Source: Pleomorphomonas diazotrophica | GTDB lineage: Bacteria; Pseudomonadota; Alphaproteobacteria; Rhizobiales; Pleomorphomonadaceae | DNA length: 64,000 bases | Direction of reading: 5' to 3' | Assembly: GCF_002844595.1 (NCBI RefSeq) | Contig: NZ_PJNW01000004.1 | Coordinates: forward strand, 62,001-126,000 | Shown here: positions 1 through 64,000 of the stretch, in pieces | Numbering within the stretch: the stretch's first letter is position 1 | Layout of the letters: every line of letters starts with the position of its first letter | The notes under the pieces: generated by a model | What the model saw: only the letters and a program-made list of their open reading frames with translations | The model's database searches: none | What the model was told of the DNA's origin: nothing | Position numbers and translations under genes: made by a program

Positions 1-68
1 GCCGTTCGGTAGGGACGATCCACACCGCCACCGAAAGCCTGCAACAAGCAGCCGTCGCCATCGCCTGA
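1..68 (+). CDS. C-terminal end of an unidentified gene (partial)
   Basis: A frame that is open from the left window edge ends with TGA at 66-68 and encodes about 21 residues (RSVGTIHTATESLQQAAVAIA). The residue mix is that of a helical protein end and differs from the other two frames, one of which stops at 10-12. It is too short to assign a family. It shows that a plus-strand gene finishes just before the antitoxin gene. The call rests on composition only. Confidence 0.35.
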   Translation, partial: RSVGTIHTATESLQQAAVAIA

Positions 69-317
69 CGGGCGGTGACGGCCCGACGGATTGCGACCGA
101 TAAGCAACCTCGACCATGGCAACGTCTGTTAGCTCGGAACGGTGAACGACGGGCGCCGTTCGTTTGCGTGAAGGTCGCCATGCACATGCGCTGGCCGTGC
201 CAAGGTCTCTCAAGTTGTATTGACAAATGTATGTACGCGTCCATGCTTCGGCGCGGTGAGACGAAACCAAAAGCGCTGAAAACGTCGGCCCCTGGGTAAA
301 GCGGGAGACCAGGAGAT
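69..317. other. Intergenic region upstream of the brnA-like gene
   Basis: This stretch lies between the upstream gene end and the antitoxin. It contains no convincing gene. In particular no BrnT-like toxin frame is present, although BrnT normally precedes BrnA. A -35-like TTGACA lies at 220-225 inside the small palindrome TTGT-N4-ACAA (215-226), with only a weak -10 (CATGCT, 242-247). The ribosome-binding site AGGAG lies just before the ATG at 318. The palindrome overlapping the -35 could be the autoregulatory site of the ribbon-helix-helix protein; this is inference. Confidence 0.35.
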
Positions 318-662
318 ATGGCCAGCTCTAAACAGGTGAACATCGTGAAGGTGGGCGATGCTCTCTATGAGAGCTTGCCTGATGGAACCCTGAGGCCCCT
401 CAAGGGTAACTCCGACTGGGCGCGCGTGGATGCCATGACGGAGGAGCAGGTCGAAGCTGCCGCGCTTTCCGAGGCGGACGGCCAGCCCCTTACCGATGAG
501 GAGTGGGCCAAGGTGAAGCTTGTGGATCCCTTCAAGACGCCCGTGACCATCCGATTGGATTCCGACGTGGTCGAGTGGTTCAAGTCCCAGGGGCAGCGAT
601 ACCAGACCCGCATGAACAGCGTCCTCAGACGCTATATGGAAGCCAACCGGAAAGCTGGGTGA
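318..662 (+). CDS. BrnA-type antitoxin, orphan
   Basis: A 114-residue protein with the two-part layout of BrnA antitoxins. The acidic N-terminal segment includes DWARVDAMTEEQ (about residues 34-45) and a DEEW motif. The C-terminal ribbon-helix-helix-like DNA-binding segment runs from about residue 75 to 110 and includes VTIRLDSDVVEWFKSQG. Known BrnA proteins neutralise the RelE-fold RNase BrnT and repress their own operon. Here no BrnT gene lies on either side: the upstream 249 bases have no toxin frame, and a terminator follows 70 bases downstream. It may act as a stand-alone regulator, neutralise a toxin encoded elsewhere, or be a relic. The start has a good AGGAG 6-7 bases upstream. Confidence 0.85.
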   Translation: MASSKQVNIVKVGDALYESLPDGTLRPLKGNSDWARVDAMTEEQVEAAALSEADGQPLTDEEWAKVKLVDPFKTPVTIRLDSDVVEWFKSQGQRYQTRMNSVLRRYMEANRKAG

Positions 663-680
663 GTACAAGAGCCTTGTTAA

Positions 681-695
681 GGCCCGGTTCGGGCC
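681..695 (+). other. Small hairpin after brnA
   Basis: A perfect 6-bp stem GGCCCG / CGGGCC with a 3-base loop lies 18 bases after the brnA stop. No T-run follows, so it is not an intrinsic terminator by itself. It may protect the 3' end or assist the terminator at 731-759. Confidence 0.35.
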
Positions 696-730
696 CAACA
701 CCGGCTTCCGCTCTTGCTGGAACTGCTGTG

Positions 731-759
731 AAAAGGCGGGACATCGGCCCCGCCTTTTT
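731..759. terminator. Bidirectional intrinsic terminator between brnA and the glycosidase gene
   Basis: AAAAGGCGGG (731-740) pairs perfectly with CCCGCCTTTT (749-758) across an 8-base loop. The A-run and T-run on the two sides make it functional in both directions. It lies between the convergent brnA (plus) and the glycosidase gene (minus, stop at 770). Confidence 0.85.
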
Positions 760-769
760 CTTTTGCGAT

Positions 770-2785
770 TCAGGGCCGGTAGGCGACTTCGACCATGGCG
801 ACGCCTGTCACCTCGGGCACGGTGAAGGACAGGCGTCCCGCCGCTTGCGTGAAGGGGAGCGCCGGTCCGTCGGGGATGAGGCGCACCGCTTCGACGGCGC
901 CGCCCACCTTCAGGGTGACGGCTATGTCGCGGAGCGTCACGAGGTCCTGGATCGGCTGGATGTTGCTATCCCAGAGATAGCCGCGCAGGGCTGGCGTCGC
1001 GTGCAGGAGATAGACGACGTCGCGGTTCTGCGTCGGCTGCCGGCGAACGGTCACCCGGCCGGCCCGTGGCAGGCTGGTTGTTACCAGTGTCTCGCCGCCG
1101 AGGGCGCCGATGATGAGGCGCTCCACCATTTCCAGAAGGCGCACGGCGCCGACCTCGGTGTAGATCCGGAACACCGGGTGGGCGAGATAGGTGATGCCGC
1201 CCTTGCGGCTGCCGCCGTCAAAGCCACTGGGGTCCGGCCGGCGCGGCACGTTGATGTGGCCGGAAAAATGCTTCGGCGTCCGGTCGAAATAGGGATCGTA
1301 GACGCTGCCGAGCGACTGACCATCGGTGACCTTGATGCGCTCGGAGGGGGCGTACATGAAGTTGGGCTCGTCGACACCGTCGGGGCGCCAGTCGGCTGTC
1401 GGCAGCAGGTAGTCGCCGCCCGCCATCGGCGAGGTCCCTTCCCAGGTGGCACCGGCGTCGAGGACGAAGCCCTGGCGGTTGATGCCGCTCTTGCCGGTGA
1501 GCAGCAGGCGGCCGCCGGCGGCGAGGTAGGCCTCCAGCTTGCGCTTGAGGTCGGCGCCGATCGGCACGGCGTCGGGCAGGATGATCAGACGGTAGGGCGA
1601 GAACTCGCTTTCGAGGTCGAGCACGTCGAAGGTGAGGCCCGCCTCCAGGAGAATGCGCGTCGCGCCGTCGTCGCTCGCCTGCTTCTGGCTTGGCGCCTCG
1701 ATGCTGGAGGGGTCGAAGGTCGCCGCTTCCAGCGAGACGAGGCCGATCTCGGCACGGTTGACGCTTCCCTCGGCCCAGGCCTCGCACTTCTCCACCCAGT
1801 CGTAGGCGGCGCCGACGATGGCCATGGTCGAGGCGTCGACGAAGCCGGTCGGATGCAGGTGGTCGCCGATCGAACAGCGGGCGCCATGGGCCAGCATGGC
1901 CCCGCATTCGTAGACGAGCGCCTCCGGCCGCTTGTAGCCGCCGATCTCGCCCCAGGTAAAATGGAACTTGCCGGTCATGCCGAGGAAGGGAATGCCGAGG
2001 GGATCGACATAGCGGGCGCTGACGGGGAAGTGGTCGTAGCCCCAGCCGGCCGTCGGCAGCGATTCCAGTTCGAGGTGGCTGTAGTACTTGGCGATATGCT
2101 GGCGGTTGCCGCGCCGGATGTGACCGGAGTTGAAGAACAGCGGCTTGTCCGGCGCGCGGGCGCGCACCGTTTCGGTCACCCGCTGATAGAAGTGATCCAA
2201 CGCCTCGGCGCCGAAACGCGTGCGATCATCGACCGACGTCCAGTCGAGACCGCGTCGCTCCATCTTGGCCTTGGCGTAGGGCGAGATCGACGGCAACTGG
2301 CTGCAGATGTCGATGAAGATGCCGTCGCCGTCGGGGTAGAGCTCCAGCACCTCGTCGATCTGGTTGCAGAGATAGTCGAGATAGGGCGAGGAGAAATCGA
2401 GATAGGCCCAGCCGGTTGGATCGTTGCGCGACTGGGGCAGGCGCCCGTCCGGTGTGACGATCCGCCAGTCGGCATAGTTGAAGGCGGCGTGCTCGTCCCA
2501 GGCGGCCGAAAGGTAGATCGGCGCGGCGATGCCCTCGGCATGCAGCGCGTCGATCTCGGCGCGCAGCAGGTCGAAGCCGAGGCCGGGGTGCATCCGGCCC
2601 ACCTTGGTCGGGTGGTAGGAGAGGCCGTGATGGCATTTGGCGAAGAGCGTCACGGAATCGACGTGGGCTTCCTTGAAGGCGCGGGCGAAGCCGCGCGCGT
2701 CGAAGCGGGAGCCGATGCTCTCGATCAGGTCGGAGGTGTGGAAGTCGAGATGAACTTGGCGAAAGCGCATGATGGCTGAGGTCAC
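770..2785 (-). CDS. GHL6/GH151-like glycoside hydrolase with GH42-type trimerisation domain
   Basis: A 671-residue cytoplasmic protein with no signal peptide. The N-terminal two thirds match the 'hypothetical glycosyl hydrolase 6' (GHL6) TIM-barrel family, recognisable from the stretch CHHGLSYHPTKVGRMHPGL near residue 50 and DGIFIDICSQ near residue 155. The C-terminal part (about residues 395-560) resembles the beta-galactosidase trimerisation fold, with a Rossmann-like segment LIILPDAVPIG. GHL6 members include the GH151 alpha-L-fucosidases, so fucosidase is the best-supported guess; the true substrate is not determined. It is the last gene of the sugar ABC operon and overlaps the ATPase stop by 4 bases, so it probably splits the sugar that the transporter imports. 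Confidence 0.75.
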   Translation of the reverse strand: MTSAIMRFRQVHLDFHTSDLIESIGSRFDARGFARAFKEAHVDSVTLFAKCHHGLSYHPTKVGRMHPGLGFDLLRAEIDALHAEGIAAPIYLSAAWDEHAAFNYADWRIVTPDGRLPQSRNDPTGWAYLDFSSPYLDYLCNQIDEVLELYPDGDGIFIDICSQLPSISPYAKAKMERRGLDWTSVDDRTRFGAEALDHFYQRVTETVRARAPDKPLFFNSGHIRRGNRQHIAKYYSHLELESLPTAGWGYDHFPVSARYVDPLGIPFLGMTGKFHFTWGEIGGYKRPEALVYECGAMLAHGARCSIGDHLHPTGFVDASTMAIVGAAYDWVEKCEAWAEGSVNRAEIGLVSLEAATFDPSSIEAPSQKQASDDGATRILLEAGLTFDVLDLESEFSPYRLIILPDAVPIGADLKRKLEAYLAAGGRLLLTGKSGINRQGFVLDAGATWEGTSPMAGGDYLLPTADWRPDGVDEPNFMYAPSERIKVTDGQSLGSVYDPYFDRTPKHFSGHINVPRRPDPSGFDGGSRKGGITYLAHPVFRIYTEVGAVRLLEMVERLIIGALGGETLVTTSLPRAGRVTVRRQPTQNRDVVYLLHATPALRGYLWDSNIQPIQDLVTLRDIAVTLKVGGAVEAVRLIPDGPALPFTQAAGRLSFTVPEVTGVAMVEVAYRP

Positions 2786-3921
2786 TCGTGATGGACGGGG
2801 GAAGCGTCGTGCAGCGTGGCGCCGTCGGCGGCGAACACCACGAAGGCCGAGCGGTCGGCCCGGAGGCTGACGCGCTGGCCGGGGCGCTTGTCGGACTGGC
2901 TCGGAACGAGCGCGGCGAAATAGCCGTCGAGGGATTCGGAATCGGTGGTGCGAAGGGTGTGGGCGTCGGAATAGACCAGCGTTTCGCGGCCGAGCGCCTC
3001 GACCACCGCCACCTCGGCGTCGGCGAGATGGATCTCGCCGCCGTCGCCGAGCGCTTCCGGACGGATGCCCAGCGTCACCGCGTCGCCGAGGACCGGCAGC
3101 GTTTCGCCGGGCGCGAACTCCAGGTCGAGCAGCGGCCTTCCCTCGCCGAGCGAGAGACCGACCGTCCGGCCGCTGAGCCGGACGACGCGGGCGGCGATGA
3201 AGTTCATGCGCGGCGAGCCGATGAAGCCGGCCACGAAGCGCGTTGCCGGCCGGTTGTAGAGGTCGAGCGGCGAGCCGATCTGCTCGATGTTGCCGCCGTT
3301 CATCACGATGATGCGGTCGGCCATGGTCATGGCCTCGGTCTGGTCGTGGGTGACGTAGAGCATGGTGGCGCCGAGCTCGCGGTGCAGGCGGGATAGCTCG
3401 ATGCGCATCTGCGAGCGCAGCGCGGCGTCGAGGTTCGAAAGCGGCTCGTCGAACAGGAACACCTCCGGCGCGCGGGTGATGGCCCGGCCGATGGCGACGC
3501 GCTGCTTCTGGCCGCCCGACAGCGCCTTCGGATACTTGCCGAGGTGGTCGGTGATGCGCAGGATCTCGGCGGCGCGCGTGACGGCGGCGTCGATCTCGCT
3601 CCGCGGCCGGCGCGCCACCTTGAGGGCGAAGCCCATGTTCTGGGCTACCGTCATGTGCGGGTAGAGCGCGTAGTTCTGGAACACCATGGCGACGCCGCGG
3701 TCGGACGGTTCGGCGGCGGTGATGTCGTGGCCGGCAATGCTGACCGAGCCCGAGGAAATCTCCTCGAGGCCGGCGATGGAGCGCAGCAGCGTCGACTTGC
3801 CGCAGCCCGACGGTCCGACCATGACGACGAACTCGCCCCGCTGGGCGGCAAAGGACACGCCCGAGAGCACGGTGAGCTGGCCGTAGCGCTTGACGACGTC
3901 GCGGACTTCAAGATGGGACAT
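2782..3921 (-). CDS. Sugar ABC transporter ATP-binding protein (MsmK/UgpC/MalK type)
   Basis: A 379-residue ATPase that energises the permease pair encoded upstream. Visible motifs are Walker A GPSGCGKST (about residues 37-45), the Q-loop at VFQNYALYPHMT, the signature LSGGQKQR, Walker B VFLFDEPLSNLD and the switch histidine in YVTHDQTEAM. The C-terminal 130 residues form the OB-like regulatory domain typical of CUT1-family ATPases. Length is normal for the family. Its stop overlaps the glycosidase start (ATGA, 2782-2785), and 9 bases separate it from the permease gene, which fits tight operon coupling. Confidence 0.95.
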   Translation of the reverse strand: MSHLEVRDVVKRYGQLTVLSGVSFAAQRGEFVVMVGPSGCGKSTLLRSIAGLEEISSGSVSIAGHDITAAEPSDRGVAMVFQNYALYPHMTVAQNMGFALKVARRPRSEIDAAVTRAAEILRITDHLGKYPKALSGGQKQRVAIGRAITRAPEVFLFDEPLSNLDAALRSQMRIELSRLHRELGATMLYVTHDQTEAMTMADRIIVMNGGNIEQIGSPLDLYNRPATRFVAGFIGSPRMNFIAARVVRLSGRTVGLSLGEGRPLLDLEFAPGETLPVLGDAVTLGIRPEALGDGGEIHLADAEVAVVEALGRETLVYSDAHTLRTTDSESLDGYFAALVPSQSDKRPGQRVSLRADRSAFVVFAADGATLHDASPVHHE

Positions 3922-3930
3922 GGCGAACCT

Positions 3931-4758
3931 CTACTTGCCGAGGCCGGCGAGGCTGCGCACGAAATGGCGCTGGGCCAGCAGGAAGATGACGATGAGGGGT
4001 AGGGTGGCGATGGAAAGGCCGGCCATCAGGGCGGGCCAGTCGGCGCTGTATTGCCCGGTCAGCCCGTAGATGCCGACGGGAAGCGTCCGCACGTCGGACT
4101 TGGTGAGCATCAGGAGGGCGAGGATGAACTCGTTCCAGTTGAAGACGGCCTGGAAGATGGCGCCGCTGGCGATCGCCGGCCCGGAGAGCGGCAGCACGAT
4201 GCGGAAGAACACCTCGAGGCGACCGCAGCCGTCGAGCCGCGCCGCCTCCTCGAGCTCGCGCGGAAACTCCAGGAAGAAGGCGTAGAACAGCATGGTCGTG
4301 AAGGGGATGCCGTAGGCCGCGTAGGGCAGGGCGATGGCAAGGCGCGAGTTGAGGAGGCCGGCGCCGGAGACCAGTTGGTAGAGCGGCACCATCACGCTTT
4401 GCAGCGGCACGGCGAAACCGGCGACGATGGCGACATAGACCCAGCGCATCACCGGCCGGTCGGAGCGGGCTAGAATGTAGGCGGCGAGGCTGGAGGCGAA
4501 GATGATGATCGTCACCGACAGCGCGGTGACCAGGAGCGAGTTGAAGAGGAAGCCGCTTATGCCGATGCCCCAGGCGCGTTCGAAGGCGGCGAAGCTGAAC
4601 TGTTTGGGCAGGGCGAGCGGGCGGGTGAACAGCTCGGCCTGGCTCTTGAAGGCGGAGATGACCATCACGAAGACGGGCAAGAGCACGAACAGCGTCCACA
4701 ACGAGACGACGGCGTGCAGGCCGATGGCGACGGTGCGGGAGCGAAGCGTCATGGCCAT
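3931..4758 (-). CDS. Sugar ABC transporter permease, MalG type
   Basis: A 275-residue inner-membrane permease of the CUT1 family with about six membrane helices. The conserved cytoplasmic EAA loop is visible as EEAARLDGCGRLEVFFRIVLP in the second half. The same reading frame is open much further upstream, but the real start is the ATG at 4758 (protein MAMTLRSRT), which follows AGGGGA at correct spacing and abuts the stop of the MalF-type gene. It forms the channel together with the preceding permease. Confidence 0.92.
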   Translation of the reverse strand: MAMTLRSRTVAIGLHAVVSLWTLFVLLPVFVMVISAFKSQAELFTRPLALPKQFSFAAFERAWGIGISGFLFNSLLVTALSVTIIIFASSLAAYILARSDRPVMRWVYVAIVAGFAVPLQSVMVPLYQLVSGAGLLNSRLAIALPYAAYGIPFTTMLFYAFFLEFPRELEEAARLDGCGRLEVFFRIVLPLSGPAIASGAIFQAVFNWNEFILALLMLTKSDVRTLPVGIYGLTGQYSADWPALMAGLSIATLPLIVIFLLAQRHFVRSLAGLGK

Positions 4759-4763
4759 TCCCC

Positions 4764-5687
4764 TCAAGCCCGGCGCGACAGGCGGACCTGCAGCCAGCCG
4801 AGCAGCACGGCGGTGACCAGCAGGACGACGGCCATGGCGTTGGCGTAGCCCATGTTTCCGAAGGCGAAGGCCTGGGTATAGGTGTAGGTGCCCAGGACCT
4901 GCGTGGCGTTGGCCGGGCCGCCGCCGGTGGTGACGAAGACGAGGTCGAACACCTTGAAGCCGCCGATCACGGTGATCAGCGTCGCCAGCACCAGCACGTT
5001 TCGGATGCCGGGAAGCGTGATGTACCAGAAGGCCTTGAGGCCGCGCGCGCCGTCGAGCGAGGCCGCCTCGTAGTGCTCTCTCGGGATGGCCTGCAGGCCG
5101 GCGAGGATCAGCATCATCTGGAAGCCGACGTTCTGCCAGGCGGCGATGAGCAGCAGCATCCACAGCGAGATCGAGGGATCGCCCAGCCAGCCGAGCCGCG
5201 GCGTCGGCAGGCCCAGCGCCTTCACCACGGCATTGAGCGGGCCGACGTTGGGATCGAGGATCAGCATCCAGACGAAGGCGACGGCGATCGACGAGATCAC
5301 CACCGGCATGAAGATGATGGTGCGGTAGACGACATTGCCGCGCCTTATGCCCCGGTCGAGGATGGCGGCGAGGATGGCGCCGCCGCCGACCTGGGAGATC
5401 ACCGATCCCACGACGATGAAGACGTTGTTGGAGATGGCGAGCCAGAACAGCGGGTCGGTGACCGCCCGCCGGTAGTTGTCGCCGCCCACGTAGGTCCAGT
5501 TGGCGGACGTCATCGAGAAGTCGAAGAAGGAGCCGATCACGGCGACGACGGCCGGGATCAGGATGAAGACGCCGATCAGGATGAGGGCGGGCGCCATCAT
5601 CGCCGTCGCGGTGAGGGAGCCGGCGGTGAGCGCCGGCCGTCTGGCGCTGGACGTGCCGGTGATGGTGGGTGTCGGTGGCAAGGGCAT
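4764..5687 (-). CDS. Sugar ABC transporter permease, MalF/UgpA type
   Basis: A 307-residue permease with about six predicted membrane helices starting near residue 25. The EAA loop EAASLDGARGLKAFWYITLPG lies around residues 210-230. I choose the ATG at 5687 (MPLPPTPT), preceded by CAGGGAA, over an ATG 81 bases upstream: the upstream extension is proline- and arginine-rich and has no good ribosome-binding site. Partner of the MalG-type subunit; only 5 bases separate the two genes. Confidence 0.92.
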   Translation of the reverse strand: MPLPPTPTITGTSSARRPALTAGSLTATAMMAPALILIGVFILIPAVVAVIGSFFDFSMTSANWTYVGGDNYRRAVTDPLFWLAISNNVFIVVGSVISQVGGGAILAAILDRGIRRGNVVYRTIIFMPVVISSIAVAFVWMLILDPNVGPLNAVVKALGLPTPRLGWLGDPSISLWMLLLIAAWQNVGFQMMLILAGLQAIPREHYEAASLDGARGLKAFWYITLPGIRNVLVLATLITVIGGFKVFDLVFVTTGGGPANATQVLGTYTYTQAFAFGNMGYANAMAVVLLVTAVLLGWLQVRLSRRA

Positions 5688-5819
5688 GCTGTTCCCTGGC
5701 GGCCGTCGCCGCCGAAGGGCGGCCGGCCAACGAGGATGGAAGGCGGTCGGGACGACGGTTTGCATCATGTCGTCCCGACCGAGTGGCGCCAGTCCCCGGG
5801 GGGGGGAAGGGAGGGCGCC

Positions 5820-7112
5820 TTACTGCTTGGCCTGGGCGGCCAGCGCCGCCTCGCGCACCTTGCCGACGGCCGCCTCCGGCGTCAGCGTGCGGTTCAGCAC
5901 CTCGACGGTGGCGTTCATGTAGGCGTCGGCGACGGTGGACTCGAGCAGCGCATCGAGCACGTTGACGCCTTGCTTCAGCGTGCCGACGTCGCGGGCGATG
6001 TCCTTGAAGCTCTGGGGCACGCCCTCGGCCTTGTCGATCAGCTTGGCGTTGGACGGCAGGAACTGCACCTTCTCGGCGAACTTCAGCCCCTGCTCGTCGG
6101 AGACCAGGAAGCTCAGCCATTCCACCGCCTCCTTGGGATGGGCGGTCTTGGCGGAGACCTGATAGCCCTCGGGCACCAGGAAGTTGGCGTCGGCGCTGCC
6201 CTTGCCGCCCTCCATCACGGGCAGGCGGAAGAAGCCGTAGTCGGTGAAGCCCGCCGCGTCGAGGCCCGAGGTACACCAGGTGCCGCAGTATTCCATGGGC
6301 GACGCCTTGGTGGCGAACATCGAGTCGGCGATGGCATATTCGGTGGCGTTCGGCGCATCCTCGAAGCAGCCGGCGTCCTGGAGGTCGACGAGGGCCTGGA
6401 AGGCCTTGGCATAGCCCGGATCGGTGTAGAGCTGGTCGGCCGGCCGCGACAGGTCGTAGTCGGCGGCGGTGCCTTCGACGCCCATGGCGCGCTCGTTGAG
6501 CATGGTCATCCAGTGGATGGCCTTCCAGCGCGTCTTGTTGCCGAGCGGCATGGGGATGGTGTCGGGATTGATCCCACGGACCGCCTTGCAGAGGGCGCCG
6601 AGCTCGCCGAGCGTCTTGGGGATCTCGAGCTTGTGTTCGGCGAAATAGGCCTTGTCGTAGAAGACGTATTTCGAGACGGCGTCCATGGCGACGCCGTAGA
6701 GGCGGCCGTCATAGCGGAAGGCGTCGAGCCAGCCCTCGGGCAGCACCTTGGCGAAGCCGCCGGGCGCGTTGCCGAAGTCGGTGATGTCGAGCGCCAGCTT
6801 GTCCTTGATGAGTTGCTTGGCGCGATCGCCCGACCAGTTGAAGAACACATCCGGCCCGTCGGAGCCGACGAGCGCCACCTTCAGGGCCGTCTTGTAGGGA
6901 TCGCCCGGAAAGATCTGGTGTTCGATGGTGACGTTCGGATGGGTCGCCTTGAAGCTCTCGGCGGCCTCGGCGATGAACTCCTTGTAGCCGTTGTTGTCGA
7001 GCGTCCACATCTTGATGACGATGTCTTCGGCGCGCGCCGGAACGGCAAGCAGCGCGGCGCCGAGGATGGCGCCGGCGACAAGGCGCATCTCTCCATTCAA
7101 CCGGAGTTGCAT
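5820..7112 (-). CDS. Sugar ABC transporter periplasmic binding protein
   Basis: A 430-residue extracellular solute-binding protein (family 1, CUT1). It has an N-terminal signal peptide with cleavage likely after VPARA (about residue 28), and the mature part starts EDIVIKMWTL. The GGGAGA ribosome-binding site is well placed for the ATG at 7112. It is the first gene of the operon and is followed by a 132-base gap before the permeases, a common arrangement that allows more binding protein than permease to be made. The ligand is unknown; the glycosidase in the operon suggests an oligosaccharide or glycoside. Confidence 0.92.
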   Translation of the reverse strand: MQLRLNGEMRLVAGAILGAALLAVPARAEDIVIKMWTLDNNGYKEFIAEAAESFKATHPNVTIEHQIFPGDPYKTALKVALVGSDGPDVFFNWSGDRAKQLIKDKLALDITDFGNAPGGFAKVLPEGWLDAFRYDGRLYGVAMDAVSKYVFYDKAYFAEHKLEIPKTLGELGALCKAVRGINPDTIPMPLGNKTRWKAIHWMTMLNERAMGVEGTAADYDLSRPADQLYTDPGYAKAFQALVDLQDAGCFEDAPNATEYAIADSMFATKASPMEYCGTWCTSGLDAAGFTDYGFFRLPVMEGGKGSADANFLVPEGYQVSAKTAHPKEAVEWLSFLVSDEQGLKFAEKVQFLPSNAKLIDKAEGVPQSFKDIARDVGTLKQGVNVLDALLESTVADAYMNATVEVLNRTLTPEAAVGKVREAALAAQAKQ

Positions 7113-7188
7113 GATAATCTCCCTGACCCTCTAGACCGAAACGACGAACGAACTCCGTCTTGATGCGGAAACCCTGGTGGGTCTTGGT

Positions 7189-7204
7189 ATCGAACCGTTT
7201 CGAT
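7189..7204. promoter_or_regulatory. LacI-family operator at the sugar operon promoter
   Basis: ATCGAA-CCGT-TTCGAT has perfect 6-bp arms with a central CG, as in typical LacI/GalR operators. It sits immediately downstream of the -10 of the binding-protein promoter, where a repressor would block initiation. The 10-base half ACGGTTCGAT recurs at 7358-7367 ahead of the lacI-type gene, and ATCGAAC recurs at 7239-7245 and 7250-7256. Confidence 0.65.
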
Positions 7205-7207
7205 TGG

Positions 7208-7236
7208 ATCGTATAATCGTCCTTTTGGCTTGACAA
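7208..7236 (-). promoter_or_regulatory. Promoter of the sugar ABC operon
   Basis: On the minus strand TTGTCA (7236-7231) is followed after 17 bases by TACGAT (7213-7208). These match the sigma-70 consensus at 5/6 and 4/6 positions. The expected transcription start near 7201 falls inside the operator at 7189-7204. Confidence 0.55.
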
Positions 7237-7357
7237 GCATCGAACTATCATCGAACAGCGATATGTCGGCCGGTCATTTCTATGCCAGGGTACCGGGAGA
7301 ACCGTCGTATCGTCATTTCACCGCGCATCCGCATGGATGGAGGCGTGGTGCATAAAA

Positions 7358-7367
7358 ACGGTTCGAT
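7358..7367. promoter_or_regulatory. Operator half-site upstream of the lacI-type gene
   Basis: ACGGTTCGAT here is identical to the reverse complement of the left half of the operator at 7189-7204. It lies 30 bases before the regulator start, so it may provide autoregulation. A single half-site is weak evidence. Confidence 0.35.
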
Positions 7368-7397
7368 GACCGGCATGCCCCGGAAAGGACAAGCGAG

Positions 7398-8411
7398 TTG
7401 GCGACGATCAGAGATGTGGCCCGTCACGCCGGCGTTTCCATTTCCACCGTGTCGCTGGCCCTCAACGGCACCGGGCCGGTCAGCGAGGAAACGCGCGCTC
7501 GCATCGACGCGGCGGTGGCGGCCGTGCGCTACACCCCGAACCTGATGGCGCAGAACCTGAAGCGCGGGCAGTCCAAGCTGGTGGGCATGGTGCTGGGCGA
7601 CGCCGCCAACCCGTTCTTTGGCCGGCTGTTCGGTACCATCGACAAGCAGATCTCCGGCCACGAGCACATGCTGATCGTCGCCAACCTCGCCTCCGATCCG
7701 GACCGCGAGCTGCGCACGCTGACCCTCCTGAAGCGGCACCGGGTGGCGGGCATCATCATGACGCCGCTCCGCAACGACCCCGAGTTCGCCGCCTATCTCA
7801 ACGAGATCGACGTTCCCGTGGTGCTGGTCGACCAGGACGTCGACGGCACCGCCCTCGACTTCGTCACCTCCGACCACCACCGCGGCACGGAGATGCTGAC
7901 CGAATATCTCGCGCGGCTCGGCCACCGCCGCATTGCCTATGTCGGGGGACAGCGAAGCATGTGGGTGGCAAGGCGCCGCCTGGAGGGCTTCCGCGCTGCC
8001 ATGGCCAAGGCGGACATCCCGGTGGAGCCGGAGTTCGAGGTCGTGGCCGACTACAGCGCCGATCTCGCCTATGACAACGTCATCCGCCTGATGTCGGCGC
8101 CCCGGCGGCCGACCGCCATCCTGGCGGCCAACAACTACATGGCGATCGGTGCGCTGCAGGCGGTCACCGACCTCGGCTTCCGCTGCCCCGACGACGTGTC
8201 CATCGCCGGCATCGACGTGGTGGCCTGGAGCAGCATCGTCATGCCCCGGATCACCACGGTGGAGCAGCCGATCGAGGACCTCGCCCGCGTCGCCTCGCTG
8301 TGGATGATGGAACACGTCCGGGGCGAGGCGGTGAGGGGAGGGCCGCGGCGCTGCCACATCGCCGAGCCCAGGCTGGTCATCGGCCATTCCTGCGCGCCGC
8401 CACCGAAGTGA
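7398..8411 (+). CDS. LacI-family transcriptional regulator of the sugar operon
   Basis: A 337-residue repressor. The N-terminal helix-turn-helix reads TIRDVARHAGVSISTVSLAL and the hinge continues through YTPNLMAQNLKRGQS. The rest is the periplasmic-binding-protein-like effector domain. The start is a TTG at 7398, placed 7-8 bases after GGAAAGGAC; no closer ATG preserves the helix-turn-helix. It is divergent from the ABC operon, and the palindrome at 7189-7204 is its likely target. The inducer is probably the imported sugar or its product. Confidence 0.93.
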   Translation: MATIRDVARHAGVSISTVSLALNGTGPVSEETRARIDAAVAAVRYTPNLMAQNLKRGQSKLVGMVLGDAANPFFGRLFGTIDKQISGHEHMLIVANLASDPDRELRTLTLLKRHRVAGIIMTPLRNDPEFAAYLNEIDVPVVLVDQDVDGTALDFVTSDHHRGTEMLTEYLARLGHRRIAYVGGQRSMWVARRRLEGFRAAMAKADIPVEPEFEVVADYSADLAYDNVIRLMSAPRRPTAILAANNYMAIGALQAVTDLGFRCPDDVSIAGIDVVAWSSIVMPRITTVEQPIEDLARVASLWMMEHVRGEAVRGGPRRCHIAEPRLVIGHSCAPPPK

Positions 8412-8598
8412 CGCCGCCCGGCGGTTTGATTTCCGTACCCTGATCCACCCACCGGTTGCCAGGACGATCCGGCCGCCGCGACACGCGATTTGTTGTTTCT
8501 GAAAATGTCACGAAGGTTACATTTGACCCTGAAATAACCACCGGCGAACGGGGACGAGGCCCGGTTCTGGTCGAGAAATTGTTCGTCAGGGTGGTAAA

Positions 8599-11500
8599 AT
8601 GTCAAAAAACTATCATTTTAGCGCGGGGATTGTATCGGCGCGCATTTCGCGCGGTCATTTGGCGGCACTGCTCTGCGGAGCAGCGTTCCTCGGCGTTTCG
8701 CTGAGCCCTGTTCATGCCGGGGATCCGGGAACGCTTCGCCTTCTGACGCTCAACACCTGGATCGATCGCTTCAAGCCGGATGCGACCCAGATCTCGAATT
8801 TCCTGATCAATGGCAACTATGATGTCATGACCTTCCAGGAGCTCCGGAGCAACAGCACCTATTCCGCTCAGATCCCGGGTATCCTCGGCGGTGCCGGGCT
8901 TGGCACCTATGTCGGTACTCAAATCGGCGACGTTGGCGTCATATCGCGCCTTCCCGGCACATTTGGTTCCGAGACGATGCCGGGCCTCAATACTCAGGGC
9001 AGGAATATCAGCTACACCACGGTCGACGGCGTGACCGGCCTGCCGAAGACCGTGGTCGGCACGGTGCATCTCGATTATGCCGACGAAGCCGACAGCCGTA
9101 TCGCGGAAGCCAAGGCGCTGAACAGTTGGGCGAAGGGCGTTACGGGACCGGTGATCATCACCGGCGACTTCAACGCCGGCGACATCTCCGAGCGCGGCCT
9201 GCACAGTGCGCAGCAGCAGGCTTATCTCTACGCGCGCACCATCATCGACGGCGGCAGCTCCATCCTGTGGAAGAGTCTTGCCAGCGAGTATACGCCGGCG
9301 GGGCGGGAGGCCGAGTTCCAGGCTTACGTGGACAGCATGCATGCCATCGATGGCAATGGCAGCGCGCACTATCGCAACGTCATCCAGGCTTATTTTGACG
9401 CCCACCGGGCCGACTATCCCGGCATCAACAGCATCTCCGACATGAGCTGGCGCCAGTGGGAGGACATCGTCGCCAAGGATATGGCCGCCAAGGGCCTGAC
9501 CTTCAACGACGAGACCTACCCGGTGGCCTCGAACACGCCGCAGACCATGAACATCCTGAAGAAGCAGTTCATGCTGCTGCAGAACCCGGGCGAGCGCGAG
9601 GTCTACGCGCCGCACGGCCTCGGCGACGGCAGCACCACCTGGCCCTCCCACGGCGAGGACGCGACCAACACCTGGACGAGCTGGGACCGCGTCAAGATCG
9701 ACCACTTCCTCGTCTCTCGCCCCTATGGCAAGTGGTGGACCATCGCCGACGATCCGTCCGATCCGTATCTCGGTGTTCTCGATGGTGTGGGTTACGCCAA
9801 CGACGGCACCACCCCGCTGTCCGACCACGAGCCCGTCGCTCACACCATGAAGTGGATCGGCCCGGCGCTGGAGAAATACACCGACGCGGGCGGCACGCCC
9901 GATCAGACGCGCCTCGTCTGGGGCAGCGAGGCCGCGACCTTCCAGGAGAAGGGCAAGGTCTTCTATCTCACCCGCAACAACATGCGCACCGACGTCTATC
10001 TCGGCCAGGTCGCCGACGATGAGGGCATGCCGATCCTGGCCGGCCTGACGGCGGCGGAGAAGCAGACGCTGCTCGACTGCAAGAGCACCGACCCGCGCTT
10101 CCAGCAGGTCATCCAGGACTATTGCATCGACGATCACAGCTTCATCGGCGAGACGCTGGTCAAGAATGGCGGCACGGTCATCGTCGACGAGGATGCCGCC
10201 CTCGGCACGTCCCAGGCGGAACTGCGTCTCGACGACGGCACGCTCACGATTGCCGGCAAGGCGATGACCGCGCTCAATCGGCCCGTTGTTCTCGAAGCCG
10301 GTGGCGGCACCATCGACGTGGACCTCCCCGCCAACAAGGTGACGATGGCCCAGGTCATTTCGGGCACCGGGTCGTTCACCAAGGCCGGCGCCGGCACGCT
10401 GGACCTGACCGGAACCAACACCTACACCGGTGAGACCGTGGTCAAGGCGGGACGCCTCGCCGTCAACGGCACGATCGCCTCGTCCACGCTCACCACCGTT
10501 CGCGATGGCGGAACGCTGGGCGGCAACGGCACGGTGGGCAACCTCCTGGTCGCTTCCGGCGGCACGGTGGCGCCGGGCAACTCGATCGGCCAGCTGAACG
10601 TGACGGGCAACGTGACCTTCGAGGCCGGCTCGATCTACGAGGCGGAAGTCGCCAGCAACGGCCAAGCCGATCTGCTGAAGGCCACCGGCTCGATCAGCAT
10701 CGACAGCGGATCGCGCCTGTCGATTGCCGCGAACAGCAATTATCGCCTCATGACCAGCTATCAACTGCTGGCGGCCGATCTGGGCATTACCGGCCAGTTC
10801 GGCAGTGTCGCGTCCGATTTCGCCTTCCTTTCCCCCGATCTCACCTACTCCGCCTCCGGCATCAGCTTCCAAGTCAATCGCAACGGCCTCGGGTTTGCGA
10901 GTGCCGGCACGACGACAAACCGCAAGGCGGCCGCCGGCGGCATTGAAAGCCTTGGCGGCGGCAACGCGCTCTATGACGCCGTCCTCAGCCTCAACGCCTC
11001 CACCGCCGATCAGGCCTTCCGTCAGGTGTCCGGCGAAATCTATCCATCGATCGTCGGTGCCCTGGCCGAGGACAGCCGCTTTGTCCGCGACGCGGTCGAG
11101 CAGCGGCTGAGCGGCGCAGAAGACGCGGTGCGCGCCGCCGGCCAGGCGGGCGCATCGGACTATCAGGCCTGGAGCCAGGGCTTCGGCTCCAAGGGGTCGA
11201 TGGAGGGAAGCGGCGTCGACACGCTCGACCGCAGCACCGGCGGCCTGCTGATGGGCGCCGATGGCCAGCTGTCGGATGATCTGCGCCTCGGCTTCTTCGG
11301 TGGCTATGGCCGGTCCTCTTTCTCCGAGGATGGCCAGTCGGCGGAAGCGGACGCCGACAGCTACCTCCTGGGCGTCTACGGCTCGACGGCGTTCGACGCC
11401 GTGCGCCTGAGCTTCGGCGGCAGCTTCGGCCTGAGCTCCATCAAGGCCGATCGCGACGTCGCCTTCAGCAGCTTCTCCGACAGCCCTCACTCCGACTACA

Positions 11501-11976
11501 CGGCGGCGACCGCGCAGATCTTCGGCGAGGCGGCCTATCGGGTCGACCTCGGCGAGGCGGTGATCGAACCCTTCGCCGGCCTTGCCCAGGTGCATGTGTC
11601 GACGGACGGTTTCCGTGAGGACGGCGGCGCGGCGGCGCTGTCGGTTGACGACGACGCCTATGATCTCACCTACGCCAACATCGGTCTGCGTGCCGCCACC
11701 ACGGTGGACGTCGAGGGAGTCACGGTTCATCTCAAGGGCGAAGCCGCCTGGCGTCACGCCTTCGGCGATGTCACGCCGGAGGCGTCCATGGCGCTCGCCG
11801 GCGGCTCGGGCTTCGCCGTCGAGGGCGCCTCGGCTGCGCGCGACGCGGCGGTGGTCAAGGCCGGCATCGACGTCGATCTTGCCGAAGACTCTTCGGTGTT
11901 TCTCAATTACGTCGGCGAGTTCGCGTCAGGCAGCCCGGATCACGGCGTCAACGCCGGCTTCAAGCTGAAGTTCTGA
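8599..11976 (+). CDS. Autotransporter with an endonuclease/exonuclease/phosphatase (EEP) passenger
   Basis: A 1125-residue type Va autotransporter. Residues 1-40 form a long signal peptide (cleavage after SPVHA). Residues about 45-420 are an EEP-superfamily domain with its active-site motifs intact: LNTW (51-54), QEL with metal-binding Glu81, HLD (158-160 region), GDFNAG (189-194), IDHF (367-370) and SDHEP (408-412). A large insertion separates GDFN from IDHF. Residues about 560-640 hold autotransporter-associated repeat and beta-helix sequence (SGTGSFTKAGAGTLDLTG). The last 280 residues are the beta-barrel, ending in a typical LKF terminus. It would display or release a metal-dependent nuclease or phosphodiesterase at the cell surface. 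The substrate (DNA, RNA, phospholipid or another phosphoester) is not known. Confidence 0.9.
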   Translation: MSKNYHFSAGIVSARISRGHLAALLCGAAFLGVSLSPVHAGDPGTLRLLTLNTWIDRFKPDATQISNFLINGNYDVMTFQELRSNSTYSAQIPGILGGAGLGTYVGTQIGDVGVISRLPGTFGSETMPGLNTQGRNISYTTVDGVTGLPKTVVGTVHLDYADEADSRIAEAKALNSWAKGVTGPVIITGDFNAGDISERGLHSAQQQAYLYARTIIDGGSSILWKSLASEYTPAGREAEFQAYVDSMHAIDGNGSAHYRNVIQAYFDAHRADYPGINSISDMSWRQWEDIVAKDMAAKGLTFNDETYPVASNTPQTMNILKKQFMLLQNPGEREVYAPHGLGDGSTTWPSHGEDATNTWTSWDRVKIDHFLVSRPYGKWWTIADDPSDPYLGVLDGVGYANDGTTPLSDHEPVAHTMKWIGPALEKYTDAGGTPDQTRLVWGSEAATFQEKGKVFYLTRNNMRTDVYLGQVADDEGMPILAGLTAAEKQTLLDCKSTDPRFQQVIQDYCIDDHSFIGETLVKNGGTVIVDEDAALGTSQAELRLDDGTLTIAGKAMTALNRPVVLEAGGGTIDVDLPANKVTMAQVISGTGSFTKAGAGTLDLTGTNTYTGETVVKAGRLAVNGTIASSTLTTVRDGGTLGGNGTVGNLLVASGGTVAPGNSIGQLNVTGNVTFEAGSIYEAEVASNGQADLLKATGSISIDSGSRLSIAANSNYRLMTSYQLLAADLGITGQFGSVASDFAFLSPDLTYSASGISFQVNRNGLGFASAGTTTNRKAAAGGIESLGGGNALYDAVLSLNASTADQAFRQVSGEIYPSIVGALAEDSRFVRDAVEQRLSGAEDAVRAAGQAGASDYQAWSQGFGSKGSMEGSGVDTLDRSTGGLLMGADGQLSDDLRLGFFGGYGRSSFSEDGQSAEADADSYLLGVYGSTAFDAVRLSFGGSFGLSSIKADRDVAFSSFSDSPHSDYTAATAQIFGEAAYRVDLGEAVIEPFAGLAQVHVSTDGFREDGGAAALSVDDDAYDLTYANIGLRAATTVDVEGVTVHLKGEAAWRHAFGDVTPEASMALAGGSGFAVEGASAARDAAVVKAGIDVDLAEDSSVFLNYVGEFASGSPDHGVNAGFKLKF

Positions 11977-12001
11977 TCTACAGCAGCGTTCTGTCGAAGA
12001 G

Positions 12002-12025
12002 CGGCGGGCCACGGCCCGCCGTTGT
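12002..12025 (+). terminator. Intrinsic terminator after the autotransporter gene
   Basis: CGGCGGGCC (12002-12010) pairs perfectly with GGCCCGCCG (12013-12021), followed by a T-rich stretch (TTGTTGTGT). It lies 26 bases after the autotransporter stop. Confidence 0.7.
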
Positions 12026-12122
12026 TGTGTCTGGACGGTTGCGGTTACTTGCATTTTGCCGACGATATGCTTCCCTCCGGGAAGATCGGGCGGGCGTATC
12101 GTCGGGGGAGCCGAACAGGGAA

Positions 12123-12908
12123 ATGGACAAGAAGACACGCCGTCAGAGAAGCCTGATGCAGCATCTCGAACAGTTTCACTACATCTCGCTGGAAGAGATC
12201 GCGACGCGCTTTTCTGTCACGACGCAAACGGCGCGGCGGGATATCCAGGAACTGGAGATGGCCGGCAAGGTGCGCCGGCTGCACGGCGGGGCGACGGCGG
12301 CGCACCCAATCGATCCCGGCGTCCTGCGCGCTCGGCGCGTGGAAAACGCCGAGGCCAAGCAGCGCATCGGTGCCGCCGTGGCGGCGAGGATCAGCAATGG
12401 CTCGGCGATCTTCATCGACACCGGCACCACCTGCGAGGCCGTGGCCCTGGCGCTGCTCGGGCACAAGGACCTGAGGGTGGTGACCTACAGCCTCAGGGTC
12501 GCCACGGCCCTCAGCGAGGGCACGGACTTCACGGTGGCCGTCCCTGGCGGGTTCGTGCGGCGGGTCGACAGCGGCGTGTTCCGGCAGGATACGCCGGAGT
12601 TCATCGGCCGGTTCAAGTTCGACACGGCAATCATCTCGGTGAGCGGCATCGACTCGGCCGGCGACATCGGCGACGACGACCATGCGGAAGTCGCCGCCGT
12701 CCAGGCCGCCATGAAGCAGGCCGAAACGATCATTCTCGCCGTTGACGGCAGCAAGTTCGGCCGTCGGGCTCTCGTCAAGCTCGCAAGCCTGCGCGACGTC
12801 CATGAACTGGTCACCGATGCGCCGCCAAGGGCCGACCTCATGCACAAGCTGAACGAGGCGGGTGTCGGCCTGTTCATTGCCGGCAAGCCCGACGAGAGCG
12901 CAGCTTAG
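12123..12908 (+). CDS. DeoR-family transcriptional regulator
   Basis: A 261-residue protein. The N-terminal DeoR helix-turn-helix includes SLEEIATRFSVTTQTARRDI and the family-typical RRLHGGA. The C-terminal DeoRC sensor domain has a phospho-sugar-binding-like loop (IDTGTTCEAVA) and ILAVDGSKFGRRA. The frame is open 32 codons further upstream, but the ATG at 12123 starts the protein just before the helix-turn-helix and follows GGGAA. DeoR proteins usually answer to phosphorylated sugars. The neighbour upstream is the autotransporter and no sugar gene is adjacent, so the target is unknown. Confidence 0.88.
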   Translation: MDKKTRRQRSLMQHLEQFHYISLEEIATRFSVTTQTARRDIQELEMAGKVRRLHGGATAAHPIDPGVLRARRVENAEAKQRIGAAVAARISNGSAIFIDTGTTCEAVALALLGHKDLRVVTYSLRVATALSEGTDFTVAVPGGFVRRVDSGVFRQDTPEFIGRFKFDTAIISVSGIDSAGDIGDDDHAEVAAVQAAMKQAETIILAVDGSKFGRRALVKLASLRDVHELVTDAPPRADLMHKLNEAGVGLFIAGKPDESAA

Positions 12909-12915
12909 GGGAAAT

Positions 12916-12935
12916 GGGGCACCATGGGGTGCCCC
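12916..12935. terminator. Hairpin between convergent deoR-type and SDR genes
   Basis: GGGGCACC (12916-12923) pairs perfectly with GGTGCCCC (12928-12935) over a 4-base loop, 7 bases after the deoR-type stop and 11 bases before the SDR stop. No T-run follows on either strand, so termination would be weak or Rho-assisted. Confidence 0.45.
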
Positions 12936-12946
12936 AGATCGGGCCG

Positions 12947-13690
12947 TCAGAGCGCGAAGCCGCCGTCGATGGTCAGGCTGGCGCCGGTGATGTAGCCGGC
13001 CTCATTGCGGGCGATGTAGGAGACGAGGCCGGCGATTTCGTCCGGCTCGGCCATGCGCTTCAGCGGCACCATGTTCGTCACCATGTCCATTCCCTCGTTG
13101 CCGAGGGCGCCGATCATGTCGGTGCGGGTCGGGCCGGGCTGGACGTTGTTGATGGTGATGCCGCGCGGCGCCAGATCGAGGGCGAGGCCCTTGACCATGC
13201 CGGCCACGGCAGCCTTGGTCGTCTGGTAGACGCTGGCGCCGGGGAAGCCGCTGCGGACGGCGATGTTGCTGCCGATGGTGACGATGCGTCCGCCGTCCTT
13301 CATGTGCGGCAGGGCGGCCTGGATGGCGAGGTAGACGCCGCGCACGTTGACGTCGAGCTGCAGGTCGAGGTCTTCGAGCGGCACCGCGTCGATAAGGCCC
13401 ATGCGGGCGACGCCGGCGTTGACGACGACGACATCCAGCCGACCGAAGCGGTCGATGGTGGTGCCGACGGCGGCGGCTAGATCGTCCTTCTTGGCGCTGT
13501 CGGCCTTGATGGCCAGCGCGTCGCCACCGGCGCCACGCACCTTTGCGACCAGATCGTTCGCGGCATCCTCGCGCGAGACGTAGGTGAAGGGCACGGTGTA
13601 GCCGTCGTCCGCCAGCCGCGACACGATGGCGGCGCCGATGCCGCGCGAGCCGCCGAACACCAGCGCCACTTTCCTGCTGTCGTCACTCAT
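12947..13690 (-). CDS. SDR-family oxidoreductase, BdcA-like
   Basis: A 247-residue short-chain dehydrogenase. The cofactor motif GGSRGIGAAIV begins near residue 13; NAG lies in the VVVNAGVA strand; the catalytic set is Ser in TIGSN, Tyr and Lys in YQTTK; and the C-terminus reads GASLTIDGGFAL. The GGSRGIGAAIV start and the TetR neighbour resemble the E. coli bdcA/bdcR pair (BdcA binds cyclic di-GMP), but many paralogues share this look and a plain NADP-dependent reductase is equally possible. The ATG at 13690 follows GGAG at good spacing. It lies downstream of, and in line with, the TetR gene and has its own operator at 13706-13721. Confidence 0.85.
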   Translation of the reverse strand: MSDDSRKVALVFGGSRGIGAAIVSRLADDGYTVPFTYVSREDAANDLVAKVRGAGGDALAIKADSAKKDDLAAAVGTTIDRFGRLDVVVVNAGVARMGLIDAVPLEDLDLQLDVNVRGVYLAIQAALPHMKDGGRIVTIGSNIAVRSGFPGASVYQTTKAAVAGMVKGLALDLAPRGITINNVQPGPTRTDMIGALGNEGMDMVTNMVPLKRMAEPDEIAGLVSYIARNEAGYITGASLTIDGGFAL

Positions 13691-13705
13691 CGTTGGTCTC
13701 CGTTT

Positions 13706-13721
13706 TTGACTGATCAGTCCA
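13706..13721. promoter_or_regulatory. TetR operator upstream of the SDR gene
   Basis: TTGACTGATCAGTCCA contains the perfect palindrome GACTGATCAGTC (13708-13719). Its reverse complement matches the site at 14366-14381 at 15 of 16 positions. It lies 16 bases before the SDR start, where bound repressor would block transcription. Confidence 0.7.
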
Positions 13722-13760
13722 TAATTGGCCGAGCAGAGGGTAAAATGCTGAATTGACCTG

Positions 13761-14345
13761 TTATCTGGCTCTGAAGCGCTCCACCGCCAGGGCGGCGAGG
13801 GCGTGCAGCTCCTCAGCGCCGCCACCGCCGCGCGCGGCAAGCTGAAGGCCGCTCATGGTGATGCCGATGAGCGAGGCCGCCTGCTCGGCGTCGAGCTGCG
13901 GGTCGATCTCGCCGAGGCGCTGTCCTTCCCGGATCCGGTCTGCGACCTTCACCAGGAAGGCCTTGATAATCCTCTCCCACATGTCCGTGATCTCGGGATC
14001 GGTAATGCCGAACTCGCCGATCGATCCCGTGCCGAGGCAGCCCATGCAGCGCAGCGCGTCGTCATCTGGGATCAGGCCGACCAGCAGGTCGCGAAGCCCG
14101 TCGAGCGGCGAGGCCGGCGTGGTGAGCCGGCCGAGGTGACAGCTCGTGGCGTTGCGCTGGTAGGTCTCCAGCGCTTCGAGATAGAGCCGGCGCTTGTCGC
14201 CGAAAGCGTTGTAGAAACTCTGGCGGCCAATACCCATCGCCTGGACCAGGTCCTCCGTCGACGTCGCCGCGAAGCCCTTGGACCAGAACACGTTGATCGC
14301 CGCCTTCAGCGCGGCATCCCTGTCGAACTCCCGTGGTCTTGCCAT
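13761..14345 (-). CDS. TetR-family repressor of the adjacent SDR gene
   Basis: A 194-residue TetR protein. The N-terminal helix-turn-helix (residues 1-50) includes STEDLVQAMGIGRQSFYNAF, and the C-terminal ligand domain carries the MGCLGTGSIGE segment common in the BdcR/YxaF-like group. It lies immediately upstream of the SDR gene on the same strand. Near-identical palindromes precede both this gene (14366-14381) and the SDR gene (13706-13721), so it most likely represses itself and the reductase. Confidence 0.9.
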   Translation of the reverse strand: MARPREFDRDAALKAAINVFWSKGFAATSTEDLVQAMGIGRQSFYNAFGDKRRLYLEALETYQRNATSCHLGRLTTPASPLDGLRDLLVGLIPDDDALRCMGCLGTGSIGEFGITDPEITDMWERIIKAFLVKVADRIREGQRLGEIDPQLDAEQAASLIGITMSGLQLAARGGGGAEELHALAALAVERFRAR

Positions 14346-14365
14346 GGGTCAAGGTGTAGGTGTTC

Positions 14366-14381
14366 TGGACTGATCGGTCAA
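14366..14381. promoter_or_regulatory. TetR operator upstream of its own gene
   Basis: TGGACTGATCGGTCAA lies 20 bases before the TetR start and is the reverse-complement match (15/16) of the SDR operator at 13706-13721. This supports autoregulation by the same protein. Confidence 0.65.
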
Positions 14382-14538
14382 GAATGGAGCGATCACGTTC
14401 GCGTGGGGAATGGATAGCGGGCCGATCTTCCGGAGTGATGAGTGCCGCAACGGGGGCGCTGACGGCCGTTGTCCTCCCGCGATTGTCTTGGCAAGATGGG
14501 CTGTGCCGCCGTGACGATCGCGGTGCCCGGAGCCACCC

Positions 14539-15288
14539 TTGAAAGCCATCGCTACACCCCACTGGCGCCTGGAGCTGTTGCCCGCCTCGCCCTACAGCGT
14601 GCGCTACGTGGTGGCCGAGAATGAGATCGGCTTTGCCTATGATTGCCAGACCGGCGAGCATTCGATCGGAACCGACCGGCGATCGTCGTTCAAGGTACGC
14701 GCCAACAGTCTGGCGGTGCGGGCCAAGGGGTGGGACATCTATTCCAGTTCCCGCCGGGGCGGCGAGTATCTCAGGCTCATCTGCAAGGACTTCGAGGCCC
14801 GTCGCGGGTGTCACGACTTCATAGACGAGCGGGCGGCGGGCATTGCCCATCGTCTCAGGAGACTGCTGATCACCCATGCCGACACGCTCGATTGCGAAGC
14901 CCTGGTGCTTGCGCTGCGGGACCGTGTCGAAGGGCTTTCCGAGGCCAGGCCGGAGCCGGTGCCAGACTGGATCACGCCGCAGCGGCTGCGCCGCGTCGAC
15001 GACCTCATCGACGTGAGGCTTTCGGAAAACCTTCTGGTCACCGATCTCGCGGCAGCGCTCGGTCTGTCGACGCGCTACTTCTCCCGCGCCTTTCACAAGG
15101 CGACGGGGCGATCGCCGCGCGAGTACATCATCGAATGCCGGCTGCGCCGGGCCCGGGCGTTGATCGAGACGACCGACCACTCACTGGCGGACATCGCGCT
15201 GGAGTGCGGCTTTTCCTCGCACGCCCACATGACATCGCAGTTCGTGATGCGCCTCGGCGTCCCGCCCAGCGCCCTCAGGTCGGCGTAG
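14539..15288 (+). CDS. AraC-family transcriptional regulator
   Basis: A 249-residue protein. Residues 1-140 form an unassigned N-terminal domain. Residues about 155-249 are the double helix-turn-helix AraC domain, with DLAAALGLSTRYFSRAFHKATG and DIALECGFSSHAHMTSQF. The start is a TTG at 14539 with GGAG eight bases upstream; no ATG lies nearby in frame. It lies 81 bases upstream of, and on the same strand as, the threonine-dehydratase-like gene, which is its likely but unproven target. Confidence 0.88.
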   Translation: MKAIATPHWRLELLPASPYSVRYVVAENEIGFAYDCQTGEHSIGTDRRSSFKVRANSLAVRAKGWDIYSSSRRGGEYLRLICKDFEARRGCHDFIDERAAGIAHRLRRLLITHADTLDCEALVLALRDRVEGLSEARPEPVPDWITPQRLRRVDDLIDVRLSENLLVTDLAAALGLSTRYFSRAFHKATGRSPREYIIECRLRRARALIETTDHSLADIALECGFSSHAHMTSQFVMRLGVPPSALRSA

Positions 15289-15369
15289 CAATCGCTCGCC
15301 CATTCATGTTCGATTTTTGAAAGCCGGTGGCGGTAGCCTTCGCTAGCTTTGTGGGCGAAGGAGCCTCAC

Positions 15370-16338
15370 ATGCAGTTCACTCACGATGACATTGAAGACG
15401 CCCTGAAAATCGTGCGCCCGGTCGTTCCGCCGACGCCCGCCTATGCCTGGCCGCTCCTGGCCCGGGAGAGCGGGGTCGAGGTGATCGTCAAGCACGAGAA
15501 CCACACGCCGACCGGCTCGTTCAAGGCGCGCGGCGGGCTGGTGTTCGTCGATGCGCTCCGGCGCGAAGGGCTTCCCAAGGGCATCATCACCGCCACGCGG
15601 GGAAACCACGGCCAGTCCATCGCCATCGGCGCCAGGCAGGCGGGCATACCCTCGGTGATCGTGGTCCCCGAGGGAAACTCGCGGGAGAAGAACGCGGCCA
15701 TGGAGGCGTTCGGCGGCGAGCTCCTGATCTCCGGCCGGGATTTCGACGAGGCGCGACGGGTCGCGGCCAGCGAGGCGGCCCGGCGGGACTTCCTGAGCGT
15801 TTCCTCGTTCAGCCGCCACATCGTTCGCGGCGTGGCGACCTACGGCTGGGAGCTGTTTTCGCAGCACCCCGATCTTGACGCGGTGTTCGTGCCGCTCGGC
15901 ATGGGCTCGGGCATCTGCTCGCTGATCGCCATGCGCAACCTCATGAACATGAGAACCGCCATCATCGGCGTTTGCGCCGAGCGGGCGCCGGTCTACGCCC
16001 AGTCGTTCCAGGCCAAGCGCCGCATGATCGGTACGGAGGCCGCGACCTTCGCCGACGGCATGGCCTGCAAGGAACCGCCGGAAGAGGCGGTGGACATCGT
16101 GCTCTCCGGGGCGGCCGACGTGATGACCGTCAGCGAGGACGAGATCGCCGAGGCGATCCGCTCGCTCTACAGCGCCACCCACAATGTCGCCGAAGGCGCC
16201 GGCGCCGCCCCCTATGCCGCCTTGATGCGGCACCGCCACCGGTTCCGGAACAAGAAGGTTGCCGTGATCCTGACCGGCGGCAACATCGATCGCGACCGCC
16301 TGGCCATGGTCCTCGCGGGGCAGACGCCCCCGGCCTGA
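15370..16338 (+). CDS. Threonine/serine dehydratase-like PLP enzyme
   Basis: A 322-residue fold-type II pyridoxal-phosphate enzyme. The Schiff-base lysine is Lys52 in PTGSFKARGG; the substrate loop is TRGNHGQS; a glycine-rich phosphate loop PLGMGSGI lies in the middle; and the family ending is VILTGGNID. It lacks the C-terminal regulatory domain of biosynthetic IlvA, so it looks catabolic. It may act on threonine, serine or a related hydroxyamino acid. The ATG at 15370 has GAAGGAG 7 bases upstream; an in-frame GTG at 15349 overlaps that site and is less likely. An AraC regulator precedes it. Confidence 0.85.
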   Translation: MQFTHDDIEDALKIVRPVVPPTPAYAWPLLARESGVEVIVKHENHTPTGSFKARGGLVFVDALRREGLPKGIITATRGNHGQSIAIGARQAGIPSVIVVPEGNSREKNAAMEAFGGELLISGRDFDEARRVAASEAARRDFLSVSSFSRHIVRGVATYGWELFSQHPDLDAVFVPLGMGSGICSLIAMRNLMNMRTAIIGVCAERAPVYAQSFQAKRRMIGTEAATFADGMACKEPPEEAVDIVLSGAADVMTVSEDEIAEAIRSLYSATHNVAEGAGAAPYAALMRHRHRFRNKKVAVILTGGNIDRDRLAMVLAGQTPPA

Positions 16339-16418
16339 TGCCTCCGATCGGGGGGCCTGGCCGTTCGGCAGCCTTGGGCCCAACGACTTACGCGGCATTG
16401 CTTTGTCGTGTCGGCAAA

Positions 16419-16442
16419 ATTATATATCGATCGATGCAAAAA
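16419..16442. promoter_or_regulatory. TetR operator overlapping the start codon of its own gene
   Basis: Centred on CGATCGAT (centre 16430/16431), this site matches the strong palindrome at 17166-17191 at 10 of 12 positions in each arm. It covers the ATG at 16434, so a bound repressor would block its own expression. Confidence 0.6.
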
Positions 16443-17093
16443 TCTGACGCACTCTCTCCATCGCCGGAAAAGGCCCGCGGCCGCGGCCGTCCCAGGGCCT
16501 TCGACCGCGAGGCGGCGCTGGCCGAGGCGACGCGCCTCTTCTGGGCCAAGGGCTATGAGGCGACGTCGATTTCCGACCTGACTGAGGCCATGGGGATCGG
16601 CTCGCCCAGCCTCTACGCCGCCTTCGGCTCCAAGGACGCGCTCTATGCCGAGGCGCTCGACTATTATCGAGAGCATTTCGACGCCTTCGTCTGGGGCAAC
16701 TTTCACAAGGCCCCGTCGGCGCGCGAGGCGATCGAGGCCTTTCTGGTGGATTCGGCGTCGGCGCTGACCGGCTATGTGGCCGACATTCCCTGCGGCTGCA
16801 TGGTGACGCTGTCATCGGTCGGCAGCGAGGGCCATCCGGAGCTGGGCAATCTCGTCCGCTCCGCCCGCGCCTCCACCTTCGACCGCGTCAAGCAACGGCT
16901 GGAACAGGCGGTGGCCGAGGGGGAAATCCCCGCTTCGACCGATCTCAACGCGCTCGCCCGCTATGTGCAGACCGTGCAGAACGGCATGTCGATCCTGGCG
17001 CGGGACGGCGCGGAATGCCCCGAACTCAAATCGGTGGCCGAGGTCGCCATGCTGAGTTGGGATCGCTATACGCGGCCGACCCAGGCGGGCTGA
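16434..17093 (+). CDS. TetR-family repressor of the downstream MFS exporter
   Basis: A 219-residue TetR protein with a 16-residue disordered lead, then GRGRPRAFDREAALAEA and the helix-turn-helix SISDLTEAMGIGSPSLYAAF. The C-terminal domain contains CGCMVTLSSVG. The ATG at 16434 has no clear Shine-Dalgarno; the AT-rich sequence before it is the operator itself, so the message may be leaderless. Two copies of the same operator flank the promoter of the MFS gene 350 bases downstream. Confidence 0.88.
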   Translation: MQKSDALSPSPEKARGRGRPRAFDREAALAEATRLFWAKGYEATSISDLTEAMGIGSPSLYAAFGSKDALYAEALDYYREHFDAFVWGNFHKAPSAREAIEAFLVDSASALTGYVADIPCGCMVTLSSVGSEGHPELGNLVRSARASTFDRVKQRLEQAVAEGEIPASTDLNALARYVQTVQNGMSILARDGAECPELKSVAEVAMLSWDRYTRPTQAG

Positions 17094-17165
17094 AGCGCCC
17101 ATCCAGGCCGTTCAAGGCGCTGAAATCACGATGATTTTAGCGTCATCGCACGCTCATCACGTTTT

Positions 17166-17191
17166 ATTTATGTATCGATCGATACATAAAT
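17166..17191. promoter_or_regulatory. Strong TetR operator, 26-bp perfect palindrome, upstream of the MFS gene
   Basis: Positions 17166-17191 form a perfect 26-base palindrome (arm ATTTATGTATCGA, centre 17178/17179). It lies just upstream of the -35 at 17194-17199. It is the best copy of a motif also found at 16419-16442 and 17223-17246. Confidence 0.75.
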
Positions 17192-17193
17192 TA

Positions 17194-17223
17194 TTGACGG
17201 ACAAAGTCCAGTTTGCCTACACT
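17194..17223 (+). promoter_or_regulatory. Promoter of the MFS exporter gene
   Basis: TTGACG (17194-17199) and TACACT (17218-17223) are separated by 18 bases. The promoter is bracketed by two operators whose centres are 56 bases apart, which fits repression by the TetR protein. The 349-base gap 17094-17442 holds these sites and no gene. Confidence 0.5.
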
Positions 17224-17246
17224 TTCTGTGTCGATCAATACAGAAA
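17223..17246. promoter_or_regulatory. Second TetR operator at the MFS transcription start
   Basis: TTTCTGT...ACAGAAA around a GATC core (centre 17234/17235) is a palindrome with two mismatched positions. It resembles the site at 17166-17191 and overlaps the end of the -10. Confidence 0.55.
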
Positions 17247-17442
17247 GGTGCGGCATGCCTTCCGGACATCCGATGCGACCGGCTCTCTTCGCAAACGCCG
17301 GCATCCACCCGCTCGCCTCGGTCGAGACAAGGTGATCTGCCCGCTGACACAATCGGGTCGCCCCTGCAACTAGCTTGCACTCTCATCTGAACGGCCGGCG
17401 GCCGGCAAGCCTTTCCCTCCCCATTCATTGATAGGACCTCCC

Positions 17443-18648
17443 ATGAGCACTCCCGGAAATTCCATTGATCCTCGCGAGGGGCGCGCCCGCTGGGCCGGCG
17501 TTGCCTCGCTGTCGCTCGGCGTGTTCGGTCTCGTCACCGCCGAGTTCCTGCCGGCCAGCCTGCTCACGCCCATGTCGCAGGATCTCGGCGTCAGCCTCGG
17601 CGCGGCCGGACAGTCGGTGACCATGACAGCGGTGGTCGGCGCCGTCGCCGGCCCGGCCATCGTGGTCGGCACCAGCCGCTTCGACCGGCGCCTGACGCTT
17701 CTGGCGCTGACGGCGATGCTGATCCTCTCGAGCTTCATCGCCGCGTTTGCCACCGGGCTGCCGATGTTGCTGCTCGCGCGCGGTCTCCTCGGCATCGGCC
17801 TCGGCGGCTTCTGGGCCATGTCGCTGGCGCTCGCCATGCGCCTCGTGCCGAGCGAGCTGATGCCCCGGGCGATGGCCATCATCATGGGTGGCGTGTCGGT
17901 CGCCACCGTCTGCGCGGCGCCGGTGGGCGCCTGGATCGGAGACGTTCTGGGCTGGCGCTACGCCTTCGGCATCGCCGGCGGGCTCGGCGTGCTGACGCTG
18001 ATCGCCCAGGCGTCGACGCTGCCGGCCATGCCGTCCAACGGCCCCGTCAGCCTCGACACCATGGTCACCGTGCTGCGCCGGCCGGCCATCCGCATCGTGC
18101 TCCTGACCATCCTGCTGGCCGTGGCCGGCCATTTCGCGGGCTTCACCTTCATCCGCCCGTTCCTTGAGGACGTGCCGCAGTTCGGCATAGACGGCGTGTC
18201 GCGCATCCTGCTCGCCTTTGGCATCGGCGGCTTCCTGGGCAACTTCGCCGGCGGCTTCCTGGCCGAACGCAACACGTCGCTGTCGCTCACCCTGGCCGCC
18301 GGCGGCATCGCTATCATGGCCCTTCTGCTCACCTTCGCCGGCGCCTCGCCGGTGGTCGCGGCCGTCGCCACCGCCTTCTGGGGCTTTGCCTTCGGCGCCT
18401 TCCCGGTGGGCGTGCAGAGCTTCGTCAACCAGGCGGCGTCCGACGAACCGGAAAGCGCCGGCGCGCTGATGCTGACCACCTTCCAGATCGCCATCTCCAG
18501 CGGCGCGGTGCTCGGCGGCCTGATCGTCGACAGCGAGGGACCGACCGGCGTGTTCATGTTCGCCGGCCTGTTCGCCCTGACCGGCGCCACGCTGATCGGC
18601 TTCGCTGGCCGGTCCCGGCTGTCCGCCGCCGTGGCGCCCAGCGAGTAA
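17443..18648 (+). CDS. MFS transporter, NepI-like (purine nucleoside/drug exporter family)
   Basis: A 401-residue inner-membrane protein with about 12 helices. The stretches AEFLPASLLTPMSQDLG, AAGQSVTMTAVV and GLGGFWAMSLALAMRLVPSE closely resemble NepI, the E. coli ribonucleoside exporter, within the DHA1 group. A drug-export role is also compatible. The ATG at 17443 follows AGGA; an in-frame TTG 15 bases upstream is less likely. It is controlled by the TetR pair of operators in the preceding gap. Confidence 0.88.
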   Translation: MSTPGNSIDPREGRARWAGVASLSLGVFGLVTAEFLPASLLTPMSQDLGVSLGAAGQSVTMTAVVGAVAGPAIVVGTSRFDRRLTLLALTAMLILSSFIAAFATGLPMLLLARGLLGIGLGGFWAMSLALAMRLVPSELMPRAMAIIMGGVSVATVCAAPVGAWIGDVLGWRYAFGIAGGLGVLTLIAQASTLPAMPSNGPVSLDTMVTVLRRPAIRIVLLTILLAVAGHFAGFTFIRPFLEDVPQFGIDGVSRILLAFGIGGFLGNFAGGFLAERNTSLSLTLAAGGIAIMALLLTFAGASPVVAAVATAFWGFAFGAFPVGVQSFVNQAASDEPESAGALMLTTFQIAISSGAVLGGLIVDSEGPTGVFMFAGLFALTGATLIGFAGRSRLSAAVAPSE

Positions 18649-18667
18649 GCGCCGTTCTGCAGATGTG

Positions 18668-18710
18668 AACGGAGCGCTTGGGGTGTTCACCCGGGCGCTC
18701 CGTTTGCTTT
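18668..18710 (+). terminator. Intrinsic terminator after the MFS gene
   Basis: AACGGAGCGC (18668-18677) pairs perfectly with GCGCTCCGTT (18695-18704). A second internal stem is GGGTG/CACCC, and TGCTTT follows. This ends the MFS transcript and separates it from the methionine operon. Confidence 0.8.
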
Positions 18711-18747
18711 ATCCGTGACGCTTGCCCCTTGCATCACTCCGTCAGTC

Positions 18748-18769
18748 GACATAAACATATCTTTATGTC
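18748..18769. promoter_or_regulatory. SahR-type operator overlapping the sahR start codon
   Basis: GACATAAA (18748-18755) and TTTATGTC (18762-18769) are perfect inverted arms around CATATC. The right arm contains the ATG at 18765. A palindrome at the head of a SAM-cycle operon with an ArsR-type regulator as first gene is what is expected for SahR autoregulation. Confidence 0.65.
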
Positions 18770-19772
18770 TATCATCCGACTGGCCGGGGTGCCGGCAGCT
18801 TCCTTCGATGACGTGGTGTCGGTGCTCCGGAGTGCCGGCGAGCCGACGCGGTTGCGCCTTCTGGCACTCTTGTCGCTCGGCGAGGCGACGGTGAAGGATC
18901 TTACCGAAGTGCTGGCTCAGAGCCAGCCGCGCGTGTCGCGCCATCTCAAGCTTCTGACCGAGGCCGGTCTTGTCGAGCGGCTGCCGGAAGGCGCCTGGGC
19001 CTATTATCGCCTGGTCGACGAGGGGCCGGCCGCCGCGCTGACGCGCACGCTGATCACCAGCATCGACACCTCCGATCCGGCCGTCGAATCCGACCGTCGC
19101 CGGCTCGATGCCATCAAGGCGGCACATGCCGCCGATGCCCAGCGCTATTTTGCCAGGAATGCCGCGAGCTGGGATCGCCTCCGGACGTTGCACGTTGCCG
19201 AACATGACGTGGAGGCGGCGATCCGCGCCGCCGTCGGCGACCGCCCCGTTCACAACATGCTGGACATCGGCACCGGCACCGGCCGCATGCTGACGCTGCT
19301 GTCCGATCGCTACGGCCGCGCCGTCGGCATCGACATGAGCCACGACATGCTCTCCGTCGCCCGGGCCAACCTCGCGGCAGCCGGCATCGACAACGCCCAC
19401 GTTCGCCAGGGCGATGTGACGGCGCTGTCGGTCGGGGCCGGCTTCGATCTGGTGGTGATCCATCAGGTGCTGCATTATCTCGACGATCCGGCGCGGGCCT
19501 TGCGCGAGGCGGCGGCGGCGCTGGCGCCGGGCGGCCGGCTGCTGATCGTCGACTTCGCGCCGCACGACCACGAGTTCCTGCGCGCCGACCACGCCCATCG
19601 CCGGCTCGGCTTCAGCCACGAGCAGATGCGCGGCTGGATCGAGGCGGCCGGCCTTGCCTTCGACAAGGTGCACGACCTGCCGCCTGAGACGGCGGACGGG
19701 TTGACGGTGTCGCTGTTCCTCGCCGCCGACAAGCGGATCGACATCGCCAACGATCTTCAGCGCATCGCCTGA
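18765..19772 (+). CDS. sahR: SahR-type ArsR regulator fused to a methyltransferase-like SAH-sensing domain
   Basis: A 335-residue fusion. Residues about 12-95 are an ArsR winged helix with KDLTEVLAQSQPRVSRHLKLL. Residues about 125-335 are a class I methyltransferase fold with the SAM/SAH motif LDIGTGTGR (166-174). SahR proteins of Proteobacteria are known to repress SAM-cycle genes and to be released by S-adenosylhomocysteine bound in this domain. The following genes are metF and metH, exactly the known core targets. The ATG at 18765 lies in the operator and has no Shine-Dalgarno; a -10-like ACATAAAC sits just upstream, so a leaderless start is plausible. Confidence 0.88.
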   Translation: MSIIRLAGVPAASFDDVVSVLRSAGEPTRLRLLALLSLGEATVKDLTEVLAQSQPRVSRHLKLLTEAGLVERLPEGAWAYYRLVDEGPAAALTRTLITSIDTSDPAVESDRRRLDAIKAAHAADAQRYFARNAASWDRLRTLHVAEHDVEAAIRAAVGDRPVHNMLDIGTGTGRMLTLLSDRYGRAVGIDMSHDMLSVARANLAAAGIDNAHVRQGDVTALSVGAGFDLVVIHQVLHYLDDPARALREAAAALAPGGRLLIVDFAPHDHEFLRADHAHRRLGFSHEQMRGWIEAAGLAFDKVHDLPPETADGLTVSLFLAADKRIDIANDLQRIA

Positions 19773-19800
19773 CACGATACGATTTTCCGGGAATATCACC

Positions 19801-20703
19801 ATGCGGTTCAGTCACAACATCGGCGCCCTCGACCTCGGCGTTTCCTTCGAGTTCTTCCCGCCCAAGACGGAGAAGATGGAAGAGGCGCTGTGGGCGGCGA
19901 TCACCCGGCTGGCACCGCTCGGCCCGCGCTTCGTGTCGGTGACCTATGGCGCCGGCGGCTCGACCCGCGAGCGGACGCATGCCACCGTCGCCCGCATCGT
20001 CCGGGAGACCAACCTGAAGCCGGCCGCCCATCTCACCTGCGTCGGCGCCAGCCGGGCCGAGATCGACGACGTGGTGCGCGGCTATTACGACGCCGGCGTC
20101 CGCCATATCGTGGCGCTCCGGGGCGATCCGGCCGGCGGCCTCGGCACGCGTTATCAGCCGCACCCGGACGGCTATGCCTCGACCCCCGACCTGATCGCCG
20201 GCATCAAGGCGATCGGCGACTTCGAGATCTCGGTGTCGGCCTATCCCGAGCAGCATCCCGAGAGCCCCGATGTCGCCACCGACATCGCCATTTTAAAGCG
20301 CAAGGTCGAAGCCGGCGCCACCCGCGCCATCAGCCAGTTCTTCTTCGACAACGACAAGTTCGAGCGCTATGTCGACCGGGTGCGCGCCGCCGGCATCGAC
20401 GTGCCGATCGTGCCCGGCATCGTGCCGGTGGTGAACTTCGAGCAGTCGGCCTCCTTCGCGAAAAAGGCCGGCACCTCGGTGCCCGCCTGGCTCGCCCACC
20501 GCTTCGAGGGCCTGGAAAACGATCCGGCGACACGCCAACTGGTGGCCGCCGCCGTCTGCGCCGAGCAGGTGATGGACCTGATCGATCGCGGCTTCCGTAA
20601 CTTCCACTTCTACACCATGAACCGCGCCGACCTCGTGTACGCCATCTGTCACATGATGGGCCTTCGGGCGAAGACCGAACCCGCCGTCGCCGTCCCCGCC
20701 TGA
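19801..20703 (+). CDS. metF: 5,10-methylenetetrahydrofolate reductase
   Basis: A 300-residue FAD-dependent enzyme that makes 5-methyltetrahydrofolate, the methyl donor for MetH. Family marks are the N-terminal [18 protein letters not shown], the catalytic-site region HLTCVG, ALRGDP and AISQFFFDN. The length is standard. It follows sahR by 28 bases and precedes the homocysteine-binding part of MetH by 29 bases, so the three are one operon. Confidence 0.96.
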
Positions 20704-20732
20704 CATCAAATCGATCACCAAGGAGAAAACCG

Positions 20733-21800
20733 ATGACCGAGATCTCTCCGACCGAACGCCGCCTGCGCGAGCTGGCCTCGCAGCGAATCCTGGTGATCGA
20801 CGGCGCCATGGGCACGATGATCCAGCGCTTCAAGCTGTCCGAGGCCGACTTCCGAGGTGAGCGCTTCAAGGACTGGCACAAGGACCTCAAGGGCAACAAC
20901 GACCTGTTGTCGATCACCCGTCCCGACGTGATCTTCGACATCCACAGCCAGTATCTTGAGGCCGGCGCCGACATCCTGGAGACCAATACCTTCTCCTCGA
21001 CCTTCGTCGCCCAGGCCGACTACGGCATGGAGGAGCTCGCCTACGAGCTGAACCTCGAATCCGCCCGCATCGCCCGCCGCGCCGCCGACGCCTATACGGC
21101 CAAGGACCCCGACAAGCCGCGCTTCGTCGCCGGCGCCCTCGGACCGACCAACCGAACCGCGTCGATCTCGCCTGACGTCAACAACCCCGGCTTCCGCGCC
21201 ATCACCTTCGACGAGCTGCGCCGCGCCTATGCAGAGGCGGTGCGCGGCCAGATCGACGGCGGCGCCGACATCATCATGATCGAGACGGTGTTCGACACGC
21301 TGAACGCCAAGGCGGCGCTGTTTGCCACCGAGGAGGTGTTCGAGGAAAAGGGCGTCAGGCTGCCGGTCTCGGTGTCCGGCACCATCACCGACCTCTCGGG
21401 CCGCACGCTGTCCGGCCAGACGGCCGAGGCCTTCTGGTATTCGGTGCGCCACGCCGGGCTGCTCTCCATCGGCCTCAACTGCGCGCTGGGCGCCCGCGAG
21501 ATGCGCGCCCATATCGCCGATCTCTCGCGCGTCTCCGACACGCTGATCTGCGCCTATCCCAACGCCGGCCTGCCCAATGAGTTCGGCGAGTATGACGAGA
21601 GCCCCGAGGCGATGGCGGCGCTGGTCGGCGAGTTCGCCCGCTCCGGCCTGGTCAACATCGTCGGCGGCTGCTGCGGCACCACGCCGCCGCACATCAAGGC
21701 GATCGCCGAGGCGGTAAAGGGCCTGCCGCCGCGCGTGCCGCCTGAGATCGACCCGCGCATGCGCCTCTCCGGCCTCGAGCCGACGGTGATCGGGGCATGA
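20733..21800 (+). CDS. metH: Methionine synthase, homocysteine-binding part (split MetH, part 1)
   Basis: A 355-residue protein equal to module 1 of cobalamin-dependent methionine synthase. It starts in [12 protein letters not shown] and carries the zinc ligands Cys250 (LNCALGA) and Cys313-Cys314 (GGCCGTTP). It ends at [11 protein letters not shown], which in single-chain MetH is the linker just before the folate module. The remaining modules are encoded at 22771-25455. No frameshift is needed: this part has its own stop at a domain boundary. The two parts are separated by 970 bases that hold a toxin-antitoxin pair. A stand-alone homocysteine module must dock with part 2 to work. Confidence 0.93.
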
Positions 21801-21821
21801 TGGGGTTGTATGGGGTATGCA

Positions 21822-21851
21822 AGAGGGTATATGGTGGGATTATGACCCTCT
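21822..21851. promoter_or_regulatory. Inverted repeat upstream of the antitoxin gene
   Basis: AGAGGGT (21822-21828) and ACCCTCT (21845-21851) are perfect 7-base arms separated by 16 bases, just before the GGAGG ribosome-binding site of the antitoxin. The spacer is AT-richer than its surroundings and could hold the -10. It is a likely autoregulatory operator of the toxin-antitoxin pair. Confidence 0.5.
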
Positions 21852-21865
21852 GACGGAGGCCTGCC

Positions 21866-22312
21866 ATGGCTCAGGTTCAAGTTCGCGACTTTGCCCTCTG
21901 GATCAAGCACATCCACGGCGACGAAGTGCTGGCGGCGAAGCTGGATAGACTTCGCCCCGATGAAGTTGTTCGCCTCAAGGTGGACGGCCGAGTGGGCGCT
22001 TGGCGCAAGATGAGCGCCTACAAGTCCTCCGGCCGGCCGACTCCCGGCCTATCCCCCTTGGGAGAAATGCGGGCTTACTGGAAGGAACTCTTCAGGCAGT
22101 CCAAGGGTGACGCGGTCGCCACGATCGAGCTGGTGGCTGACGAGGCGGCTCCCGTTGCCGGTAACGATGCCGTGCCTGCCATTGAGTGGCCTGATGAAGC
22201 CAATCGCGTGGCGGCTCTTGCGGCTCTCAGAGACTTCAGGAACGCCGGCTATCGGTCGGACGGTACGCCCTACGGCAAGCGCGACGACTGGTATGCTGAG
22301 GACGGCAGATGA
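21866..22312 (+). CDS. Putative antitoxin of a PIN-toxin pair
   Basis: A 148-residue protein with no family that I recognise with confidence. The N-terminal part reads [20 protein letters not shown], followed by [20 protein letters not shown]; an acidic middle region follows; the C-terminal 50 residues contain [17 protein letters not shown]. Its stop overlaps the start of the PIN-domain gene by 4 bases (ATGA, 22309-22312), the standard antitoxin-first arrangement, and it has its own GGAGG and an upstream inverted repeat. The antitoxin role is inferred from context alone. Confidence 0.65.
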
Positions 22313-22758
22313 GCATCACGCTTGATACCACCACACTGGTCTACGTCTTCGATTTTCGGTATTCAGAAAAAAGAGAAACCGCGTCTCGTATTTTTGATCG
22401 TCTTGCGTCGATGCAGGCTCCGCTCGGTCTTCAAATATGCGGCGAATTCTACCGCGCAGCTACGCGAAAGCTGAAAGTCTCTCCATGGGATGCCGCGCAG
22501 CATTCGCGCAATCTCATGGCTTCTTTCCCCGTTTTTGCCTCCACTCCGGCGACGACTTTGCGGGCTTTGGCGGAAGCCGCTGCCGGCCGCCTGTCCTTCT
22601 GGGATGCAAATTTGCTCGCCGCGGCAGAAGCTATCGGCTGCACGCATATCCTTTCCGAGGACATGGGCGACGGCTTCCGCCTCGGCCGCCTCGAAGTGGT
22701 CAACCCATTTTCCGGCGAGGGGCTCAGCCCCCGCGCCCGCGCCCTTCTCGATCTCTGA
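22309..22758 (+). CDS. PIN-domain RNase toxin (VapC-like)
   Basis: A 149-residue PIN-domain protein with the acidic metal-binding set in place: Asp6 (TLDTTT), Glu46 (CGEFYR), Asp99 (SFWDANLL) and Glu117-Asp118 (ILSEDMGDG). VapC-type toxins cleave tRNA or rRNA. The first half of the gene is visibly less GC-rich than the flanking met genes, which suggests acquisition. It ends 12 bases before MetH part 2, so it is transcribed within the met operon. Confidence 0.85.
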   Translation: MSITLDTTTLVYVFDFRYSEKRETASRIFDRLASMQAPLGLQICGEFYRAATRKLKVSPWDAAQHSRNLMASFPVFASTPATTLRALAEAAAGRLSFWDANLLAAAEAIGCTHILSEDMGDGFRLGRLEVVNPFSGEGLSPRARALLDL

Positions 22759-22770
22759 AAAGGTCATTTC

Positions 22771-25455
<2,685 letters not shown>

Positions 25456-25507
25456 GCCTGTCTCGACCGCGGCTCTGTTGATGCGAAGAAGGGTGGCCGG
25501 CCGCGCT

Positions 25508-26359
25508 TCAGAACTGGTAGCCGAGCACCAGCATGGACTTGGAGACGAACTTGCGTTCGACGATGGGGCTGTCGGCGGCGTCGCCCATCAGGAAATCGAC
25601 GCTCTGCTCGCCCTTCACGAACCAGTTCTCATTGATCAGGTAGGTGGCGGAGGCGGAGACGCCCACGCTCTTGAGCCCGGCTCCAGCATCGTACCGCGCG
25701 TGGCCGGAGCGGCTCGACTGCATGGCGTCGACGCCGAAATAGGCCTGCATGTAGTTCTCGTCGGCTACGGTCAGGGAGGCTTCGCCGCCGAGGATCAGGC
25801 TGTCGGTCAGCTTGTGGGTGACGGAAACGCCAGCCGTGGCCGTCAGTCCGTCGCTGCCGCCGATGGTCTTCTCGGCTTCGAGGAAGAAGTCGGCCGGGCC
25901 GAAGCTGTAGGTGGCGGTACCGCCGACGGTGGCGCCGAAATCGATGTCGCCCATGCCCCGCAGCCTATCGGCATCGCCTTCGCTACGGCCGGTGTCGTAG
26001 CCGACCTTCAGGTCGAAGGTCGCCGGGCCGATTTCATAGGCTCTCACCGAGATGCCGGTGGGATCGAGCGTCAGCCAGTCGTAGGGCTGGATCGAGATAT
26101 AGGGAAGCGGCGAGACCGTGAACTTCTTGCCGCCCTCGTACTCGGGTTCAAACGACGCTCCGGCACCGACCACCACATGCCAGTCGTGCATGAGGCTCCA
26201 TGCGGCATCGATCCGGGAGCGGGGCGGGGCGGTGGCGACGGACAGGTCCGGCTCGATCAAGTCGGATGCCCGGACGGCGTCGGACCAGAGAAGGCCGGAT
26301 AGGGCGGCGGCGCTCAGGAGCGGCAGGCGAAGAACGAGTTTGCGGTTGGCGGCGAGCAT
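25508..26359 (-). CDS. MipA/OmpV-family outer-membrane protein
   Basis: A 283-residue beta-barrel protein with a signal peptide of about 34 residues (cleavage near AVRA). The mature part starts with acidic sequence and then VVVGAGASFEPEYEGG, and the chain ends MLVLGYQF with a C-terminal Phe, as required for barrel insertion. The ATG at 26359 is chosen because it follows GGAG and begins the signal peptide; the longer open frame upstream is not protein-like. It is divergent from a two-component system, the usual neighbour for this family. Its function in the membrane is not established; scaffold and porin roles have been proposed for relatives. Confidence 0.88.
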   Translation of the reverse strand: MLAANRKLVLRLPLLSAAALSGLLWSDAVRASDLIEPDLSVATAPPRSRIDAAWSLMHDWHVVVGAGASFEPEYEGGKKFTVSPLPYISIQPYDWLTLDPTGISVRAYEIGPATFDLKVGYDTGRSEGDADRLRGMGDIDFGATVGGTATYSFGPADFFLEAEKTIGGSDGLTATAGVSVTHKLTDSLILGGEASLTVADENYMQAYFGVDAMQSSRSGHARYDAGAGLKSVGVSASATYLINENWFVKGEQSVDFLMGDAADSPIVERKFVSKSMLVLGYQF

Positions 26360-26448
26360 AGTGACTCCAAAAACTACCGCGCGTCTCCACCGTCCGGAGA
26401 TCGCGCCACCCGCAAAAACTGCCATATGGCACAAGGCATGAGTGTGGT

Positions 26449-26508
26449 GAAATGTTAAGTCTTGTTGCAGAGGAGACGGCGATCCTTCGTAATATTTCTT
26501 AACATTTC
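26449..26508. promoter_or_regulatory. Response-regulator sites between mipA-type gene and two-component genes
   Basis: GAAATGTTAAG (26449-26459) and CTTAACATTTC (26498-26508) are a perfect 11-base inverted repeat 38 bases apart. The right copy forms a 10-bp-period direct repeat with AATATTTC (26491-26498), the pattern bound by OmpR-type regulators. One site faces each divergent gene. A separate palindrome TGCCATATGGCA lies at 26420-26431. Confidence 0.6.
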
Positions 26509-26556
26509 GGCTGGACCGAGCATGATAGAAGAGCGAGCCACGACGGAGACCTCGGG

Positions 26557-27303
26557 TTGACTGCAATCGCCAGCCAGAAAACCTCTACGACGCCGCGGGT
26601 CCTGATTGTCGAGGATGACCGGCAGATCGCCGAGATGCTGCGGGAAAGCCTGGCCGAGCAGAGCATGGCGGTGGAGATTGCCGGCGATGGACGGGCGATG
26701 GACGAGCATATGCGCGCCTCGTCCTTCGATCTGATCGTGCTCGACATCATGCTGCCCGGCGAGGATGGCCTCAGCATCTGCCGGCGTCTCAGGGCGAAAG
26801 GCAACCTTCCCATCCTGATGCTCACCTCGCTTGGGGACGACATCGATCGCATCCTGGGGCTGGAACTCGGGGCAGATGATTACGTCACCAAGCCCTTCGT
26901 GCTGCGCGAGCTGGTGGCCCGCATCAAGGGATTGCTGCGCAGGGCTGCCTATGAGGCCGGACCGGAGCCGCCCCGGTCACGCTTCATCCGCTTCGAGGGC
27001 TGGACGATCGACATGATCAAGCGGCAGGTCCACGACGCCGCCGGCGCCAGGGTGGCGATGACGACGCATGAACTCGATCTTCTGGTCGCCTTTTGCCGCA
27101 ACGCCGGTCGCACGCTCACTCGGGAACAACTCCTTGCGGCAACGCACGCCGGCCTCGCCGGGCCGACCGAAAGAAGCGTCGATGTCCACATCCGCCGCCT
27201 TCGGCAAAAGATGGAATCGGACCCGCGCAACCCCGTCTTGATCAGAACTGTGCGCCTGGGCGGCTACATGTTCACGGCACGCGTGGAAGAGAGCCATGAC
27301 TAG
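26557..27303 (+). CDS. OmpR-family response regulator (first two-component system)
   Basis: A 248-residue regulator. The receiver domain has Asp63 as phosphoacceptor (VLDIMLPGEDG) and Lys in VTKPF. The C-terminal winged helix includes ERSVDVHIRRLRQKM and GGYMF. The start is a TTG at 26557 with GGAG upstream; no in-frame ATG precedes the receiver. It overlaps the histidine kinase gene by 8 bases and is divergent from the mipA-type gene, with inverted sites between them. Confidence 0.9.
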   Translation: MTAIASQKTSTTPRVLIVEDDRQIAEMLRESLAEQSMAVEIAGDGRAMDEHMRASSFDLIVLDIMLPGEDGLSICRRLRAKGNLPILMLTSLGDDIDRILGLELGADDYVTKPFVLRELVARIKGLLRRAAYEAGPEPPRSRFIRFEGWTIDMIKRQVHDAAGARVAMTTHELDLLVAFCRNAGRTLTREQLLAATHAGLAGPTERSVDVHIRRLRQKMESDPRNPVLIRTVRLGGYMFTARVEESHD

Positions 27304-28651
27304 GCTTCCGAGTTGGCCGAAGGCGACCATCCGCCAGCAGTTGACAGTCATCATTCTGGTCGCCCTGGCGATGATCCTGGTCGTCGGCAACCGGATGGAA
27401 AGCTGGGTGAAGGACGTTTACGCCATTTCCGACCTCGAAGATCTTGCCGACAGGCTGGATACGATCGCCCGTGTCCTCGCCACGGCATCGCCCGACGATC
27501 GGCAGATCATCATGGGCCATGCGCGGGCCGCCGGATGGGATATCACCCTCGCTCCGATGTCGACGACGAACGCCTTCACCCACTCGTCGAGCGAGCAGAA
27601 CTCGCTGATCGCCTTGACCGACTGGCTGTTTCCGCCGGACAACGATCCGCCGCTCGGCGGCTGGCAGACCTTTCTGAACGATCGTCGGGTTGTCGCCGCC
27701 AAGGTGGACGACGCGACGATCGTCATGACCCTGTCTTTGCCGGAACCGATCGTAACCAGCGATTTCCTGGGGCGGGGGCCGCATTTCCTGCTGGCCTTCG
27801 TGGTCCTCGCGGGCTTGTTTTCCGTGTTTGCCGTGAGGGCCATCACAGCGCCCATACAAAAGATCGTCGAGGCTGCCAAACGGACCGACATCCATACGGG
27901 CGCAGTCGTTTTCGAGGAAAAGGGCACCGTCGAGATCGTGACGCTTGCCCGCGCGCTGAACGGCATGCGGCGGCGCATCAAGCTGATGATGGATGCCCGG
28001 ACGCGCATGCTGCGGGGAATCGGCCATGACCTCAGGACGCCGCTGACCCGGATGAAGATGAAAGTGGAGCGCATGCCGGACTGTTCCGAGAAAGAGGCGC
28101 TCATCGCCGATATCGACCGCATCGACGGCATGTTGACGGAAACCCTGACCTATCTCAGGAACGATTATGCGACCGAACCGCTGGAGCTGGTGAATGTCGC
28201 CAGCGTTCTCCAGACGATCTGCAGCGAGTTCAGCGATCTCGGCCATGCCGTCAGATATGACGGACCCAACAAGCTGAACGCCGAGTGCCGGCCGGTCTCC
28301 CTGACCCGCGCCGTGACCAACCTTTGCGACAATGCCGTAAAGGTCGCCCGGACGGTGGTGGTCAGGCTCTCCGAAGCGCCGGATGCCCTGGTGATCGCCG
28401 TGGATGACGACGGGCCCGGCATTCCGCAGGACTATCGGGAACGCGTCCTGGAGCCCTTCTTCAAGGTGGACGGAGCGCGCCAGGGCTCCAGAGAGGGCCT
28501 TGGGCTGGGGCTGTCCATCGTGGCCGACATTGCCCGCCTTCACGACGGCCGGCTCGACCTGTTGCCCCGGCAGCCGCACGGTCTCAGCGCGCGCATCAGC
28601 CTGCCGCGAACGAGCCCGTCGTCGGGCCAGGAAAATCCCGCTGCACGCTGA
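27296..28651 (+). CDS. Sensor histidine kinase (first two-component system)
   Basis: A 451-residue membrane kinase. One helix lies near residues 15-32, a periplasmic sensor region follows, a second helix is near 160-180, and then a HAMP linker. The phosphoacceptor is His244 in GIGHDLRTPLTRMK. The ATPase domain shows the N box NLCDNAVK, the G1 box DDDGPGIP and GLGLGLSIV. It is translationally coupled to the regulator before it. Similar to EnvZ/BaeS-type kinases; the signal is unknown. Confidence 0.9.
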   Translation: MTRLPSWPKATIRQQLTVIILVALAMILVVGNRMESWVKDVYAISDLEDLADRLDTIARVLATASPDDRQIIMGHARAAGWDITLAPMSTTNAFTHSSSEQNSLIALTDWLFPPDNDPPLGGWQTFLNDRRVVAAKVDDATIVMTLSLPEPIVTSDFLGRGPHFLLAFVVLAGLFSVFAVRAITAPIQKIVEAAKRTDIHTGAVVFEEKGTVEIVTLARALNGMRRRIKLMMDARTRMLRGIGHDLRTPLTRMKMKVERMPDCSEKEALIADIDRIDGMLTETLTYLRNDYATEPLELVNVASVLQTICSEFSDLGHAVRYDGPNKLNAECRPVSLTRAVTNLCDNAVKVARTVVVRLSEAPDALVIAVDDDGPGIPQDYRERVLEPFFKVDGARQGSREGLGLGLSIVADIARLHDGRLDLLPRQPHGLSARISLPRTSPSSGQENPAAR

Positions 28652-28714
28652 TCCTTCTCAGGGTTGGTCAAAGCTTGTTCAGCAGTTGGAGCTTAGGGTT
28701 CGTTTGGAGTGATC

Positions 28715-29383
28715 ATGCGCATACTCCTGGTGGAGGACGAGGCCGAACTCAGCAGAATGCTCGTGACGACGCTGTCTCGTCACGGCATCCTCGTCGACTG
28801 CGCGCCGACGCTGGCCATCGCGCGGGAGGCGGTTGCCGGCTCGGCACATGACGCCATCGTGCTCGACCGCACCCTGCCGGACGGCGACGGGCTGAGCCTT
28901 CTCGCCGCCATCAAGGCCATGCCGCAGCGAACGCCCGTCATCATTCTCTCCGCCCTGGGCACGCTGGACCACAAGGTGGAAGGTCTCGACACCGGCGCCG
29001 ACGACTATCTCGCCAAGCCCTTTGCCCTCGACGAGCTCCTGGCACGCCTTCGCGCCATCACCCGCCGCCCCACGGCGGTGGCGCGCGAGCGGGTGACGCT
29101 CGGCCGGCTCGGTTTCGACGTCGAACATCGCACCGCCGACATCGACGGGGTGGCCCTCGAACTGCCGCGCCGGGAGCTCCTGGTGCTGGAAACGCTGATC
29201 GTCCGGGCTGGTCGCGTCGTCACGCGCGCCTCTCTCGAAGAGGCTGTCTATGGCTATGACGACGAGATCGCCTCGAATACGCTCGATGCCCACATATCCA
29301 GGCTGCGCCGCAAGCTAGCCGCGGCGGGCCTGGAGATCCACACCCTGCGCGGCATCGGCTACCTCCTGAGGTGCATCGAATGA
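28715..29383 (+). CDS. OmpR-family response regulator (second two-component system)
   Basis: A 222-residue regulator of the PmrA/QseB type. The receiver has Asp51 in VLDRTLPDGDG and ends LAKPFALDELLARL; the winged helix includes SNTLDAHISRLRRKL. An in-frame GTG at 28709 overlaps the GGAG, so the ATG at 28715 is preferred. It overlaps the second kinase gene by 4 bases and lies 63 bases after the first kinase. Confidence 0.9.
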   Translation: MRILLVEDEAELSRMLVTTLSRHGILVDCAPTLAIAREAVAGSAHDAIVLDRTLPDGDGLSLLAAIKAMPQRTPVIILSALGTLDHKVEGLDTGADDYLAKPFALDELLARLRAITRRPTAVARERVTLGRLGFDVEHRTADIDGVALELPRRELLVLETLIVRAGRVVTRASLEEAVYGYDDEIASNTLDAHISRLRRKLAAAGLEIHTLRGIGYLLRCIE

Positions 29384-30735
29384 AACCGGCTTCCGGATCG
29401 CTGGTAGCGCGCCTCTCCTGGCAGATGATCGCGCTGCAGCTCCTGGTTCTGACGGCGGTCGCCGTCGTGTTCGCCCTGCCCATCAAGGAGCATTTGGAGG
29501 GCGTGGAACTCGACGATGATGTCCTCGCCATCGTCGCCTCGAACCTGACCCTTGCCGACGGCCGTCTGGATGTCGGGCGCGACGAGGATCTGGCGGCCCT
29601 GATGGCCGACCATCCGCGCTTCTGGTTCGTGGTCCGGGACGGCGAAGGCCGTTCGCTGCGATATGGCCCGGTGCCGCCACGGGTCTCGCAGTTTCTCGAT
29701 GGGTTCAAGGCGGTGGTCTATGCCGAGATACGGACGGACGGCAGCGATCCCGACCTCGATGTCCTGATGCGGGTGCGCGACGGCCCCGCCGGGCCGGTGA
29801 TCGTCGCCACGGGCGGCGGGCCGGAGGTGACCGGCTTCCTCGACCGGTTCAAGGAACTCAACAAATACTATCTCGGCCTGCTCGCCCTGATGGCGACGTT
29901 GACCTTGGTGGGAACCCCCATCCTGTTGCGCAAGGAGTTTCGCGGGGTGACGCGCGTCGCCGAGGAAGCCGAGCATATCGACATCGACCAGCCGGGAACC
30001 CGGCTCACCGAAGCCAACGTGCCCGAGGAGATCCGGGGCATGGTGCAGGCAATGAACGCGGCGCTGCTGCGTCTCGACCAGGGGCTGGAAAAGCGGCACC
30101 GTTTCCTCGCCACCGCCGCCCACGAGCTCCGGACGCCCATCGCCATCCTGACGACGCGCATCGAACTCCTTGCCGCGGGAGACGACAGAACCCGGCTTCT
30201 CCTCGACGTTGCCCGGTTGGGCACGCTGGCCGATCAGTTGCTCGATCTGCAACGGCTCGACAATGACGGTCAGCTGCGGACGCCGCTCGATCTTTGCGCG
30301 CTGGCTTCGGAGGTGGCGAGGGACATTGCGCCGCTGGTGGTCACCGCCGGCGCGGAGATCGCCCTGGACGTGCCTCCCTGGCCCGTCATGGTCGCCGCCG
30401 ATCGGCAGGCGATCTCGCGCGTGCTGACCAATCTCATCCAGAACGCCATCGCTCATGGCGGACCGGGCGTCGCCATCGAGGTGGAGGTGACACCAAACGC
30501 CGAGGTGCGGATTCGCGACAACGGACCCGGCGTGCCGCCGGCCGACCGCGAACGCATTTTCGAGCCCTTCCATCGCGGCTCGACCGACCGGGGCGGCGCC
30601 GGCCTGGGGCTCAACCTCGTTCAGGAAATCGTCACCCGTCATCACGGCAGCGTCCACGTCACCGACGCGGCAAAGGGCGGCGCCGAGTTCGTCGTGCGGC
30701 TGCCCTCGGGCGTCAAGGACGCGCCGCTGGGGTAG
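29380..30735 (+). CDS. Sensor histidine kinase (second two-component system)
   Basis: A 451-residue membrane kinase. The N-terminal helix is at about 15-33, a second helix at about 163-182, then HAMP; the phosphoacceptor is His248 in ATAAHELRTPIAIL; the ATP site has NLIQNAIAHGG, DNGPGVP and GGAGLGLNLV. The ATG at 29380 is inside ATGA with the regulator stop. It is followed 83 bases later by the RND genes, which suggests that this pair controls the pump. Confidence 0.9.
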   Translation: MKPASGSLVARLSWQMIALQLLVLTAVAVVFALPIKEHLEGVELDDDVLAIVASNLTLADGRLDVGRDEDLAALMADHPRFWFVVRDGEGRSLRYGPVPPRVSQFLDGFKAVVYAEIRTDGSDPDLDVLMRVRDGPAGPVIVATGGGPEVTGFLDRFKELNKYYLGLLALMATLTLVGTPILLRKEFRGVTRVAEEAEHIDIDQPGTRLTEANVPEEIRGMVQAMNAALLRLDQGLEKRHRFLATAAHELRTPIAILTTRIELLAAGDDRTRLLLDVARLGTLADQLLDLQRLDNDGQLRTPLDLCALASEVARDIAPLVVTAGAEIALDVPPWPVMVAADRQAISRVLTNLIQNAIAHGGPGVAIEVEVTPNAEVRIRDNGPGVPPADRERIFEPFHRGSTDRGGAGLGLNLVQEIVTRHHGSVHVTDAAKGGAEFVVRLPSGVKDAPLG

Positions 30736-30818
30736 GATCGGTTTTTTGTCGATCCGGTCCGGCGGGCGCAATGTTCCCGCAAAGTGGGGCGTCCAGTTGT
30801 GGCGACATCGAAGTCGGC

Positions 30819-32018
30819 ATGAACTGGACGCATCACATGTCTCTCCCTCTTTCCAAGGATACGTCGAACGAGCGGCGCCTCAGCGAAAGACCCGTCCTCC
30901 GCATGATCGCCCTGGTCGGCATCGTCGGGACGCTGGCCTTGTTGATCACGGCGCTGGGCTTCACGGTCTACGCGCCGGCACGCCCGGACACGTCGCAGCT
31001 GAAGGCTCCCGCCGGTCCGACGGTGAAGATCCTCGATCCCGCGGAAGTGGTCGTCGTCGCCCCCGGCGATCTCAGCGAGGACCTCACCGTGTCGGGAGAG
31101 GTCAAGCCGGCCTCGCAGGTCACGGTTTCGGCCGAAGTGACCGGCGTCGCCACGGCGGTGATGGCCCTGCCGGGCGAAAGGGTGTCGTCCGGCGACAGGC
31201 TGCTGACGATTGCCGACGCCGATTTTCGCCTGGCGCTGCGAGCGGAGGAGGCGACGCTCGCCAGCCTTGAGGCGCAGCTACGGGCGGCAACGGCCAATCT
31301 CGATCGCACCAGCGGGCTTGCCGGCCTCGGCATCAAGCCGAAGAGCGCGCTCGAGGAGATCGAAAGTTCGGTTGCGACACTGAGAGCCAACATCGACGCG
31401 TCGACCGCCCGTATCGATCTGGCGCGAACCAACCTTGAGCGCGCCACCCTGCGTGCCCCGATCTCGGGGATCGTCGCGAGCCGCAGCATCGAGACGGGAC
31501 AGCTCGTTCAGGCCGGCAAGCCGCTGTTCGACGTCGTCGATCTCAGCAAGGTGACGGTGGAGGCCAGGGTTCCGCTCGGCAAGCTCGCCGCCCTGCAGCC
31601 CGGACAGGCCGCCGAGCTGTGGCTGCCGCAGGATCCCGAACGCGTCTTTCCGGCGCGTGTGGCGCGCGTCAGCCCCCGCGCCGAACCGGGGTCCCGTTCG
31701 GCCATCGTCTATCTGGATGCGGACAATGCCGAGGGCGCCCTGCGCGGCTCGATGTTCCTGATGGGCCGCATTCACCTCCGGTCGAGCCTCGACGCCGTCG
31801 CCTTGCCCAAGGACGCCGTCACCGTCGGCATACGGTCCGCGTCGGTGCATCTGGTGCGCGGCGACCGCATCGTCGAAGCGCCGGTCGTCATCGGGGCCAG
31901 ATGGAATGCGGGCACCGCGATCGAGGTGACGCAAGGCCTCTCGTCCGGCGACGTGGTGCTCGCCCGGCCATTGCGCGGGCTCCGGCCCGGCGATGCCATC
32001 CGCATCGAGAGGAACTGA
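30819..32018 (+). CDS. RND efflux periplasmic adaptor (membrane fusion protein)
   Basis: A 399-residue adaptor. It has a single N-terminal anchor helix at about residues 30-48, the biotinyl-lipoyl halves (SGEVKPASQVTVSAEVTG and APISGIVASRSIETGQLV), an alpha-hairpin between them, and a C-terminal beta-barrel and proximal domain. The ATG at 30819 has only a weak ribosome-binding site and an in-frame ATG at 30837 is an alternative. It couples to the RND pump 3 bases downstream. Confidence 0.88.
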   Translation: MNWTHHMSLPLSKDTSNERRLSERPVLRMIALVGIVGTLALLITALGFTVYAPARPDTSQLKAPAGPTVKILDPAEVVVVAPGDLSEDLTVSGEVKPASQVTVSAEVTGVATAVMALPGERVSSGDRLLTIADADFRLALRAEEATLASLEAQLRAATANLDRTSGLAGLGIKPKSALEEIESSVATLRANIDASTARIDLARTNLERATLRAPISGIVASRSIETGQLVQAGKPLFDVVDLSKVTVEARVPLGKLAALQPGQAAELWLPQDPERVFPARVARVSPRAEPGSRSAIVYLDADNAEGALRGSMFLMGRIHLRSSLDAVALPKDAVTVGIRSASVHLVRGDRIVEAPVVIGARWNAGTAIEVTQGLSSGDVVLARPLRGLRPGDAIRIERN

Positions 32019-32021
32019 CCG

Positions 32022-35000
32022 ATGTTCCTGACCCGCATCAGCATATCCCGGCCGGTCTTTGCCACCATGATGATGATCGCCATCATGGTGCTGGGTGTCT
32101 TCGCCTGGCGGTCGCTGCCGATCGATCGCTACCCCAACGTCGATTTCCCCGTCGTCGCCGTGGCCATACCCTATCCCGGCGCCTCGCCGGAGAGCGTGGA
32201 AAGCGACATAACCAAGCCGGTCGAGGACGAGCTCAACACGCTCTCGGGCATCGAGGAGCTGAGCTCGACGTCCAGTGCCGGCAGCTCTCTCATCGTCGTC
32301 AAGTTCAAGCTTGAGACCAACAGCGCACTCGCCGCCCAGGATGTTCGCGACAGGATCGCCGCCGTGGCGCCGGATCTGCCGGAAGACGCCAAGACGCCGG
32401 TCGTCATGCGCCACAATCCCACGGAAACGCCGGTGATGTCGCTGGCGGTCAGCAGCCCATCTCTCGATCCGGGCCGCCTGTCTCGACTGACCGAGGACGT
32501 CATCGTGCCGGCGCTGACCACCGTGACGGGCGTCGGCAGCGCGGAGGTTGTCGGGTCGGTGGAGGAGCAGGTCGCCGTTCAGATCGATCCCGACAGACTG
32601 AGGGCCTACGGTCTTGGCGTCAACGACGTCATCGAGGCGCTGCGACAGGGCAATCTGCTGCAGCCCGCCGGTTCGGTGACGACCGGAGCGACGGTTCGGG
32701 CGGTGCAGGTGAACGCCGAGAGCCGCACGCCGGAGCTGTTGGCCGACATGATCATCGCCCGTCAGGCCGGCGCCGCGGTTCGGCTGGGTGACGTCGCCAC
32801 GGTCGCGGCTTCGACCTCGGATGCCAAGAGCCTGGCCTTTCGCAACGGGCAGCCGGCGCTGGCGATCGACGTTCTCAAGGTCGATGGGGCCAACACGGTG
32901 GCGGTGGCCGCCGACGTGAAGCGCACGATCGATCGGCTCAAGAGCCGGATCGGCGACGCGCGTATCGACGTGCTGGTCAACTCCGCCGACGCGATCGAGG
33001 CCAACTATGCGACGGTGAGGTCGACGCTGATGGAAGGCGCGCTCCTGGCCGTTCTCATCGTCTTCGTCTTTCTCAACTCCTGGCGATCCACCGTCATCAC
33101 CGCCCTGACCTTGCCGATCTCCTTCCTCGGCACACTGGCGGTCATCAGCCTCCTCGGCTTCTCTCTCAACATGATGACCATGCTGGCGCTGACGCTGACG
33201 GTGGGGATTCTCATCGACGACGCCATCGTCGTCCGCGAGAACATCATGCGGCACCTCCACATGGGCAAGAACCATGTCGTCGCGGCATTGGATGGCACGG
33301 CGGAAATCGGGCTCGCCGTGGTGGCGACGACGCTGTCGCTTTGCGCGGTGTTCCTCCCGCTCGCCTTCATGGAGGGGATCGTCGGGCGGTTCTTCCTGCA
33401 GTTCGGCGTCACGGTCGCGGTGGCGGTGCTGATCTCGCTATTCGTCTCCTTCACGCTCGACCCGATGCTCTCCAGCGTCTGGTACGATCCCGCCGCCCAT
33501 CCCGGCGCGAAGAGAGGGCCGGTGGGGCGGACCATCGCCCGGTTCGACTGCCTGTTCGAGGCGGCAGGGCGGGCCTATCGCGGCGTGCTCGGGCTTTGTC
33601 TGCGCTTTCGCAAGACGACGCTGGCCTTCGCCATCGGCATCTTCGCCGGCAGCCTGGTTCTGCTGCCGACGGTGGGCATCGAGTTCCTGCCCAAGGGCGA
33701 CGAAAGCCGGATCACCATCGGGCTGAAGACGGCGGTCGGTTCTTCAAAGGAGTATACAGCTCTCAAGGCGGGGCAGATCTCGGACATTCTGGCAAAGCTG
33801 CCGGAGGTCACCGGCGTCTATGCATCGGTCGCCGCCGGCAGCGGCAGCGCCGAGACGGAGGCGACCATCGAGGCCAACCTCGTCGGCCCGGAGGAACGGT
33901 CGCTTTCGGCCGATGCCATGGTGCCGGGCGTGCGGGCGCTGCTCGGGCAGGTTCCCGGCGTGGAGCTGACCGTGGCGGCCGCCGGCGGATTGGGCGCCGA
34001 CGAGGCGCCGATCGCGGTCGAGGTGTTTGGAACCGATCCGCAGACGCTAGCCGGCGCGGCCGGCAAGATCGCCGACATGATCGCCAAGATTCCCGGCACG
34101 GCGGACGTCACGCTCAGCGTCGACACCGCGCAGCCCATCCTGGACTTCGCCTTCATGCCGGATGTCGCCAGCGACCTCGGCGTTTCCGCAAGGGAGGTCG
34201 GCTCGTCCCTGCGCACCCTGGTGGACGGGACAGAGGCATCAACGATGAAGCGCCCCGACGGCACGACGGTGCCGGTGGTGGTCCGCCTCCCCGACAGCCT
34301 GCGATCCGATCCCGAGCAGCTGGGCGCGCTGCCGGTCGTCAAGGGAGAGGGCCATGGCATCGCGCTCAATGACGTTGCCAGGCTCGAAGCCTCGGTCGGC
34401 CCGGCCAAGATCAAGCGGCAGAACAGGGCGCGTGTCATCACCATCGAGGCGGCCCTCAATGGGCGGGTGCTGGGTGACGTCATGGCTGACATCGATGCCG
34501 GACTTGCCGGCATGGATCTGCCGGAGGGGGTGACCGTGGGGCAGGACGGCGACGCCGACCTGATGGACGAGACGGCGGCCAGCATGATGATGGCCTTGTC
34601 GATGGCCGTCATCTTCATCTACCTCGTCCTCGCCAGCCAGTTCGGCAGTTTCCTGCAGCCGCTGGCGATCATGGCGGCGCTGCCGCTGGCGCTGGCCGGC
34701 GTGGTTGCCGGCCTGATGGCGGGAGGATCGACCATGAACCTCTATTCGATGATCGGTCTGGTGATGCTGATGGGCCTTGTGGTCAAGAACGCCATCCTCC
34801 TGGTCGACAACGCCAACCAGCAGGCGGCCAAGGGCCTGCCGTTGCCGCAGGCCCTGATCGAGGCGGGAACCACCCGCTTCCGCCCGATCGTCATGACCAC
34901 GCTCGCCATGATCTTCGGCATGCTGCCGCTGGCGCTCGCCATTCACCCCGGCAGCCAGCAGAGCGCCTCCATGGCCCAGGCGGTCATCGGCGGCCTGATC

Positions 35001-35135
35001 AGCTCGACCCTGCTGACCCTGGTGGTGGTCCCGGTCATGCTGACCTATCTCGCGCAGCTGTCGGGCCTGTTCCGCAGGGTTTTCGGAAGCCCGGCGGCGC
35101 CCCTCGATCATGAGCCGGAGAGTGCTATGGGCTAG
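32022..35135 (+). CDS. RND efflux pump, HAE1/AcrB type
   Basis: A 1037-residue inner-membrane pump with the RND layout of 12 helices and two large periplasmic loops. The proton-relay aspartate pair is in TVGILIDDAIVVREN (TM4), and the start SISRPVFATMMMIAIMVLG with LPIDRYPNVDFP is characteristic. The HAE1 class exports hydrophobic or amphiphilic compounds. No outer-membrane channel gene follows; the next gene is convergent, so a TolC-type partner must be encoded elsewhere. The MipA-type gene at the other end of the cluster is not a known substitute. Confidence 0.93.
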   Translation: MFLTRISISRPVFATMMMIAIMVLGVFAWRSLPIDRYPNVDFPVVAVAIPYPGASPESVESDITKPVEDELNTLSGIEELSSTSSAGSSLIVVKFKLETNSALAAQDVRDRIAAVAPDLPEDAKTPVVMRHNPTETPVMSLAVSSPSLDPGRLSRLTEDVIVPALTTVTGVGSAEVVGSVEEQVAVQIDPDRLRAYGLGVNDVIEALRQGNLLQPAGSVTTGATVRAVQVNAESRTPELLADMIIARQAGAAVRLGDVATVAASTSDAKSLAFRNGQPALAIDVLKVDGANTVAVAADVKRTIDRLKSRIGDARIDVLVNSADAIEANYATVRSTLMEGALLAVLIVFVFLNSWRSTVITALTLPISFLGTLAVISLLGFSLNMMTMLALTLTVGILIDDAIVVRENIMRHLHMGKNHVVAALDGTAEIGLAVVATTLSLCAVFLPLAFMEGIVGRFFLQFGVTVAVAVLISLFVSFTLDPMLSSVWYDPAAHPGAKRGPVGRTIARFDCLFEAAGRAYRGVLGLCLRFRKTTLAFAIGIFAGSLVLLPTVGIEFLPKGDESRITIGLKTAVGSSKEYTALKAGQISDILAKLPEVTGVYASVAAGSGSAETEATIEANLVGPEERSLSADAMVPGVRALLGQVPGVELTVAAAGGLGADEAPIAVEVFGTDPQTLAGAAGKIADMIAKIPGTADVTLSVDTAQPILDFAFMPDVASDLGVSAREVGSSLRTLVDGTEASTMKRPDGTTVPVVVRLPDSLRSDPEQLGALPVVKGEGHGIALNDVARLEASVGPAKIKRQNRARVITIEAALNGRVLGDVMADIDAGLAGMDLPEGVTVGQDGDADLMDETAASMMMALSMAVIFIYLVLASQFGSFLQPLAIMAALPLALAGVVAGLMAGGSTMNLYSMIGLVMLMGLVVKNAILLVDNANQQAAKGLPLPQALIEAGTTRFRPIVMTTLAMIFGMLPLALAIHPGSQQSASMAQAVIGGLISSTLLTLVVVPVMLTYLAQLSGLFRRVFGSPAAPLDHEPESAMG

Positions 35136-35154
35136 CGGCTCGCCGCGCCACCCC

Positions 35155-35847
35155 TCACGCGAAGATCGCCGGCATTTCCGCCGCGAGTTCCTGGATGGTT
35201 TTCAGGACTTCCTTGAGGTGGTGGCGCATGGCGGCTTCGGCGCGGTCGGGGTCCTGGGTTTCGATGGCCTTGAAGATCTCGGCGTGCTGTTCGGTGAGCA
35301 GCAGCATGTGCGCCTTGTTGGGCAGGCTCAGGAAGCGGACGCGGTCCATCTGGCCCTTGACGCTCTGGATGAGGCGCCAGGCGCGTGGCATGCCGGTGCC
35401 CTCGCTGATGGTGCGGTGGAAGGCCTCGTCGAGCGGCATGTAGTCTTCCGGCAGGCCGGCGTTGGCGGCGTGGGTTTGATCGTCGATCAGGCGGGAGAGG
35501 TCGCGGATCAGGGTGGTCGAGGGCTGCTCGGCGGCGCGGCGGGCGACGGCGGCTTCCAGCGCCTCGCGCAGGAACTGCGCCTCCATCACCTCGGCGACGC
35601 GGATGGGCGAGACGATGGTGCCGCGCTGCGGGAAGACATCGACCAGCGTTTCCTCGGCGAGACGGATCAGCGCCTCGCGCACCGGCGTGCGGCTGACGCC
35701 GAGTCGGACGGCGAGTTCCTTCTCGCTCAAGGCTTCGTTGGGCTTGAAGGTGAGGCCGATGATCATCCGCTTCAGGAGGCCGTAGACCTGGGCGCCGATC
35801 GGCTGCTTGGGATCGAGCTCATAACCGGCGGCGGCGTTTGGCAACAC
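35155..35847 (-). CDS. GntR/FCD-family regulator of the uronate genes
   Basis: A 230-residue regulator. The N-terminal GntR winged helix includes LSEKELAVRLGVSRTPVREAL and the C-terminal FCD domain has the metal-site histidines in DEAFHRTISEGTG and MRHHL. The start is a GTG at 35847 after GGAGAG. It lies downstream of uxuA on the same strand. Related UxuR/ExuR-type proteins repress hexuronate genes and respond to uronates or fructuronate. Candidate sites lie at 35867-35876 and 40372-40383. Confidence 0.88.
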   Translation of the reverse strand: MLPNAAAGYELDPKQPIGAQVYGLLKRMIIGLTFKPNEALSEKELAVRLGVSRTPVREALIRLAEETLVDVFPQRGTIVSPIRVAEVMEAQFLREALEAAVARRAAEQPSTTLIRDLSRLIDDQTHAANAGLPEDYMPLDEAFHRTISEGTGMPRAWRLIQSVKGQMDRVRFLSLPNKAHMLLLTEQHAEIFKAIETQDPDRAEAAMRHHLKEVLKTIQELAAEMPAIFA

Positions 35848-35866
35848 GTTGGTCTCTCCGAGTGAG

Positions 35867-35876
35867 ATACTACCAT
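35867..35876. promoter_or_regulatory. Candidate GntR-type site upstream of the regulator gene
   Basis: ATACTACCAT lies 20 bases before the regulator start. Its parts ATACTAC and CTACCAT both recur at 40372-40383 between uxaC and the TRAP genes. This fits a shared operator, but only two copies are seen. Confidence 0.4.
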
Positions 35877-36041
35877 GGCATAAGCCGTGGAAACCGTCCA
35901 GCGGAATGGCCGGCAGACGGCAGCCGGCGAAGCCCTTGGTTCAACGCGGAAAACGAGGCGAACTGCGGTCTTTCCAAGCCTATTAGCGAACTTCCGCGCC
36001 GCTCGATACACCTCTTCAGCAAATATCGGGGCTGGACCGCG

Positions 36042-37232
36042 TCAGGAGACGCGGCCGCTGCGGAAGGCTTCGATGGTCTTGATGGCACCGCGCAGTTCGG
36101 CGAGGCCCTTGAGGCGACCGACGAAGGAATAGCCGGGATTGGATTTCTGGCCGATGTCGTCGCCCATCAGGTGGCCGTGGTCGGGCCGGAAGGGGATCTC
36201 AGTGTCCGCCCGGCCGATGGAGCGACGCCGCTCTTCCTCGGTCAGGATGGCCGCCGCCACGCCGATCAGGTCGGTGTCGCCGCCGAGGTGGTCGGCCTCG
36301 TAGAAGGAGCCGTCCGCCTCGTGGGTGACGTTCCTCAAGTGCACGAAGTGAATGCGCGGGCCGAACTCCTTGGCCATGGCCACGAGGTCGTTCTTCGTGT
36401 TCGAGCCGAAGGAGCCGGTGCAGAGCGTCAGGCCGCAGGCCTCTTCGGGCACCGCCTGGAACATCTTCCGGACGTCGTCGGCCGTCGACATGACGCGCGG
36501 CAGGCCGAAGATCGGGAAGGCCGGGTCGTCGGCGTGGATGCAGAGGCGGGCGCCTTCCTCCTCGGCCACCGGGGTGATCTCCTTCAGGAACTCGACGAGG
36601 TTGGCGCGCAGATCCTCGATGCCGATCTCCGAATAGAGCTGCAGCATGTCGCGGAAGCTGTCGCGGGTATAGGCGAAGTCGCGGGCCGGCAGCCAGTCGA
36701 TCAGGTTGCGTTCGAGCTCGGCCACCTCGGCCTCGCTCTTGGCGGCAAGGCGCGCCCTGGCGGCGGCGATCTCGGCCTCGCCATAGTCGGCCTCGGCACC
36801 GCGGCGTTTCAGCACGAACAGGTCATAGGCGGCGAAATCCACCCGGTCGTAGCGGAGCGCGTAGCCGCCGTTCGGCAGCTTGAACATCAGGTTGGTGCGG
36901 CTCCAGTCGGTGATGACCATGAAGTTGTAGCAGATGGTCTTGACGCCGGAGCGGGCGACGTTGCGGATCGACTGCTTGTAATTGTCGATCTTTTCCCGAT
37001 AGTTGCCGGTGCGGGTCTTGATCTCCTCGCCGACGCCGATGCTCTCGACCACCGACCAGACGAGACCGGCGGCTTCCACTTCCGCCTTGCGCTTCTCGAC
37101 CTCGTCCACCGTCCACACCTGGCCCTGGTTCATGTGGTGGAGGGCGGTGACGATGCCTGTGGCGCCCGCCTGCCGGGCCTTCTCTAGGCTGACGGGATCA
37201 TCGGGGCCGAACCAGCGCCAGGTCTCTTGCAT
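36042..37232 (-). CDS. uxuA: Mannonate dehydratase
   Basis: A 396-residue enzyme that dehydrates D-mannonate to 2-keto-3-deoxy-D-gluconate. The N-terminus reads MQETWRWFGPDDPV, followed by GIVTALHH and later LCIHADDPAFPIFGLPR and CTGSFGS, all typical of UxuA. The ATG at 37232 follows GGAG at 7 bases; the open frame extends further but the extension is not UxuA-like. It lies 25 bases after uxuB in the uxaC-uxuB-uxuA operon. Confidence 0.95.
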   Translation of the reverse strand: MQETWRWFGPDDPVSLEKARQAGATGIVTALHHMNQGQVWTVDEVEKRKAEVEAAGLVWSVVESIGVGEEIKTRTGNYREKIDNYKQSIRNVARSGVKTICYNFMVITDWSRTNLMFKLPNGGYALRYDRVDFAAYDLFVLKRRGAEADYGEAEIAAARARLAAKSEAEVAELERNLIDWLPARDFAYTRDSFRDMLQLYSEIGIEDLRANLVEFLKEITPVAEEEGARLCIHADDPAFPIFGLPRVMSTADDVRKMFQAVPEEACGLTLCTGSFGSNTKNDLVAMAKEFGPRIHFVHLRNVTHEADGSFYEADHLGGDTDLIGVAAAILTEEERRRSIGRADTEIPFRPDHGHLMGDDIGQKSNPGYSFVGRLKGLAELRGAIKTIEAFRSGRVS

Positions 37233-37257
37233 GGGAATACTCCGGGAAACGTTGGGC

Positions 37258-38760
37258 CTAGCGGCCGAGGAAGGCGGTGAGCGTGGCGGGCACGCCGAGG
37301 GCGATGAGGCTCTTGAGATGATCGGCCGTCGCCTTGCGGAAGGCGGCGTTGCCGGCAATCGCCGCCGGAAAGATCTCACTGACGGCGAACAGCGCGTCCG
37401 CCAGCGCCACGGGGTCGTTCACATGCTCGTGGGCGATGGCCGTCAGGCGCGGCGCCATCGGATCAGCCACCATCCAGTTGCGGCCCCGGTCGTCGGTCTG
37501 ACGCAGGAAGGCCATCCAGGCGGCGACGGTGAGCGGCACCACCTTGGGCACCTTGCCGGCGGCAATAAGCTCGGTCGAAGGCGAGAGGAGGCGCGGGCCG
37601 AGCTTCTGCGACCCGTCGGAGGAGATCTGAAGCGTCAGGTGGCGGATGCCGGGGTTCTGAAAACGTGCCGCGAGGTCGTGGGTGTAGGCGGTGACGTCGG
37701 TGCCCGGCACCGGTGGCACGGTGGGGATGAGGTCGTCGTCCCAGAGGCGGCGGATCACCTTGGGCAGCAGCCTGTCGGCCATGGCGTCGGCCACCGTCTC
37801 GATGCCGCCGAGCACCGAGAGATAGGCGAGCGTCGAGTGGGCGCCATTGAGGCAGCGCAGCTTCATCGTCTCGAAGGGATGGACGTCATCCGTCAGGATG
37901 GCACCGGCCTTGTCCCAGGCCGGGCGTCCCTCGGGGAAGCGGTCCTCGATCACCCACTGGTGGAAGGGCTCGGCCACCACCGGCCAGGCGTCGGTGAGGC
38001 CGAGGCCTGATGTCACCGTGGCGCGGTCGGGATCCCTGGTGGCCGGGGTGATGCGGTCGACCATGGAAGAGGGGAAGGCGACGCTATCGGCGATGTAGCG
38101 GCCGAGCTCGGCGTCGCGCAGCGCGGCAAAGCGGGTGACCACCGCCTTGGTGATGCTGCCATTTTGCGGCAGGTTGTCGCAGGAGATCACGGTGAAGGGC
38201 GGCACGCCGGCGTCCCGTCTGAGGCGCAGCGCCTCGACGATCAGACCGGGCAGGCTGCGGGGATGCATGGGATCTGCGAGATCGGCCGTCACCATCGGGT
38301 GCGCCTCGTTGAGGCGGCCCGTGGCGGGGTCGTGGCAGTAGCCCTTTTCAGTGACGGTGATGGTGACGACGCGGATCTCCGGCCGCGCCATCATCTTGAG
38401 GACGGCATCGAGCTCGCTGCCGGCATTCAGCACATCAAGGAAGGCGCCGATCACCCGGAGCCTGTCGGCCCCATTCTCGCGGCAGAGCAGGGTGTAGAGC
38501 CCGTCCTGCGGCTTCAGGGCGTCGATGACGTCGGGTGAGCGGAAGTTGACGCCGACGATGCCCCAGTCGCGGCTTCCTGCCGCCAGCACGTCGTCGGTGT
38601 AGACGCCGAGATGGGCGCGGGCGAAGGCGCCGAGCCCCAGGTGGACGATGCCGGGCGTCACCTCGGCCCGGTCATAGGACGGGCGGGCGACGGCGGCGGG
38701 CAGGCCGGCGAGGCGGGCGTTGCCGAGGCGGTCGATGGTCTTCGGCGTCGTATCAGACAT
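37258..38760 (-). CDS. uxuB: D-mannonate oxidoreductase (fructuronate reductase)
   Basis: A 500-residue member of the mannitol dehydrogenase family that reduces D-fructuronate to D-mannonate with NADH. Marks are the N-terminal Rossmann region GIVHLGLGAFARAHLGVYTDD, VTEKGYC, SCDNLPQNG and the catalytic-region KLRCLNGAHSTLAYL. Tagaturonate reductases are related, but the flanking uxuA and uxaC favour the mannonate route. The ATG at 38760 lies 13 bases after the uxaC stop. Confidence 0.92.
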   Translation of the reverse strand: MSDTTPKTIDRLGNARLAGLPAAVARPSYDRAEVTPGIVHLGLGAFARAHLGVYTDDVLAAGSRDWGIVGVNFRSPDVIDALKPQDGLYTLLCRENGADRLRVIGAFLDVLNAGSELDAVLKMMARPEIRVVTITVTEKGYCHDPATGRLNEAHPMVTADLADPMHPRSLPGLIVEALRLRRDAGVPPFTVISCDNLPQNGSITKAVVTRFAALRDAELGRYIADSVAFPSSMVDRITPATRDPDRATVTSGLGLTDAWPVVAEPFHQWVIEDRFPEGRPAWDKAGAILTDDVHPFETMKLRCLNGAHSTLAYLSVLGGIETVADAMADRLLPKVIRRLWDDDLIPTVPPVPGTDVTAYTHDLAARFQNPGIRHLTLQISSDGSQKLGPRLLSPSTELIAAGKVPKVVPLTVAAWMAFLRQTDDRGRNWMVADPMAPRLTAIAHEHVNDPVALADALFAVSEIFPAAIAGNAAFRKATADHLKSLIALGVPATLTAFLGR

Positions 38761-38773
38761 GTCGCTTTCCGAT

Positions 38774-40192
38774 TCAGAGCCGATAGGCCGTCTTGGCGAG
38801 GCGATAGGCGAGGTCATGCGCCACCTCGCGCGCCTCGTCGAGGCCGAGGCGATGCTCGGCAACGAGGCGGGCGAGAAAGGCGCAGTCGGCGCGGCGGGCA
38901 ACGTCGTGGCGGGCCGGGATCGACAGGAAGGCGCGGGTATCGTCGTTGAAGCCGACGGTGTTGTAGAAGCCGGCCGTCTCGGTCATCTGCTCGCGATAGC
39001 GGCGCATGCCCTCGGGGCTGTCGTGGAACCACCAGGCCGGGCCGAGGCGCAGGGCCGGATAGTGACCGGCGAGCGGCGCCAGCTCACGGGCGTAGGCCGT
39101 CTCGTCCAGCGTGAACAGGATGACGGTGAGGTCGGCGCGGTTGCCGAAACGGGCGAGCAGGGGGCGCAACTCGTCGACATAGCCGGTGGGGCCGGGCATG
39201 TCGCCGCCCTTGTCCTTGCCGAAGACGCTGAAGATCTCGGGGTTGTGGTCGCGGCGCGGGCCGGCGTGGATCTGCATGACCAGGCCATCTACCGTGGACA
39301 TCCGGGCCATCTCGGTCAGCATCTGCGCGCGGAACAGCTCGGCGTCGTCGGCCAAGGCACCACCCTGGCGGACGCGATCGTAGAGCGCGGCGGCGTCCTC
39401 GTCCTGCAAGTCGGCGGTGCGGGCGGTCGGGTGGCCGTGGTCGGTCGAGGTGGCGCCGCCCACTTCCATGAAATAGCGGCGGCGGTCGGCGAGCGCCTGG
39501 AGATAGCCCCGGTAGGTGGCGGTGTCCTGGCCGGTCAGCCGGCCGAGCGCCTGGAGATTGTCGGCAAAGCCGGGAACGTCGGGATCGACCACCGGGTCGG
39601 GCCGGAAAGCGCTGATGACGCGGCCCTTCCAGCCGCTCTCGCGGATCTTGCGGTGATGGCGAAGGTCGTCGAGCGGGCCTTCGGTGGTGGCGATCACCTC
39701 GATGTTGAAGCGTTCGTAGAGGGCGCGGGGCCGGAACTCCGGCTTCTCCAGCGCCTCGGCGATGATGTCGTAGAGCCGGTCGGCGTTGTCCTTCGATGGC
39801 ACCTCGGTGATGCCGAACACCGTCTGAAAGGCATGGGTCAGCCAGAGGTAGGAGGGCGTGCCGCGATAGACGTGGAAGTTCTCGGCGAGGATGCGCCAGA
39901 TCTTGCGCTTGTCGGTTTCCACCGGTCCGCCGTCGAGCCGGGGTACGCCGAGTTCATCGAGCCCGATGCCCTGGGAGTAGAGCATGCGTAGGACGTAGTG
40001 ATCGGGGATGATGAACAGCGATGCGGGGTCGGGGAAGGGCTGGTTCTCGGCAAACCAGGCAGGGTCGGTGTGGCCGTGCGGGCTGATGATCGGCAGATTG
40101 GCGATGCCGGCATGGAGCTCCCGGGCGATGGCGCGCGTCGCCGGATCGGCCGGAAACAGCCGGTCGGGATGTAGGGTGAACTGGCCGGACAT
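38774..40192 (-). CDS. uxaC: Glucuronate isomerase (uronate isomerase)
   Basis: A 472-residue amidohydrolase-superfamily enzyme that converts D-glucuronate to D-fructuronate (and galacturonate to tagaturonate). Marks are ISPHGHTDP near residue 36 (metal ligands), VIATTEGPLDDLRHH, MQIHAGPRRDHN and the C-terminal GFNDDTRAFLSIPARHD. The ATG at 40192 has GGGAGA 10 bases upstream. It is the first gene of the catabolic operon, divergent from the TRAP transporter. Confidence 0.95.
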   Translation of the reverse strand: MSGQFTLHPDRLFPADPATRAIARELHAGIANLPIISPHGHTDPAWFAENQPFPDPASLFIIPDHYVLRMLYSQGIGLDELGVPRLDGGPVETDKRKIWRILAENFHVYRGTPSYLWLTHAFQTVFGITEVPSKDNADRLYDIIAEALEKPEFRPRALYERFNIEVIATTEGPLDDLRHHRKIRESGWKGRVISAFRPDPVVDPDVPGFADNLQALGRLTGQDTATYRGYLQALADRRRYFMEVGGATSTDHGHPTARTADLQDEDAAALYDRVRQGGALADDAELFRAQMLTEMARMSTVDGLVMQIHAGPRRDHNPEIFSVFGKDKGGDMPGPTGYVDELRPLLARFGNRADLTVILFTLDETAYARELAPLAGHYPALRLGPAWWFHDSPEGMRRYREQMTETAGFYNTVGFNDDTRAFLSIPARHDVARRADCAFLARLVAEHRLGLDEAREVAHDLAYRLAKTAYRL

Positions 40193-40371
40193 GCTCGTGA
40201 ACTCTCCCTTTCGCCACGCCCTTTGAAGGCGCGACCCCGCTTTCCATCCCTGGCGGCATACTTGTCGCTGCACCGCCATCGCCAATCGGCCATCTCCCGT
40301 CATGGCCGCTCATGATGGTCCCCGGCGAGGCCGGGCCAGCAGTTTTTGATTGCCGAAGCCATTCTAGCCGT

Positions 40372-40383
40372 CTACCATACTAC
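40372..40383. promoter_or_regulatory. Candidate GntR-type operator between uxaC and the TRAP genes
   Basis: CTACCATACTAC lies in the 246-base divergent region, 56 bases before the TRAP binding-protein start, and shares the ATACTAC and CTACCAT elements with 35867-35876. A single regulator could control both divergent operons from here. Confidence 0.4.
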
Positions 40384-40438
40384 TCGTCAACGAGGCGCGT
40401 GTGGAGGACTTGCCGCGCCGATCGTTTGGGAGGAACCC

Positions 40439-41425
40439 ATGGGATTCATGTCTCGGGCCGCCTTGGCGGCCGCTTGCGGGCTGGCTTTTGCTGGCTCAAT
40501 GCTCGGCGTTGCCACGGCCGCCGACTACACGCTCAACATCAACACGGCGCTCACCACGTCCGACCCGCTCTACAAGGGTCTCGAGGATTTGCAGAAGAAC
40601 GTGGAGGCGCGGTCTGAGGGGCGGCTGGCCATCCGTCTGTTCCCGGGTTCGCAGCTCGGCAAGGACGAGGACGTGCTGGAACAGGCGCGCGCCGGTGCCG
40701 GCAATGCCGTGGTGGTCGATGGCGGCCGCCTCGCCGTCTACGTCAAGGACTTCGGCGTTCTCTCCGGCCCCTATCTCGCTTCGGGCTATGAGGGCATCCG
40801 CAAGGTGGTGACCTCGCCGCTGCTCGACGAGATGGCCAAGAAGCTGCACGACGGCGCCCAGTTGCAGGTGCTGTCCTTCAACTGGTGGCAGGGCGAGCGG
40901 CATCTCCTCACCAACAAGCCGATCAAGGTGCCGGCCGATCTCCAGGGCATCCGCATGCGCACGCCCGGCGCGCCGGTGTGGACCGAGACCGTCAAGGCGA
41001 TGGGCGCGACCCCGGCGCCGATGGCCTGGGCCGAGGTCTATTCGGCCTTGCAGACGCAGGTGATCGACGCCGTCGAGGCGCAGGACCCGGCGGCCTACGG
41101 CTCGCGGCTTTATGAGGTCACCAAGTATCTGACCAAGACGGGCCACTTCAACCTGATCACCGGCCTCGTCACCTCGGCGGCCTGGTTCGACGCGCTGCCG
41201 CCCGATCTCCAGACCATCCTCAAGGAAGAGGCGCTGAAGTCCGGCGACGTGGCCTCGCACGGCACCGAGGCGGCGATCGCCGACATCGAAGCCAAGATGA
41301 AGGAAGCCGGCATGACCATCGACGAGATCGACGTGACGCCCTTCAAGGAAGCGACCGCCGGCGTCTACGAGACACTCGGCTATACCGACCTCAAGAAAGA
41401 GGTCGACGCCCTTCTCGCCAAGTAA
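40439..41425 (+). CDS. TRAP transporter solute-binding protein (DctP family)
   Basis: A 328-residue periplasmic protein with a signal peptide of about 27 residues (cleavage near ATAADYT). DctP-family features include KDEDVLEQARAGAG and the ligand-site segment IRMRTPGAPVWTETVKAMGATP. The ATG at 40439 follows GGGAGGA. It captures the substrate for the DctQM membrane proteins. Position opposite the glucuronate operon points to a hexuronate as substrate. Confidence 0.93.
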   Translation: MGFMSRAALAAACGLAFAGSMLGVATAADYTLNINTALTTSDPLYKGLEDLQKNVEARSEGRLAIRLFPGSQLGKDEDVLEQARAGAGNAVVVDGGRLAVYVKDFGVLSGPYLASGYEGIRKVVTSPLLDEMAKKLHDGAQLQVLSFNWWQGERHLLTNKPIKVPADLQGIRMRTPGAPVWTETVKAMGATPAPMAWAEVYSALQTQVIDAVEAQDPAAYGSRLYEVTKYLTKTGHFNLITGLVTSAAWFDALPPDLQTILKEEALKSGDVASHGTEAAIADIEAKMKEAGMTIDEIDVTPFKEATAGVYETLGYTDLKKEVDALLAK

Positions 41426-41452
41426 CGAAAACAAGTCACTGGAGCCTGCGTC

Positions 41453-41983
41453 ATGTCATCCCTGATCATGCGCGTGGAGTCCGTCGTGGCCCGAGCATTG
41501 CTCGCGGCCATGGTCGGCCTCGTCTTCATGGCCGGCGTCATGCGCTGGTTCGGATATCCGCTCGTATGGTCGATGGACGTGGCGCAGCTCCTGTTCGTCT
41601 GGGCATCGTTCATCGGCGCCGACATGGCGATGCGCAAGCGCGGCCTGATCGCCGTCGACCTGTTCGTGCGCTGGATCCCGCCCCGTTACCGGGTCTATCT
41701 CGACCTCGCCACCGGGCTCATGATCCTCGCCTTCCTGCTGACGCTCAGCTACCTCGGCTACAGGCTGGTCATGCTCAATCTCGAGCGGCAGTTCGGCGAC
41801 AGCGGCATCAGCTATGCCTATGTCACCGCGGCCGTGCCGATCGGCTGCCTGCTGCTCGCCATCACGCTGATCGGCCAGATCATCGAGGCCGTGAAGTCGG
41901 CGGGTGGCAACCCCGCCCTTATTTTCACACCAACCCGCAGCAAGGAAGAGGCGCTGGCCGCCGCCGGGGAGAGCGAACTATGA
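41453..41983 (+). CDS. TRAP transporter small membrane subunit (DctQ family)
   Basis: A 176-residue membrane protein with four predicted helices and the DctQ-typical VWASFIGADMAMRKRGLIAVDL. It overlaps the large subunit gene by 4 bases (ATGA, 41980-41983). It is required for assembly of the TRAP permease. Confidence 0.92.
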   Translation: MSSLIMRVESVVARALLAAMVGLVFMAGVMRWFGYPLVWSMDVAQLLFVWASFIGADMAMRKRGLIAVDLFVRWIPPRYRVYLDLATGLMILAFLLTLSYLGYRLVMLNLERQFGDSGISYAYVTAAVPIGCLLLAITLIGQIIEAVKSAGGNPALIFTPTRSKEEALAAAGESEL

Positions 41984-43269
41984 CCGGCGAAATGCTGCTT
42001 CTGATCGGCCTGTTCTTCGGCCTGTTGATCGTCGGGGCGCCGGTGGCCTTTGCCATCGGCATCTCCGGCTTTTCCTTCTTCATCATCTCCCAGGTAATGC
42101 CGGCGTCGATCGGCGTGCAGCAGGTGGCCTCGGCCTCGCAGAGCTTCCCGCTGCTCGCCGTGCCCTTCTTCGTGCTGGCCGGCCACATGATGAACAAGAC
42201 GGGTATCACCACCCGCCTCATTCGCTGTTCGGAGGTGCTGGTCTCCTGGATGTCGGGCGGCATGGCGCAGGTGTGCATCGTGCTGTCGACGCTGATGGGC
42301 GGCGTTTCCGGCTCGGCCGTCGCCGACGCTGCCATGGAGGCACGCATCCTCGGACCGGATCTGGTGCGCAACGGCTATTCCAAGGGCTTCACGGCCGCCA
42401 CCATCGCCGTGGGGTCGCTGATCACCGCCACCATTCCGCCGAGCCTCGGGCTGATCCTCTACGGCTTCGTCGGCAACGTCTCCATCGGCCGGCTGTTCCT
42501 GGCCGGCGTCATTCCCGGCCTGATGATGATGGCCGGGCTGATGTTCACGGTGTGGGTTGTCTCGCGCAAGCGCGGCTACCGCTCGGCCACCGTCACGCGG
42601 CCGAGCTGGTCGGCGGTCGGCAGTGCGGTGTGGGACGCCAAGTGGGCGCTGTTCTTCCCGGTGGCGCTGCTCGTCTCCATCCGCAGCGGCATGTTCACGC
42701 CGTCGGAAGTCGGTGCCTTCGCCGTCGTCTACGCCATTGTCGTCGGCGTGCTGTTCCATCGCGAGCTCACCTGGCAGGGCGCCATGGAGGCGCTGCTGCA
42801 CGGCGTGATCGACAATGGCCTGATCGTCCTGATCATCATGTTCTCGGGCATGGTGGGATACGCCATCATCTTCGACCAGGCGCCGCAGGCGATCGCCCAG
42901 GGCATGCTGGGCCTGACGCAGAGCCCGACCGCGATCCTGTTCCTGATCGTGGTGTTCCTCTTGATCGCTGGCTGCTTCATCGAGGCGACGGTGCTGGTGC
43001 TGCTCTTGACGCCGATCTTCCTGCCGATCGTGCTGCAGCTCGGCGTCGACCCGGTGCATTTCGGCATCGTCATGATGACCATGGTCACCTTCGGCGGCAT
43101 GACGCCGCCGGTGGGTGTCGCCATGTTCACGGTCTGCGGCCTCCTCGACTGCAGCATCGACGAGTATCTCGTCGAGGCGCTGCCGCATATCGCCACCATC
43201 CTGATCCTCGTCGCGATCCTGATCTTCTTCCCGCAGATATCCCTCTTCCTGCCCAATCTGCTCATGTAG
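41980..43269 (+). CDS. TRAP transporter large membrane subunit (DctM family)
   Basis: A 429-residue permease with about 12-13 helices that carries out sodium-coupled import. Characteristic stretches are PLLAVPFFVLAGHMMN, GGVSGSAVADAAM, TATIPPSLGLILYG and TFGGMTPPVGVAMF. It is the last gene of the TRAP operon, followed by a terminator. The start lies within the DctQ stop. Confidence 0.95.
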   Translation: MTGEMLLLIGLFFGLLIVGAPVAFAIGISGFSFFIISQVMPASIGVQQVASASQSFPLLAVPFFVLAGHMMNKTGITTRLIRCSEVLVSWMSGGMAQVCIVLSTLMGGVSGSAVADAAMEARILGPDLVRNGYSKGFTAATIAVGSLITATIPPSLGLILYGFVGNVSIGRLFLAGVIPGLMMMAGLMFTVWVVSRKRGYRSATVTRPSWSAVGSAVWDAKWALFFPVALLVSIRSGMFTPSEVGAFAVVYAIVVGVLFHRELTWQGAMEALLHGVIDNGLIVLIIMFSGMVGYAIIFDQAPQAIAQGMLGLTQSPTAILFLIVVFLLIAGCFIEATVLVLLLTPIFLPIVLQLGVDPVHFGIVMMTMVTFGGMTPPVGVAMFTVCGLLDCSIDEYLVEALPHIATILILVAILIFFPQISLFLPNLLM

Positions 43270-43295
43270 GGCGGAGCGAGAACTGCGTGCCTTCG

Positions 43296-43327
43296 AGCCG
43301 GTTGGCGTATCGTCAGCCGGCTTTTCT
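43296..43327 (+). terminator. Intrinsic terminator after the TRAP operon
   Basis: AGCCGG (43296-43301) pairs with CCGGCT (43317-43322), extended inward by pairs and G-T wobbles, and is followed by TTTTCTT. It lies 26 bases after the DctM stop. Confidence 0.7.
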
Positions 43328-43488
43328 TGCCTACTTACCAAGAGGAACGGGAGCGCCGGGCGGGTCCTTCGCTACGCTTTTGCACCGTTTCTGATCAGAA
43401 TCAGCCTAAAAATTAGACATCAATCTGCATGAACAAAAACTAGTCATTTTCTCTTGCCTTTGCCCTTCCGCTCGGGCATCCCTAGGGC

Positions 43489-44076
43489 ATGAGTCACTTC
43501 GACCTCGCCATTCTGGTGATCGACGAGAATGCGGTCCGCGCGGCCATCATCGAGGATGGATTGCGCGAGGCGGGGCACAGTCACGTCACCGTCGTCCACA
43601 CGGTGAACGGCATCGCCCGCGTCATCGAGGCGACCCGGCCGGACGTGATCATCATCGACATCGAGAACCCCAACCGCGACATGATGGAGCACCTGTTCCA
43701 ACTGACGCGGTCGGTCAGCCGGCCCATCGCCATGTTTGTCGACCGCTCGGATTCGGCGTCGATCGAGGCGGCGGTGGAGGCGGGCGTGTCGGCCTATATC
43801 GTCGACGGCCTGAAGAAGGAGCGGGTGAAGCCGATCTTGGACATGGCGGTGATCCGCTTCAACGCTTTCAGCCGCCTGCAGAGGGAGCTGGAGGAAGCCA
43901 AGTCGGCGCTGGAAGATCGCAAGGTGATCGAGCGGGCCAAGGGCATCCTGATGAAGCTCCGCAACCTCAGCGAAGAGGAAGCCTACGCGCTGATGCGCCA
44001 GACGGCGATGAACGAGAAGAAGAAGATGGCCGACATCGCCCAGTCCGTGGTGACGGCGGCCGGCCTCTTGATGTGA
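43489..44076 (+). CDS. nasT: NasT-type ANTAR antiterminator
   Basis: A 195-residue response-regulator-like protein. The receiver (residues about 5-122) keeps Asp57 in IIIDIENP but the surrounding motifs are atypical. A coiled-coil linker follows at about 122-145, and then the C-terminal ANTAR RNA-binding domain with DRKVIERAKGILMKLRNLSEEEAYALMRQTAM. Known NasT binds paired hexaloop hairpins in nitrate-gene leaders and prevents termination when NasS releases it. NasS is encoded 13 bases downstream, and a fitting leader RNA is at 45455-45586. Confidence 0.93.
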   Translation: MSHFDLAILVIDENAVRAAIIEDGLREAGHSHVTVVHTVNGIARVIEATRPDVIIIDIENPNRDMMEHLFQLTRSVSRPIAMFVDRSDSASIEAAVEAGVSAYIVDGLKKERVKPILDMAVIRFNAFSRLQRELEEAKSALEDRKVIERAKGILMKLRNLSEEEAYALMRQTAMNEKKKMADIAQSVVTAAGLLM

Positions 44077-44089
44077 TGGAGCCACGGCG

Positions 44090-45319
44090 ATGACCACGAT
44101 CGACCATCCCGATATCGCCGCCCCGGCCGTCACCTCCGGGCCCGAGCAGACGCATCTCCGCGCCGGCTTCATTCCGCTGGTCGATGCTTCCGTGCTGATC
44201 GCCGCCGCCGAGCTGGGCTTTGCCGCCCGCGAGGGGCTGACGCTCGATCTGGTGCGCGACGTGTCCTGGGCCAATATCCGCGACCGACTGGCCTTCCGGC
44301 AGTTCGACCTGGCGCACATGCTGTCGCCGATGCCGATCGCCGCCATGCTGGAGCTGGGCTCCAACCCGTCGCCGACCATCGCGCCCTTCGTGCTGGGGCG
44401 GGGCGGCAACGCCATCACCCTGTCGGTGCGCCTGTTCGAGGCGATGCAGGCGATGACCGGCCTTGCCGACGACGCCTCGGCGCTCGATTGCGCCAAGGCA
44501 TTGGCCACCGTCATTGCAGGACGCAAGCAGAGCGGAATGCCGCCGCTGACGCTCGGCATGACCTATCCCTATTCCTCCCATAACTACGAACTCCGCTACT
44601 GGCTGGCCGCCGGCGGCGTCGATCCGGACCGGGATGTCCGGCTGCGCGTGGTGCCGCCGCCGATGACCTCGGACGCGCTGGCGGCCGGCGCCATCGACGG
44701 CTTCTGTGTCGGCGCGCCCTGGAACATGGTCGCCTCGGAAAAGGGCGTCGGCCGCATCGTCGCCACCAAGCAGGACATCTGGGCGTCGTCGCCGGAAAAG
44801 GTCATCGGCCTGCGTCCGGATTGGGCCGAGCGCAATCGCGACAGCGTCTCGCGGCTGATCGTGGCGCTGAATGCCTCGGCACGCTGGTGCGACGATCCGG
44901 CCAACCACGAGGCGCTGGCCGATCTCCTGGCGCAGGAGGCCAATCTCGGCGCGCCGGTCGAGATCATCCGCCACGTGCTGGCCGGCCAGTTCGCGCTCGA
45001 CGCCAAGGGCAACCGGCGCGTGGTGCCGAACTATTTCGTGTTCCACGGGGCGGAGGCCAACTGCCCGTCGTCCACCCAGGCGCTCTGGGTCTACAGCCAG
45101 ATGGTCCGCTGGGGGCAGGTCGCCTATTCGCCGGAAGCTGCCGCGACGGCCGCCTCCGCCTTCCGCGCCGACCTCTACGCCTCGGCGCTGGGCCTCAGGG
45201 AAAGCCCCTGCGAGGAAGCCGTCGCCGATCCGTTCATCGACGGTCGCAGCTTCGATCCGGCAGAGCTCGAAGCCTATGTCAGGAGCTTCGGTTCGCCCAA
45301 TCAGGGTGCAACTGCCTAG
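44090..45319 (+). CDS. nasS: NasS-type cytoplasmic nitrate/nitrite sensor
   Basis: A 409-residue relative of the nitrate-binding protein NrtA that lacks any signal peptide: the protein starts MTTIDHPDIAAPAV and goes straight into the binding fold (LRAGFIPLVDASVLIAA). It shares YWLAAGGVDPDRDV and GAPWNMVASEKG-type segments with the NrtA gene downstream. NasS holds NasT inactive until nitrate or nitrite binds. The location beside nasT fixes the role. Confidence 0.9.
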   Translation: MTTIDHPDIAAPAVTSGPEQTHLRAGFIPLVDASVLIAAAELGFAAREGLTLDLVRDVSWANIRDRLAFRQFDLAHMLSPMPIAAMLELGSNPSPTIAPFVLGRGGNAITLSVRLFEAMQAMTGLADDASALDCAKALATVIAGRKQSGMPPLTLGMTYPYSSHNYELRYWLAAGGVDPDRDVRLRVVPPPMTSDALAAGAIDGFCVGAPWNMVASEKGVGRIVATKQDIWASSPEKVIGLRPDWAERNRDSVSRLIVALNASARWCDDPANHEALADLLAQEANLGAPVEIIRHVLAGQFALDAKGNRRVVPNYFVFHGAEANCPSSTQALWVYSQMVRWGQVAYSPEAAATAASAFRADLYASALGLRESPCEEAVADPFIDGRSFDPAELEAYVRSFGSPNQGATA

Positions 45320-45429
45320 GCCTACGCCGCCCATTTAAGCAGAAAGTCGTATGGCGCGGAAATGGGCGAGGGCGCCTGCAACCGCCAAAACGCCTTTGAA
45401 AACAAGAACCATTCCAGACTGATCGAAAG

Positions 45430-45445
45430 TGGCACGGCCATTGCT
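45430..45445 (+). promoter_or_regulatory. Sigma-54 promoter of the nitrate operon
   Basis: TGGCACG-N4-TTGCT matches the -24/-12 consensus of RpoN promoters without mismatch (GG at 45431-45432, GC at 45443-45444). Transcription would start near 45455, exactly at the first leader hairpin. This ties the operon to general nitrogen control (NtrC). I did not find a clear NtrC box in the 110 bases upstream. Confidence 0.85.
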
Positions 45446-45454
45446 TTTATAGAA

Positions 45455-45586
45455 CTGCCTCGGTCAACGGCGACCTGAAGGCAGGTGGGCGCTCTGTAGC
45501 GCACAACATCCATCCGACATCGACGTCGCAAGCTCTTGCTGGCGGGATTCTCCCATCCCCATCGGCTCAGCTTCGCGGCGTTTTTT
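45455..45586 (+). ncRNA. ANTAR-target leader RNA with antiterminator hairpins and terminator
   Basis: Hairpin P1 has outer stem CTGCCT/AGGCAG (45455-45460, 45479-45484) and inner stem GGTC/GACC closing the hexaloop AACGGC (45466-45471). Hairpin P2 has CGAC/GTCG (45515-45518, 45525-45528) closing the hexaloop ATCGAC. Both loops carry A at position 1 and G at position 4, as in known ANTAR targets. The terminator pairs CGTCGCAAGCT (45524-45534) with AGCTTCGCGGCG (45569-45580, one bulge) and ends in TTTTTT (45581-45586). P2 and the terminator share 45524-45528 and exclude each other. An alternative middle hairpin, GCGC/GCGC with loop TCTGTA, lies at 45489-45502. Confidence 0.75.
45524..45586 (+). 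terminator. Regulated terminator in the nitrate operon leader
   Basis: An 11-bp stem with one bulged C and one G-U pair, a loop containing a small GGGA/TCCC hairpin (45544-45554), and a six-T run at 45581-45586. It lies 33 bases before the nrtA start and would stop transcription unless NasT stabilises the competing hairpin at 45515-45528. Confidence 0.75.
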
Positions 45587-45619
45587 GTTGTTCAGGCTCC
45601 GCCAACTCGAGGGCAATCC

Positions 45620-46903
45620 ATGACCGATATCTCCCGGCGCTCCATCCTGAAGACCTCCGCCACGGTGGCCCTGCTCGGCGCCGTCCGCACCGCCTTTCCG
45701 TCGGGCGCCTTCGCCGCCACGGCCGGTCCGGAAGTGACCGGCGTCAAGCTCGGCTATATCGCGCTGACCGACGCGGCGCCGCTGGTGATCGCCAAGGAAA
45801 AGGGCCTGTTCGCCAAATACGGTCTGCCGGACGTCGAGGTGGCCAAGCAGGCCTCCTGGGGCGCCACGCGAGACAATCTGGTGCTCGGCGGCGCGGCCAA
45901 CGGCATCGACGGCGCGCATATCCTGACGCCCATGCCCTACCTGATCTCCACCGGCAAGGTGACGCAGAACAACGTGCCGGTGCCGATGTCCATTCTCGCC
46001 CGACTCAACCTCGACAGCCAGGGCATCTCGGTGGCCAAGGAATACGCCGGCGCCGGCGTCGGCCTCGACGCGAGCAAGCTCAAGGAGGCCTTCGCCGCCA
46101 AGAAAGCCGGCGGCGGTGAGGTGAAGGTGGCGATGACCTTCCCCGGCGGCACCCATGACCTCTGGATCCGCTACTGGCTGGCGGCCGGCGGCATCGATCC
46201 GGACAAGGACGTCTCCACCATCGTGGTGCCGCCGCCGCAGATGGTCGCCAACATGAAGGTCGGCAACATGGACGCCTTCTGCGTCGGCGAGCCGTGGAAC
46301 GAGCAACTGGTCAACCAGGGCATCGGCTTCACCGCCTGCACCACCGGCGAACTGTGGAAGGGCCACCCGGAGAAGGCGCTGGCGCTGCGATCCGACTGGA
46401 TCGAGGCCAACCCGAACGCCACCAAGGCGCTGTTGATGGCGGTGATGGAGGCCCAGCAGTGGGCCGACAGCATGGACAACAAGGAGGAAATGGCGGCCAT
46501 CCTCGGCAAGCGGCAATGGTTCAACGTGCCGCCCAAGGACGTGCTCGGCCGCCTCAAGGGCACCATCAACTACGGCAACGGCCGCCTTCTCGAGAACACC
46601 GGCCTCGAGATGAAGTTCTGGAAGGAGCACGCCTCCTATCCCTTCAAGAGCCACGACGCCTGGTTCCTCACCGAGAACGTTCGCTGGGGCAAGTTGCCGG
46701 GCGACACCGACATCAAGGCGCTGGTCGACAAGGTGAACCGCGAGGACCTCTGGCGCGCCGCCGCCGCGGACCTCGGCGTTGCCGCCGCCGACATTCCCGC
46801 CAGTTCCTCGCGCGGTCCGGAGACCTTCTTCGACGGCAAGGTTTTCGATCCCGAAAATCCCAAGGCCTACCTCGACAGCCTGACCATCAAGGCCATGGCC
46901 TGA
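45620..46903 (+). CDS. nrtA: Nitrate ABC transporter substrate-binding protein
   Basis: A 427-residue periplasmic binding protein of the NrtA/CmpA family. The N-terminus carries a twin-arginine signal, SRRSILKTSATVALLGAV, so it is probably exported folded by Tat. The body has GYIALTDAAPLVIAKEKGLF, HDLWIRYWLAAGGIDPD and the nitrate-site region FCVGEPWNEQLV. The ATG at 45620 follows GAGGG. It is the first gene after the regulated leader and is paralogous to the cytoplasmic NasS. Confidence 0.93.
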   Translation: MTDISRRSILKTSATVALLGAVRTAFPSGAFAATAGPEVTGVKLGYIALTDAAPLVIAKEKGLFAKYGLPDVEVAKQASWGATRDNLVLGGAANGIDGAHILTPMPYLISTGKVTQNNVPVPMSILARLNLDSQGISVAKEYAGAGVGLDASKLKEAFAAKKAGGGEVKVAMTFPGGTHDLWIRYWLAAGGIDPDKDVSTIVVPPPQMVANMKVGNMDAFCVGEPWNEQLVNQGIGFTACTTGELWKGHPEKALALRSDWIEANPNATKALLMAVMEAQQWADSMDNKEEMAAILGKRQWFNVPPKDVLGRLKGTINYGNGRLLENTGLEMKFWKEHASYPFKSHDAWFLTENVRWGKLPGDTDIKALVDKVNREDLWRAAAADLGVAAADIPASSSRGPETFFDGKVFDPENPKAYLDSLTIKAMA

Positions 46904-46910
46904 GAAATCC

Positions 46911-47018
46911 CGCTCCGGCGGCCGTCTGGCGCGACTTTCTGCGCTTCCGTTGCTCACGGACATCAAAGTCCGCTCCGCTCCGGTTCTCGAAAGCCACGCC
47001 ATCCGACTCGCCGGAGCG
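46911..47018. other. Long inverted repeat in the nrtA-nrtB gap
   Basis: CGCTCCGGCG (46911-46920) and CGCCGGAGCG (47009-47018) are perfect 10-base arms 88 bases apart in the 151-base gap. A smaller GGAC/GTCC stem lies inside. In the message this could fold into a large stem-loop that stabilises the nrtA end or lowers nrtB expression. There is no T-run, so it is not a standard terminator. Confidence 0.4.
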
Positions 47019-47054
47019 AATTTCCACTTCACTAGATTCCTCGGAGACAGCCTA

Positions 47055-47942
47055 ATGACTGCCACCGCCAGAAAAGTCCCGATCGAAGCGGCCAGCCGGC
47101 CGGCCCAACCCGGCAAGGTCGTGCCGCTCGGTCGCGCCCAGGCGAACCGGATCGACTTCGGCCGCGCCGCCGCGAATCTCGCGCGCAACGTCATCCCACC
47201 GCTCGTCGTGCTTCTGGTGCTGCTCGCCGTCTGGCAGGTGAGCTGCTCGGGCGTCGGCGCGCCGCTGCCGCCGCCCTCCCAGATCTGGACCGACAGCTAC
47301 GATCTCATCGCCTATCCCTTCTTCGACTACGGCTCGCAGGACATCGGCCTCGCCTGGCGGGTGCTGACCTCGCTGCAGCGCGTCGCCATCGGCTTCGGCC
47401 TTGCCGCCGTGGTCGGCGTGGCGCTCGGCGCGCTGGTCGGCCAGTCGGTGTGGGCGATGCGCGGCCTCGACCCGATCTTCCAGATCCTCAGGACGGTGCC
47501 GCCGCTCGCCTGGCTGCCGCTGTCGCTCGCCGCCTTCCAGGACAGCAACCCCTCGGCCATTTTCGTGATCTTCATCACCTCGATCTGGCCGGTCATCATC
47601 AACACCGCCGTCGGCGTGCGCAACATTCCCGAGGACTATCGCAACGTCGCCCGCGTGCTCCGGCTGAACCAGTTGGAGTTCTTCCTGCGCATCATGCTGC
47701 CGGCGGCGGCGCCCTACATCTTCACCGGCCTGCGCATCGGCATCGGCCTCTCCTGGCTCGCCATCGTCGCGGCGGAAATGCTGACCGGCGGCGTCGGCAT
47801 CGGCTTCTTCATCTGGGACGCGTGGAACTCATCGCGCCTTCCCGACATCATCGTGGCGCTCGCCTACATCGGCCTCACCGGCTTCGTCCTCGACAAGCTG
47901 GTGGCCTTCCTGGGGCGCGTCATCGCCCGCACCAGCGCCTGA
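47055..47942 (+). CDS. nrtB: Nitrate ABC transporter permease
   Basis: A 295-residue inner-membrane permease of the NrtB/SsuC/TauC family. It has a long cytoplasmic N-terminus, then about six helices. The stretch RTVPPLAWLPLSLAAFQDSNPSAIF is family-specific, and the EAA-like loop is IPEDYRNVARVLRLNQLEFFLRI. The ATG at 47055 follows GGAG. The ATPase gene follows after 10 bases. Confidence 0.93.
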   Translation: MTATARKVPIEAASRPAQPGKVVPLGRAQANRIDFGRAAANLARNVIPPLVVLLVLLAVWQVSCSGVGAPLPPPSQIWTDSYDLIAYPFFDYGSQDIGLAWRVLTSLQRVAIGFGLAAVVGVALGALVGQSVWAMRGLDPIFQILRTVPPLAWLPLSLAAFQDSNPSAIFVIFITSIWPVIINTAVGVRNIPEDYRNVARVLRLNQLEFFLRIMLPAAAPYIFTGLRIGIGLSWLAIVAAEMLTGGVGIGFFIWDAWNSSRLPDIIVALAYIGLTGFVLDKLVAFLGRVIARTSA

Positions 47943-47952
47943 GGGGGAAACG

Positions 47953-48750
47953 ATGAGCGCCTATCTGAAAATCGATCATATCGACAAGAGCTTCGCCCGC
48001 GGCGGCGCCGCCACCCATGTGCTCGCCGACGTGACGCTGACCATCGACAAGGGCGAGTTCGTGTCGATCATCGGCCATTCCGGCTGCGGCAAGTCGACGC
48101 TGCTCAACCTCGTCGCCGGCCTGACGCGCGTCTCCGCCGGAGCGATCCTGCTCGAGGGCAGGGAAGTGAACGAGCCCGGCCCCGAGCGGGCTGTGGTGTT
48201 CCAGAACCACTCGCTGCTGCCGTGGCTCAGCGTCTATGAGAACGTCAACCTCGCGGTGTCCAAGGTGTTCGCCGGCAAGAAGAGCCGGGCCGAGCGCCAC
48301 GACTGGGTGATGCACAACCTCGATCTGGTGCAGATGGCCCACGCCAAGGACAAGCGGCCGGCCGAGATCTCCGGCGGCATGAAGCAGCGCGTCGGCATCG
48401 CCCGCGCGCTCGCCATGGAGCCGAAGATCCTGCTGCTCGACGAGCCGTTCGGCGCGCTCGACGCCCTGACCCGCGCCCACCTGCAGGACGCTGTGATGGA
48501 TATCCATGCCCGCCTCGGCAACACCATGATCATGATCACCCATGACGTCGACGAGGCGGTGCTGCTCTCCGACGGCATCGTGATGATGACCAACGGCCCG
48601 GCGGCCCATATCGGCGAGGTGCTGGAGGTGCCGATCCCCCGGCCGCGCGACCGCATCGCCCTTGCCTCCGACCGGTCCTACCTCAAGTGCCGCGAGGCCG
48701 TGCTGAAGTTCCTCTACGAGCGCCACCGCTTCGTCGAAGCCGCGGAGTAA
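47953..48750 (+). CDS. nrtC: Nitrate ABC transporter ATP-binding protein (NrtD-like)
   Basis: A 265-residue ATPase. Walker A is GHSGCGKST, the Q-loop is VVFQNHSLLPWLSVYENV, the signature is ISGGMKQR, Walker B is ILLLDEPFGALD, and the switch is ITHDVDEA. It lacks the C-terminal NrtA-like domain of cyanobacterial NrtC, so it resembles NrtD; the symbol follows usage in proteobacterial nrtABC operons. Six bases separate it from nirB. Confidence 0.92.
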   Translation: MSAYLKIDHIDKSFARGGAATHVLADVTLTIDKGEFVSIIGHSGCGKSTLLNLVAGLTRVSAGAILLEGREVNEPGPERAVVFQNHSLLPWLSVYENVNLAVSKVFAGKKSRAERHDWVMHNLDLVQMAHAKDKRPAEISGGMKQRVGIARALAMEPKILLLDEPFGALDALTRAHLQDAVMDIHARLGNTMIMITHDVDEAVLLSDGIVMMTNGPAAHIGEVLEVPIPRPRDRIALASDRSYLKCREAVLKFLYERHRFVEAAE

Positions 48751-48756
48751 GCCATC

Positions 48757-51204
48757 ATGAGCGAGAAACTCGTCATCATCGGCAACGGCATGGCCCCCGG
48801 CCGCATGCTGGAAGAACTGTTCGAGAAGGCGCCCGGCGCCTATGACGTCACCATCTTCAACGCCGAACCGCGCGTGAACTACGACCGCATCATGCTGTCG
48901 CCGGTGCTGTCGGGCGAGAAGAGCTATGAGGACATCGTCATCCATGACGACGCCTGGTATGCGAAGAACGGCGTGACGCTGCTGAAGGGCGCCCGCGTCA
49001 CCGAGATCGACCGCGAGCGTCGCATCGTCACTGCCGCCGACGGCCGCACCGCCAGCTACGACAAGCTGGTGATCGCCACGGGGTCGACGCCGATCATCAT
49101 CCCGGTGCCCGGCCATCAGTTGCCCGGCGTGCTCGCCTATCGCGACCTCGACGACGTCGACCGCATGCTGGAGATCGCCAGGGGCGGCGGCCGCGCCATC
49201 GTCATCGGCGGCGGCCTTCTCGGCCTCGAAGCGGCCTATGGCCTGAAGCGCCAGGGCATGGAGGTGACGGTCATCCACCTGATGCCGACCATCATGGAGC
49301 GGCAGCTCGACCCGCCCGCCGCCTACATGCTGAAGAAGGCGCTGGGCGATCGCGGCATCGACATCATCACCAAGGCCAACACCAAGGCGATCCTCGGCAC
49401 CGACAAGGTGGAAGGCATCGAGCTCGACGACGGCCGCATCATCCCCGGCGACATGGTGGTGATGGCCGTCGGCATCCGGCCGAACACCACGCTGGCCCAC
49501 GCGGCGGGATTGGAGGTCAATCGCGGCATCGTCGTCAACGACGGCATGCAGACCTCTGACCCCCAGATCTACGCCCTCGGCGAATGCGCCGAGCATCGCG
49601 GCGTCTGCTACGGCCTCGTCGCGCCGCTCTATGAAAGCGCCCGGGCGCTGGCCGATCGCCTCGCCGGCGGCAGTGCCGAATATCTGGGCTCGGTGACCAA
49701 CACCAAGCTGAAGGTCACCGGCATCAACCTGTTCTCGGCCGGCGACTTCGCCGAGGCGCCGGACCGCGAGGAGATCGTGCTGCGCGATGCCTCGGCCGGC
49801 GTCTACAAGCGCCTGGTCTTGAAGGACAATCGCATCGTCGGCACGGTGCTCTATGGCGACACGGCCGACGGTTCGTGGTTCTTCGACCTGATGAAGAAGG
49901 GCAGCGACGTTTCGGCCATGCGCGACACGCTGATCTTCGGCCAGTCGTTCCAGGGAGGGGCGCCCCTGGACCCTATGGCGGCCGTTGCAGCCTTGCCCGA
50001 TGACGCGGAAATCTGCGGCTGCAACGGCGTCTGCAAGGGCAAGATCACCTCGACCATTTCGGGCAAGGGCCTGACCACGCTCGACGAAGTAAGGGCGCAT
50101 ACCAAGGCCTCGGCCTCCTGCGGCAACTGCACCGGCCTCGTCGAGCAGTTGATGAAGCTGACGCTGGGCGACCGCTACAATCCGGCGGCCGTCACGCCGA
50201 TGTGCGGCTGCACCGACCTCGGCCACGACGACGTCCGCCGCCTCATCCTCGCCAAGGGCCTCAAGACCATTCCGGCCGTCATGCAGGAGCTGGAGTGGAA
50301 GACCTCCTGCGGCTGCGCCAAGTGCCGGCCGGCGCTCAACTACTACCTCGTCTGCGACTGGCCGGACGAATATGCCGACGACTACCAGTCGCGCTTCATC
50401 AACGAGCGCGTCCACGCCAACATCCAGAAGGACGGCACCTATTCTGTGGTGCCGCGCATGTGGGGCGGCGTCACCTCGGCGGCCGAGCTCCGGGCGATCG
50501 CCGACGTGGTCGACAAGTTCCAGGTGCCGATGGTCAAGGTCACCGGCGGCCAGCGCATCGACCTCCTGGGCATCCAGAAGGAGGATCTGCCGGCGGTCTG
50601 GGCCGATCTCGGCAAGGCGGGCTTCGTCTCCGGTCAGGCCTATGCCAAGGGCCTGCGCACGGTGAAGACCTGCGTCGGCTCGGAATGGTGCCGCTTCGGC
50701 ACGCAGGACTCCACCGGTCTCGGCATACGCCTCGAAAAGTTCATGTGGGGCTCGTGGACGCCGGCCAAGCTGAAGCTCGCCGTCTCCGGCTGCCCGCGCA
50801 ACTGCGCCGAGGCCACCTGCAAGGACATCGGCGTCATCTGCGTCGATAGCGGCTTCGAGATCCACTTCGCCGGCGCGGCGGGGCTGGAGATCAAGGGCAC
50901 GGAAGTGCTCGGCATGGTGAAGACCGAGGACGAGGCGCTCGAACACATCGTGGCGCTGACGCAGATGTACCGCGAGCAAGGCCGCTATCTCGAGCGCATC
51001 TACAAGTGGGCCAAGCGCGTCGGCCTCGACGAGATCCGCCGCCAGATCATGGACGATGCGGAGAAGCGCAAGGGCTATTTCGACCGCTTCGTGTTCAGCC
51101 AGAAATTCGCCCAGGTCGATCCCTGGTCCGAGCGCGTCTCGGGCAAGGACAAGCATGAGTTCAAGCCGCTGGTGGTCACCGGCTTCAGCGAAGCGGCCGA
51201 GTAA
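48757..51204 (+). CDS. nirB: Assimilatory nitrite reductase large subunit
   Basis: An 815-residue cytoplasmic siroheme enzyme that reduces nitrite to ammonium with NAD(P)H. The N-terminal half is an FAD/NAD(P)-binding reductase (IGNGMAPGR, VIGGGLLGLEAAYGL). The middle has the BFD-like [2Fe-2S] domain with CGCNGVCKG and CGNCTG and a second CGCAKCRP cluster motif. The C-terminal sulfite/nitrite reductase half carries the siroheme/[4Fe-4S] cysteines in TCVGSEWCRFG and SGCPRNCAEATC. The length is normal. Confidence 0.96.
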   Translation: MSEKLVIIGNGMAPGRMLEELFEKAPGAYDVTIFNAEPRVNYDRIMLSPVLSGEKSYEDIVIHDDAWYAKNGVTLLKGARVTEIDRERRIVTAADGRTASYDKLVIATGSTPIIIPVPGHQLPGVLAYRDLDDVDRMLEIARGGGRAIVIGGGLLGLEAAYGLKRQGMEVTVIHLMPTIMERQLDPPAAYMLKKALGDRGIDIITKANTKAILGTDKVEGIELDDGRIIPGDMVVMAVGIRPNTTLAHAAGLEVNRGIVVNDGMQTSDPQIYALGECAEHRGVCYGLVAPLYESARALADRLAGGSAEYLGSVTNTKLKVTGINLFSAGDFAEAPDREEIVLRDASAGVYKRLVLKDNRIVGTVLYGDTADGSWFFDLMKKGSDVSAMRDTLIFGQSFQGGAPLDPMAAVAALPDDAEICGCNGVCKGKITSTISGKGLTTLDEVRAHTKASASCGNCTGLVEQLMKLTLGDRYNPAAVTPMCGCTDLGHDDVRRLILAKGLKTIPAVMQELEWKTSCGCAKCRPALNYYLVCDWPDEYADDYQSRFINERVHANIQKDGTYSVVPRMWGGVTSAAELRAIADVVDKFQVPMVKVTGGQRIDLLGIQKEDLPAVWADLGKAGFVSGQAYAKGLRTVKTCVGSEWCRFGTQDSTGLGIRLEKFMWGSWTPAKLKLAVSGCPRNCAEATCKDIGVICVDSGFEIHFAGAAGLEIKGTEVLGMVKTEDEALEHIVALTQMYREQGRYLERIYKWAKRVGLDEIRRQIMDDAEKRKGYFDRFVFSQKFAQVDPWSERVSGKDKHEFKPLVVTGFSEAAE

Positions 51205-51212
51205 AGTTCACG

Positions 51213-51256
51213 GCATCCGCCCGAAAAGTTGCAGACTTTTCGGACCAAGCGGATGC
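51213..51256. repeat. Palindromic intergenic repeat between nirB and nirD
   Basis: A 44-base element made of an outer stem GCATCCGC/GCGGATGC (51213-51220, 51249-51256) and an inner stem CCGAAAAGT/ACTTTTCGG (51221-51229, 51235-51243). In form and wording it resembles the dispersed CCGAAAAGT-type palindromes that I recall from Rhizobiales genomes, and the following bases up to about 51275 (CCAAAACAAGATCAGGAGCA) look like part of the same unit. It supplies the AGGAG used by nirD. Confidence 0.65.
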
Positions 51257-51281
51257 GCCAAAACAAGATCAGGAGCATAAG

Positions 51282-51611
51282 ATGACCTGGGTCACCATCG
51301 GCCGTCTTGAGGATATTCCGGTTCGCGGGGCGCGTTGCGTCAATACGCCGGAGGGGCGGATCGCCGTGTTCCGCACCGCCGACAATGAGGTGTTCGCCAT
51401 GGAGGACAGCTGCCCGCACAAGCGCGGGCCGCTCAGCCAGGGCATCGTCCACGGCAAGAGCGTGACCTGCCCGCTGCACAACTGGGTGATCTCCCTGGAG
51501 TCTGGGGCAGCGCAAGGCGCCGACAGCGGTCAGGTTCGCACCATTTCCGTGCGCAATGATAACGGAACGCTTCTGCTCGAGCTGACCGAGCTGCGTGTCG
51601 CTGCCGAGTAA
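51282..51611 (+). CDS. nirD: Nitrite reductase small subunit (Rieske type)
   Basis: A 109-residue Rieske-like protein. The [2Fe-2S] ligands are Cys44 and His46 (SCPHKRGPLSQG) and Cys63 and His66 (TCPLHNW), so the cluster-binding set is complete. It pairs with NirB. The start follows AGGAG, which comes from the end of the repeat element upstream. Confidence 0.94.
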   Translation: MTWVTIGRLEDIPVRGARCVNTPEGRIAVFRTADNEVFAMEDSCPHKRGPLSQGIVHGKSVTCPLHNWVISLESGAAQGADSGQVRTISVRNDNGTLLLELTELRVAAE

Positions 51612-51634
51612 ACCATCGGAGAGACTGCCCGAGA

Positions 51635-54289
51635 ATGGTTCAGGAAACCCGTACCACCTGTCCCTACTGCGGTGTCGGCTGCGGTGTGCTCGTCCGCGTC
51701 GACGACGATGGGCGGACGACCGTCAAGGGCGATCCCGATCATCCCGCCAACTTCGGTCGGCTCTGTTCCAAGGGCTCGGCGCTGGTTGAGACGCTGGGGG
51801 ATGATGGCCGCATTCATCATCCTGAGATCGGCGGGCGGCAGGCGGGTTGGGACGAGGCGCTGGATATCGTGGCCGGCACCTTCAAGGAGACCATCGCCGA
51901 GCATGGGCCGGAGGCCGTCGCCTTCTATCTGTCGGGCCAGCTTCTCACCGAGGATTATTACGTCGCCAACAAGCTGATGAAGGGCTTCATCGGCGCCGCC
52001 AACATCGACACCAACTCACGCCTCTGCATGGCCTCGTCGGTGGCGGGCCATCGCCGCGCCTTCGGTTCCGACACGGTGCCGGGCAATTATGAGGACATCG
52101 AGCTTGCCGATCTCGTGGTGATCGTCGGCTCCAACATGGCCTGGTGCCACCCGGTGCTCTACCAGCGCCTCGCGGCGGCCAAGGCAGCGCGTCCCGAAAT
52201 GTCGGTGGTGGTGATCGACCCGCGCCGCACCGCGACGAGCGACATCGCCGACTTGCATCTCTCCATCCGCGCCGACGGCGACGTGGCGCTGTTCAACGGG
52301 CTGATGGCGCATCTGCACGCTGCCGGTCATGTCGATCGACCCTTCATCACCGAGCATACCGAGGGCTTCACGGCGGCCCTCGGCGAGGCACGGCGCCTGG
52401 GGCCGCATGAGCTTTCCGCCGTCACCGGCCTGACGCAGGCGGAGATCGCCGCCTTCTACGAGCGCTTTGCCGCGACCGAGAAGGTGGTGACGCTGTTCAG
52501 CCAGGGCGTCAACCAGTCGTCGTCGGGCAGCGACAAGGTCAACGCCATCATCAACTGCCACCTCATCACCGGCCGCATCGGCCGGCCGGGAATGGGGCCG
52601 CTGTCGCTGACCGGCCAGCCCAACGCCATGGGCGGGCGCGAGGTGGGCGGGCTCGCCAACATGCTGGCCGCCCATATGAATCTGGACGATGCCGCCGATC
52701 GCGACCGCGTCGGCCGCTTCTGGGCCGCACCTGATATCGCCGAGCGGCCGGGCCTCAAGGCGGTGGATCTGTTCGACGCCGTGGCCGACGGCCGCGTCAA
52801 GGCGCTGTGGATCATGGCGACCAACCCGGTGGTATCGATGCCCGAGGCCGACCGGGTGCGGGCGGCCATCGCCGCCTGTCCCTTCGTCGTCGTCTCGGAC
52901 ATCCAGCGCGATACCGACACGGCGCGGCTCGCCCATGTGCTCCTGCCCTCGCTCGGCTGGAGCGAGAAATCCGGCACCGTCACCAACTCCGAGCGGCGCA
53001 TCTCCCGCCAGCGCGCCTTCCGCATGGGGCCGGGCGAGGCACGGGCCGACTGGTGGCAGTTCGCCGAGGTCGGTCGCCGCATGGGCTTTGGCGATGCCTT
53101 CGCCTATGCCGGGCCGCACCAGATCTTCGCCGAGCATGCCGGCCTCTCGGGCTTCGAGAACGCCGGCCGCCGCGACTTCGACATTTCCGCCCATGCCGGC
53201 ATCGACGCCGCCGGTTACGAGCGGCTCCAGCCCTTCCAGTGGCCGCAGCCGGCCGGCACACCGCCGGAGACCAGCCGTTTCTTCGCCGATGGCCGCTTCT
53301 ACCACACCGACGGCAGGGCGCGCTTCGTGGCCGCGAAGGGCGAGACCGAACGCCGCACCAACTGGGGCTTCCCCTTCGTGCTGAACACCGGCCGCGTCCG
53401 CGACCACTGGCACACCATGACGCGCACCGGCAAATCGCCGCGCCTGTCGGCCCATCTCGCCGAACCCTTCGCCGAGATCCATCCGGCCGACGCCCGAGCC
53501 TGTGGCATTGACGACGCCGACCTCGTGGAGGTGGAGAATGAGTTGGGCGCCCGCGTCATCGTGCGGGCGCTGCTCACCGACCGGCAGGCGCGCTGCAACC
53601 TGTTCGTCCCCATGCACTGGACGGGCGAGACCTCGGCGCTCGCCCGGGTCAACGCGTTGTTCCCCGGCCGGGTCGATGCGGTCTCTGGCCAGCCGGCGTT
53701 GAAGCATACGGCGGTCCGCCTGCGTCGGCATGACAGCGAGACGCACGGCTTTCTTGTGTCCGAGAAAAAGCCCGAGGGCGTTGGCACCGACTATTGGGCG
53801 CTGGCCCGCACCGATCACGGCTGGCGGCTGGAGCTCGCCGGCTCTCCACCGGCCGAAGGCTGGGAAGGCTGGCTGCGCCGGGTGGCCGGCCTGCCGGCGG
53901 AGGCGGACGTCATCGGCTATCATGAGCGAGCGGGGACTCGCATGGCCGCCTTCACGGGTACGCGCCTTCACGCCGCGCTCTATGTCGGCAAGGGGCCGGT
54001 CGCCGTATCGCGCGCCTGGGCGGCCGATCAGCTCGGCCAGAGCTTCACCGATCCGCACCGCCGGGCGGACGTGGTGGCCGGGCGGCCGGGCAAGGGCGGC
54101 ACTGATAAGGGCGCCATCGTCTGCGCCTGCGCCGCCGTGGGCATCAACGACATCCGCGCCGCCATCGCCTCGGGCTGCCAGAGCGTCGACGCCGTGGGCG
54201 AGGCGACGGCCGCCGGCACCAACTGCGGCTCCTGCCGCCCGGAGATCCGCCGCATCCTCGAGGGCATGATGCTTCAGGCGGCCGAGTGA
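51635..54289 (+). CDS. nasA: Assimilatory nitrate reductase catalytic subunit
   Basis: An 884-residue molybdopterin-guanine-dinucleotide enzyme that reduces nitrate to nitrite. The [4Fe-4S] ligands are Cys9, Cys12, Cys16 and Cys44 (TCPYCGVGCG ... LCSKGSA). The molybdopterin oxidoreductase core spans about residues 60-690, with GQPNAMGGREVGG typical of NasA. A C-terminal BFD-like [2Fe-2S] domain has CACAAVGIN and NCGSCRPE, as in Klebsiella NasA. No separate electron-transfer subunit gene is in the cluster, so electrons may come from a ferredoxin or from NirB-like reductase activity. Confidence 0.95.
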   Translation: MVQETRTTCPYCGVGCGVLVRVDDDGRTTVKGDPDHPANFGRLCSKGSALVETLGDDGRIHHPEIGGRQAGWDEALDIVAGTFKETIAEHGPEAVAFYLSGQLLTEDYYVANKLMKGFIGAANIDTNSRLCMASSVAGHRRAFGSDTVPGNYEDIELADLVVIVGSNMAWCHPVLYQRLAAAKAARPEMSVVVIDPRRTATSDIADLHLSIRADGDVALFNGLMAHLHAAGHVDRPFITEHTEGFTAALGEARRLGPHELSAVTGLTQAEIAAFYERFAATEKVVTLFSQGVNQSSSGSDKVNAIINCHLITGRIGRPGMGPLSLTGQPNAMGGREVGGLANMLAAHMNLDDAADRDRVGRFWAAPDIAERPGLKAVDLFDAVADGRVKALWIMATNPVVSMPEADRVRAAIAACPFVVVSDIQRDTDTARLAHVLLPSLGWSEKSGTVTNSERRISRQRAFRMGPGEARADWWQFAEVGRRMGFGDAFAYAGPHQIFAEHAGLSGFENAGRRDFDISAHAGIDAAGYERLQPFQWPQPAGTPPETSRFFADGRFYHTDGRARFVAAKGETERRTNWGFPFVLNTGRVRDHWHTMTRTGKSPRLSAHLAEPFAEIHPADARACGIDDADLVEVENELGARVIVRALLTDRQARCNLFVPMHWTGETSALARVNALFPGRVDAVSGQPALKHTAVRLRRHDSETHGFLVSEKKPEGVGTDYWALARTDHGWRLELAGSPPAEGWEGWLRRVAGLPAEADVIGYHERAGTRMAAFTGTRLHAALYVGKGPVAVSRAWAADQLGQSFTDPHRRADVVAGRPGKGGTDKGAIVCACAAVGINDIRAAIASGCQSVDAVGEATAAGTNCGSCRPEIRRILEGMMLQAAE

Positions 54290-54309
54290 CCGGTTCCACA
54301 TGCGACAGG

Positions 54310-55590
54310 TCACCGCGAGGAAGGCGTGCGGCCGATGCAGCCCGGACCAGTCTCCGTCGAAAAGGTTGTCCTGATCTCCGTCCCCCCAGCCGGTCCATCG
54401 ACGATCTCGATCCTGGCGTCGTGAGCATTGGCAATTCTTCGGCAGAGATCGAGCCCGAGACCGTAGCCTTTTCCGTGCTCGCGCGCGGCGCTCAGCCGGA
54501 CGAACGGATCGAAGACGCGCAGCCGGTCCGTCTCGGGAATGCCGACGCCGTGATCGATGATCCGCAGGAGGCATGTGGCTTCGTCGCCTTCGAGGACGAC
54601 CTCTATGGGATCGTCGTCTTCGGTGGAGAACTTGATCGCGTTGTCGATCAGGTTCATCGACAGGATTCGCAGGAGATCGGCGTCGCCACGGATCCGTGTG
54701 TTGGCGGCTCGAACGTCCAGCGCCAGCGGCCGGCGACGCTCCTCCTGAACGATGCTTCGCACCAGCGCCGCCAGATCGAGCGAGGTCATGCGAATGGCCC
54801 CTCGCGCCACCCGTTCGCGCTCGAGCAGCGTCGCCACCAGCGATTCCATGATCCCGACATCCTTGCGGATCTGATCCTGTTTCTCGCCCTCCGGAATAAA
54901 CTCGAGGGCGACCTTGATGCGCGTCAGCGGCGAGCGCAGTTCGTGGCTCACGTCCCCGAGGAGCCGTTCCCGGGCCGCGAGCATGTCGCGAACCCGCCGG
55001 GCCATGTCATCGAAGGCCCTGGCCACCTCGGCAAGTTCGCCGTCACCGCGGGGCATCGGTGCCACGGTGTCGAACCTTTCTGCTGCCACGGCCTCGACGC
55101 TCCGCCGCAGCCAGCGGAGCGGCGCGAGCAGGCGTGCCTGATAGACGTGATGGGCTGCGAGGACTGTGATTACCAGGACGATCAGGATCGCCAGTGCGGC
55201 CAGATGAAACCTCGCGGCGTCGGCGACCGGCCAGCGCAGCTCGACGGAGGCTCCACCCGCCGCCGGGGCCGTCGCGGACAGCATCATCGGCTGCGGCAAC
55301 GTCGGCGAGGGGGAGTCGGCGTGCAAACTCATGCCGTTCCGATGGTAAGTCACCGCCACCCGGTGGGTGCGCGCCAAGCGATCGACGTCCGCCTGGCCGG
55401 CGTCGGCCGGCAGGTCGCGCACCAGGACGGTGGCATAGTCGGCGAGAACGGCCTTTACCGGACCGTCGATCACGCCGCCGAAGAGGGTCAGCCCGTAGGT
55501 TATCGCCACGAGCACGGCAATGGCCGCAGCCGTCGCGATACTGGCGACGCGCAGGCGCCGAAAGAGACCGAAGGAACGGACGCCGGTCAT
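54310..55590 (-). CDS. Sensor histidine kinase of the MacAB-like operon
   Basis: A 426-residue membrane kinase. Helices are at about 16-38 and 130-147 with a periplasmic domain between them; a HAMP region follows; the phosphoacceptor is His217 in LLGDVSHELRSPLTRIK, a CpxA/BaeS-like wording; the ATP site has NLIDNAIKFS, DHGVGIP and GKGYGLGLDL. It is the last gene of the operon, 3 bases after the regulator, and is convergent with nasA. Confidence 0.9.
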   Translation of the reverse strand: MTGVRSFGLFRRLRVASIATAAAIAVLVAITYGLTLFGGVIDGPVKAVLADYATVLVRDLPADAGQADVDRLARTHRVAVTYHRNGMSLHADSPSPTLPQPMMLSATAPAAGGASVELRWPVADAARFHLAALAILIVLVITVLAAHHVYQARLLAPLRWLRRSVEAVAAERFDTVAPMPRGDGELAEVARAFDDMARRVRDMLAARERLLGDVSHELRSPLTRIKVALEFIPEGEKQDQIRKDVGIMESLVATLLERERVARGAIRMTSLDLAALVRSIVQEERRRPLALDVRAANTRIRGDADLLRILSMNLIDNAIKFSTEDDDPIEVVLEGDEATCLLRIIDHGVGIPETDRLRVFDPFVRLSAAREHGKGYGLGLDLCRRIANAHDARIEIVDGPAGGTEIRTTFSTETGPGCIGRTPSSR

Positions 55591-55593
55591 GCC

Positions 55594-56268
55594 TCACCCG
55601 ATGAACTGATAGCCGAGACCCCGGATCGTCTTGATGAGACGCGGGCTGCGCGGATCGTCGCCCAGCTTCTCGCGCAGGCGGCTGATGGCCATGTCCGCCG
55701 CGCGGTCGGTGACGTTGAGGTCGTCGGTGCAGGCGGCGCGAAGGAGCTGTGTCCGGCTCAGAACCGCCCCGCGTGAGCCGACGAGCGCGGCGAGGATGGT
55801 GAACTCGGTGCTGCTGAGATCGAGCAAGGTTCCGTCGAGAGAGGCGATGCGGCGCGGCATGTCCACGGAAAGCGGGCCGACGACAAGGGTCTTTCGGGTT
55901 GGATGCAGGCGACGCAGCAAGGCGTCGACGCGGGCGACGAGTTCGCGCGGCTCGAAGGGCTTGGGGACGTAGTCGTCGGCGCCCATTTCCAGGCCCATTA
56001 CGCGGTCGGCGGTTTCGCCGCGCGCGGTCAGCAGGATGATCGGCAAGTCGCTGGCGGCGCGAATGTCGCGGCAGGCGTTCATGCCGTTGCCGTCGGGCAG
56101 CATGACGTCGAGGATGGCGAGGTCCGCTCCATCGCGCCTCAGCCGTCGCAACCCGGTCTCAAGCCGCGTTTCATAGATCAGACGGATGCCGAAACGCTGG
56201 ACATACTCTTCCAGCAGACGGCAGAGATCGGCGTCGTCGTCGATCAGCAGGACGGTGGGCTTGGTCAT
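55594..56268 (-). CDS. OmpR-family response regulator of the MacAB-like operon
   Basis: A 224-residue CpxR-like regulator with phosphoacceptor Asp54 (AILDVMLPDGNG), VPKPFEPRELVARV and the winged helix NVTDRAADMAISRLREKL. It lies 3 bases downstream of the permease gene and is co-transcribed with the transporter it probably controls. The 12-base direct repeat at 60482-60525 is a candidate binding site. Confidence 0.9.
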   Translation of the reverse strand: MTKPTVLLIDDDADLCRLLEEYVQRFGIRLIYETRLETGLRRLRRDGADLAILDVMLPDGNGMNACRDIRAASDLPIILLTARGETADRVMGLEMGADDYVPKPFEPRELVARVDALLRRLHPTRKTLVVGPLSVDMPRRIASLDGTLLDLSSTEFTILAALVGSRGAVLSRTQLLRAACTDDLNVTDRAADMAISRLREKLGDDPRSPRLIKTIRGLGYQFIG

Positions 56269-56271
56269 CGG

Positions 56272-57480
56272 TCAACTCCGCAAGGCGACGATCGGATCCA
56301 ACCTCGAGGCTTTCCAGGCGGGCAGCCATCCGGCCGCCAACCCGAGGCCCGTGGCGATCAGCGCGGGATAGACCAGCACGCGCCAATCGATCGCCAGCCT
56401 CCAGGCCATGATCGCGTCGGCGGCCCATATGCCGGAGATCCCTAGCACGACTCCGGAAGTTGCGGCCATCGCGCCAATCAGACCGGATTCCAGTACGAAC
56501 TCGGCGAGAATGGCCGAACGAGGCGCGCCGATCGCCCGCTTGAGGCCGATCTCCCGCCAACGTTGGCGGACCGCGAGCGACATCACCGCCAGCGTTCCGC
56601 CACAGCCGAGGCACAGCGCCAGCCAGGCGATCGGCCGCATCGACCGTTGCACCAGGTCGTCGCTCGCGGCGGCGGTGCGCAGGGCCCTGTCCTGCGAGAC
56701 GACGCGGAAGGCCGGTTCGCCCGCCTGGCGGTCGGCCAGAAAGGCTTCGACGGCGCGGATGGCCGTGTCGGTTTTCCCCGCATCGGCGACCTGGAGGTAG
56801 AAGCGGTCGAGCCAATCGACGTTGAGCAGGCGCCGCTGAAGGGTCGAGACCGGCACGATGACCTGCATGTCCTCATTGTCGCCGTCGGCCCCGACGCCCT
56901 TGCGGGCGAGGACGCCGACGATCGTCAGGTCCATCCGGCCGATTCGCAGGTGCCGCCCCACGGGATCCTCACCGCCGAACAGCTCACGAGCAACCTCGCC
57001 ACCGATGATGCAGACGGTGGCACGTATCGCAACGTCGTCCGCCGATACGAAGCGGCCGCTCGACAGACGATGATTGCGAAGACGGCGGAAGGCAGGCTCG
57101 GTGCCGACAACCGGCACGGCGAGGCGCCGTCCGCCCGCGTAAACGAGCGCGCTCTGGTCCTTGATCGCCGCAACATCGACAACCCCCGGCAGCGCGGCGA
57201 GGCCGTCGCGGTCGGCGATCCGCAAGATATGCGCGACCTCGGGCTTTCCGCGCGGACGGGTCGTTTCGAGGCGGATCGCATTGACGGCGATCAGGTTGCG
57301 ACCCAGCCGGTCGATCCGGCGTTCGATGTCGCGCTGTGCGCCCTCCGTCAACGCCAGGAGGAGCACGACCGCGGCAACGCCGATCGCCATGGCGGCGGCG
57401 GCGACGATCCGGCTCGGAAGGGACCGCCACAGCGCGGCGACCGCCTGCCGCGCCGCTACGGATGCGAGCGTTGTCCGCAC
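56272..57480 (-). CDS. ABC transporter permease, MacB/FtsX type (second)
   Basis: A 402-residue inner-membrane protein with one N-terminal helix (about 22-46), a large periplasmic MacB-like core domain, and three C-terminal helices. The cytoplasmic loop RQRWREIGLKRAIGA and the end WLPAWKASRLDPIVALRS are typical of FtsX/MacB permeases. It starts one base after the first permease stop and probably forms a heterodimer with it. Confidence 0.88.
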   Translation of the reverse strand: MRTTLASVAARQAVAALWRSLPSRIVAAAAMAIGVAAVVLLLALTEGAQRDIERRIDRLGRNLIAVNAIRLETTRPRGKPEVAHILRIADRDGLAALPGVVDVAAIKDQSALVYAGGRRLAVPVVGTEPAFRRLRNHRLSSGRFVSADDVAIRATVCIIGGEVARELFGGEDPVGRHLRIGRMDLTIVGVLARKGVGADGDNEDMQVIVPVSTLQRRLLNVDWLDRFYLQVADAGKTDTAIRAVEAFLADRQAGEPAFRVVSQDRALRTAAASDDLVQRSMRPIAWLALCLGCGGTLAVMSLAVRQRWREIGLKRAIGAPRSAILAEFVLESGLIGAMAATSGVVLGISGIWAADAIMAWRLAIDWRVLVYPALIATGLGLAAGWLPAWKASRLDPIVALRS

Positions 57481-58680
57481 TTACGTCTCCCTCAGAGCCT
57501 CCACGGGATCGAGCCGCGCCGCCTTGAGCGCCGGAAGGCAGCCGGACGCCAAGGCCACCGCCGCCGTCGCGCCGAGCCCCATGAGAACGGCCGCCGGCGA
57601 GAAGGCCATGGGAGTGCCGAACTTCACCGCAAAGGCGAAGATCATCAGTTGGGCCAGTCCGATTCCGAGCAAGCCGCCAATCGTGGTCACCAGCATCGCC
57701 TCGGTGAGGAACTGGATGCCGACGTCCGTCGGACGCGCGCCCACGGCACGGCGGAGTCCTATCTCCCGGAAGCGTTCGCGGACGGACGCCGACGTGATCG
57801 AGGAGACGATGGTCGCCGCGACGAGCAGGCACATGCCGGCAACGACCGGCACCAGGATCCGGATGATGCCGAGGGTGCTGTCGATGGTGGCGCGGACGGC
57901 TTTTGGCGTCAGCACGGCGAAGTCGTCCTGTTCGCCGGGGGCGATGGCATGACGACGCCGCAGGATCGTCGCGACTTGACCACCCAGGCTGTCGGGATCG
58001 ACGCCGGGCGTCGCCGTGAACTTCAGCATGGTGAGGTAATCGACGTTCCTGACGCGGCGCATCAGGGTCGTGACGGGAATCTGGATCTCGTCATCGCGAT
58101 CGGCTCCGTGACCGTCGACGCCGATTGGCCGGAGGACGCCTTTGATCTCGAAGGGCACACCGTCGATCTGGACGGACTTGCCGACCGGGTCCTCGTCGCC
58201 GAACAGCCGGCGCGCCGCGGTGGTGCCGATCAAGGCGACCCGCGCGGTTGCCTCGATATCGGCCGGCGCGAGCGACTGGCCGGCCGTCACCGGACGCGCC
58301 CAGGCTTTGGCGGCGTTGGCGCTGTTGCCGAAGAGGCGAATTTCCGCGCTTCGGCCCTGGTAGCGAACGACGGCCTCGCCTCCATCGAACACGGTGTCGG
58401 CAAGGTTGAGCCCGGCCACCTCTCTGGTTATCGCGTCGGCGTCCGACAGTTTGAGGTTGCCGGCGCCGGTGCCGTCGCGTGCCCTGACGATCAGTCCATC
58501 CGAACCCAGCATGAGCTGGACCGTCGCCAGGAACCGCCCCTCGAGCTGGTCGGCGATCACCGACAGTCCCACCAGCCCGGCGGTGCCGACAGCGACGCCG
58601 AGCGCCACAAACAGGGAGCGAAGACGGTGCCGCAAGATTTCGGCCAGACCGATCGAGAGAGTGCCGGAAAGGGTCAACAT
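57481..58680 (-). CDS. ABC transporter permease, MacB/FtsX type (first)
   Basis: A 399-residue protein of the same layout as the second permease, with VRERFREIGLRRAVGARPTDVG and the end CLPALKAARLDPVEALRET. The ATG at 58680 follows GAGGAG; the open frame runs further upstream into the ATPase gene. MacB normally fuses ATPase and permease in one chain; here they are separate and two unlike permeases are present. Confidence 0.88.
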   Translation of the reverse strand: MLTLSGTLSIGLAEILRHRLRSLFVALGVAVGTAGLVGLSVIADQLEGRFLATVQLMLGSDGLIVRARDGTGAGNLKLSDADAITREVAGLNLADTVFDGGEAVVRYQGRSAEIRLFGNSANAAKAWARPVTAGQSLAPADIEATARVALIGTTAARRLFGDEDPVGKSVQIDGVPFEIKGVLRPIGVDGHGADRDDEIQIPVTTLMRRVRNVDYLTMLKFTATPGVDPDSLGGQVATILRRRHAIAPGEQDDFAVLTPKAVRATIDSTLGIIRILVPVVAGMCLLVAATIVSSITSASVRERFREIGLRRAVGARPTDVGIQFLTEAMLVTTIGGLLGIGLAQLMIFAFAVKFGTPMAFSPAAVLMGLGATAAVALASGCLPALKAARLDPVEALRET

Positions 58681-58690
58681 GGAATGCTCC

Positions 58691-59347
58691 TCAGAAAAGG
58701 ACGCCGCCCTGAAGCCTGAGCGTGCGCCGCGCGCGCCGCGCGACCTCTGAATCATGGGTGATCAGCACGATGGTGGTGCCCGCCTCGTTCAAGGTGTCGA
58801 AGAGGGACAGGATCTCGCCGGTCGTCGCCGGATCGAGATTGCCGGTCGGTTCGTCGGCGAGCAGAAGGGTCGGATCGGTGACCAGGGCGCGAGCAATGGC
58901 GACCCGTTGCTGCTGTCCCCCGGAAAGCTGCTCGGGGGTATGGCTGATGCGGTCCGCCAGCCCGACCTTGGCGAGGGCCTCGGCGGCGCGCCGGCGGGGC
59001 GAGTCCCAGGGGCCATAGAGGAGGGGCAGGCAGACATTGTCGAGCGCCGTCGTGCGCGGCAAGAGATGGAACTGCTGGAAAACGAAGCCGATGCACCGGT
59101 TGCGAAGTCGTGCCCGTTCGGGCTCGGCGATCGAGGCGATTTCGTCGCCGTGAAAGCGGAAGGAGCCGCCGTCGGGACGATCGAGCAGGCCGAGGATGTT
59201 CATCAGGGTGGATTTGCCGGTGCCTGATCCGCCGACGATCGCGACATAATCGCCTTCGCCGATCGTCAGGTCGATACCGCGCAGGATGTCGAGCCTCTGT
59301 CCGTCGCGCGTCCGGTACGCCTTGGTTATGTTGGCAAGCTGGAACAT
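58691..59347 (-). CDS. ABC transporter ATP-binding protein, MacB/LolD type
   Basis: A 218-residue ATPase. Walker A is GGSGTGKST, the Q-loop is FVFQQFHLLPRTTALDNV, the signature is LSGGQQQR, Walker B is LLLADEPTGNLD, and the switch is ITHDSEVA. The ATG at 59347 follows GGAG; an upstream open extension has no homology-like sequence. It powers the two MacB-like permeases, a mechanotransmission-type exporter rather than a classical importer. Confidence 0.92.
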   Translation of the reverse strand: MFQLANITKAYRTRDGQRLDILRGIDLTIGEGDYVAIVGGSGTGKSTLMNILGLLDRPDGGSFRFHGDEIASIAEPERARLRNRCIGFVFQQFHLLPRTTALDNVCLPLLYGPWDSPRRRAAEALAKVGLADRISHTPEQLSGGQQQRVAIARALVTDPTLLLADEPTGNLDPATTGEILSLFDTLNEAGTTIVLITHDSEVARRARRTLRLQGGVLF

Positions 59348-59372
59348 GGTGTCTCCGATGGTGTCCTGGGTA

Positions 59373-60437
59373 CTAGAAATCATTGATTTCCATGATCTCT
59401 CCGCCTGCGAGGCCGGCCCGGATCTCAACCATGGTTTCGTCGCGCAGCCCGGTGACGACGGCTTTGTCGACCCAGCCGTCGCCGGCTCGGATGCGAACGG
59501 CTTCACCGTCGGCGTTTCGCCGGAGTGCCGCGCGGGGGATGAGGATTGCTCCGGTGGCCGCGCCAACGGTCAGTCGAACATGGGCTGTCATTTCCGGACG
59601 GACGACGACGCCCGGAACGGGAGCGAAATCCAGCTTGACGACATAGTTGACGACGCCATTTTCGATGCGCGGCTTGGGCTCGATCGCCACCACGCTGGCG
59701 GAGAGGGCCTGGTCTGGAAAGCTGTCGACCGTGAACGTTGCTTTCTGGCCGAGCCGGATCGATCCGATGTCGGTCTCGTCGACGAAGGCGCGCACTTCCA
59801 GCCTGGATATGTCGATAATGGTGACGAGGCTCGGCATTTCGAGGCGCATCGACAGCGTCTCGCCCTGCGTCATCGCGACATCGGCGACGTATCCCGCTAT
59901 GGGTGCCGTTACCGTCGTGCGACCGAGATCGATCTCGGCGAGGGCCAGACGGGCGGCCGCTCCTCGCAGTCTGGCCTCCGCCGCCGCGAGATTCGTCCGG
60001 GCCGTGTCAACCGCCTGAACCGAACCGACGGCGGTCGACAGCAGATACCGTTTCCGGCCGAGATCGAGGCGGGAATAATCCCTTTCGGCCTCCGCCAACT
60101 TGAGCGCGGCGTCCGCCTCTTCGCGTCGGGCGGCAAACGTGGCGGGATCGATCCTGGCAAGGACGGTGCCCTTGTCGACATAGGTCCCGACCGTAACGGG
60201 TACTGCCACCAGACGCCCGACGACTTCGGCGCCGACCTGGATTTCGGCGCCGGTTTTGGGACGCACGATGCCGGTTGCCGTCACGACGCGCTGGAGATCA
60301 CCGATCGTTGCCACGGCGGTGCGCGACGGGGGCGGGTCAGTAGCCGTCACCGTCTCGCCATGGCCGAGACCGGCAAGGACGGCTCCGCCGACGATGACGA
60401 CGATCAAAACGATGGCGATCCCGATCCTGCCGCGCAT
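59373..60437 (-). CDS. Periplasmic adaptor, MacA/HlyD type
   Basis: A 354-residue membrane fusion protein. The N-terminal anchor helix is at about residues 4-24, followed by VATIGDLQRVVTATGIVRPKTG, lipoyl halves, an alpha-hairpin at about 100-175 (EADAALKLAEAERDYSRLD), the second lipoyl half TAPIAGYVADVAMTQGETL and a beta-barrel. It is the first gene of the operon that continues with ATPase, two permeases and a two-component system, so the set is a MacAB-like exporter that monitors envelope stress or export of a peptide or lipid. No TolC gene is present. Confidence 0.9.
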   Translation of the reverse strand: MRGRIGIAIVLIVVIVGGAVLAGLGHGETVTATDPPPSRTAVATIGDLQRVVTATGIVRPKTGAEIQVGAEVVGRLVAVPVTVGTYVDKGTVLARIDPATFAARREEADAALKLAEAERDYSRLDLGRKRYLLSTAVGSVQAVDTARTNLAAAEARLRGAAARLALAEIDLGRTTVTAPIAGYVADVAMTQGETLSMRLEMPSLVTIIDISRLEVRAFVDETDIGSIRLGQKATFTVDSFPDQALSASVVAIEPKPRIENGVVNYVVKLDFAPVPGVVVRPEMTAHVRLTVGAATGAILIPRAALRRNADGEAVRIRAGDGWVDKAVVTGLRDETMVEIRAGLAGGEIMEINDF

Positions 60438-60481
60438 TGCTTTTCCGCTTGCTGTCCATGCGTGGCAGAAAAGTAGGGGGC

Positions 60482-60525
60482 GATTGTCACGGGCCGGTCA
60501 GCGGCATGCAACGGATTGTCACGGG
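60482..60525. promoter_or_regulatory. Direct repeat upstream of the MacA-like operon
   Basis: GATTGTCACGGG occurs twice without mismatch, at 60482-60493 and 60514-60525, 32 bases apart (about three helical turns). It lies 45-88 bases upstream of the macA-type start in the divergent region and is a candidate site for the operon's own response regulator. Confidence 0.5.
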
Positions 60526-60589
60526 AACGGCGGCGCGGTCGGGCTCAGTTGATTTCGCTTGCGACCGGGGCCGCTAGAGTTCGGGAGTA

Positions 60590-60617
60590 TTGTTTTGCGG
60601 TTTTTCCTTACCATAAT
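60590..60617 (+). promoter_or_regulatory. Promoter of the diguanylate cyclase gene
   Basis: TTGTTT (60590-60595) and CATAAT (60612-60617) are spaced by 16 bases. This lies in an AT-rich part of the 291-base divergent gap and leaves a leader of about 105 bases before the start codon. Confidence 0.45.
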
Positions 60618-60728
60618 ACTATAAAAAGCCTGCGCTTTGTACTTATCGCTGACAGTGCGAGAAGGACAAAGCCATGGAAAATATTAGAAGTTTATATATA
60701 CATTGCGAACTATGCTGTTCGGGTACCA

Positions 60729-62333
60729 ATGCGTTGGAATCCCATGTTCGGGCTGCTCAAGATCCGCATCGTTATCCTGGCCGCGGTTTTCCTCGGCCTG
60801 GTGCCGTTTGTGGCAAGCGAGATCATGCGCACGCGTGCCGACATGGCGCGGCAGCTCGACGCGATGAACCAGAGCATGATGCAGGCGCTGTTGCGCAGCC
60901 AGCGAGGCTTCGTCGAGACGCGCATCGAGATCGAGCGGCTTTCGGAAACCATCGCCCTCTACGACAGCCTCCGGCACATGTCGGCCGCCGACTGCAATGA
61001 CAGCATGTCGCGCACCCTGGAGATCCAGGAAAAGGTCGAGCGCATTTCGCTGATCTCTCCCGGCGGAACCATCTATTGCTCGACCGACCCCAAGGCCATC
61101 GGCGTCTATGTCGGAGACAGGGCCTATTTCACCGGCGCGATTGCTTCCAAGGGAGTCGTCTGGAGCGACTTCATCATCAGCCGCATCACCGGCCGGCTGC
61201 TGTTGCAGTCGGCCAAGGCGGTTCGCACCGGCGACCGCGTCGACTTCGTGCTGGCGATCGCCCTCAACACGGGCTATCTGCGCCAGGCCTCCCTCGACCA
61301 GTTCAACCTGCCGCTCACCTACGGCATGCTTCTCGACGCCCATGGCAAGGTGCTGGACGGCGGCCCGATGCCGGGTGTGAAGGACCCCCTGTCCGAGACG
61401 ACGGCCAAGCGGCTGGCGGAGATCGGAACCGGGCTCGTTCTACCGGACACCTACGGGGCTGGCGGCAACGTCTTCGCGGTGACCACCCTGCCGGGAACGA
61501 CCGATCGGATCGGCTTCGGCGTCGCCACCGATCAGGTGCGGTCCGTCGCGACCAGGGCGATGATCGAGCGGTTGGCGCTGGTCGGTCTCGTTGCGCTCAG
61601 CATCGCGGCGGCCGTGCTCGGCCTGCTGGAATGGCTTGTGCTGCGCGGCCTCAGGCAGGTGGTTCACGTGGCCGAGCGTGTCTCGGCCGGCGACTGGACC
61701 TCGCGGATCACCCAGACCTCCGTACTGCCCGATCTGGCGCTGGTCGGTCGCTCCGTGAACATGATGCTCGACAGCCTGCAGGCGTCCGTCAACACCGACC
61801 CGCTGACCGGCCTTGCCAACCGGCGGGCCCTCGACACGTTCCTGCTCGCCAGCCTCAACAGGCTGAAGCGCCATGGCGTCGGCTTCACCGTCGTCATGAT
61901 CGACATCGACGCCTTCAAACCGTTCAACGACCATTATGGGCACGGCATGGGCGACGACGTGCTTCAGCTGGTCGGCGCGACCATTCAGCGCTTTGCCCGC
62001 CGCACCGACGAGATCGCCGCCCGCTACGGCGGCGAGGAGTTCACCCTCATCCTGACCGAGACCGATCCGGAGAAGCTGAGGCTGCATCTCGAAGCGCTGC
62101 GGCAGGCCGTGGCGGCGATCGCCATTCCGCATCTCCACTCGCCGCATGCCGTCTGTACCGTCAGCATCGGCTATGCGGCCGCCAAGGACGACGACACACC
62201 GCTGGCGGCGATCTCGCGCGCCGACGGCTGCATGTATCTGGCCAAGAGGAAAGGCCGCAACCGGGTCGAAGGCTTGCCCGATGATCACCGGGACCTTGAG
62301 CTGCTCGCCGGTTTCATGACCGACGTGGCGTGA
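60729..62333 (+). CDS. Membrane-bound diguanylate cyclase with Cache-like sensor
   Basis: A 534-residue protein. Helix 1 is at about 9-30; a periplasmic Cache-like domain follows ([38 protein letters not shown]); helix 2 is at about 275-298; then HAMP and a GGDEF domain with [14 protein letters not shown] and the active-site GGEEF at 434-438, so it should make cyclic di-GMP. The inhibitory RxxD is not in the usual place: the residues there read RTDE, with an RRTD one position earlier, so feedback inhibition is uncertain. The ATG at 60729 has a weak ribosome-binding site; the ATG at 60744 after GGAA is an alternative. Confidence 0.88.
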
Positions 62334-62407
62334 AGTGGGGTTTTGAAGTCCGGCCCTATTTCGATTACTTCTCGGCGCCGGCTCTTCTCGATCTCGGGAT
62401 TTTCAAC

Positions 62408-62869
62408 ATGACAAGCGATGCAACGGGCGCCCACCAACTCGGCAAGGCCACCGCAACGCCCGCCTCGCCCGACGAGGCGGTGCTCGACCGGGTGCCCAAT
62501 CCACATCCCGACATCGACTATCTCGCCCGCTTCACCGCGCCGGAGTTCACCTCGCTCTGCCCGGTCACCGGCCAGCCCGACTTCGCCCATCTGGTCATCG
62601 ACTATGTGCCAGATCAGTGGCTGGTCGAATCCAAGTCGCTGAAGCTCTTCCTGACGTCCTTCCGCAACCACGGCTCCTTTCATGAGGATTGCACCATCAT
62701 GATCGCCCGCCGGCTGGTCAAGCGCCTGGAACCACGCTGGCTCCGGATCGGCGGCTACTGGTATCCGCGCGGCGGCATCCCCATCGACGTCTTCTGGCAG
62801 ACCGGCGCGCCTCCGAAGGATCTCTGGCTGCCCGATCAGGGCGTGGCCACGTATCGCGGACGCGGTTGA
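62408..62869 (+). CDS. queF: NADPH-dependent 7-cyano-7-deazaguanine reductase
   Basis: A 153-residue short-form QueF that reduces preQ0 to preQ1 for queuosine in tRNA. The nucleophile is Cys51 in [14 protein letters not shown], Asp58 is in place, and the NADPH motif is [13 protein letters not shown] at about 74-86. The ATG at 62408 gives the standard family start; the frame is open 26 codons upstream. No preQ1 riboswitch is visible ahead of it. Confidence 0.95.
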
Positions 62870-62874
62870 GAAAA

Positions 62875-63357
62875 CTACTGCGGCGGGGTCCAGACGGCCG
62901 GCTTGCGCGGGCCGTCCGGCTCGGCGCGGATCATGTCCATGCGGGTGCTGTCGAGGCCGCGGTTCTGGGCGCGGGCGAGGCGGAAGTTGTGGCCGATGCG
63001 CTCGGCGGTGGCGATGACGCCGTTGGCGTCGTTCTCATTGAACACCTGCCGCGCCGTCTCGGCGAACAGCGTCAGCCAGCGCTCGAAATGTCGATCCTCG
63101 ATGTCGGAGATCAGAAGATGCGGCCGCATCGGCCGGCCCTCGTAGCGGCCCGAGCGCAGCAGCACCGACGACCAGAAGGCGCACATTTTCTCGAGGTGGG
63201 CGGGCCACGCGTGCTTCTCGATCTCGCGTCCGAAGATGGCGGCAAGGTCCGGGTCGGCCATCACCTTGCCGTAGAAGCCGTGGACCAGCGCGTGGATGCT
63301 GTCCTCGTCGATCGATCCCATGGGAATGCCGCGCCGCGGCGCATCCGTTTCGGTCAT
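62875..63357 (-). CDS. Group III truncated haemoglobin
   Basis: A 160-residue globin of the 2/2 type. The N-terminal HGFYGKVMADPDLAAIF (Phe28-Tyr29 at the B helix) and the proximal His90 in IEDRHFERWLTLF are the family marks, with PAHLEKMCAFWSSVLL between. Group III globins are linked to oxygen, nitric oxide or redox sensing and respiration, but their function is poorly known. The ATG at 63357 follows GGAG. It is in line with and downstream of the partial TetR gene and convergent with queF. Confidence 0.9.
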   Translation of the reverse strand: MTETDAPRRGIPMGSIDEDSIHALVHGFYGKVMADPDLAAIFGREIEKHAWPAHLEKMCAFWSSVLLRSGRYEGRPMRPHLLISDIEDRHFERWLTLFAETARQVFNENDANGVIATAERIGHNFRLARAQNRGLDSTRMDMIRAEPDGPRKPAVWTPPQ

Positions 63358-63369
63358 AGTGTCTCCGGC

Positions 63370-63383
63370 TGCCTGGGTAGGCA
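63370..63383. promoter_or_regulatory. Candidate TetR operator upstream of the haemoglobin gene
   Basis: TGCCTGGGTAGGCA has perfect TGCCT/AGGCA arms and lies 13 bases before the globin start, next to its GGAG. The TetR gene upstream is the obvious candidate to bind it. A second copy was not found within the window; the TetR promoter lies outside. Confidence 0.5.
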
Positions 63384-63449
63384 ACAAGGCCTTGAACTTG
63401 CCGCTGATGTAGTCACTTGGCGGCGAGGAGGCAAATCGACGCCGGTAAG

Positions 63450-64000
63450 TCACACCCTTCCATAGAGCTTCATGAAGGCGGCGACGGCGGTTTCGACGGC
63501 TTCGGTCTTGTCCCTGACCTCGTCGAGGCCGTAGAGGAGCGGCTCGGCGATGCCGGCTTCCAGGAGGCTCTTGAAGTAGAGGGCGCCGAGCTTGGGCGAG
63601 GGGAGGTCGATCTCCCCCTTTGCGGCGCGCGCCGCGAAGAAATCGGTCAGGGCGTCGAGGCCGCGCTGGGGCCCGAGCTGGTAGACCTCGCGGCCGAGGG
63701 TGGTGTTCTGGCTCTCGCTGAGGACGGTGCGCTGGATCGCCAGGATTTCCGGCTGGGTGACAAGGTCCAGGTAGAGCCGGCCGAAGAGGATGAGGGCCGC
63801 CGCGAGATCTCCGTCCGAGGCGAGCGAGGCCAGCATTTCCTCGCCGCTCTCCTCCAGGGCGGACGTCACGACGGTGGCGAACAGTTGCTCCTTGGAGTGG
63901 AAGTAGCCGTAGAGCGTGGCCTTGGAGCCGCCGAGCCGGGCCGAGATCATCGCCATGCTGGCGCCCCGGTAGCCCACCTCCTCGAACACGGCCGTCGCCG
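63450..64000 (-). CDS. TetR-family regulator (partial, N-terminus beyond the window)
   Basis: At least 183 residues; the frame is still open at the right edge, where it reads about AVFEEVGYRGASMAMISARLGGSKATLYGYFHSKEQLF, the second half of a TetR helix-turn-helix. The C-terminal part includes FGRLYLDLVTQPEILAIQRTV, of the AcrR/TetR_C_33-like type. Perhaps 15-25 N-terminal residues are missing. It precedes the haemoglobin gene by 92 bases on the same strand and probably controls it. Confidence 0.88.
   Translation of the reverse strand, partial: ATAVFEEVGYRGASMAMISARLGGSKATLYGYFHSKEQLFATVVTSALEESGEEMLASLASDGDLAAALILFGRLYLDLVTQPEILAIQRTVLSESQNTTLGREVYQLGPQRGLDALTDFFAARAAKGEIDLPSPKLGALYFKSLLEAGIAEPLLYGLDEVRDKTEAVETAVAAFMKLYGRV

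What the first reader, a model, noticed from the sequence alone, without database searches (positions are those of the whole stretch)
45430..45619. Complete sigma-54 plus ANTAR antitermination leader ahead of nrtABC-nirBD-nasA
The sequence shows an exact -24/-12 promoter whose predicted start falls at the first base of a hexaloop hairpin. A second hexaloop hairpin shares bases 45524-45528 with the 5' arm of a six-T terminator. Both loops have A1 and G4, the known ANTAR signature, and nasT-nasS lie directly upstream. Two unusual points: the two hexaloop hairpins are about 30 bases apart with an extra GCGC hairpin between them, whereas described ANTAR targets are closely spaced; and P1 begins at the transcription start with almost no leader.
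Basis: partly seen in the sequence, partly recalled or inferred. Interest (0 to 1): 0.75.

Follow-up and report, generated by a model that had tools for sequence, protein, structure and literature searches.

The report
Nitrate-sensing RNA switch with spacer hairpin
The start of this bacterium's nitrate-uptake messenger RNA carries a switch, probably read by the nitrate-released protein NasT, in which the two short hairpins the protein should recognise seem to be held at the right distance by a third hairpin that keeps its shape but not its sequence in many rhizobia.

Summary
The window (genus Pleomorphomonas, by its closest named record) has an exact sigma-54 site, a hexaloop hairpin P1 starting at the predicted +1, a middle hairpin H2, and a hexaloop hairpin P2 whose 3' arm is also the 5' arm of a six-T terminator, between nasT-nasS and nrtABC-nirBD-nasA. 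A covariance model built without this genus ranks the leader first in its 4.5 Mb genome (45.9 bits, E 1.8e-8). The wide spacing is not a local oddity: 64 of 153 examined nasTS loci share it (61 distinct), and all 61 linkers (24-32 nt) can fold H2, leaving a median of 8 unpaired nt. H2 changes sequence but keeps pairing, so I read it as a spacer that restores the short P1-P2 distance known for EutV. With loops chosen by stem alone, A1 and G4 are invariant (P2 61 of 61, P1 56 of 56). Other leaders of the order have a tight pair (0-7 nt); two genomes whose only ANTAR match is NasT carry both classes. Rfam's 'narK RNA' looks like the same kind of leader without H2. New variant of a known kind; NasT binding and readthrough here are inferred, not tested.

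The parts
43489..44076 (+). nasT, receiver + ANTAR domain antiterminator
   Evidence: Pfam PF03861 and PF00072
44090..45319 (+). nasS, presumed nitrate/nitrite-binding partner of NasT
   Evidence: Pfam NMT1_2; position next to nasT; role from PMC3795266
45294..45310 (+). weak NtrC-like palindrome (8 of 10 consensus letters), candidate enhancer only
   Evidence: motif scan: 9 or more letters in 17 of 61 leaders against 3.2 in mononucleotide shuffles; the window's own best site scores only 8
45430..45445 (+). sigma-54 -24/-12 promoter, TGGCACggccaTTGCT
   Evidence: sequence; conserved in the same-genus alignment and seen in the class A set
45456..45483 (+). P1 hexaloop hairpin (loop AACGGC 45466-45471), begins at predicted +1
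   Evidence: fold; A1/G4 56 of 56 with unselected loops
45484..45514 (+). linker holding spacer hairpin H2 (core 45489-45502; in the fold of 45456-45529 closed by GGUGG 45484-45488 with CCAUC 45510-45514)
   Evidence: fold; H2 in 61 of 61 distinct linkers; covariation
45515..45528 (+). P2 hexaloop hairpin (loop ATCGAC 45519-45524)
   Evidence: fold; A1/G4 61 of 61 with unselected loops
45523..45586 (+). intrinsic terminator with six T, 5' arm shared with P2
   Evidence: fold; 3' arm complementary to P2 3' arm in 64 of 64 class A leaders
45620..54289 (+). presumed controlled genes: nrtA (45620-46903), nrtB (ORF 46950-47942), nrtC (47953-48750), nirB (48757-51204), nirD-like (51282-51611), nasA (51635-54289)
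   Evidence: ORFs and Pfam; nirD-like frame read by translation

Best explanation
A sigma-54 (presumably NtrC-driven) promoter starts the nrtABC-nirBD-nasA mRNA at about 45456. Without nitrate, NasS holds NasT and the RNA forms the terminator at 45523-45586. With nitrate, free NasT binds the A1/G4 hexaloops of P1 and P2; stabilised P2 keeps bases 45524-45528 out of the terminator and RNA polymerase reads through. H2 is a spacer: by folding away about 20 nt it brings P1 and P2 to the short distance that ANTAR proteins need. Shown here: the anatomy, conservation of both hexaloops and of the P2/terminator overlap, and pairing-conserving change in H2. Inferred: NasT binding, the nitrate signal, antitermination itself, NtrC as activator, and H2's role.
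For: Hold-out model R2 finds the window leader as best hit in its genome. A1/G4 invariant with unselected loops. P2/terminator overlap 64 of 64. H2 in 61 of 61 linkers when P1's closing pair is imposed; 50 of 61 linkers fold at least as well as all but 5 of 100 of their own shuffles; unpaired linker median 8 nt. H2 core 95.7% paired with changes on both sides in 4 of 4 pairs on the model-fitted alignment; 80.3% and 3 of 5 on the plain MAFFT alignment. Class A leaders of three other genera of the window's family, not next to nasT, keep H2 with other sequences. Literature: NasT binds nasA leader RNA and NasS-NasT dissociates with nitrate in Paracoccus (PMC3795266, passages); EutV needs close hairpins: eut linkers 5-12 nt, 3 or 14 nt strongly impair (PMC3369931, section), +20 nt abolishes (PMC8934654, passages).
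Against: No expression, binding or start-site data. P2 of the window is weak, and three of its pairs never vary in the set, so pair counts say nothing for P2. The window's own H2 is among the less convincing: linker z -1.31 against a median of -2.51, other pairs when folded alone, and its row is badly placed over H2 in A6. The hold-out score (45.9 bits) is not far above the best false positive seen (41.2 bits, reading as a coding frame, among 289 genomes). H2's outermost pair is only 50% paired, and the model-fitted alignment leans to the structure. Sequences are mostly Rhizobiaceae, so the 61 leaders are far from independent. One relative, L109, has no intact P2 by eye. Linkers up to 25 nt are accepted for actinobacterial ANTAR RNAs (PMC8164766, passage), so EutV's constraint may not bind NasT.
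Confidence: 0.75

Rival explanations
1. P1, H2 and P2 form a NasT switch, but H2 is not a spacer: it is a pause hairpin, 5'-end stabiliser or site for another regulator that gives NasT time or adds a second signal.
For: H2 is conserved as a helix; its loop varies from 3 to 8 nt, and a polymerase pause needs a helix more than a sequence.
Against: H2 sequence and loop can change wholly, which disfavours a sequence-specific second regulator; the residual linker (median 8 nt) falls in the known 5-12 nt range.
Confidence: 0.2
2. A plain terminator at the 3' end of nasTS or a constitutive attenuator; the hexaloops are chance.
For: A good intrinsic terminator lies between two gene sets; single A1/G4 hexaloops of 4 bp are frequent by chance.
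Against: Such a terminator would not need invariant hexaloops or overlap with P2, nor a sigma-54 site just upstream; class A leaders also stand before nrtABC copies away from nasTS.
Confidence: 0.04
3. One hairpin is enough in this family: P2 alone is the working site and P1+H2 protect or tune the transcript.
For: The EutV structure redefines the minimal binding site as one hexaloop (PMC8934654, passages). Only P2 overlaps the terminator.
Against: P1 loop letters A1, A2 and G4 are invariant. In class C leaders P1 keeps A1/G4 beside a decayed P2, though these may be young. Both hexaloops were needed for eutP induction by EutV.
Confidence: 0.12

Closest known systems
ANTAR dual-hexaloop antiterminators (EutV/eut, NasR/nasF, AmiR/amiE)
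   Same: Two hairpins with six-base loops, A1 and G4 conserved, P2 overlapping an intrinsic terminator, nitrogen genes (PMC3369931, sections read).
   Different: E. faecalis eut linkers are 5-12 nt; here 24-32 nt with a conserved helix inside. NasR and AmiR linker lengths were not seen.
Rfam RF03032 narK RNA
   Same: The window gives a sub-threshold match over the whole model (21.4 bits, cut-off 43.2). Of 15 RF03032 places, 14 were displayed with a sigma-54-like site, and 12 have a P1 and 12 a P2 hexaloop at a 4-bp stem.
   Different: Loop-to-loop gap 14-24 nt in the 9 of 15 places where both hairpins were found, against 39-48 nt in class A; no H2.
Paracoccus denitrificans nasA leader and Bradyrhizobium diazoefficiens nosR/nirA leaders, targets of NasT
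   Same: NasS-NasT control with leader hairpins and termination (PMC3795266, PMC5424462, PMC6759348; passages).
   Different: Hexaloop spacing was not given in the passages I saw; their sequences were not compared here.
Class B leaders found here (Mesorhizobium and other members of the order)
   Same: Two A1/G4 hexaloops, P2 overlapping a terminator, downstream of nasTS, usually after a sigma-54-like site.
   Different: The paired hexaloops are the second and third hairpins with a 0-7 nt linker in 46 of 53 entries; the other seven are explained in the full report.

Membership tests
ANTAR dual-hexaloop antiterminator | Two hairpins with six-base loops, A at 1 and G at 4 | tested here: met
   loops unselected for sequence A1/G4 61 of 61 (P2) and 56 of 56 (P1)
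ANTAR dual-hexaloop antiterminator | P2 mutually exclusive with an intrinsic terminator | tested here: met
   Folds of the growing transcript, and complementarity in 64 of 64 class A leaders
ANTAR dual-hexaloop antiterminator | Short linker (5-12 nt in E. faecalis eut; 2-25 nt accepted in actinobacteria) | tested here: inconclusive
   Raw linker 24-32 nt, outside the eut range; within it if H2 folds (median 8 unpaired nt, range 3-15)
ANTAR dual-hexaloop antiterminator | An ANTAR protein encoded by the genome | tested here: met
   NasT next door; two ANTAR matches in G000
ANTAR dual-hexaloop antiterminator | Protein binding and antitermination | not testable with these tools
   No binding or expression data
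Rfam RF03032 narK RNA | Score at or above the gathering cut-off (43.2 bits) | tested here: not met
   21.4 bits; no family over cut-off
sigma-54 promoter | GG at -24 and GC at -12 with standard spacing | tested here: met
   TGGCACggccaTTGC; consensus recalled
sigma-54 promoter | Enhancer-binding activator site upstream | tested here: inconclusive
   NtrC-like motif enriched in the set, weak in the window

The most novel reading that the evidence does not exclude
ANTAR leaders can be built from three hairpins of which two carry the hexaloops; the third is a sequence-free spacer, and one NasT reads both a tight (0-7 nt) and a hairpin-bridged (about 30 nt) pair in the same cell. Distance in space, not along the chain, is what the protein measures.
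Probability: 0.5. Interest if true: 0.65.

Novelty: new variant of a known kind. Interest (0 to 1): 0.5.

Why it matters
How an ANTAR dimer uses two hexaloops is not settled: the EutV crystal structure suggests that the dimer cannot hold both hexaloops of one RNA at once, yet linker length matters (PMC8934654, passages). Class A leaders are a natural experiment on that: the linker is some 20 nt longer and a hairpin is kept there. Genomes with a single ANTAR match and both leader classes (G290, G386) make it directly testable. The result also suggests a function for Rfam's narK RNA and gives covariance models for NasT leaders in Rhizobium, Agrobacterium, Sinorhizobium and relatives.

Tried and rejected
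Rfam at gathering threshold found nothing in the window. The second R2 hit in the own genome (G000:C36:396052-396126, E 0.002) and weak hits in G049, G014 and G018 were fetched; my scan saw no sigma-54 site followed by a T-run in those four stretches, so I do not count them. A weak hit in G160 and a second one each in G011, G396, G571, G576 and G018 were not looked at. R2 hits in G662, G822 and G671 read as coding sequence and were rejected. Class A as a strict marker of ABC nitrate transporters was dropped: of 79 loci (of 153) with an nrtA over 60% identical downstream of nasS, 59 are class A by script, 2 more by model (L087, L172), 8 fit class B (L122, L123, L124, L127, L158, L193, L198, L204) and 10 stay unclassified. 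'H2 is a decayed middle hexaloop' is possible (some leaders have three hexaloops) but was not tested by reconstruction. My first class A set was chosen with A1/G4 in the pattern, so its invariance was circular; one search repeats the count without that. Before the P2-based count (64 of 153) a cruder rule gave 59. Literature: the listings (listed rows only) showed no paper whose title or abstract start is about a hairpin-bridged ANTAR pair or about RF03032 as an ANTAR target; the library holds open-licence papers only, and the paper that I recall as describing narK RNA (doi 10.1093/nar/gkx699) is not held, so absence from print is weakly supported.

Full report
The sequence. Between nasS (ends 45319) and nrtA (starts 45620) lie, on the + strand, an exact sigma-54 site (45430-45445), hairpin P1 with loop AACGGC, hairpin H2, hairpin P2 with loop ATCGAC, and a terminator with six T. 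Counting from the -12 C, transcription should start at 45456, the first base of P1. Folding the growing transcript gives P1, H2 and P2 while the RNA ends at 45529 (-26.6 kcal/mol), and P1, H2 and the terminator when it reaches 45586 (-52.6), with P2 gone. A fold that includes the start of nrtA lacks P1 in the minimum-energy structure. The genes around it are nasT (ANTAR), nasS, nrtABC, nirB, a NirD-like frame and nasA.

The set. One hundred and fifty-two nasT loci (20, 80, 52) plus the window were oriented and scanned. The handles are told as same genus, family or order; the named records are rhizobia and kin by name, one being labelled Arenimonas. A few are the same record twice (L033 and L051; L035 and L063). 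One search kept only the 80 best of more than 585 relatives, so the set leans to Rhizobiaceae. Sixty-four of 153 have the wide architecture, 61 of them distinct ('class A'): the window, four other genomes of its genus, and records named Rhizobium, Agrobacterium, Sinorhizobium, Ensifer, Neorhizobium, Ciceribacter, Xaviernesmea and Phyllobacterium. The model adds L087 and L172. Loop-to-loop distance is 39-48 nt, P1's A1 lies at +10 to +12 in 64 of 64, and five bases of the P2 3' arm region are complementary (G-U allowed) to the terminator's 3' arm in 64 of 64.

Loop test without circularity. Choosing P2 only by GAC-N6-GTC and terminator complementarity gave 61 leaders: A1 61 of 61, G4 61 of 61, positions 2 and 3 variable (A5 is invariant too). 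Choosing P1 only as the strongest six-base-loop hairpin of at least 4 bp at that distance gave 56: A1 and G4 56 of 56; five leaders (L093, L113, L114, L115, L121) had no such stem and were dropped. These leaders are related, so this is conservation, not 61 independent tests.

Hold-out model. R2 was built from 39 class A leaders without the window's genus. In G000 the window leader is first at 45.9 bits, E 1.8e-8. In 34 chosen genomes, many of them in the training set, 32 have a match at E up to 0.01 and 28 at E up to 1e-6; the four weak ones (G014, G018, G049, G160) I do not count. In 397 genomes of the order 18 match at E up to 1e-6, one of them (G041) only by a P1+H2 stub. In 289 genomes of the class 4 match at E up to 1e-4: the window's own and three that read as coding sequence, the best at 41.2 bits. 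The margin over false positives is modest on score alone; position, promoter and terminator carry the rest.

H2. With P1's closing pair imposed, all 61 distinct linkers form a second hairpin of at least 3 pairs. Raw linker length is 24-32 nt (median 29), H2 about 20 nt, unpaired remainder 3-15 nt (median 8). The linker's own energy has a median z of -2.51 against 100 dinucleotide shuffles each, and in 50 of 61 at most 5 shuffles fold as well; the window itself is weaker (z -1.31). On the plain MAFFT alignment H2's inner helix is 80.3% paired with changes on both sides in 3 of 5 pairs. On the model-fitted alignment A6 (66 matches, 65 distinct) the core is 95.7% paired with such changes in 4 of 4, and whole-structure covariation is 0.327 against 0.159 shuffled, 0 of 500 as high; that alignment leans to the structure, the outermost pair is only 50% paired, and the window's row is badly placed there. 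Three of the four P2 pairs and the two closing P1 pairs never vary, so counts say nothing about them. Nine further class A leaders (L264, L266, L270, L274-L279; L279 is the leader of L172 seen again) fold P1 and a middle hairpin, in L274, L275, L276 and L279 with H2 sequences unlike the usual GAGCGC type; in L275 the unforced fold extends P1 into its loop. Seven of the nine lie on another contig than nasT or, in G017, about 130 kb away; those of G132 and G306 lie beside nasT. Structure kept, sequence free: the mark of a spacer or other passive helix.

The tight class. One search lists 38 distinct leaders of a second type, of which I aligned 32 (left out: L064, L125, L165, L186, L191, L198): a strong hairpin such as GGCGTCC-AATGGC-GGGCGCC, a short linker, then GGC-AAAGC(C/T)-GCC or kin overlapping the terminator. 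Names among them are Mesorhizobium, Chelatococcus and Rhizobium. Of 53 entries, 46 have a 0-7 nt linker; L036, L157 and L160 show the first and second of three hexaloops (gap 9), and L057, L071, L097 and L100 are class A leaders caught by the pattern. Pair counts support its helices (7 pairs with changes on both sides against 3.9 shuffled, 1 of 500 as high; the number of further pair types is not above shuffles). Loops here were selected for A1/G4, so invariance in this class is not independent; in a few (L170, L177, L179, L191) the best sigma-54-like site of my scan does not lie upstream. R3, the model of this class, matches 48 of 397 genomes of the order at E up to 1e-4 and none of the five genomes of the window's genus tried.

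Two classes, one protein. G290 and G386 each have one match to the ANTAR family in the genome, the NasT, and both a full class A leader on another contig and a class B leader beside nasT. In G290 the class A leader stands before nrtABC; in G386 I did not look. If both leaders work, NasT must read both. In Rhizobium johnstonii 3841 and R. anhuiense the class A leader at the nasTS locus survives as P1+H2, followed by a class B leader, a gene read by eye as an MFS (NarK-like) transporter, nirB and nasA; a full class A leader is elsewhere in both genomes, in R. johnstonii before nrtABC. R. mongolense has two nasT genes, each with its own class of leader. In G017 the class A leader stands before an ABC set only 33-52% identical to nrtABC.

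Relation to the known. RF03032 'narK RNA' matches the window below cut-off. Searching 200 genomes of the phylum gave 15 places in 9 genomes, 11 places over cut-off. Of these 15, 14 were displayed with a sigma-54-like site. P1 as an A1/G4 hexaloop with at least 4 bp was found in 12 and P2 in 12 (one with G1), both in 9, with loop-to-loop gaps 14-24 nt; three and three miss that stem length. So RF03032 looks like a sigma-54 plus ANTAR leader, and class A like that plan with H2 between the loops. EutV work found eut linkers of 5-12 nt, strong loss with 3 or 14 nt (PMC3369931, section 7) and loss of antitermination with +20 nt (PMC8934654, passages). Linkers of 2-25 nt were accepted for actinobacteria (PMC8164766, passage). 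NasT binding to a leader and nitrate-driven NasS-NasT dissociation were shown in Paracoccus (PMC3795266, passages).

Origin. In a NasT tree of 145 proteins those of the window's genus sit inside Rhizobiaceae while six NasT proteins of other genera of its family lie in a distant part (bootstrap not settled). The nas cluster and its leader were probably acquired together.

Verdict. The leader is real and most likely works as a NasT antiterminator. Its distinctive part is a conserved spacer hairpin. I place it as a new variant of a known kind.

Noticed in passing
L205-L219; Rfam RF03032: Rfam 'narK RNA' places show a sigma-54-like site (14 of 15 displayed) and two ANTAR-type hexaloops (both found in 9 of 15) before a T-run; it looks like an ANTAR leader under another name.
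   Followed up: partly
L265, L268; also L035, L056, L059, L061, L064, L065, L068, L070, L073, L078, L080: Rhizobium leguminosarum-type genomes keep a class A P1+H2 stub upstream of a complete class B leader; in the two looked at, an MFS transporter gene follows. Perhaps left by loss or move of nrtABC.
   Followed up: partly
window 43489-54289: NasT of the window's genus groups inside Rhizobiaceae, and nasT is present in 5 of 14 genomes of the genus: likely horizontal transfer of the cluster together with its leader.
   Followed up: partly
L036, L157, L160, L167, L186, L192, L203: Leaders with three A1/G4 hexaloop hairpins in a row, possibly an ancestral plan.
   Followed up: no
260 nt upstream of the sigma-54 site in class A leaders: NtrC-like palindromes enriched over mononucleotide shuffles: 17 of 61 with 9 or more of 10 letters against 3.2 expected; in 6 of 9 printed examples the best site lies 135-148 nt upstream.
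   Followed up: partly
window 38774-43269: Beyond nasT a minus-strand gene (uronate-isomerase-like by eye) and a plus-strand set that reads like a TRAP transporter; names recalled, not searched.
   Followed up: no
L263 (G571): Rhizobium mongolense carries two nasT-nasS pairs in tandem, one before a class A nrtABC unit and one before a class B unit leading to nirB-nasA.
   Followed up: no
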